IMG/VR virus record: IMGVR_UViG_3300021960_000497
Location: 1-24,064 of that record
DNA length: 24,064 nt
Source: a virus
Strand: one strand, 5' to 3'
Shown: piece by piece, positions 1-24,064 of the stretch
Layout: each line of letters opens with the position of its first letter
How positions within the stretch are numbered: position 1 is the first letter of the stretch
The notes under the pieces: model-generated
Databases searched by the model: none
Seen by the model: only the letters and a program-made list of their open reading frames with translations
What the model was told of the DNA's origin: nothing
Position numbers and translations under genes: made by a program

Positions 1-105
1 CGACATATACCAATGTACAGATTGATACGTTAAAACTGTAACAGCTAACATCATTAAACGAGGCATAATTTGCCACTGTAAAATTCGTTCCATTGCTATT
101 GTCAT
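1..105 (-). CDS. 5' part of a small membrane protein (runs off window)
   Basis: Thirty-five codons are present before the window edge, starting at an ATG whose first base is 105. The reading begins MTIAMERILQWQIMPRLMML and continues AVTVLTYQSVHWYMS. An AGGA-type ribosome binding site (AAAGGAAAAAATAA) lies just upstream, after the poly-A tract that follows the stop of the giant tail protein, so the start is well supported; Met5 is an alternative. After a short basic amphipathic head there is one hydrophobic stretch (about residues 14-33) that could span the membrane. Short proteins of this look at the end of phage tail modules are often holin-like or of unknown function. The visible part is too short to decide, so I call only a membrane protein. 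Confidence 0.7.
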   Translation of the reverse strand, partial: MTIAMERILQWQIMPRLMMLAVTVLTYQSVHWYMS

Positions 106-124
106 TTATTTTTCCTTTTTTTTT

Positions 125-3100
125 TTAATCTGATCCAACTATAGTAAACATTATAGTATGAGGGCTAACTAAATTGTTGTCGGTCGGGTCAGTTACAGCG
201 ACTGAAAAACCTGTTGAAGTTTTTGAATATAAGTCACAAGTTGTACCATTACCAGCACTGACAGCAGTTGAAGACCCTGCGCCATAAGTTACACCATAAT
301 TAGAATTTGGCATTGCATTTGAAAAAGTAACTACAAAAATTCCGTTTACTATTTTGTAAACACTCGCAATATTACCAGAATCTCTTATTGTAGCGGTTGA
401 ACTATTACTACCACTACCATTAAAATTAACAAATGCTTTTACACCAAATGGCTTTAAATCCATCTTTTTAAGTGTATCAGTTTCAACGGAATAAGTGGCA
501 TAGCCACCACCTCCGCGTCCACCGTTACCACGGCTCCCAGTACCTCCAGCGCCTCCTGCAGCTAAACTAAATGATATTGTAAAAGGACCAGCATAAGATG
601 TTAAATCATGAGTAAAAACACCAGATTGACCTGCGTTACCGCCTCCGCCACCTTTTCGAGAACTAGTCCAAGCAGAAGCATCTCGACCACCGCCGCCACC
701 GCCTCCAGCACCTTTAGAACCAGTTCCACCTGCGCCATAATTACCACCTCCAGAACCACCTATACCAAATTGAGAATTTTCACCAGCATCTCCATCTGTT
801 TTAGCAGCTCCAAAACCTGTACCTGCAGCACCGCTTGATACAGTGTTAGTAAATATTGCGGATCCGTTATTATAGATTGTGTAAGAGCTAGAACCACCTG
901 AAGCTGCACCTGTTTGTTGACTGTCAGCTGCAGCACCGCCACCGCCTGAACCAACTATTGATAAAGTTATAGATTTACTACCAATACCTGTGCTAGAGTT
1001 ATAACTACCTATTCCTGCTGCACTAACATTTAAAACACTAGTTCCTGTATTTTCGTGACTATTTTGAAAAGAAGTATTTGTAGTACCAAGGTAAATATCA
1101 GGATTTATAAGCTTTGTTTCTGACTCTGTAAATTTAACTCCATGAGTATTGCTTGAACCTGCACCACCAGTAGATACAATTGCAAAGTCATGATTAACTC
1201 CATTAGAATTAGTTTGAGGGTTTCCAACGAAAATACCATTAATAGCATCATCGTCAGGAGTACCTTTATTTACCCTCCATGCACCCCCATCTTCTAACGC
1301 AACAGAATTATTTATTTGTAATCTGTCAACATTAATTTTAACAGCATTTACCTTAGTAAGAAAAGCTTCTTCGCTTATTAAATCATGAGCAAAAAGAGGA
1401 GTATCAATTCCTCCAATTTCTGCTGAATGATTAGACCAAGTTGAATTAGCAGCATCCCAAGACCTATAACTATAATTATTAGAGTTATCGACTCCATTTG
1501 CATTAGTCTGTTGAAATTTTGCCCATACTGCTGATCTAACAGGTATATTTGACATTGCACCTAATTGCGAGTTAGCCTGTAAAAATGCATCAGTTAAATT
1601 AGCATTGTTAACTGTATAGTTGCGAACATGAGTAGTAATAGTAAGGTTGCTATTGTTAGCAATTGCAAATGTACCTTGACTTTGTACTAGTGTTACATTT
1701 AAAAATACAGGCGCTGGGGTAGTATTAACAGAATCAATATAGTAAAGACCAAAATTACTACTACTAATTTCTACTAAAATAAAATCTCCCGCAACTAATG
1801 CATCAAGTTGAGTTGCGTAATTAGTTCCATTAACATCAGTTCTTTGTATTAAAAGCGCCTCTGCATCTGCCCAGCTTCCATTTTGAGGAACTCTATCATA
1901 ATATGACCCACCTGACTTTCTTAAGTACATTCCTGCGCCACTGGGGTCGTTAGCATTGCTTGTGCTTTCAGGAACAACAGTATAAGTACCTGTAATTGTT
2001 ATATTAGGATCAGTAAATACTTTGTAAGGAACAGCAGGACCACCCCAAGAGCTAGATTTGTCTACTCCGGTATACACACTAGACTTTATATAATCCGCAT
2101 CGTTATTATTTTTTGGATTAGTATCAATAAATATTTCTGCACCATTTATAGTAACAATAGTTCCATCTGCACCTTGTTCGCCATCTGCCCCCTTGGGGTT
2201 CCAGCCAACCGCATATGAACCTAAATTGATTTCTCCACCATATTCCTCAACAGAAACTTCAAACTCAATCATACCAAATGCTTCAGTGGGTGTTGAAGTA
2301 ATCTTAGCTATTAGCCAGCTATCACCTTGCGAGAAGGTTAGAAGGCTACCTACTGGACGAGCCGTTAGGTCATTTAGATAATCTGTACCAGCATTTGAGT
2401 TTTTATACATTCTGATGTGGGTAAGATTGGAAGACCAAGCACCACCCGTTTGGGCATAATAGGTGTCGAATGTTGCTTCGTAAAACAAGAATACTGCTTC
2501 ACCCGTACTACTAGCGTCAGGAGATGTGTCTGTGCCAAAAGTCCAGTTATCACTTTGTATGGTTGTAGGGATGCCTTGAGCACCTTGAGCACCTTGAGTA
2601 CCTACTCTTGAAAGGCTTAATGATTGAACTTTAGTATAAGTTTCATTACCATTATTTGCTTCATTTCTAATTGTTATAGTATAAGTTATAACTAATGAAT
2701 CACTAGAAGATGTCCATGAAGAATGATCTCCAAATGTAAATGTATTATTGCTTGTAGAAGATGATCCTACTGTTATTCCCGTAACACTTGAAGTTACTTT
2801 AAACTCATTTGCAGCATCAACTGTGCCTGTTGTAGCAGTGAGTGCTGTACTGCCTCTAAACAGTTCAAAACTAGTTCCTGATCCTGTATATACAATATTA
2901 TTTGTTCCAGTATTTTCAGCAGGGAATACATGAGCTTCGTTAGACATAATAATATTAACTATGTTATCTGCAGCAGCTCCAGTTGCGCCATTTGATGCTG
3001 TTCTTAATTGTATAATATCTATAGAGTCAGTTGCAACTACAGTATTAGTATCTGCTGATTCATACACTTCAACAAGATAAGTACTTTTTGTAGTTGAACT

Positions 3101-6100
3101 TATCGTATTAGGTAAATTTATTCCGCTTCCATTTGTAGATAAACTTAAAGTACTAGTAGAAGATATATTACTAGCATTACTACCATCCTTTTTAAAAATA
3201 AATTTAGGATTATTAAAGTTTTGAGCACTAGCTGTAAGACCTACAGAAGTTGGAGATGGACTTGCACCGCTAGTATTGTATATAACAGAGTAGTCATCAG
3301 CCACTAGATTTACTGTTTTAGCTGCCGTTCCAGTAGCGCCAACATTACCTTGCTTAGATTTACTAAAAGATTGAGTTTTAGTATAAGTCTCATCACCGTC
3401 ATTAGCTTCGTTTCTAACTGTAATAGTATAAGTTATTGATCCTTGGTCTGCACTCATTGCTGTGTGATCTGCAAAGGTTACTGTATTACCAGAGGCACTA
3501 GGTGAACTACTTGTTGCTAACGTCATATTTGTAGCATTAGCAGATACTTTAAATTCATTTGCTCCTAAAGCTTGTTGTGCAGTTTTGGTAGTTGCAGTTA
3601 GTGCTGTAGCACCTCTAAATATTTCAATTCCAGTGCCTGAACCTGCAAAGCTAGTAACTGTTCCTGCGTTATTTGCAGCAAAAACATGAGCCTCGTTAGT
3701 CATAATAATTGTAACTATGTTGTCTGCATCTTCACCGTTAGTACCATTAGTTCCATTTGTACCGTTAGTTCCATTTGTACCGTTGGAAGCTGTTTTAAGA
3801 GATACTATATCTATAGAGTCTGTAGCTTCAACACTACCTCCACTTTCTTTAACTTCAACTAAATATGTATTTTTAGTATTAACACTTATAGTACTGGCTA
3901 TACTATTTGTTCCAGTATTTGCTGTTGAAAGTCCAAGAGTATTTCCGCTTGCAAATGTAGTAGCTCCCGTTCCATTCTTTTTAAATGAAAATTCAGGATT
4001 AGTAAACCCTTGAGAAGAAGCTGTTAGCGTTGCTGTAGTTGCAGGGCTAGTTGAAATATTTCCACTAGCATCATAAATTAACGAATAATCATCAGAAGTA
4101 AGATTAACAGTCTTAGCATTAGTGCCTGAAGCTCCTGGATTTCCATCAGCACCTGCTTTAGACTTGCTTAAAGATTGACTTTTAACGTAAGTTTCGTTAC
4201 CGTTATTAACCTCATTTCTAACTGTAATAGTATATGGTAATACAATAACATCAACACTAGATGACATATTTGAATGATCAGCAAATACAAATTGGTTACT
4301 ACTAACAGAACCAGCGCCTTCGGTTATGTTTGCATTATTAGCTACAGTAACTTTAAATTGATTTTGTCCTACTGTTCCTGTGGTCGGAGTTAGTTGAGTA
4401 GAACCTCTAAATAATTCAAATAAAGTTCCAGAGCCAGTATGACTACTTACTACACCTGCACTACTAGCTGGAAGAACATGCGCTTCATTAGACATTACAA
4501 TATTAACAATATTTGCAGCATCAGCACCATCATTACCATCAGCACCATCACTACCATCATTACCGTTATTACCATCACTACCATCACTACCATCAGCGCC
4601 GTTTGTACCGTTAGTGCCATCTGTAGCTGTTTTTATAGCAAGTAAAGTTATTGAATCATTAGCTACTTCGGTAGAAGTGTCTGCAGCTTCTACAGTAGAA
4701 ACATTAAAAGTAAAGGTAGTATTAGCAGAAATATTACTAGGCAATGTAAAGGTTGCAGTATTTCCTGTTTTATAGCTTGTTTCATCTGTAAAAGCAGTAC
4801 CGCCTCCTGTAAACTTAAATCTAGTCGAATTAAAATTTTGAGCATTAGCTGTTAAAGTTATAGAAGAAGGTGAGGGGGTAGCGCCACTAGTATTGTAAAT
4901 TATAGAGTAATTACTAGATGTTAAGTTAACAACTTTAGCATTAGATCCTGTGCCATCTACTCCATCTTCACCTACGAATTTTTTAAACTCTAATGTTTGC
5001 GTTGAAGCTCTAATAGGTAAATCATTAGAAGTTAAATCTTCTCCGTTGTTAATAAAGAAAGCAACAAATTGATTATTTCCAACCGTTAAACTTTGATTGT
5101 TACTAGCTTGAGTTGCAGTATCAGCATAAATAGGTTCTACTTTGCCAACTGTAATAAGATTAAGACCTTGAGTAATATGTACTCTTTCAGATCTTAACCC
5201 TGTAATATTCTTAGATCTTACAGAGAATTGATATGTTCCTGTTTTAAAACCTATAAGATCAAACTCTGTAGTTGTGCTAGTACCTATACTTCTATAATTA
5301 CTATAAGTAGTATCACCATTACTATCTGTTCCGGTTGCGGTTCTAACTTCTATTATATACTCAATTACTGAAGCATCATTTGCTGCAGTCCAAGTAAGTT
5401 TACCTGAAGAAGTACCTGATATATTAGCCGTACTATTATAAGCTAGGCTAGTAGGAGGAGCTACTACAAAATCAAAGTCTGGTTTAACAATGTAGTCTAA
5501 ATCATTAGGAACATTCCAAGCTAATACACTAAAGTCAAATTTATAAGCAGAAATTTCTACTGAAAAATCATTAAGAACTTTTATAGATTCTACTCGATAT
5601 GCCTCGTTACTTATACTCATTGTAGGTATATTAACTTTAATAAGATCTCCAGGTTCTACTGTAAGTCCTTCTTTATTAACACTAAAATTTAATATATAAA
5701 GCGCTCTAGATTTTCTTACTTGTTGTTCTGCTAATGCTTGTGCATGATATTTACTAGTAACTCCATCACCTTGCAAAGAAGTTGTTAGCGGTTGATTATT
5801 ATCTTCTGTTAAATAAGTTTGGTGTATAGAACTGTTTGTAGGAGGCCAAGTAAAAGTATCATCTTTAAAATTTTCAAACTCATTATCAAAGCTAACTGTT
5901 ATTTGATTAAATCTTTCTTGAGCTTTTGGAAATGCTAATTTAACAGAATCACGTACTATATTATCTTCATTAAAAGTTTGAGTAACTAAAGTATCTTGCT
6001 GAGCCTGTGTTTGAGGATAAGATAAAATAAGCTTATACTTACCTTGAGGAGTCCAAACAAGATCAGACAATCCCATTGTATTAAGAATACGCTCAATATT

Positions 6101-7180
6101 ATTTCGAATAGTTTCTTCGGTGCTTAAAGTAATATTACACTCATAAAGAGGAATAGTAGCTGTAGCAGGTGCAGTAGTTAATGTATAAGCTGCTGTTATA
6201 TTTTCACCCGAACCTGACTGAGTTTGAGTGTATAATGTATCAGCAGTTTCATCATAATACAAATAACCAGCCATATAAGGTTCAATGTTTGTACTAGGAA
6301 AATCAGATAAAGATGTATAAGAAAATATAGGCTTTACATCATTAACTTCCCCGCCAATAGTAGCGCCTGTTAAAACAGGAGTCTCACAAATATCTGCTGC
6401 ATTATAAAAAGATTCTAAGTCTACATCAGTAGCAGCTAATCCTCTTCCAAAATTACTATTTAATAAATAGTCTAACAAACACAAAGCAGGGTTATTAGAA
6501 TAAGTATAACTTGAACTTAAAGAATAAGTGTAATTAGGACTTGAGCCACTACGAGTAATAGCTCGTACTTTTCTTCCTTTAACAATATAACCCATAGAGG
6601 GAATGCCGCTGTATTGAGGTTCTTCTCTATTTAATTTAAAAAAGTTATTAACGTAAGCACAGCCAGTAAATTTATTTGTAGAAGGAAATCCAAAACCAGT
6701 TGCAGAAGCGTCTGCTGTTCCACCATCTGTGTGTATTAAAAATCTATGATTAAAAGAAGATTTGTTTTCTTTCATTTCTTTAGTATAGCCGCGATAATCA
6801 ACATCATTAACTAAAATATGTTTTATACCTTCAATACCACCATGGCATAAGGCTGTTTGAACGGCAAGAAATTCGTTTTTAGAACCTAGTTGTTGTCCAC
6901 TACCAAAATCAGTAGCTAATACTTGATCAGCATTTTCAGTAACAGAAGGATAACTTGAGTTTACTTTATAGCTACAATGAATCCCTCCTATTCTTTGTTT
7001 TCCATAAACAATAGGCAATGGTGCAGAAGTTCCAGATACAGTAAACTTTTGCCCTTTTCGGGCATCAGCTGCTGCATCCATTTTCTTTTTCATTTTTTCT
7101 GTTTGTTTTTGTTGATACGCCATGGAAGCAGCAGTTAAAGCCATTTGTATCATTTGTAATGTAAATGGATCTAATCCCAT
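125..7180 (-). CDS. Giant tail-tip (lambda J-like) host-contact protein
   Basis: About 2351 aa. I prefer the ATG at 7180 over the in-frame GTG at 7195: the ATG overlaps the previous stop as TAATG and has GGGGGAAAG upstream. Residues 1-560 look like a J-type tail-tip hub, including a PGDLIKV motif near 507. A fibronectin-III-like domain follows (about 570-690). Three tandem pairs of modules then run from about 744 to 1524: module A contains VNLTSxDYSxIY and module B contains NIVxIxMxNEAHV, separated by collagen-like Gly-X-Y linkers. A long C-terminal part includes a Gly-rich segment (about 2076-2232). The last 115 residues (VNFNGSGSNSS...IRDSGN) match the three small tip proteins at 9783-11690. 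It should sit at the tail end and touch the host surface. It is about twice the length of lambda J (near 1130 aa) because of the inserted modules. Tail-tip identity is fairly sure; receptor binding is inference. Confidence 0.8.
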   Translation of the reverse strand: MGLDPFTLQMIQMALTAASMAYQQKQTEKMKKKMDAAADARKGQKFTVSGTSAPLPIVYGKQRIGGIHCSYKVNSSYPSVTENADQVLATDFGSGQQLGSKNEFLAVQTALCHGGIEGIKHILVNDVDYRGYTKEMKENKSSFNHRFLIHTDGGTADASATGFGFPSTNKFTGCAYVNNFFKLNREEPQYSGIPSMGYIVKGRKVRAITRSGSSPNYTYSLSSSYTYSNNPALCLLDYLLNSNFGRGLAATDVDLESFYNAADICETPVLTGATIGGEVNDVKPIFSYTSLSDFPSTNIEPYMAGYLYYDETADTLYTQTQSGSGENITAAYTLTTAPATATIPLYECNITLSTEETIRNNIERILNTMGLSDLVWTPQGKYKLILSYPQTQAQQDTLVTQTFNEDNIVRDSVKLAFPKAQERFNQITVSFDNEFENFKDDTFTWPPTNSSIHQTYLTEDNNQPLTTSLQGDGVTSKYHAQALAEQQVRKSRALYILNFSVNKEGLTVEPGDLIKVNIPTMSISNEAYRVESIKVLNDFSVEISAYKFDFSVLAWNVPNDLDYIVKPDFDFVVAPPTSLAYNSTANISGTSSGKLTWTAANDASVIEYIIEVRTATGTDSNGDTTYSNYRSIGTSTTTEFDLIGFKTGTYQFSVRSKNITGLRSERVHITQGLNLITVGKVEPIYADTATQASNNQSLTVGNNQFVAFFINNGEDLTSNDLPIRASTQTLEFKKFVGEDGVDGTGSNAKVVNLTSSNYSIIYNTSGATPSPSSITLTANAQNFNSTRFKFTGGGTAFTDETSYKTGNTATFTLPSNISANTTFTFNVSTVEAADTSTEVANDSITLLAIKTATDGTNGTNGADGSDGSDGNNGNDGSDGADGNDGADAANIVNIVMSNEAHVLPASSAGVVSSHTGSGTLFELFRGSTQLTPTTGTVGQNQFKVTVANNANITEGAGSVSSNQFVFADHSNMSSSVDVIVLPYTITVRNEVNNGNETYVKSQSLSKSKAGADGNPGASGTNAKTVNLTSDDYSLIYDASGNISTSPATTATLTASSQGFTNPEFSFKKNGTGATTFASGNTLGLSTANTGTNSIASTISVNTKNTYLVEVKESGGSVEATDSIDIVSLKTASNGTNGTNGTNGTNGTNGEDADNIVTIIMTNEAHVFAANNAGTVTSFAGSGTGIEIFRGATALTATTKTAQQALGANEFKVSANATNMTLATSSSPSASGNTVTFADHTAMSADQGSITYTITVRNEANDGDETYTKTQSFSKSKQGNVGATGTAAKTVNLVADDYSVIYNTSGASPSPTSVGLTASAQNFNNPKFIFKKDGSNASNISSTSTLSLSTNGSGINLPNTISSTTKSTYLVEVYESADTNTVVATDSIDIIQLRTASNGATGAAADNIVNIIMSNEAHVFPAENTGTNNIVYTGSGTSFELFRGSTALTATTGTVDAANEFKVTSSVTGITVGSSSTSNNTFTFGDHSSWTSSSDSLVITYTITIRNEANNGNETYTKVQSLSLSRVGTQGAQGAQGIPTTIQSDNWTFGTDTSPDASSTGEAVFLFYEATFDTYYAQTGGAWSSNLTHIRMYKNSNAGTDYLNDLTARPVGSLLTFSQGDSWLIAKITSTPTEAFGMIEFEVSVEEYGGEINLGSYAVGWNPKGADGEQGADGTIVTINGAEIFIDTNPKNNNDADYIKSSVYTGVDKSSSWGGPAVPYKVFTDPNITITGTYTVVPESTSNANDPSGAGMYLRKSGGSYYDRVPQNGSWADAEALLIQRTDVNGTNYATQLDALVAGDFILVEISSSNFGLYYIDSVNTTPAPVFLNVTLVQSQGTFAIANNSNLTITTHVRNYTVNNANLTDAFLQANSQLGAMSNIPVRSAVWAKFQQTNANGVDNSNNYSYRSWDAANSTWSNHSAEIGGIDTPLFAHDLISEEAFLTKVNAVKINVDRLQINNSVALEDGGAWRVNKGTPDDDAINGIFVGNPQTNSNGVNHDFAIVSTGGAGSSNTHGVKFTESETKLINPDIYLGTTNTSFQNSHENTGTSVLNVSAAGIGSYNSSTGIGSKSITLSIVGSGGGGAAADSQQTGAASGGSSSYTIYNNGSAIFTNTVSSGAAGTGFGAAKTDGDAGENSQFGIGGSGGGNYGAGGTGSKGAGGGGGGGRDASAWTSSRKGGGGGNAGQSGVFTHDLTSYAGPFTISFSLAAGGAGGTGSRGNGGRGGGGYATYSVETDTLKKMDLKPFGVKAFVNFNGSGSNSSTATIRDSGNIASVYKIVNGIFVVTFSNAMPNSNYGVTYGAGSSTAVSAGNGTTCDLYSKTSTGFSVAVTDPTDNNLVSPHTIMFTIVGSD
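2610..4950 (-). repeat. Three tandem A-B Ig-like module pairs inside the J-like gene
   Basis: Module A (VNLTSSNYSIIYNTSG and relatives) begins near 4950, 4125 and 3330. Module B (NIVNIVMSNEAHV and relatives) begins near 4520, 3735 and 2980. Each B ends with a conserved YTITVRNExNxGxETYxKxQS stretch. The period is about 265-275 residues. The repeats differ at many residues, so they are old protein-level duplications and not exact DNA copies. They probably form a string of beta-sandwich domains that lengthens the tail tip. Confidence 0.75.
4515..4640 (-). repeat. Collagen-like Gly-X-Y coding microrepeat
   Basis: On the plus strand this tract reads as repeated ACCATCA/ACCATCACT units and encodes a run of G-T-N, G-A-D, G-S-D and G-N-D triplets. 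A second tract of N-G-T triplets is at about 3730-3795 and contains two near-identical copies of an 18-bp unit. Shorter G-A-Q triplets are at about 2575-2610. Collagen-like triplets are common trimerising shaft segments in phage fibres. Confidence 0.75.
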
Positions 7181-7917
7181 TATACTTTCCCCCACTTAAG
7201 ATTAATCTCACTGTCTTCGTAAAGACTATCAAAAGATGTATCTGAGGCATCTAATTGATCCATGCCATCTTTAGAAACCATTTTTACATTAACTTGATCT
7301 AAATCTGCCATTGGCGAAGTTCCTTCAATTACAGCTAATTTAGTATCCCAGTTATTTTCGATAGAAGGTCCATCAACAAAGCCTGAATACAAATTAATTA
7401 TATCTTCTGTAGCAATTAAAGGTTGATCATTAGCAGGGTTAATAATTCCCACTTTAACTCTTATAGGCGCACCAATAACACCCGCTTTAAAATGAGCAGC
7501 AAATTGATCTGAAATATCAGTAATAACTATTTTATAGGCTTCTCTGTCTAAAACAGAAGAAAAATTAGGAGCTTCAAATTCAAATAATCCACCATCGGCT
7601 ATATAAGTATTACTATCCCAAGTAATATTCCTATTATAGCTTGTAAAGTAATAATTAGTTGTTGAATAACCATCTGTTGTATAGTTTATATTAGTACTCC
7701 AATTTGAAGAACTTCCACTAGGTGTACTATTACTATTATTTGAAGTTGCAATGTATTTTACTTCATTAAGTACTACTATGTCTCCGGTAATATAATTTGT
7801 ACTACTAGACCATGTAGTAGGCGTTTTATAATATTTAAATTCTAATTCAATTAAAAAGAAATACTTAAATCGCTCCGCATTAATTGCAGTTTGAACTGCT
7901 GAACTAAACTCTCTCAT
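7180..7917 (-). CDS. Tail-tip associated protein (DUF2163-like)
   Basis: 245 aa, starting at ATG 7917, which overlaps the previous stop as TAATG. The N-terminus (REFSSAVQTAINAERFKYFFLIELEF) and the end (DxxDTSFDSLYEDSEINLKWGK) resemble the DUF2163-type tail proteins of marine and alphaproteobacterial siphoviruses and gene transfer agents. Those begin with a similar helix and end with a D-x-G-F-x-Y ... W-G-K motif. The middle contains the usual beta-rich core (TDISDQFAAHFKAGVIGAP, then LYSGFVDG). It lies directly before the J-like gene, as its relatives do, and probably forms part of the tail-tip complex joining the tube to the J-like protein. A Ser/Thr/Asn-rich insertion at about residues 35-100 is unusual. 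Family placement is from memory of motifs. Confidence 0.65.
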   Translation of the reverse strand: MREFSSAVQTAINAERFKYFFLIELEFKYYKTPTTWSSSTNYITGDIVVLNEVKYIATSNNSNSTPSGSSSNWSTNINYTTDGYSTTNYYFTSYNRNITWDSNTYIADGGLFEFEAPNFSSVLDREAYKIVITDISDQFAAHFKAGVIGAPIRVKVGIINPANDQPLIATEDIINLYSGFVDGPSIENNWDTKLAVIEGTSPMADLDQVNVKMVSKDGMDQLDASDTSFDSLYEDSEINLKWGKV

Positions 7918-8528
7918 TATAACGCCTCAATTAAATTAATTGTACCAATGTTAGAAAGAATACCGTCCGTATAAGTAATTCCCATTTGATTATCAATGCT
8001 TTTAAAATAACTTATAACACAGCTATCACCTGTTAATAGGTTAGTACCATTAGGAACAGCAGAAACTAAATTAGGATAAATATTTAAAGTTCTACTAGTT
8101 GTAGTTCCGGTAAGAGTAAGCTCATTAGTAGTAATATATACCTTTGAGTGATTAGCAAATTTAATAAAGCTACCTTTTGGTAATATGCCTTCTTGAGAAG
8201 AACTATTATTAATTGATATTGAAGAAACACCTGCCGCTGCTGTGGAACCTACATTAGTACTAGAAAGAGTATTTGTATTTCCTTCCTTAATTAATTGAGG
8301 CATAATCATAGTATCAGATGTATCAAAGTTAACTATAGTACTTAAAAATAATTCTGCCGCTTTATCTTCATTTGATAAAGCATTAAAGCTTAATTCCCAC
8401 CGTTGATGGTCTTGAGAAGCTCTTTGAGTCTTTAATGAGACTGTTGTCATGTCAAAGTAGGGTTCATTTGACGATATTGTAATGGGCGCAAGTATTTCAG
8501 CACCTTGATAAAAATAAGTTTTTGCCAT
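7917..8528 (-). CDS. Tail component, probable distal tail/tip protein
   Basis: 203 aa, with ATG at 8528 behind a clear AAGGAAATAAAAAA ribosome binding site. Residues 20-60 (EPYFDMTTVSLKTQRASQDHQ followed by RWELSFNAL) resemble a segment seen in small tail proteins encoded next to DUF2163-like genes in marine phages. The remainder is beta-rich with many Ser, Thr and Asn and no membrane segment. Its place between the peptidase-like gene and the DUF2163-like gene, with one-base stop/start overlap to the latter, argues for a tail-tip subunit made in fixed ratio with its neighbours. I cannot name a precise function. Confidence 0.55.
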   Translation of the reverse strand: MAKTYFYQGAEILAPITISSNEPYFDMTTVSLKTQRASQDHQRWELSFNALSNEDKAAELFLSTIVNFDTSDTMIMPQLIKEGNTNTLSSTNVGSTAAAGVSSISINNSSSQEGILPKGSFIKFANHSKVYITTNELTLTGTTTSRTLNIYPNLVSAVPNGTNLLTGDSCVISYFKSIDNQMGITYTDGILSNIGTINLIEAL

Positions 8529-8532
8529 TTTT

Positions 8533-8970
8533 TTATTTCCTTGGTCTAGCTAATTCTAAGTGTCTTTCTAAGAATAGTACTTGTCTATCTTCACGTACAC
8601 CTAAATTGTCTTCACGAGTAAGATGCCAAAAGCCATCCCCCGCAATCATTGCCGACCCTTTTTCAAAAGCAATATCACCTAGCTTGGGTCTTCTACTAGG
8701 GATGTATTCATAGCCACAATATTCGGCATAAGTTTTTAGAGTATATCCACTCTTTAATAGTTGATGAAGCCATTCTCTTGATGACTTCCAACGGGCAGTA
8801 AATAAGCCTCTAGCCTTACTTGTTCCTCTAAGTTCTAAGTCGTACTCAGCAAATAAAGCGAAACAATCATTTACACCTCTTGTATATTCTTTGCAAGCAT
8901 TAGTTAACTGATTTATAGTATCAGTAGCCCGTTGCAAGGCTGTTAACATTTCTTCGTCTGTATAATACAT
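8533..8970 (-). CDS. NlpC/P60-like (DUF6950-type) tail protein
   Basis: 145 aa. The sequence R-G-V-N-D-C (Cys36) resembles the nucleophile motif of NlpC/P60-type cysteine peptidases. A later GDIAFEKG...GDGFWHL segment (residues 98-117, His116) matches the G-D-[IV] ... G-x-x-W pattern of the DUF6950/NlpC-like tail proteins. Such proteins sit in the tail-tip cluster of siphoviruses (compare the peptidase part of lambda gpK) and are thought to cut or bind peptidoglycan during DNA entry. The gene is in the expected place, before the tail-tip proteins. The normal NlpC glycine motif before the Cys is only partly kept, so activity is uncertain. The leader contains hairpins that overlap the likely ribosome binding site (see 8979-9063). 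Confidence 0.55.
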   Translation of the reverse strand: MYYTDEEMLTALQRATDTINQLTNACKEYTRGVNDCFALFAEYDLELRGTSKARGLFTARWKSSREWLHQLLKSGYTLKTYAEYCGYEYIPSRRPKLGDIAFEKGSAMIAGDGFWHLTREDNLGVREDRQVLFLERHLELARPRK

Positions 8971-8978
8971 CTTACTAT

Positions 8979-9063
8979 CTCTCTGCTACAGAGTGCTGCA
9001 GAGAGCAACGATAAAGCTTATTAGATAATTACCCCTATACACAAGCCTTAATGCTACTCTCTG
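8979..9063 (-). promoter_or_regulatory. Three-arm leader hairpins before the 145-aa gene
   Basis: On the minus strand three complementary arms occur in order: CAGAGAG (9063-9057), CTCTCTGC (9005-8998) and GCAGAGAG (8986-8979). Arms 2 and 3 form a perfect 8-bp stem with an 11-base loop. Arms 1 and 2 can pair over 7 bp instead. Arm 3 contains the only purine-rich, Shine-Dalgarno-like stretch (AGAGAG), 8 bases from the ATG at 8970. Pairing 2-3 would hide it and pairing 1-2 would free it. This is a structural reading only, with no T-run to support a terminator. Confidence 0.35.
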
Positions 9064-9071
9064 TGTCTCTT

Positions 9072-9755
9072 TTATAACTTTTCTTTAATAAACATTCTTA
9101 CTAGATCTGCTACAATATCACTACGAACAATATCATCTACTGTAAACTTAATTACAGGTAGTGGTATGTAATTCTTTTTAATTAAAGCACAAAACTTTAA
9201 TAAGTCTTGACCTTTGCGCACATCGGATTGTGCTGGATCTCCCATAAGCACTAACTTAGAATTTTCCCCTAGACGAGTACTAATTGCTTTAAGTTCATCA
9301 ATCGAAAGATTTTGAGCTTCGTCTACGAGTACTAAAGAGTTCTCAAAAGAACGTCCTCGTATTGTTTCAATAGGTTGAATTTCAATTTCACCCTTATTAA
9401 TCATGTATTTATATTTTTCTTTACAGAAAGCCCGTTCAAACACTTCTAGAATAGGCAAGAGCCAAGGTGTCATTTTTTCTTGAATAGTTCCAGGAAAATG
9501 ACCTAAGCTTTTACCTGTAGATACGTTAGCACGAGTAATTACAATTTTCTCATAACCGCCTTTTTGGTAAAGATGTGCGACCGTTCCTGTACTGCAGTAG
9601 GTTTTTCCGGTTCCAGCGCAACCAATAGCAACAGTAATAGGATAGACTTTAATAGAGCGAATGAGTTTATCTTGCTTTTCATTCTTTGGTATGACATGGA
9701 ATCCTATCCTGTGTATATTATTTTTAGTAGCATAACGAGATTTTCTTTTGCTCAA
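9072..9755 (-). CDS. phoH: PhoH-like P-loop ATPase
   Basis: 227 aa. It has a Walker A motif GCAGTGKT (residues 45-52), a Walker B motif LVLVDEAQN (141-149), and a sensor-like LVLMGDPAQ stretch, all typical of the PhoH/RNA-helicase-1-like family. The start codon is TTG at 9755: an in-frame TAA lies a few codons upstream, no earlier ATG exists, and AAGGAAATAAAAAT sits just before it. PhoH-like genes are widespread in marine phages and are often used as a marker; their role is not settled (proposed in RNA metabolism or phosphate stress). Here it lies between tail-fibre-tip genes and tail-tip genes instead of with replication genes. No toxin partner or PIN domain is fused. Confidence 0.9.
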   Translation of the reverse strand: MSKRKSRYATKNNIHRIGFHVIPKNEKQDKLIRSIKVYPITVAIGCAGTGKTYCSTGTVAHLYQKGGYEKIVITRANVSTGKSLGHFPGTIQEKMTPWLLPILEVFERAFCKEKYKYMINKGEIEIQPIETIRGRSFENSLVLVDEAQNLSIDELKAISTRLGENSKLVLMGDPAQSDVRKGQDLLKFCALIKKNYIPLPVIKFTVDDIVRSDIVADLVRMFIKEKL

Positions 9756-9782
9756 ATTTTTATTTCCTTAATTTCAAGTCAA

Positions 9783-10133
9783 TTAGCTATCAAACGCAAT
9801 CATACAATGCATATCTACATCATAATTTGATTGTGCATCATAAAGACATACAGCGCTCATATAAGCTGATGAAGCATGTGAATAAAAGCCTATATACCGA
9901 TATGGATTGCTTGCATATCCGGCGCTCCCTGCTGAAGCAAAATAAATATTAGTCATATTGTTACTAAAATTTGCTCTTACATTTCCAGTTCCTATATCCG
10001 TAACACTACTTACATTTTTGCTATCTTTGATTGTCTGAGTACTATAAGTGTAAGTGTGAACCCAAGCCTTTACAGTATCTTCTGGTGCAACACCGCTATC
10101 AAAGTTATCGTTTCCACGGATTGTGCTAGTCAT
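9783..10133 (-). CDS. Small tail-fibre-tip protein, paralog 3
   Basis: 116 aa. The core KAWVHTYTYSTQTIKDSKNV, followed by SSVTDIGTGNVRANFSNNM, aligns with the 121-aa paralog (AWVNFNGTGTVSIRDNSNV, SSITDNGTGTYTSNFSVAI) and with the last 115 residues of the J-like protein. The conserved part is the N-terminal half; the second half, rich in Tyr, Ser and His, differs between paralogs. This domain is common at the ends of tail fibres in marine phages. The gene closes a run of alternating fibre-tip and chaperone-like genes. It follows the 119-aa chaperone-like gene by 1 base. Role in host recognition is inference. Confidence 0.65.
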   Translation of the reverse strand: MTSTIRGNDNFDSGVAPEDTVKAWVHTYTYSTQTIKDSKNVSSVTDIGTGNVRANFSNNMTNIYFASAGSAGYASNPYRYIGFYSHASSAYMSAVCLYDAQSNYDVDMHCMIAFDS

Positions 10134-10134
10134 T

Positions 10135-10494
10135 TTATTCCACCGTTACATTAGGAATTGGTTGAATAGCTTTTAATTCGTTAGGAGTTGTAGCGTTTTC
10201 TATAGTTGATAAACCAGGAGCATCACGTAAAGCTTGTTTTTGAGCAACAATACTTGATGTATCTGCACTAGTTTCTAAAGCTTTCATGTAAGCTGTATCT
10301 AAAGAAGCTAAAGGTTCAGTTCTAGCCATACGAATTTTATTTCGCCAAATGTCTTTAGCTTTTTCCATATTTACAGAAATTATACCTGTGTCTGTATTAG
10401 CTTCCCAACTTTCACGAAAAGTACGCTCTGCTGGGGTTGTGTAATCTGCGGCGTCATATTCTGTAGCGCCAATCTTAATGAATGTTTGTGTCAT
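10135..10494 (-). CDS. Tail assembly chaperone-like protein
   Basis: 119 aa, with its ATG overlapping the stop of the 19-codon reading frame before it (ATGA). Residues 20-32 (TTPAERTFRESWE) and 40-90 (KAKDIWRNKIRMARTEPLA, then DTAYMKALE...QKQALRD) resemble the phage tail-assembly-chaperone-like proteins found beside fibre genes. The usual features are an R-x-F-R-x-x-W motif, a helix rich in Arg/Lys, and QKQALRD near the end. It probably helps a neighbouring fibre-tip protein fold or attach; that role is inferred from family and context. The R-x-F-R-x-x-W-E motif is shared with the end of the 133-aa protein at 10927-11328. Confidence 0.5.
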   Translation of the reverse strand: MTQTFIKIGATEYDAADYTTPAERTFRESWEANTDTGIISVNMEKAKDIWRNKIRMARTEPLASLDTAYMKALETSADTSSIVAQKQALRDAPGLSTIENATTPNELKAIQPIPNVTVE

Positions 10495-10550
10495 TGTGTT
10501 ACTCCGTGAAAGTTGTCAGGGTCTTCTAAGATGATGCGGTATTTTGTCAT
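10491..10550 (-). pseudogene. 19-codon remnant paralogous to start of the 133-aa gene
   Basis: An ATG at 10550 with AAGGAAATTAAATGTT upstream opens a frame reading MTKYRIILEDPDNFHGVTQ and ends at TGA, which overlaps the next ATG (ATGA). The sequence TKYRIILEDPDNF closely matches TKYRVVFDDPDNL near the N-terminus of the 133-aa protein. The simplest reading is a truncated copy left by duplication of a fibre-tip/chaperone cassette. Its good ribosome binding site and coupled stop mean it could still work as a leader peptide that couples translation of the 119-aa gene. Confidence 0.6.
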
Positions 10551-10564
10551 AACATTTAATTTCC

Positions 10565-10930
10565 TTAATAAAAAACAGTAGATACAAACTCTGGCGAATC
10601 TGAAGGAGTAAAAGCTGAACCAAGATTATTGCTGGATTCGTGATAAAATGCGGTAGTTGTCATTACCGAATTGTTGCGTCTTCCAGCGTGCATTTGAGAA
10701 GATGCAGTGCTATTCCACACCGCTGATACAGCATAACTGTAATTGCTACTTGGTATTGCCACTGAGAAGTTTGACGTATATGTTCCTGTGCCGTTGTCAG
10801 TAATACTACTAACATTGCTATTATCACGAATGGATACAGTTCCTGTGCCATTGAAGTTTACCCAAGCCCTAGCAGAATGAAGAGGAGCACCACCTGTAGT
10901 TTGTAGGTTATCAACCTTAATCGTACTCAT
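10565..10930 (-). CDS. Small tail-fibre-tip protein, paralog 2
   Basis: 121 aa from the ATG at 10930, which overlaps the previous stop as ATGA and has GGAGATGGTGGA just before it. An in-frame start five codons earlier is possible but lies inside the upstream gene. The N-terminus MSTIKVDNLQTTGG is a frequent start of marine phage tail-fibre proteins. It is followed by ARAWVNFNGTGTVSIRDNSN and SSITDNGTGTYTSNFSVAIP, the clearest copy in the window of the tip domain also found at the C-terminus of the J-like protein. The last 50 residues are variable. Likely a virion appendage protein that meets the host. Confidence 0.7.
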   Translation of the reverse strand: MSTIKVDNLQTTGGAPLHSARAWVNFNGTGTVSIRDNSNVSSITDNGTGTYTSNFSVAIPSSNYSYAVSAVWNSTASSQMHAGRRNNSVMTTTAFYHESSNNLGSAFTPSDSPEFVSTVFY

Positions 10931-11328
10931 TCCACCATCTCCCAAGCATTACGAAACTGCCTGTCGCTTGGCACTTCCTCTGTACGAACAATCCTAAACA
11001 TTGGGCGGTTGTGTTCTTCTGCCCAGCACTTGCGAGGCAAATCTTTCATTACAAGATACTCCATAGCTTCTTCTTCCGTTAATGGTCCAATTCGAGGCGC
11101 TTTCCATTGTAATTCGTGTTTTTCTGGATCATGGCTAAAGCTTTCTATTCGACCTTCTTCTCTTGCTTTGTTTTCGTCATCTTGAAGTTGCCAATAAACC
11201 CAAATAGGAGGTAGTTTACCCGCCATAGCTTCATCTAGCCACTCTTTTGCAGGAATTAAAACCTTAGTAGTTTCGTCAAGGTTATCTGGATCGTCAAAGA
11301 CAACACGATATTTTGTATATTCTGTCAT
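10927..11328 (-). CDS. Chaperone-like protein of the fibre cassette
   Basis: 133 aa, acidic, without a membrane segment. It begins MTEYTKYRVVFDDPDNLDE and ends with FRIVRTEEVPSDRQFRNAWE before stopping. In related phage proteins I recall, such an IP-x-D-R-x-F-R-x-A-W motif is followed by a Lys/Arg-rich helix. Here that helix is absent but is present in the 119-aa protein two genes on. The order fibre tip (11331-11690), this gene, fibre tip (10565-10930), remnant, 119-aa gene suggests duplicated fibre/chaperone pairs. Stop and next start overlap by four bases. Function is inferred only from motif and context. Confidence 0.5.
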   Translation of the reverse strand: MTEYTKYRVVFDDPDNLDETTKVLIPAKEWLDEAMAGKLPPIWVYWQLQDDENKAREEGRIESFSHDPEKHELQWKAPRIGPLTEEEAMEYLVMKDLPRKCWAEEHNRPMFRIVRTEEVPSDRQFRNAWEMVE

Positions 11329-11330
11329 GA

Positions 11331-11690
11331 TTAATTTATCCCAAAAAAGTAGCTAAAGCCATCATAGTCATATTCAGTGTTTCTATAACCGCTTATCATT
11401 CTAATGGATGTTGAAGTTTTAGTTAAATAACCAGCGGTGGTTATCCCATCATCTGAATTGCCAAGGCTATCATCGTAACCACAACCACCGTAAGCATAAT
11501 AAGCAGTTGAATTAGCATTAGAAAAATTAAAAGTCTGATTTCCAGTAGCATGGTCTGCTATACTAGATAGAGCACCACTTCCATTTATGCCATTTGATTG
11601 AGGTGCGTAATCTACCCAACATCTGTTGAAAAATACTTTTCCACCGTTAGTAGTTGATTCCTGTATATCATTTACGTTAAGCGTACTCAT
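11331..11690 (-). CDS. Small tail-fibre-tip protein, paralog 1
   Basis: 119 aa, start codon directly after the previous stop (TAAATG). The start MSTLNVNDIQESTTNGGKVF is the same type as the 121-aa paralog's MSTIKVDNLQ. The body (NRCWVDYAPQSNGINGSG, then SSIADHATGNQTFNFSN) keeps the same pattern: an aromatic Trp-Val pair, a loop, S-S-I-x-D-x-x-T-G and N-F-S. It is the most divergent of the three stand-alone copies, with a Tyr/Gly/Asp-rich second half and two Cys. Likely a host-contacting appendage protein. Confidence 0.6.
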   Translation of the reverse strand: MSTLNVNDIQESTTNGGKVFFNRCWVDYAPQSNGINGSGALSSIADHATGNQTFNFSNANSTAYYAYGGCGYDDSLGNSDDGITTAGYLTKTSTSIRMISGYRNTEYDYDGFSYFFGIN

Positions 11691-11906
11691 TTATACCACC
11701 GTCCATGTTTCACCAGATCCAACTGTAACTGTAACACCGCTGTTAATTGTAATTGGCCCTGCAGACATTGCATTATGATTATTCCTAATAGTATAACTAG
11801 ACGCTACCGTAGTAGGATTTTCTTTAAATACTGCTAAAGAGTTATTATCCATTTCTGTATGTGTTAATGCACTGCCTTTATCCGCTCTTGTTGTAATAGA
11901 TGTCAT
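11691..11906 (-). CDS. Small fibre-associated virion protein
   Basis: 71 aa. Its start (ATG 11906) overlaps the stop of the glycosyltransferase-like gene as ATGA. The N-terminus TSITTRADKGSALTHTEMDN resembles the start of many phage fibre proteins (I-T-x-R-x-x-K-G-x-x-L-T). The C-terminus PITINSGVTVTVGSGETWTV is a short beta-stack motif often found at the end of fibre shafts. It probably represents a minimal fibre piece or connector. The gene is followed without a gap by the first fibre-tip paralog, so the two are likely co-translated. Confidence 0.6.
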   Translation of the reverse strand: MTSITTRADKGSALTHTEMDNNSLAVFKENPTTVASSYTIRNNHNAMSAGPITINSGVTVTVGSGETWTVV

Positions 11907-12796
11907 CGATAATCATATCCTCTAGTTGTAGAAACATAATCGTATTTATATTCTTCTCGTTTGTCTAGAATATACTCAAAATACATTTCCATTTGTTTTT
12001 GCCAGTTTTCTTGTAGTTCAGGGTTTACAATTCCCGATTTAGGGCTATTTAAAGCCTTTTGCATCCAATTATAAGGATCACTATTATTAAATAAATTTCT
12101 GTTTATATGGTAAAAAGAACCTTCATGTACTCTGTTATAAACATCAATAGGATCTACTTCCTTACCTAAAGCTACAGCATAAACTGCACTTTCTGTCATA
12201 TGTGATAAGTGTGCTACTTCACAACCAAGTAGTAACTTATACATATTAATATCTCGATCTAATACTATATCCCCAAGCATGTCTTTTAATTCACCAACAA
12301 TAGCGTAAGTGGTAAGAGGATGTGGTTTAAACCAGATATCACCCTCCCACTTATCTCTTAAATAACACAATTTATTTGCACAAATAGTTTCTTTAATTTT
12401 ATTAGAACCTAACGGTATAATTAAATGATCTTTAGGCTCAAGATCATGATCCTTAATATGATCATATTTATTAGAAGTACCGTTAGTAGCTTTTTCTACA
12501 AAGTAAGACATAAAATCTGTTTTTATTTCACAGTCATCTTCGTGTGCTTCTTCTAGTTGTTTACAACGAAGCATTTGTTGAAGCGGATTCATGGAAAAGC
12601 AATGCGCCCATTCAGTGTATTGTATAGTTTTGAAATAAGGAAGTTCATTTGCAACTACATCGTATGCAGACTCAATCTTATGTTTCTTTTTAAGTTTAAA
12701 AAAATGTTTTTCACATTCTTTTAAGTGCAAAAGAGTTTTTGATTTACGCATATCGCCAATACGCTCTTTAATAGAGGCTTTATTAAACATTTCCAT
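11903..12796 (-). CDS. GT-B-fold glycosyltransferase-like protein
   Basis: 297 aa. The second half carries a pattern typical of capsule-polysaccharide and CDP-glycerol-type transferases with a GT-B fold. It has WFKPHPLTT (residues 155-163, with the K-P-H-P motif), then DINMYKLLLGCEVAHLSHMT with ESAVYAVALGKEV (182-214), matching the usual D-x-x-x-Y-x-L-L ... A-D-V-x-x-T-x-x-S-S ... E-A-x-x-L-G-K block. The first 110 residues are helical and Lys-rich and I do not recognise them. The gene lies directly after the Ser/Thr repeat gene (9-base gap) and before the fibre-tip genes. A virion-protein-modifying enzyme is therefore plausible, although the usual second Ser of the S-S motif is replaced (T-E-S-A). 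Enzyme activity is inferred. Confidence 0.5.
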   Translation of the reverse strand: MEMFNKASIKERIGDMRKSKTLLHLKECEKHFFKLKKKHKIESAYDVVANELPYFKTIQYTEWAHCFSMNPLQQMLRCKQLEEAHEDDCEIKTDFMSYFVEKATNGTSNKYDHIKDHDLEPKDHLIIPLGSNKIKETICANKLCYLRDKWEGDIWFKPHPLTTYAIVGELKDMLGDIVLDRDINMYKLLLGCEVAHLSHMTESAVYAVALGKEVDPIDVYNRVHEGSFYHINRNLFNNSDPYNWMQKALNSPKSGIVNPELQENWQKQMEMYFEYILDKREEYKYDYVSTTRGYDYR

Positions 12797-12805
12797 GATA
12801 TTATC

Positions 12806-15085
12806 CTAACTGTAAAATGAAGTCACCCTAAGCGTATTAAACGTAGTTGTGGTGCTTCTACTTGTGCTAAATGTGGTTGTAAACGTACTACTAGTACTAA
12901 ATGTAGTAGTAAAAGTAGTAATAGTACTTTTGCTTGTTGAAAAAGTTGTCGTTGTTGACCTTGTTGTATTAAAAGTAGTAGTAGTACTCCTAGTAGTATT
13001 ATAATACGTTGTATAAGTTGTAATAGTACTACGAGTTGTGTTAAACGTTGTAGTTGTACTATGACTAGTTGCATACGTTGTAGTCGTACTTCTACTAGTG
13101 CTTGTTGCAAAAGTAGTAGTAGTACTATGACTTGTAGCATAAGTAGTTGTAGTGCTCCTACTAGTGCTTGTTGCAAAAGTTGTTGTAGTACTATGACTAG
13201 TTGCATACGTTGTTGTTGTACTTTTAGTAGTATTAAATGTTGTTGTAGTACTATGGCTTGTTGTATGACTAGTTTGATATGTTGTAGTTGTACTTTGGGT
13301 AGTATTATAAGTTGTAGTTGTAGCTCTACTAGTGGCAAACGTAGTAGTAGTACTGTGACTAGTTGTATGTGCAGTCAGATATGCCGTTGTAGTTGACTTA
13401 CTGGTATTATAAGTAGTAGTAGTACTCCTAGTAGTATTATAATACGTTGTATAAGTTGTCGTAGTTGAACGACTAGTAGAGAACACAGTTGATGTAGTTC
13501 TACTAGTATTAAACGTAGTAGTTGTCAAAAGAGAAGTGTTTCTACTAGTGTTATACGTAGTAGTTGTAATTTTAGCCGTGTTATAAGTTGTCGTAGTTGT
13601 ATGACTTGTAGTATAAACCGTTGCTGTAGTTCTACTAGTTGAAAAGGTTGTAATAGTAGCCATAGACGTATTATAATACGTAGTATACTCTGTTGTTGTA
13701 CTACGAGTCGTATTAAACGTTGTAGTTGTACTATGGCTAGTATTAAATGTTGTTGTAGTACTATGGCTAGTGTTATAGCTTGTTGTAGTGCTATGGCTAG
13801 TATTATAACTTGTAGTCGTATTATACGTTGTTGTAGTGCTTTTACTTGTACTAAATGTAGTAGTCGTATTAAACGTAGTCGTAGTGCTTCTACTTGTGCT
13901 TGCACTAGTATTTACAACATAATTTACATTCATATAGTTAGTAGCAACGTAGTTTTGAAAACTTGTATTAAACGTTGTTGTAGTACTTTTACTTGTACTG
14001 GTCGATCGAGTAGTGTTAAAGGTCGTAGTTGTACTATGACTTGTGCTTGTTGATCGACTGGTACTATAAGTCGTAGTCGTACTTTTGCTTGTTGAATATG
14101 TTGTAGTTGTACTTTTGCTAGTTGCATAAGTCGTTGTTGTACTATTACTTGTACTAAAAGTCGTAGTTGTACTATGACTCGTAGTATGACTAGTTTGGAA
14201 AGTTGTAGTTGTACCCTTAGTAGTATTATAAGTAGTAGTCGTACTATGACTAGTATTATATGTAGTAGTTGTACTATGACTAGTTGCATAAGTTGTAGCT
14301 GTAGTACGGCTAGTTGAGAAAGTAGTAGTAAAAGTCGTAGTAGTAGATCTACTTGTACTAAACGTAGTTGTAGTACCACGAGATGTATTAAAAGTTGTAG
14401 TTGTACTATGGCTTGTAGTATGACTAGTGGTAAAAGTCGTAGTTGTGCTGTGACTTGTAGAATACACTGTTGTAGTACTTTTACTTGTAGAATACACTGT
14501 TGTATAAGTCGTAGTGGTACTTTTAGTAGTATTAAAAGTTGTCGTTGTACTGTGACTCGTAGCAAACGTTGTAGTCGTGCTATGACTAGTATTATAATAA
14601 GTCGTATAAGTCGTAGTTGTAGCTCTACTAGTAGCAAAAGTAGTAGTAGTACTAGTATTTGTATTATACGTTGTTGTTGTACTTCTAGTAGTGTTTGTAT
14701 TAAACGTTGTAGTCGTACTTGTATTTGTATTATACGTAGTAGTAGTACTTCTAGTAGTGTTTGTATTAAACGTTGTAGTCGTACTATGACTAGTATTATA
14801 AGTCGTAGTTGTTGCACGACTAGTTGCAAAAGTAGTAGTAGTACTATGCTCAGTACTATGACTAGTTTGGAAAGTTGTAGTTGTACTATTACTTGTCGCA
14901 AACGTAGTAGTTGTAGCTTGACTCGTATTGAATGTTGTTGTTGTAGACGCAGTTGTAGCTCTACTAGTATTAAATGTAGTTGTTGTACTTCTACTAGTAT
15001 TAAATGTAGTAGTCGTAGATTTAGAAGTGGAGACTGATGTGCTCCACTCCTTTATCCCGTCCATAAATCCAAAGTTGTTGCTCAT
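12806..15085 (-). CDS. Thr/Ser repeat protein (10-residue repeats), putative fibre
   Basis: 759 aa, ATG at 15085 with AGGAGATTCTT upstream. After an 18-residue head (MSNNFGFMDGIKEWSTSV) nearly the whole protein is built from a 10-residue unit S-T-T-T-T-[FY]-[NASQ]-T-[ST]-[RHKN], about seventy copies. Some are extended by 2 or 4 residues (T-N-T-T-R, T-S-H-T-T-S-H, Y-T-T-Y-Y-N). By eye about three quarters of residues are Thr or Ser. Pro and Cys appear absent and Gly is rare. One aromatic recurs per unit. The array is broken once, at residues 376-392 (FQNYVATNYMNVNYVV), almost exactly at the centre. A regular beta structure such as a solenoid or intertwined trimeric shaft would suit this pattern. 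Position between a tail fibre and fibre-tip genes suggests a virion appendage. Function unknown. Confidence 0.75.
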   Translation of the reverse strand: MSNNFGFMDGIKEWSTSVSTSKSTTTTFNTSRSTTTTFNTSRATTASTTTTFNTSQATTTTFATSNSTTTTFQTSHSTEHSTTTTFATSRATTTTYNTSHSTTTTFNTNTTRSTTTTYNTNTSTTTTFNTNTTRSTTTTYNTNTSTTTTFATSRATTTTYTTYYNTSHSTTTTFATSHSTTTTFNTTKSTTTTYTTVYSTSKSTTTVYSTSHSTTTTFTTSHTTSHSTTTTFNTSRGTTTTFSTSRSTTTTFTTTFSTSRTTATTYATSHSTTTTYNTSHSTTTTYNTTKGTTTTFQTSHTTSHSTTTTFSTSNSTTTTYATSKSTTTTYSTSKSTTTTYSTSRSTSTSHSTTTTFNTTRSTSTSKSTTTTFNTSFQNYVATNYMNVNYVVNTSASTSRSTTTTFNTTTTFSTSKSTTTTYNTTTSYNTSHSTTTSYNTSHSTTTTFNTSHSTTTTFNTTRSTTTEYTTYYNTSMATITTFSTSRTTATVYTTSHTTTTTYNTAKITTTTYNTSRNTSLLTTTTFNTSRTTSTVFSTSRSTTTTYTTYYNTTRSTTTTYNTSKSTTTAYLTAHTTSHSTTTTFATSRATTTTYNTTQSTTTTYQTSHTTSHSTTTTFNTTKSTTTTYATSHSTTTTFATSTSRSTTTTYATSHSTTTTFATSTSRSTTTTYATSHSTTTTFNTTRSTITTYTTYYNTTRSTTTTFNTTRSTTTTFSTSKSTITTFTTTFSTSSTFTTTFSTSRSTTTTFNTLRVTSFYS
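12840..15040 (-). repeat. Array of ~30-bp coding repeats (S-T-T-T-T-[FY]-x-T-S-x)
   Basis: Tandem coding units of 30 bp with 36- and 42-bp variants. The protein pattern is strongly kept while third codon positions vary freely: neighbouring S-T-T-T-T units are spelled TCT ACG ACT ACT ACA and AGT ACA ACA ACT ACA. The hexamer ACTAGT recurs at many Thr-Ser junctions. The restricted codon set leaves most other frames open over long stretches, so long frames on both strands here are shadows. Confidence 0.85.
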
Positions 15086-15097
15086 AAGAATCTCCTA

Positions 15098-18000
15098 TTA
15101 TGCGAAGTTTCCTATATAGTTTACTAGGACTTCTGTTGAACTTACTACCATATACGATAATACTGATGTTGAATTAGCACCTGTATACTGTGTAATAGTA
15201 GCACCTCCGACTGGTGTTTTGCAAGAAGACGGTAAGGTAAAGTCTCTACCTCCCGTAGAATCTTGTTTTAATACAATAGTACCTGAACTTGTAACTGCAT
15301 TAGCTAAATTTGATAAAGTAAATGTAGTATCTGCTTGCATAGTAACTACATGAAAGTTAGATGCAGTCATATCAATAGTAGTAGCCGAAGTAGAGGCAGT
15401 AACAGTATTTGCTGTTGATTTAACAATACCACCAACATTAGCAGTACCAGACAAGTGAAGGTCTTTCCAACGCTTATCGGATTTACCTAAGTCTATCGCA
15501 TTGTCTGCATCAGAGCCATTTTGTTTAGGAACAATGGTATTGTCTTTAAAGCGCAATCCTGAATGATTAGCACTACCGTCTATAACAAAGTCACCGTTGC
15601 TGTCAGTCCCAATACTCCCCACAGTGGTGCCATCTTTGCGGAACACTGCAATGTCGCCGTCACTATCTTCACGATTAAGTATTTGTGCAATGCCAGTTCT
15701 TGTTGCCGTTAATAAACCACTAGCCTGTAACTCAATACCATTTGTATTATTGTAAGTATCTGCTGAAGTCTTACCCACCAACAAGTTACCGCTGCTGTCG
15801 ATGACTAATCTATTTGCAGAAGCATCTACGTCCCTTATCGTAAAACCGCTATTGGCAACTCCGGGTGTACCTGCTGTTATTTGAAAGTTATCGGCATTTG
15901 CATTACTGTGGCTTAGATTTATTGCAGGGAGTGATGATGAGCCTGTGCTAATGCTTAGGTTGCCAGTCATAGTACCGCCAGCTAAAGGTAATTTAGTAGC
16001 AATTGAATCAGTAACAGTAGTGCTAAAGTTAGCGTCATCATTTAAAGCTGCTGCTAACTCGTTAAGAGTATCTAAAGTAGAAGGTGCTGAGTCAACAAGG
16101 CTAGACACAGAAGTGTCAACATACTGTTTTGTTGCTGCACCTAAATTAACACTAGGATTAGCATTAAGAATTAAATTGCCAGTCATAGTGCCACCAGCTT
16201 TTGGCAATGCTGCGTTAGCAGTAGTACCCTGTGCGGCTGTAGCATAGTCGGAGCTATCAAATGCTTTAACTTGTGATAGGTTAGTAACTTCGCTATCCAT
16301 TAAGGCACCAGCGGCAGTAACATTAGTAGTATCTGTTACATCAGCAGAGGCTTCTATGTTATTTAATTTAGTATGATCACTGTCAGTAAATACATTACTA
16401 TCTGTAGCCGATTCTACAAGAGTACGTATTTCAGCTGCAGTTTGATCTGCAGTTGCAGAGGCTTCAATTCCATTAATTTTAGTTTTATCCGCTGCAGACA
16501 TTAATCCTGCTGCAGAAGTAGTAGCGGCACTATAAACAGTATCACTATCATCTACCCATGCATAATCACTACCATTCCAAGCTAAAATTTGATTATTACC
16601 TGCCGAGGATTGATTAAGATGTGTATCTACATCACTATTAGCATATCCTGCAGGAACACTTGCCCAATCATAATCACTACCATTCCAAGACAAATATTCT
16701 CCGCTTGAAGCTGTAGAAGTATTTAAATGAGAATCTACATTACTATTGGCGTATTGAGCACTTCCTGAAATTGTAAGAGAGTTACCCGCATCATTATAGT
16801 TTAAAGTAATTCCAGTTCCAGCTGTAAGTAACCCACCTACAACATCTTGAATAGCTTCTGTTGTAGCTGCTGTAGCTCCCCAATTTGATCCATCATAAAC
16901 TTTAAGCGAACTATCAGTTGAGTTAAAATACAATGCACCTGTTATAAGAGCATTACCGTCGTTGTCAACTGAAGGATCAGAAGATTTACTTCCTAAGTAT
17001 CGATCATCAAAACTGTCTAAAGCAGCTTCAGCTGCTGTTTGAGCAGTCTGAGCGGAAGTCGCACTTGATGCAGCACCAGTTGCTGAACTTGCAGCCGCAG
17101 TAGCACTACTAGCAGCATTTGTCTCTGCTGTTTCTGCATTAGTTTCAGCAGTCTCCGCAGCAGTTTTAGCGGTCTCAGCAGCGACCTTTGAAGTATTAGC
17201 AGCAGTAGCAGAATTAGAAGCATTAGTAGCACTTGTAGCTGCTGCAGTAGCTGAGTTTCCAGCATTAGTTGCAGAAGTAGACGCGCTCGTAGCACTAGTA
17301 GTAGCCGAAGTAGCAGCGTTAGTTGCTGTTACAGAAGGCGCTTGCCATGCTGAACCACTATAAAATTTAATTACATTGTCAGTGCTATTATAATACATAG
17401 CACCTTCTACTAAGGCATTACCGTCATTATCAACACTTGGATCAGAACTTTTGGTTCCTAAAAACTTATCGTCAAAATTATCAAAAGCTAATTCGGTTGC
17501 TGCTTGCGCTGTTTGTGCTGCTGTAGCAGACGTAGCTGCATTAGTAGCAGAAGTTGAGGCACCGCTTGCAGAAGTAGCCGCATTAGTAGCTGAAGTAGAT
17601 GCTCCACTAGCAGAGGTAGCAGCATTAGTTGCTGATGTAGCAGCAGCGGTTGCGCTATTACCTGCGTTAGTAGCTGATGTAGCAGAATTAGTAGCACTAG
17701 TCGAAGCACTGCTTGCGCTTGAAGCAGCTGCTGTAGCTGAGTTCCCTGCATTAGTTTCTGAAGTGGCTGAGTTAGTAGCGGATGTAGCAGCACTAGTTGC
17801 AGATGTAGCTGCTGCTGTAGCACTATTAGAAGCTGCTGTGGCACTTGTCGCTGCATTATTTGCTAAAGTGCTAGCAGTTGATGCACTACCCGCAGAATTA
17901 TTAGCTGACGTTAAAGAAGAGGCCGCTGAAGTGGCGGCACTAGTGGCACTAGTAGCTGCTGCTGTAGCACTATTAGAGGCTGCTGCTTCAGGGGATTCCC

Positions 18001-19111
18001 ATGCTGTTCCATTATAAAACTTAATAGCATTATTTGTACTGTTGTAGTACATAGCACCTTCTACTAAAGCATTACCATCATTATCTAGAGTTGGATCTGA
18101 TGCTTTAGTGCCTAAGAACTTATCATCAAAGTTATCAAATAATAACTCTACTGCTGCTCTGTCTGTTGCTGTATCAGTCTTATAGTTAAGAGCACTTGCA
18201 GCTGAAGCAGTAGCTGAAGTCGCACTACTAGCTGCACTTATAGCATTTGCTGCTGCATTAGAAGAATGATTCCCCGCTGTAGTAGCTGAGTTAGCCGCTG
18301 CAGTAGCTGAAGATCCTGCACTAGCTGCACTATTAGCAGAATTAGTTTCTGAGGTGGCTGCAGCAGTTTTACTAGCTGTGGCGCTAGTATCAGAACTAGA
18401 AGCAGACGTAGCAGATGCAGCAGCTGCAGTAGCGCTATTCCCTGCATTAGTTTCTGAAGTAGCCGCATTGGTTTCGCTAGTAGCTGCATTAGCTGCTTTC
18501 GTAGTAGCTGTTGAAGCACTCGCTGAAGCATTAGTAGCACTCGTGGCTGCATTAGTTTCTGCTGTTTCAGCGTTAGTCTCTGCTGTTTCAGCTGCGACCT
18601 TAGAAGTGTTAGCTGCTGTCGCAGAGGTAGCTGCTGCTGTAGCCGAAGTAGCTGCTGCGGTAGCACTGTTAGCCGCTGCAGTAGCCGATGTAGTTGCTAA
18701 TGCAATAGGATATTGCCAAGTATTTACGTTGTATACACCTAAAGCAGAGGTTGTAGTATCAAAGTACATAGCTCCGTTTTGAAGAGCATTACCATCATTA
18801 TCGAGGCTAGGTGCTGAAGACTTAGAGCCTAAAAACACATCATCAACAGTATCTGCTGCTGTTTCTGTAGCGACCTTTAAAGCAGTAATAGATGCAATTA
18901 AATTAGCACCACCAAGATTTACATCTTGTACTTGTTGTCCTGCTGAGTTACTTATTATTACGTGAAAGTCTCCATTACTATCAATAGAGGCATTTGTGAT
19001 AGAATCACCTTTAGCGCCTTGACCACCTGTTCTAGACAGGGTAAGGTTAACATCTTGTGATGTGCTTGTTAAAGCATAGTTGTTTCCATTAATTGTAATA
19101 GCATAAGACAT
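15098..19111 (-). CDS. Long tail fibre protein with heptad and knob modules
   Basis: 1337 aa, start directly after the stop of the 148-aa gene (TAAATG). The N-terminus has a short collagen-like GGQGAKGDS. A knob-like module (F-D-D-K-F-L-G-[ST]-K ... D-N-D-G-N-A-L ... G-A-[ML]-Y-[YF]) occurs four times, at about residues 89-134, 324-372, 544-592 and 700-745. Between the copies are long Ala/Ser/Thr stretches with a seven-residue period (A-T-S-A-T-A-A), as in the trimeric coiled-coil shafts of lambda-type side tail fibres. Two copies of an N-G-S-D-Y-x-W segment follow (about 805-860), then two L-P-x-A-G-G-T-M-T-G-N-L motifs (near 972 and 1042) typical of side tail fibres. The C-terminus is beta-rich without a recognisable S74 self-cleaving chaperone. 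Confidence 0.85.
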   Translation of the reverse strand: MSYAITINGNNYALTSTSQDVNLTLSRTGGQGAKGDSITNASIDSNGDFHVIISNSAGQQVQDVNLGGANLIASITALKVATETAADTVDDVFLGSKSSAPSLDNDGNALQNGAMYFDTTTSALGVYNVNTWQYPIALATTSATAAANSATAAATSATAAATSATAANTSKVAAETAETNAETAETNAATSATNASASASTATTKAANAATSETNAATSETNAGNSATAAAASATSASSSDTSATASKTAAATSETNSANSAASAGSSATAAANSATTAGNHSSNAAANAISAASSATSATASAASALNYKTDTATDRAAVELLFDNFDDKFLGTKASDPTLDNDGNALVEGAMYYNSTNNAIKFYNGTAWESPEAAASNSATAAATSATSAATSAASSLTSANNSAGSASTASTLANNAATSATAASNSATAAATSATSAATSATNSATSETNAGNSATAAASSASSASTSATNSATSATNAGNSATAAATSATNAATSASGASTSATNAATSASGASTSATNAATSATAAQTAQAATELAFDNFDDKFLGTKSSDPSVDNDGNALVEGAMYYNSTDNVIKFYSGSAWQAPSVTATNAATSATTSATSASTSATNAGNSATAAATSATNASNSATAANTSKVAAETAKTAAETAETNAETAETNAASSATAAASSATGAASSATSAQTAQTAAEAALDSFDDRYLGSKSSDPSVDNDGNALITGALYFNSTDSSLKVYDGSNWGATAATTEAIQDVVGGLLTAGTGITLNYNDAGNSLTISGSAQYANSNVDSHLNTSTASSGEYLSWNGSDYDWASVPAGYANSDVDTHLNQSSAGNNQILAWNGSDYAWVDDSDTVYSAATTSAAGLMSAADKTKINGIEASATADQTAAEIRTLVESATDSNVFTDSDHTKLNNIEASADVTDTTNVTAAGALMDSEVTNLSQVKAFDSSDYATAAQGTTANAALPKAGGTMTGNLILNANPSVNLGAATKQYVDTSVSSLVDSAPSTLDTLNELAAALNDDANFSTTVTDSIATKLPLAGGTMTGNLSISTGSSSLPAINLSHSNANADNFQITAGTPGVANSGFTIRDVDASANRLVIDSSGNLLVGKTSADTYNNTNGIELQASGLLTATRTGIAQILNREDSDGDIAVFRKDGTTVGSIGTDSNGDFVIDGSANHSGLRFKDNTIVPKQNGSDADNAIDLGKSDKRWKDLHLSGTANVGGIVKSTANTVTASTSATTIDMTASNFHVVTMQADTTFTLSNLANAVTSSGTIVLKQDSTGGRDFTLPSSCKTPVGGATITQYTGANSTSVLSYMVVSSTEVLVNYIGNFA
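16875..18850 (-). repeat. Four knob modules separated by Ala/Ser/Thr heptads
   Basis: Knob modules are encoded near 18850-18710, 18140-17995, 17480-17335 and 17010-16875. The last three are more alike (FDDKFLGTKASDPTLDNDG and close variants) than the first (VDDVFLGSKSSAPSLDNDG). Linkers of about 190, 170 and 110 residues consist of A-T-S-A-T-A-A-like heptads. Confidence 0.8.
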
Positions 19112-19558
19112 TTAGCTTGCCTCCGTAGGAGAGTAGCGTACTTCTACAAGGCCACGCATAGGTTTCCAAATTTGTTGTGCTGTTCCTACACCCGTGTCTT
19201 TAATTTCAAGACCTATAAAACCATAGACAGGTTTATCAGGAATAGGGTAAGTTCCCCATGTATCGATAAGAGTATGTGGAATAACAATTTCAAATTGATT
19301 ATCTGTAGGAGTACTATCAAGAATAGTTAAAGTAGTAATAACAGGATTACTAGAGTCAACATCAGTGGGTGTAGCTCCAGTTCCTTGAGTGTTATTACCC
19401 TCTACTACTTTAGCAGTAATGGTGTAGCCTGATAAGTTAGTAAGCCAACCTACAGTAATATTTAATCTTGTTTGTTCACCTTTTACAACAGATGCAAGTA
19501 TAGCACCGTCATCCGTTATTAAGTCTTTTGACTTAGATGTTATATTTGAACGCGGCAT
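19112..19558 (-). CDS. Virion protein preceding the tail fibre (baseplate/fibre connector-like)
   Basis: 148 aa, start ATG 19558. It is beta-rich with an Ig-like look: VKGEQTRLNITVGWLTNLSG, then YTITAKVVEG, later IPHTLIDTWGTYPIPDKPVY and GFIGLEIKDTG. The opening resembles the N-terminal domain of baseplate upper proteins and of small virion proteins encoded just before fibres in marine phages. The gene abuts the long fibre gene (stop TAA directly followed by ATG), which supports a physical partnership, perhaps attaching the fibre to the tail. No membrane segment or signal. Family assignment is tentative. Confidence 0.5.
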   Translation of the reverse strand: MPRSNITSKSKDLITDDGAILASVVKGEQTRLNITVGWLTNLSGYTITAKVVEGNNTQGTGATPTDVDSSNPVITTLTILDSTPTDNQFEIVIPHTLIDTWGTYPIPDKPVYGFIGLEIKDTGVGTAQQIWKPMRGLVEVRYSPTEAS

Positions 19559-19600
19559 GTGTAGTTTCCTTTCTACCGATCCTCAGATGGGCATTAAAAG

Positions 19601-19981
19601 CTATTTCTTTTTATTTAATTTCTTTTTAATCTTTTTCGGTTGTTGGGAAACTTTCTTTCCCTTTGCAAGATCAGCTCGCTTTTTTCGAGTGGTGGCGGCA
19701 TACTGAGCTTTGGTAAGCTTGTTGCGCTCTGCTTTAGGAAGATAACGCTCACCAGTAGCGTTTTTACCACTAATGCTATTCTTCCCACTCTTTGTTCCCC
19801 AATCTTGCTTAGTCCATTTAGTCATAGACTTTTGGGCTTTAGTTTTTGAGCCTGTGTACTTGCCGCCTCTTTCTTTATAGATCTTAGCGGCAAGTTGCAT
19901 TGCTCTAGCAGAATGCCCACCCATACGAGACACTGCTGTTTTCTTTGCGCTTTCCCATAAGCGTGGATTTGATCTGCCCAT
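19601..19981 (-). CDS. Basic DUF5872-like protein
   Basis: 126 aa and very rich in Lys/Arg. The N-terminal part (RMGGHSARAMQLAAKIYKER) and the second part (SMTKWTKQDWGTKSGKN, then GERYLPKAERNKLTKAQ and ATTRKKRADL) match what I remember of DUF5872-like proteins, whose hallmark is K-W-x-x-[QE]-x-W ... R-Y-L-P ... T-x-[RK]-K-[RK]. These occur in phages and large DNA viruses; no function is established. It ends with a poly-Lys tail. It starts one base after the stop of the AT-hook micro-gene and belongs to an island of four basic proteins, so nucleic-acid binding or packaging with the DNA is plausible. Confidence 0.65.
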   Translation of the reverse strand: MGRSNPRLWESAKKTAVSRMGGHSARAMQLAAKIYKERGGKYTGSKTKAQKSMTKWTKQDWGTKSGKNSISGKNATGERYLPKAERNKLTKAQYAATTRKKRADLAKGKKVSQQPKKIKKKLNKKK

Positions 19982-19982
19982 T

Positions 19983-20054
19983 TTATTTCTTCTTGCCGCC
20001 TTTTTTAGGTGGACGACCGCGTTTAGTTCCGTAAGTACCTTTACCTGATGGCAT
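19983..20054 (-). CDS. AT-hook micro-protein (23 aa)
   Basis: ATG at 20054 with a strong CAGGAAGGAAATAATT ribosome binding site. The 23-residue product begins MPSGKGTYGTKRGRPPKKGG and ends KKK before TAA. The core R-G-R-P-P with flanking Lys is a classic AT-hook that binds the minor groove of AT-rich DNA. Its stop lies one base before the next ATG, and the preceding gene ends two bases upstream of its start, so it is embedded in the operon. Ten of 23 residues are Lys or Arg. Too short for routine gene callers but well supported by its signals. Confidence 0.7.
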   Translation of the reverse strand: MPSGKGTYGTKRGRPPKKGGKKK

Positions 20055-20056
20055 AA

Positions 20057-20407
20057 TTATTTCCTTCCTGTTGATCGTTGTCTACGAGCTTTTGCAGAAG
20101 CTAATTGAGCCTTGCGTAAAGCTGCTTTTTGTTTTCCAGTCATAGGACGACCTTTAAGTCTATCTTCACGAATGTATGGCCCCATTCGAGGATCTGCTTG
20201 AATTGCACCATGTAGTCCTTTAAGCTTGCCTATGCTTTTAGGATAATTCGTAATGCCAAATTTAGATGCATATGAACTTACAGACTTACCTTTAAACATC
20301 TTAGCTGCTATGCGATTTGTTGATACTCGTGATTTTATAGCTTGTAGTCTTATGCTTCTTTCTTCTCTTAATTTTTTGCGTAAAGCACTTGTATATGAAC
20401 TTGCCAT
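20057..20407 (-). CDS. Small basic protein of unknown function
   Basis: 116 aa, ATG at 20407 behind AAAGGAAATTATT. About a quarter of residues are Lys or Arg, spread over the whole length, with a basic helical start (ALRKKLREERSIRLQAIKSR) and end (KQKAALRKAQLASAKARRQR). The middle (MFKGKSVSSYASKFGITNYP, then KLKGLHGAIQADPRMGPYIR) is more structured. I do not recognise a family. Its position among other basic proteins suggests a DNA- or RNA-binding or virion-internal role; this is inference. Confidence 0.65.
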   Translation of the reverse strand: MASSYTSALRKKLREERSIRLQAIKSRVSTNRIAAKMFKGKSVSSYASKFGITNYPKSIGKLKGLHGAIQADPRMGPYIREDRLKGRPMTGKQKAALRKAQLASAKARRQRSTGRK

Positions 20408-20418
20408 AATAATTTCCT

Positions 20419-21228
20419 TTATCTATCGGTAACTCTACGTTTATTAAGACCTAAACGCCGACCAAGACGACTATTTGAAAGGTCATTCCCTTTTCTTCTA
20501 GCTGCAGCTGAAGCTTTTCTGGCTTTTTCTAATGCAGCTTTTTGAGCAGCACTCCCCCATTTTTTAGCATTTCCAGGAGCACTCTTTGCAGTAGCTTTTA
20601 CATTCTTTTTAGCCATAAAAACTTTACCACTAGCAATAGTTTTAGCTCTAGAAAACTTTGAACCAAACCCAACATTATCTTTTACAGCGGCTTTAACCTT
20701 ACGACCTGTTTCCGAATTTTTTGCTCTACGAAAACTTTTAACTAATCTGCTTGGTGTTTTACTTCCGCTTTGGCCAAATTTACGGTTAGCTTTTTCACGA
20801 CCACTTTCACCTTTAAATCTGTTAGTTTGACGAGTAGCTCTTTCACGACCACTTTCTTTAATAGATGTAGCTGCTTTACGAATACCTTTTTCACGACCAG
20901 TTTGACGTACCGTCGAACCTGTCTTGCGAACAGCCTTTTCACGACTAGTTTGGCGTACTGTTGAACCTGCCTTGCGAACAGCCTTTTCACGATTAGTTTG
21001 AGTTACAGTAGAACCTATTTTACGAACCGCACCCTCTCGTGCAGTTTGAGTTACAGTAGATCCTATCTTACGAACAGCTTTTTCACGACTACTTTCGTAA
21101 ATAAATTCCCCTGCATCTTTAATGCCACCCTCCCTAGCGTCAGGTCTACGAGAGGCTCTGTATGCCGCAATTTTTCCTAGTATTTTGTTATATGCTTTTT
21201 GGGATGGTCTATAATATTTTTCTGCCAT
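20419..21228 (-). CDS. Basic protein with 16-residue tandem repeats
   Basis: 269 aa, ATG at 21228 with AAAGGAATAAATAA upstream. After a 31-residue head come about eight 16-residue units (residues 32-159) of form R-E-K-A-V-R-K-x-G-S-T-V-x-Q-T-x. The central four (48-111) are almost identical and the outer ones decay. The C-terminal 110 residues are Lys/Arg/Ala-rich (VKAAVKDNVGFGSK, AAQKAALEKARKASAAARRK). Each unit has a helix-like charged half and a T/V half, so a repetitive helical or nucleic-acid-coating protein is possible. I recognise no family. It follows the large terminase with a 15-base gap, so it is made late and may go into the head. Role unknown. Confidence 0.7.
   Translation of the reverse strand: MAEKYYRPSQKAYNKILGKIAAYRASRRPDAREGGIKDAGEFIYESSREKAVRKIGSTVTQTAREGAVRKIGSTVTQTNREKAVRKAGSTVRQTSREKAVRKTGSTVRQTGREKGIRKAATSIKESGRERATRQTNRFKGESGREKANRKFGQSGSKTPSRLVKSFRRAKNSETGRKVKAAVKDNVGFGSKFSRAKTIASGKVFMAKKNVKATAKSAPGNAKKWGSAAQKAALEKARKASAAARRKGNDLSNSRLGRRLGLNKRRVTDR
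20752..21135 (-). repeat. 48-bp coding tandem repeats (16 aa)
   Basis: Eight in-frame 48-bp units. The plus strand shows repeated CTTTTTCACGA and TTTGAGTTACAGTAGAACCTAT-like blocks. The central units at about 20896-21087 are closely related at DNA level, which points to recent unit duplication. Confidence 0.8.
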
Positions 21229-21243
21229 TTATTTATTCCTTTG

Positions 21244-22572
21244 TTAAAAACTAAACCCGCGCTTAACGACTTTAGTTCCTGCTCTAATTGGGTACAGATA
21301 TTCTACTGCATAACGCAGGGCATCTGTCCAGTGTTCAATACCTTCCTTTTTGTCAATCGTAGCACTATCTGGGTTAGACTCTACCCACTGTGTACGCTCT
21401 AGAGACCTTATTGTATTAACACACTTAGGGTGTATAAGCATGTCAATATCACCATTGGCGTTCTTAAACTTTTTATTTACAGCTGCTACTGAGTCTACAA
21501 TCGGTGGAGCTTTGCTATGTGCTCTGGTGACGATCTTGTTTGTCTCTAGGATCTTGAAATCGGTAACACCGACAGCAGCTGAAGTTTTTCTCGCCCTCCC
21601 AGAAGGATCCGGATAGCTAATAATACGATGACCATTATACTTTTCCGTAAGCGCCCTTGCTAGGGTTTCAGTATCGGGATGTCCTTGCATCTCATCTAAG
21701 ATGTGTATTTGACTACCCCTAATTGCGAAGATAACTGATGCCATAATACCAACGTTAAAGTCGATAGCTACATGAACATCCTCTTCGTCTTGGAATGAAG
21801 GAAGTGTTTTGTCTATATGATCCTTGCGGTTAAATGTATAGAATACATTAGTACCAGAGTCTTCGAAGCTTGCAGTATACTCTCTGGCAAACTTTAAAGG
21901 ATCAAGGGTTAGTTTTACTCTTTCGATTTCCTCATCATCGAGGAATGGAGAGTCGTGATATGTGTAATGATAATTTTTCCAGTCTTCATCAGAATCTTGT
22001 CTGTTATACATTTCATAAAAGTAGTCATAGCCTCTGGGAGTGCTAATAATAAGCGCTCTACCAGCATTAGCTCCAAACTTTTTAGCGTTCTGAGGAGACC
22101 AACGAGTACTCACACAAGGTTGTATAATAGACTCCCAAGACTCCTTGAGATTCATACCTGCACCTTTCCATGAAGTAACCTCATCGGCTACTACAAAGTA
22201 TTGACCCGTACCACGCATACGCTGTGATGCCTCATAAGACCAAAGCTTAAGTAGTACGTTATTAGGAAACCAAAACGTTCCAGCTGCCTTAGATGCCTTA
22301 TCAGCAAAGTCTTCCATGCCTAATTGCCAAGCTATTAGTGGATAGTAAATATCTACTGCCTGAGAGTAAGTAGGTGCTATTAGTGCTACGTTCTTATTAG
22401 GTACTGACTCGTCTAATTCCATTAACTCTTGTACTGCTACGATAGCTGCTGTTGCTGCTAAGTAAGACTTACCAAAGCCACGACTAGCATTAACTACTGC
22501 ATATCTGCAAGACTTATCTACGAACAGATCTCTGATAACATCAGACTGTCCTTCATGTAAATTAATTTCCAT
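21244..22572 (-). CDS. terL: Terminase large subunit
   Basis: 442 aa. It packages DNA into the head, with an N-terminal ATPase and a C-terminal nuclease. Walker A is SRGFGKS (residues 30-36), Walker B is FVVADE (126-131), and the coupling motif is STPRG (177-181). In the RNase-H-like nuclease the acidic residues are D271 (VAIDFNVG), D293 (ILDEMQ) and D417 (HWTDALRY). The length matches the compact Terminase_6 type. The ribosome binding site is weak (AGAGAATAGTT). It comes after the probable small terminase with two small membrane-protein genes in between. All catalytic positions look intact. Confidence 0.95.
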   Translation of the reverse strand: MEINLHEGQSDVIRDLFVDKSCRYAVVNASRGFGKSYLAATAAIVAVQELMELDESVPNKNVALIAPTYSQAVDIYYPLIAWQLGMEDFADKASKAAGTFWFPNNVLLKLWSYEASQRMRGTGQYFVVADEVTSWKGAGMNLKESWESIIQPCVSTRWSPQNAKKFGANAGRALIISTPRGYDYFYEMYNRQDSDEDWKNYHYTYHDSPFLDDEEIERVKLTLDPLKFAREYTASFEDSGTNVFYTFNRKDHIDKTLPSFQDEEDVHVAIDFNVGIMASVIFAIRGSQIHILDEMQGHPDTETLARALTEKYNGHRIISYPDPSGRARKTSAAVGVTDFKILETNKIVTRAHSKAPPIVDSVAAVNKKFKNANGDIDMLIHPKCVNTIRSLERTQWVESNPDSATIDKKEGIEHWTDALRYAVEYLYPIRAGTKVVKRGFSF

Positions 22573-22581
22573 AACTATTCT

Positions 22582-23046
22582 CTAATTTAATGTTGTTAAC
22601 CATACAAAGCCTGTGAGACAGCCTAGCAAGAATATTAATAAAAATATTCCAGCACTCCACTCAATTATAGACTGTTTGAGTTCCATCTTACGAAACTCAT
22701 GGTCCTTTTTCTTTTTACGAATCTCTGCTTCAATACCTAGAAGCTCTTCCCAATGTGATGGGCCATAGGCAACACAAATAAAGTCTTTTAACTCTTTACG
22801 CATTGCTTCTTTTTTCTTTTGTGCAGCAAATAACTGCATAGCTTGTGCTTCCGTACCACCTCCTAAAGCTTTATACCAAGGTGGATTATCTGTTTGTTTC
22901 TGAGCAAAGTCTATGTCAGCCATAGCACCTGCCCACTGAGAGAGTTGACCTCCCATGTCTTGTAAGTCTCTACCTATACTGATGCCTTTTTTGATAGCGT
23001 TAAACGCAGCCGAGGCTCCAGCAATAGCAGTAATTGGATCTATCAT
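22582..23046 (-). CDS. C-terminally anchored membrane protein of unknown function
   Basis: 154 aa. The start MIDPITAIAGASAAFNAIKK is typical of a small protein often found next to terminase genes in marine podoviruses and siphoviruses. The middle is Lys/Glu-rich and probably helical (residues 65-125). One clear membrane segment lies at the extreme C-terminus (about 129-150, AGIFLLIFLLGCLTGFVWL), giving an inside-anchored tail protein. A role in lysis (holin-like) or in head/ejection has been suggested for similar proteins; I cannot choose. The gap to the large terminase is 9 bases. Confidence 0.6.
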   Translation of the reverse strand: MIDPITAIAGASAAFNAIKKGISIGRDLQDMGGQLSQWAGAMADIDFAQKQTDNPPWYKALGGGTEAQAMQLFAAQKKKEAMRKELKDFICVAYGPSHWEELLGIEAEIRKKKKDHEFRKMELKQSIIEWSAGIFLLIFLLGCLTGFVWLTTLN

Positions 23047-23089
23047 AGTATTCCCCTAGCTGTTATTAGTGCTATCAGGGATATATCTT

Positions 23090-23368
23090 TTATCTACCTT
23101 GTATACTTTTCTGTCTATCTTGTTCCATCATATCTCTGATGGCCTTTATATTCTCATCCATACGTACCATAGTTAAAGCTTGAGTCTGAACTATATCTTC
23201 TAAAGCTTCTAAGCGAACCTCTTGGCGCATTAAGTCTCTAGTATTATTCTGTATAGCATTATCTAAGCTAGATACATACCATACAAGAGCTATTGTTTGA
23301 AATAAGATGGCTAAAATAAATGTTACAGGCACACTCTTAGAGAGATGCCAAGCGTCTGAATCACTCAT
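23090..23368 (-). CDS. Membrane plus coiled-coil protein, holin- or spanin-like
   Basis: 92 aa. One N-terminal membrane segment (about residues 13-33, PVTFILAILFQTIALVWYV) is followed by a long polar helix with a heptad look (LDNAIQNNTRDLMRQEVRLE to about residue 85). This layout suits XhlA-type holin-associated proteins or inner spanins, and such genes are common near terminase genes in marine phages. Its start overlaps the end of the probable small terminase by eight bases, so the two are translationally coupled. Lysis role is inference; no endolysin is visible in the window. Confidence 0.6.
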   Translation of the reverse strand: MSDSDAWHLSKSVPVTFILAILFQTIALVWYVSSLDNAIQNNTRDLMRQEVRLEALEDIVQTQALTMVRMDENIKAIRDMMEQDRQKSIQGR

Positions 23369-23729
23369 CGTCTTTTTCCTTATTATTAGTGAGTAATATA
23401 GAGATAGGTTTCTTTTCAGTAACCTCTTGCTCGATCTTGTCAGGGATTTTCTTATAGCCGTACATCATTAAGTTATTAATGAGAGTGCCTTGAGTAGCTA
23501 CTAGTTGAGCATATGCACCACCACCTAAAGGTGTTTTACCGCTATGATGATGAGCTAACTGCTCTTCAATGTAGTTATATTTCTTAACCATCATTTCAAT
23601 AGGATCAAATTGAAGCTCTTCAAGCTTTCTAACAGACGCCATAGAGTTAATATTCTTAGACCCTTTAGGACGACCAGCGCCTTCACGCCGACCACCCATT
23701 TGAGGCTTAGTCGGATTCGGATTAGCCAT
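23361..23729 (-). CDS. terS: Probable terminase small subunit
   Basis: 122 aa, ATG at 23729 behind AGAAGGACTGAACAAA. The N-terminus carries GGRREGAGRPKGSKN (residues 12-26), the basic AT-hook-like signature seen at the start of many phage small terminases and related DNA-binding proteins. A helical region follows (KYNYIEEQLAHHHSG, then AYAQLVATQGTLINNLMMYG) that could oligomerise, and an acidic end. It is the first gene of the late block, just upstream of the large terminase neighbourhood and right beside an inverted-repeat region that could be its recognition site. Assignment rests on motif and position. Confidence 0.65.
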   Translation of the reverse strand: MANPNPTKPQMGGRREGAGRPKGSKNINSMASVRKLEELQFDPIEMMVKKYNYIEEQLAHHHSGKTPLGGGAYAQLVATQGTLINNLMMYGYKKIPDKIEQEVTEKKPISILLTNNKEKDDE

Positions 23730-24064
23730 TTTGTTCAGTCCTTCTTTCTGGAATGTTTTTCAATTGAAATTTTTTATAATTATTTTCATATATTTAAAAG
23801 AATACTATAATAACTTATTGAAAACATTTAATTTCTTATTTATAACCAACCAATACAAAAGTATAGTTTTTAATACTTACACTAAGGATACCAAAGTGAT
23901 ATCAATAACCCCCCGCGCTGTATACGCAAGAAGCATAGAGAGGATACTATCGGGGGGCATTCAGATCATTCTCTTTCAAGTATCAGTAGAGAAGTCCTAG
24001 ATATCACTTTGGCAGAGCCTTAGCAAAGTTATTAAGTTTATTCTTAAACGTCAGGTATTATTTT
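23730..24064. other. AT-rich non-coding leader upstream of terS
   Basis: 335 bases without a convincing gene on either strand. The part next to terS (23760-23880) is extremely AT-rich and includes a small hairpin AAGTAT...ATACTT. The distal part (23885-24015) holds the nested inverted repeats listed separately. A late promoter for the minus-strand operon is expected here, but I cannot assign one: no minus-strand -35/-10 pair stands out. Confidence 0.7.
23891..24012. repeat. Nested inverted repeats with possible pseudoknot
   Basis: The outer arms CCAAAGTGATATC (23891-23903) and GATATCACTTTGG (24000-24012) are a perfect 13-bp inverted repeat. Inside, CCCCCCG (23909-23915) and CGGGGGG (23951-23957) are perfectly complementary, striking in such AT-rich DNA. 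GATACT (23943-23948) can pair with AGTATC (23979-23984), whose loop contains the G-run, giving an a-b-a'-b' pseudoknot order. Also AGGATAC is directly repeated (23885-23891 and 23941-23947). Candidates: packaging (cos/pac) site, terminator or structured RNA. Confidence 0.75.

Follow-up and report, generated by a model that had tools for sequence, protein, structure and literature searches.

The window, a stretch of 24,064 nucleotides of viral DNA, encodes a Thr/Ser/aromatic repeat protein (P0001, 759 aa, 12806..15085; this and all features below are on the minus strand) that probably forms an antiparallel β 'needle' fibre with an outward-pointing tip, to which a GT-B enzyme of its own would add O-linked sugar. 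For a broader generalisation we see about an even chance, namely that it represents a new class of giant viral fibres carried by many marine phage contigs, in which a Thr/Ser antiparallel β hairpin, built of one chain or of two arm proteins and changing in length by paired mirror-image indels, receives O-linked sugar from a dedicated Kdo/sialate-type GT-B enzyme to give a sugar-coated needle of 45-320 nm (if the strands are axial) with an exchangeable tip.

Composition and periodicity of the repeat protein

The preliminary description of this DNA had reported a 759-aa repeat protein nearly free of Gly, Pro and Cys, and both statements hold, as the reading frame is open from an ATG start and the counted composition is Thr 48.4%, Ser 17.7%, Phe 5.7%, Tyr 5.4%, Gly 0.5%, Pro 0 and Cys 0. 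A chance ORF was rejected. The ten-residue repeat was likewise recovered and its number, given as about seventy, proved slightly high, the pattern [STA]Txxx[FYW]xxxx yielding 61 units and [ST]TTTT[FY] 43. The period is not due to chance, because 49 pairs of aromatic residues lie 10 apart, more than in any of 2000 residue shuffles (mean 9.3, max 17). Recent DNA slippage was ruled out as the source of the repeats, the 43 [ST]TTTT[FY] cores being written in 35 different DNA encodings.

Extensions of the unit had been described as restricted to two or four residues, which did not stand, since spacings of 4, 6, 8, 12, 14 and 16 occur besides 10. What is kept is parity: 70 of the 73 aromatic spacings above 3 are even in the window protein, as are 3775 of 3972 (~95%) spacings >3 across 75 distinct ORFs of the family. 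This count uses a cut-off of 30% Ser+Thr, which excludes the 116-aa protein of Cr30 (27% Ser+Thr), and exact duplicates were removed throughout; parity fails in the Caulobacter proteins (14/22 and 10/23 even). Such two-residue parity is as in a two-faced β strand and suggests extended β arms.

The protein had no Pfam or PHROG match at E 0.001, phrog_30374 included, and no Pfam match at E 10. PDB chains gave no match up to E 1, where the low-complexity bias may mask one, and tblastn of the whole fibre or its 48-aa centre against INPHARED gave none, for which the BLAST low-complexity filter may account. A single-sequence AF2 monomer model reached a mean pLDDT of 42.6 and contained local strands and no long hairpin, with one strand of 5-8 residues per unit across much of the chain. 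The extreme Ser/Thr content, this low confidence and a near-constant glycosyltransferase-like neighbour would suit a disordered mucin-like stalk, dense in Thr and Ser for glycosylation only and without a defined fold. We regard that as improbable, as the protein has no Pro and few Gly and disorder gives no reason for 95% even spacing or for the mirror symmetry and equal-length compensated indels described below.

Mirror symmetry of the arms

The chain starts with a base segment, MSNNFGFMDGIKEWSTSVS (residues 1-19, 15029..15085), which may be its docking end and whose GF...[ED]W-type start is common to most single-chain relatives. An outgoing arm follows (residues 20-375, 13961..15028; 375 aa if counted from residue 1), then FQNYVATNYMNVNYV (residues 376-390, 13916..13960) at the midpoint, and a return arm of 369 aa (residues 391-759, 12809..13915) that ends in TLRVTSFYS and mirrors the aromatic positions of the outgoing arm. 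Residues 376-390 are the sole inner non-repeat segment of the protein and had been overlooked in the first reading; we take them as the tip or turn. In the eight complete members matching a strict pattern (463-831 aa) this motif has a fractional position of 0.501-0.504 along the chain, and the relative L043 has a Cys-containing insert at the same position.

The two arms are equal in length across 15 distinct proteins, the window's included (r=0.9995, mean N-C 2.3 aa, SD 3.1), while the N-arm ranges from 136 to 442 aa. About the midpoint of the window protein the aromatic mirror correlation is 0.78, a value reached by none of 1000 gap shuffles, and 31 of 35 aromatics coincide across the mirror. 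All 12 tested proteins with a recognisable tip (the near-duplicates L035 and L065 excluded) exceeded all 1000 of their gap-shuffles. A search independent of the tip placed 21 of 41 complete ORFs (5'-open ORFs and L003 excluded) above all 200 shuffles, and 19 of these were single-chain with centres at 0.497-0.525. Most of the remaining 20 fall among the TS-B arms found in the split form described below, both Caulobacter proteins, KVP40.0254 (195 of 200 shuffles reaching the real score) and 6E35 (8 of 200). Among 43 new out-of-sample ORFs, 20 lay above all 60 shuffles, 13 of them centred at 0.47-0.53; of the 19 classed as single-chain by eye, six were non-significant and one was off-centre.

Length changes follow the same symmetry. 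The relatives L008 and L019, 89% identical in DNA, differ by six indels that form three mirrored pairs of equal length, of 34, 44 and 16 aa at -180, -74 and -36 from the tip and of 16, 44 and 34 aa at +37, +77 and +150 beyond it, which amounts to a natural length-change experiment. L021 and L029 differ by 44-aa indels at -45.8 and +46.5. Between the window protein and L014 the inner indels lack one-to-one mirrored pairing, L039 has no Ser/Thr-poor centre, and in L048 and L064 Ser/Thr-poor stretches are numerous. In five short regular relatives the non-mirrored half-to-half correlation exceeds the mirrored one (L021.82/.76, L008.80/.71, L024.89/.70, L031.85/.69, L023.85/.80), whereas in the window protein it is lower (.61 against.78), as in other irregular members. 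Two pairing registers offset by 10 residues receive similar scores, and either would fit.

In a T4-like marine group the two arms are two separate proteins, encoded by A and B genes, with arms of hundreds of residues and up to about 970 (L118). Their antiparallel match was better than the parallel one in 10 of 10 A/B pairs and above all 100 shuffles in nine; the parallel match also exceeded all 100 shuffles in six. The lengths of A and B differ by up to 88 aa, or by 129 if L170, apparently frameshifted, is counted.

Because the arms are equal and hold a mirrored register across the family, they would pair antiparallel, and a full-length hairpin turning at the midpoint is strongly supported for the window protein. 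The earlier suggestion of a regular β shaft with a real fold gains indirect support from parity, mirror symmetry and mirrored indels, and the AF2 confidence is uninformative on it. A β-solenoid, one of the two folds proposed at that stage, is disfavoured since the two chain halves are kept in mirrored register. In a solenoid or stacked meander each 10-residue unit would be a rung, coiled locally with the halves unpaired, as the regular period and the one strand per unit in the AF2 model might indicate. The equal arms, the mirrored indels, the conserved midpoint segment, the antiparallel match of two separate proteins and the tolerance of many spacings provided that they are even would then be left unexplained, and we hold this fold to be improbable, if marginally less so than the mucin-like stalk. 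Far less credible again is a mutational origin of the symmetry by inverted duplication in place of selection on a hairpin. Repeat genes do grow and shrink easily, but an inverted DNA duplication produces a reverse-complement reading and not a reversed protein, on which argument mirror symmetry by DNA inversion was rejected; the 35 encodings among the 43 cores, and a mirror relation that persists with the arms as two genes, also speak against it.

The adjacent GT-B-like enzyme

Beyond an intergenic distance of 9 nt the repeat gene is followed by that of a 297-aa GT-B-like enzyme (11903..12796), a near-constant neighbour that may glycosylate the fibre: a repeat gene lay upstream in 76 of 76 testable enzyme-anchored loci, and the enzyme downstream in 49 of 50 repeat-anchored ones. 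KpsC, WbbB and KrkA build capsule or O-antigen, and the first two we take to be GT107 and GT99, respectively. The AF2 model of the enzyme (pLDDT 89.2, pTM 0.89) points to a GT-B fold closest to this retaining β-Kdo glycosyltransferase class, whose members use CMP-sugars. The top 15 VIA rows were all KpsC, WbbB or KrkA, over 207-229 residues and with moderate Z values of 7.5-9.9 (KpsC 9.9, rmsd 4.1, 229 aligned; WbbB 9.4; KrkA 7.8), and the next match was a polysialyltransferase at Z 6.6 over 127. Foldseek also ranked WbbB best (E 9.9e-4), with low TM-scores (0.43).

At the sequence level the enzyme is 10-14% identical to these transferases and, unlike them, adjoins a phage fibre gene. Its KPHP motif (residues 157-160, 12317..12328) has K157, H159 and P160 invariant in alignment A3, and H159 and P160 are invariant in A1, A2 and A3 (L064 was excluded from A2 for a stop in its given range). 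In sub-threshold profile matches this HP aligns to the HP of WbbB and KpsC, which presumably is part of the CMP-sugar site in β-Kdo transferases; upstream of it GxN (G130, N132) is invariant, and a [ST]-Glu motif (E202) is kept. The window enzyme matched no Pfam family, the Capsule_synth (PF05159) type included, and the window record had 0 matches to PF05159; one weak polysialyltransferase match (E 0.37) appeared among 34 members. Against the PDB the enzyme profiles met Kdo transferases below significance (E 0.07-2), the largest profile, A2, found only the unrelated 2jpn (E 0.27), and A3 placed Merlin (E 0.11) above KpsC (E 0.96). Titles of adduct entries suggest D232 of WbbB, D160 of KpsC and D193 of KrkA as the catalytic Asp nucleophile; the alignments end short of it, and no catalytic Asp was located in the enzyme. 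In 84,980 cellular genomes, searched with narrow peptide patterns, A1 gave 11 pattern matches and no relative, and A3 gave 18 matches with one relative, on the MAG contig L097. The family corresponds to phrog_26179 ('unknown function'; window E 7.3e-27), with members in Lullwater and Cr30.

With the hairpin retained, the neighbour could instead be a GT-B-fold folding helper or a modifier of the host surface, a reading that we consider unlikely though well ahead of the other alternatives. Dedicated chaperones often travel with phage fibres, sequence matches to known transferases stay below threshold and the catalytic Asp was not located; on the other side stand the kept KPHP and [ST]-Glu (E202) motifs, best structural matches that all fall in one enzyme class, and the loci L038 and L042, which adjoin GT29, GT8-like, methyltransferase-like, cupin or 2OG oxygenase genes. 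In L038 the fibre and enzyme genes are separated by a GT29-type gene, a GT8-like gene and two methyltransferase-like ones. If the enzyme is the fibre's own transferase, it would glycosylate a subset of the fibre's hundreds of Ser/Thr residues, the likeliest donor being a CMP-activated sugar of Kdo or sialate type, and the glycans may give a stiff, hydrated and protected coat; the phage-encoded, fibre-specific glycosylation system so predicted is accessible to mass spectrometry.

Fibre model and related systems

The gene preceding the repeat gene (15098..19111) encodes a tail fibre of 1337 aa, a putative docking partner, whose stalk has SAT-rich repeats and whose C-terminus is ..LSYMVVSSTEVLVNYIGNFA. 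As had been anticipated for homologs of the repeat protein, relatives lie near fibre genes: the preceding gene ends in the same LSYMVVSSTEVLVNYIGNFA-type fibre C-terminus in all 22 readable single-chain loci, several of them near-duplicates (20 recognised by pattern and two, L022 and L048, by eye). Downstream of the enzyme are two small proteins of 71 and 119 aa (11331..11906) with tail-fibre PHROG matches. In the proposed model the product is a long, thin phage fibre in which arms of ~375 and ~369 residues flank the conserved midpoint and pair antiparallel as extended β strands lying side by side, as parity would have it, one strand face carrying aromatic and basic residues and the other Ser/Thr/Asn. 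At the base, both chain ends would rest on the preceding tail fibre's C-terminal domain, while the turn would form the distal, host-facing tip, a candidate for receptor binding in many marine phages. Several chains might wind into the needle, and the analogy with T4 gp37 points to three; with axial strands an arm of ~370 residues would span roughly 120 nm.

Needles of the T4 gp37 type carry HxH metal-binding motifs, and the window protein, unlike gp37, has none among its 24 His; nor did any PDB chain, the solved gp37 included, match it up to E 1, a search in which low-complexity bias may hide a relationship. According to PMC9603124, D11 of gp37 is an interwoven trimer in which each chain runs from the knob to the receptor-binding tip and back, so that both ends lie at the knob; the needle region (residues 811-1026, D11 being 882-1019) is 20 nm long. 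The window protein would share this out-and-back topology, judged indirectly from its sequence, with N-arms of 136-442 residues in its family to set against those 20 nm. It differs in that the whole protein would be a hairpin, Thr/Ser-rich and with an adjacent GT-B gene. The three-chain intertwined shaft, the other fold suggested earlier, is possible in view of Peptidase_S74 on TS-A of the split form (L101 at 1e-5, above the cut-off; L102 and L103 below), as chaperone domains of this kind are homotrimeric in K1F and T5 according to PMC10579305, whose subject is chaperone hairpins different from the window protein.

In mycobacteriophages a virion protein is the proposed target of phage-encoded glycosyltransferases; the opening of the abstract of PMC11256854 concerns a capsid protein and mentions no Thr/Ser-repeat fibre. 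The literature matches listed for threonine-rich or β-hairpin phage fibres, virion O-glycosylation and KVP40 genes did not describe the family. An arrangement like that of the window pair occurs in the serine-rich repeat glycoproteins, bacterial adhesins whose Ser/Thr-repeat acceptor is encoded beside its own GT-B transferase GtfA/B. Theirs is a different enzyme family (GtfA/B came at row 28, E 0.12, in the Foldseek search with the enzyme model), and we know of no hairpin in them.

A 'low-complexity' protein may in this way have a decodable architecture, in which parity suggests strand facing while the turn and the pairing follow from mirror symmetry, and a fold may be inferable from sequence constraints where single-sequence structure prediction fails. 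The family reaches isolated phages. Rescans with the L080 and L064 fibres as queries returned mostly contigs already in the set. The Caulobacter phages Lullwater, Quill and BL199 have smaller, less regular relatives; in Lullwater the repeat gene is gp41 and the enzyme gene gp42. A short member of the family is of the L037 type, with 285 aa. KVP40, judged by sequence, carries a small version of the repeat fibre, KVP40.0254, one small gene before an enzyme homologue. This Thr/Ser protein, small and turning at its centre, forms phrog_30374 ('unknown function') with its relatives and differs from the window fibre in a PTSGAIS-type N-terminal part recognised by eye. The arms around a Lys-Gly turn measure 54/54 in KVP40.0254, 50/50 in QD01_260 of the Vibrio phage QD01 and 53/54 in 6E35 p0320.

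The repeat gene and its setting

On the minus strand, 12806-15085 is a genuine open reading frame (ORF) for a Thr/Ser/aromatic repeat protein of 759 aa (48% Thr, 18% Ser), and the near-absence of Gly, Pro and Cys claimed in the preliminary description was borne out (4 Gly, 0 Pro and 0 Cys). In this protein 49 pairs of aromatics lie 10 residues apart, a count that 2000 shuffles never brought above 17, and its 43 [ST]TTTT[FY] cores are written in 35 DNA encodings, which together argue that the protein pattern is old and has been maintained by selection. The gene sits among the tail genes of a siphophage-like record that encodes a terminase, a distal tail protein and a J-like protein; its neighbours are a 1337-aa tail fibre gene on one side and a 297-aa gene on the other. 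A 60.8-kb contig carries the same repeat gene with 100% identity; its terminase (L100:8118-9446) and that of the window (21244-22572) show at least 2 differences within the first 110 residues, so that despite the identical fibre gene it is a close relative of the window record and not identical to it.

Besides, the terminase is adjoined by a gene for a 269-aa basic protein (20419-21228, minus strand) with several near-tandem REKAVRKxGSTVxQT-like units, for which no PHROG match was found. The 2356-aa J-like tail protein (125-7195, minus strand) was seen by eye to alternate related modules (NIVxIxMSNEAHV...) with collagen-like stretches, its Collagen match lying below the cut-off. A PhoH-like ATPase gene (9072-9755, minus strand; phrog_170, 1.6e-72) lies within the tail gene cluster.

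Midpoint tip, equal arms and mirror symmetry

Of the 73 aromatic spacings in the window protein that are larger than 3, 70 are even; across 75 distinct family ORFs, counting fragments, the figure is 3775 of 3972 (95%), among them spacings of 4, 6, 8, 10, 12, 14, 16, 18, 22 and 24. Read by eye, omitting both ends and the recurring YTTYY motif, aromatic parity in the window protein is uniform within each half and switches at the midpoint. Such a pattern is what alternate residue facing in an extended strand would need. Parity is weaker in KVP40.0254, the small version of the protein in phage KVP40 (13/16 even), and in 6E35 (9/13), and fails in both small Caulobacter proteins counted (14/22 and 10/23).

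The proteins have mirrored arms of equal length around a midpoint tip. Away from the ends of the window protein, only the stretch around FQNYVATNYMNVNYV (residues 376-390 of 759) is poor in Ser/Thr. Complete single-chain relatives (both arms in one protein; 285-899 aa) that possess a central segment of this kind have its centre at 0.499-0.516 of their length, L038 being the exception (segments at 0.457 and 0.508); L048, L064 and L065 carry further Ser/Thr-poor segments, and L039 has no central one. The N/C arm lengths of 15 distinct proteins, three of them (L037, L043, L080) with the tip placed by eye, are 375/369 (window), 312/307, 425/419, 295/291, 225/223, 269/265, 269/267, 239/238, 229/227, 409/407, 136/129, 397/400, 348/348, 442/442 and 424/427. 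Counted outward from the tip, 31 of 35 window aromatics coincide between the arms (r 0.78; 0 of 1000 gap-shuffles as high), and all 12 proteins tested likewise exceed every one of their 1000 gap-shuffles. When no centre was set beforehand, 21 of the 41 complete ORFs exceed all 200 shuffles, 19 of these being single-chain with centres at 0.497-0.525. Most proteins match best in mirror registers +1 and +11, L048 in -4 and L064 in +12, so that the pairing of the arms can be placed only to within about one unit. The mirrored match exceeds the direct match in the more irregular proteins and does not exceed it in five short regular ones.

Contact between the arms is suggested most strongly by mirrored indels in close pairs. 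L008 and L019 (89% identical DNA) are separated by six indels that mirror each other in their distance from the tip, 34/44/16 aa on one arm and 16/44/34 aa on the other. The pair L021 and L029 has one 44-aa indel at -45.8 and another at +46.5, along with two adjacent, mutually compensating 15-nt gaps, and codon alignment of L021 with L023 gives 44-aa indels at -30.5 and +81.5, a placement that is ambiguous in repeats. Between the window and L014 there are 24-aa indels near both outer ends; inner indels lack one-to-one pairing, the arm totals nonetheless agreeing (63 and 62 aa). More distant pairs (window-L015, L024-L031, L008-L021) have many small indels, in which no mirrored pairing was made out.

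We also searched for loci independently of the enzyme, using a DNA pattern for TTTT[FY]NTS. Among the matches listed, 20 of 43 new distinct complete ORFs exceed all 60 shuffles, and in 13 of these 20 the centre falls at 0.47-0.53; of the 19 assigned by their ends to the single-chain class, 12 are significant and central, one (L128) is significant and off-centre, and six have no significant mirror signal. Many of the new mirror correlations are low (0.2-0.35), the best case among the matches listed being L178 (1701 aa; r 0.67, centre 0.501, tip segment 0.502). A further single-chain type (L111, L139, L146, L154, L157), with ends MAIYVNDSGTLR ... WDGSQWSE, reaches 1556 aa and has its mirror centre at 0.50.

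Split arms and the proposed fibre

A T4-like marine group encodes, in this order, a docking protein, TS-A, a methyltransferase-like protein, TS-B and the enzyme, and the start of TS-A resembles that of the single-chain protein; the middle gene of the L101 split locus had no Pfam match. The repeat parts of ten A/B pairs measure 844/827, 841/824, 783/763, 969/953, 1151/1127, 558/544, 571/554, 289/302, 622/751 (L170) and 516/428 (r 0.98; 0.995 without L170). Reversed A matches B better than direct A in all ten pairs, exceeding all 100 shuffles in nine (L129 was reached by 13/100), and the direct match also exceeds all shuffles in six of the ten. From these lengths and the reversed matching, it is probable that each arm can be a protein of its own. 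The L170 TS-A looks frameshift-truncated, its C-terminus resembling another frame and its antiparallel match to TS-B being offset by 129 residues. TS-A can terminate in Peptidase_S74 (1e-5, above cut-off, in L101; below cut-off in L102 and L103). On fibres already characterised, chaperone domains of the S74 type assemble as homotrimers (PMC10579305). By analogy, the domain on TS-A would lend indirect support to a trimer.

The repeat arms may adopt a beta conformation with axial strands; as such a strand rises by ~0.33 nm per residue, the window fibre would be roughly 120 nm long. It would be a glycosylated trimer docked on the preceding tail fibre, with the distal tip of the hairpin as adhesin. 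Cys-containing inserts with a similar Cys/Gly pattern are present at the hairpin centre of the L043 fibre (residues 392-467) and in that of L003 (residues 1005-1078), which is incomplete at its 3' end, and possibly represent an exchangeable receptor-binding tip or adhesin domain. In the T4 gp37 needle as described in PMC9603124, each chain runs outward and then returns, so that its two ends meet at the knob, a course that the repeat fibre would share. The repeat fibre shows no sequence similarity to the needle and lacks its HxH motif; it is also far longer and is accompanied by its own enzyme. A bolder reading is that it represents a new class of fibre.

Gene linkage and the neighbouring enzyme

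The repeat gene and the enzyme, a GT-B-like protein of 297 aa in the window, are linked, as counted over contigs that are not all independent and are partly common to the two sets: among the best 80 of 168 enzyme-anchored loci the repeat gene is directly upstream in 74 (start-minus-end distance 10-135 nt, median 53) and 0.8 and 2.5 kb upstream in two, while four start too near the contig end, the 231 nt present in one of these (L033) encoding something else. Of the 80 loci among the repeat-anchored matches listed, 11 lack a repeat ORF; in the other 69 the enzyme is downstream in 49, absent in one (L179, where 1161 nt remain) and without room in 19, and where at least 900 nt remain it follows in 45 of 46. 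Among isolated phages, Caulobacter phages Lullwater, Quill, BL199 and Cr30 have a tail fibre or fibre-like gene, then a Thr/Ser/Tyr-rich protein (in Cr30 only 116 aa, 27% Ser+Thr) and directly the enzyme homologue. In KVP40, QD01 and 6E35.1a the pair is separated by one small gene, and the arms (54/54, 50/50 and 53/54) surround a VTKGSY or GCGKGVCG turn. The small repeat protein of Vibrio phage 6E35.1a (L094:5153-5686) is on record as 'putative cell wall mannoprotein', a label probably due to composition only.

The enzyme has conserved KPHP and [ST]-Glu motifs. Of its sequence profiles, A1 ranks WbbB first (E 0.07), A3 places KpsC (E 0.96) below an unrelated match, and A2 matched neither. Its AF2 model is confident; VIA-align put the beta-Kdo glycosyltransferases KpsC, WbbB and KrkA on top (Z 9.9 to 7.5; other GT-B proteins ~6.6), and Foldseek placed WbbB and KpsC at the top with modest TM-scores. 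The simplest reading is a glycosyltransferase that modifies its Ser/Thr-rich neighbour; its sugar donor is a guess. Between repeat gene and enzyme, L038:3465-5999 encodes GT29-type (2.1e-5, above cut-off), GT8-like (below) and two methyltransferase-like proteins (one above, one below). Directly downstream of the enzyme, L042:1755-3182 holds cupin, methyltransferase-like (below cut-off) and 2OG-Fe(II) oxygenase genes, a stretch that L043:6910-8337 resembles by eye.
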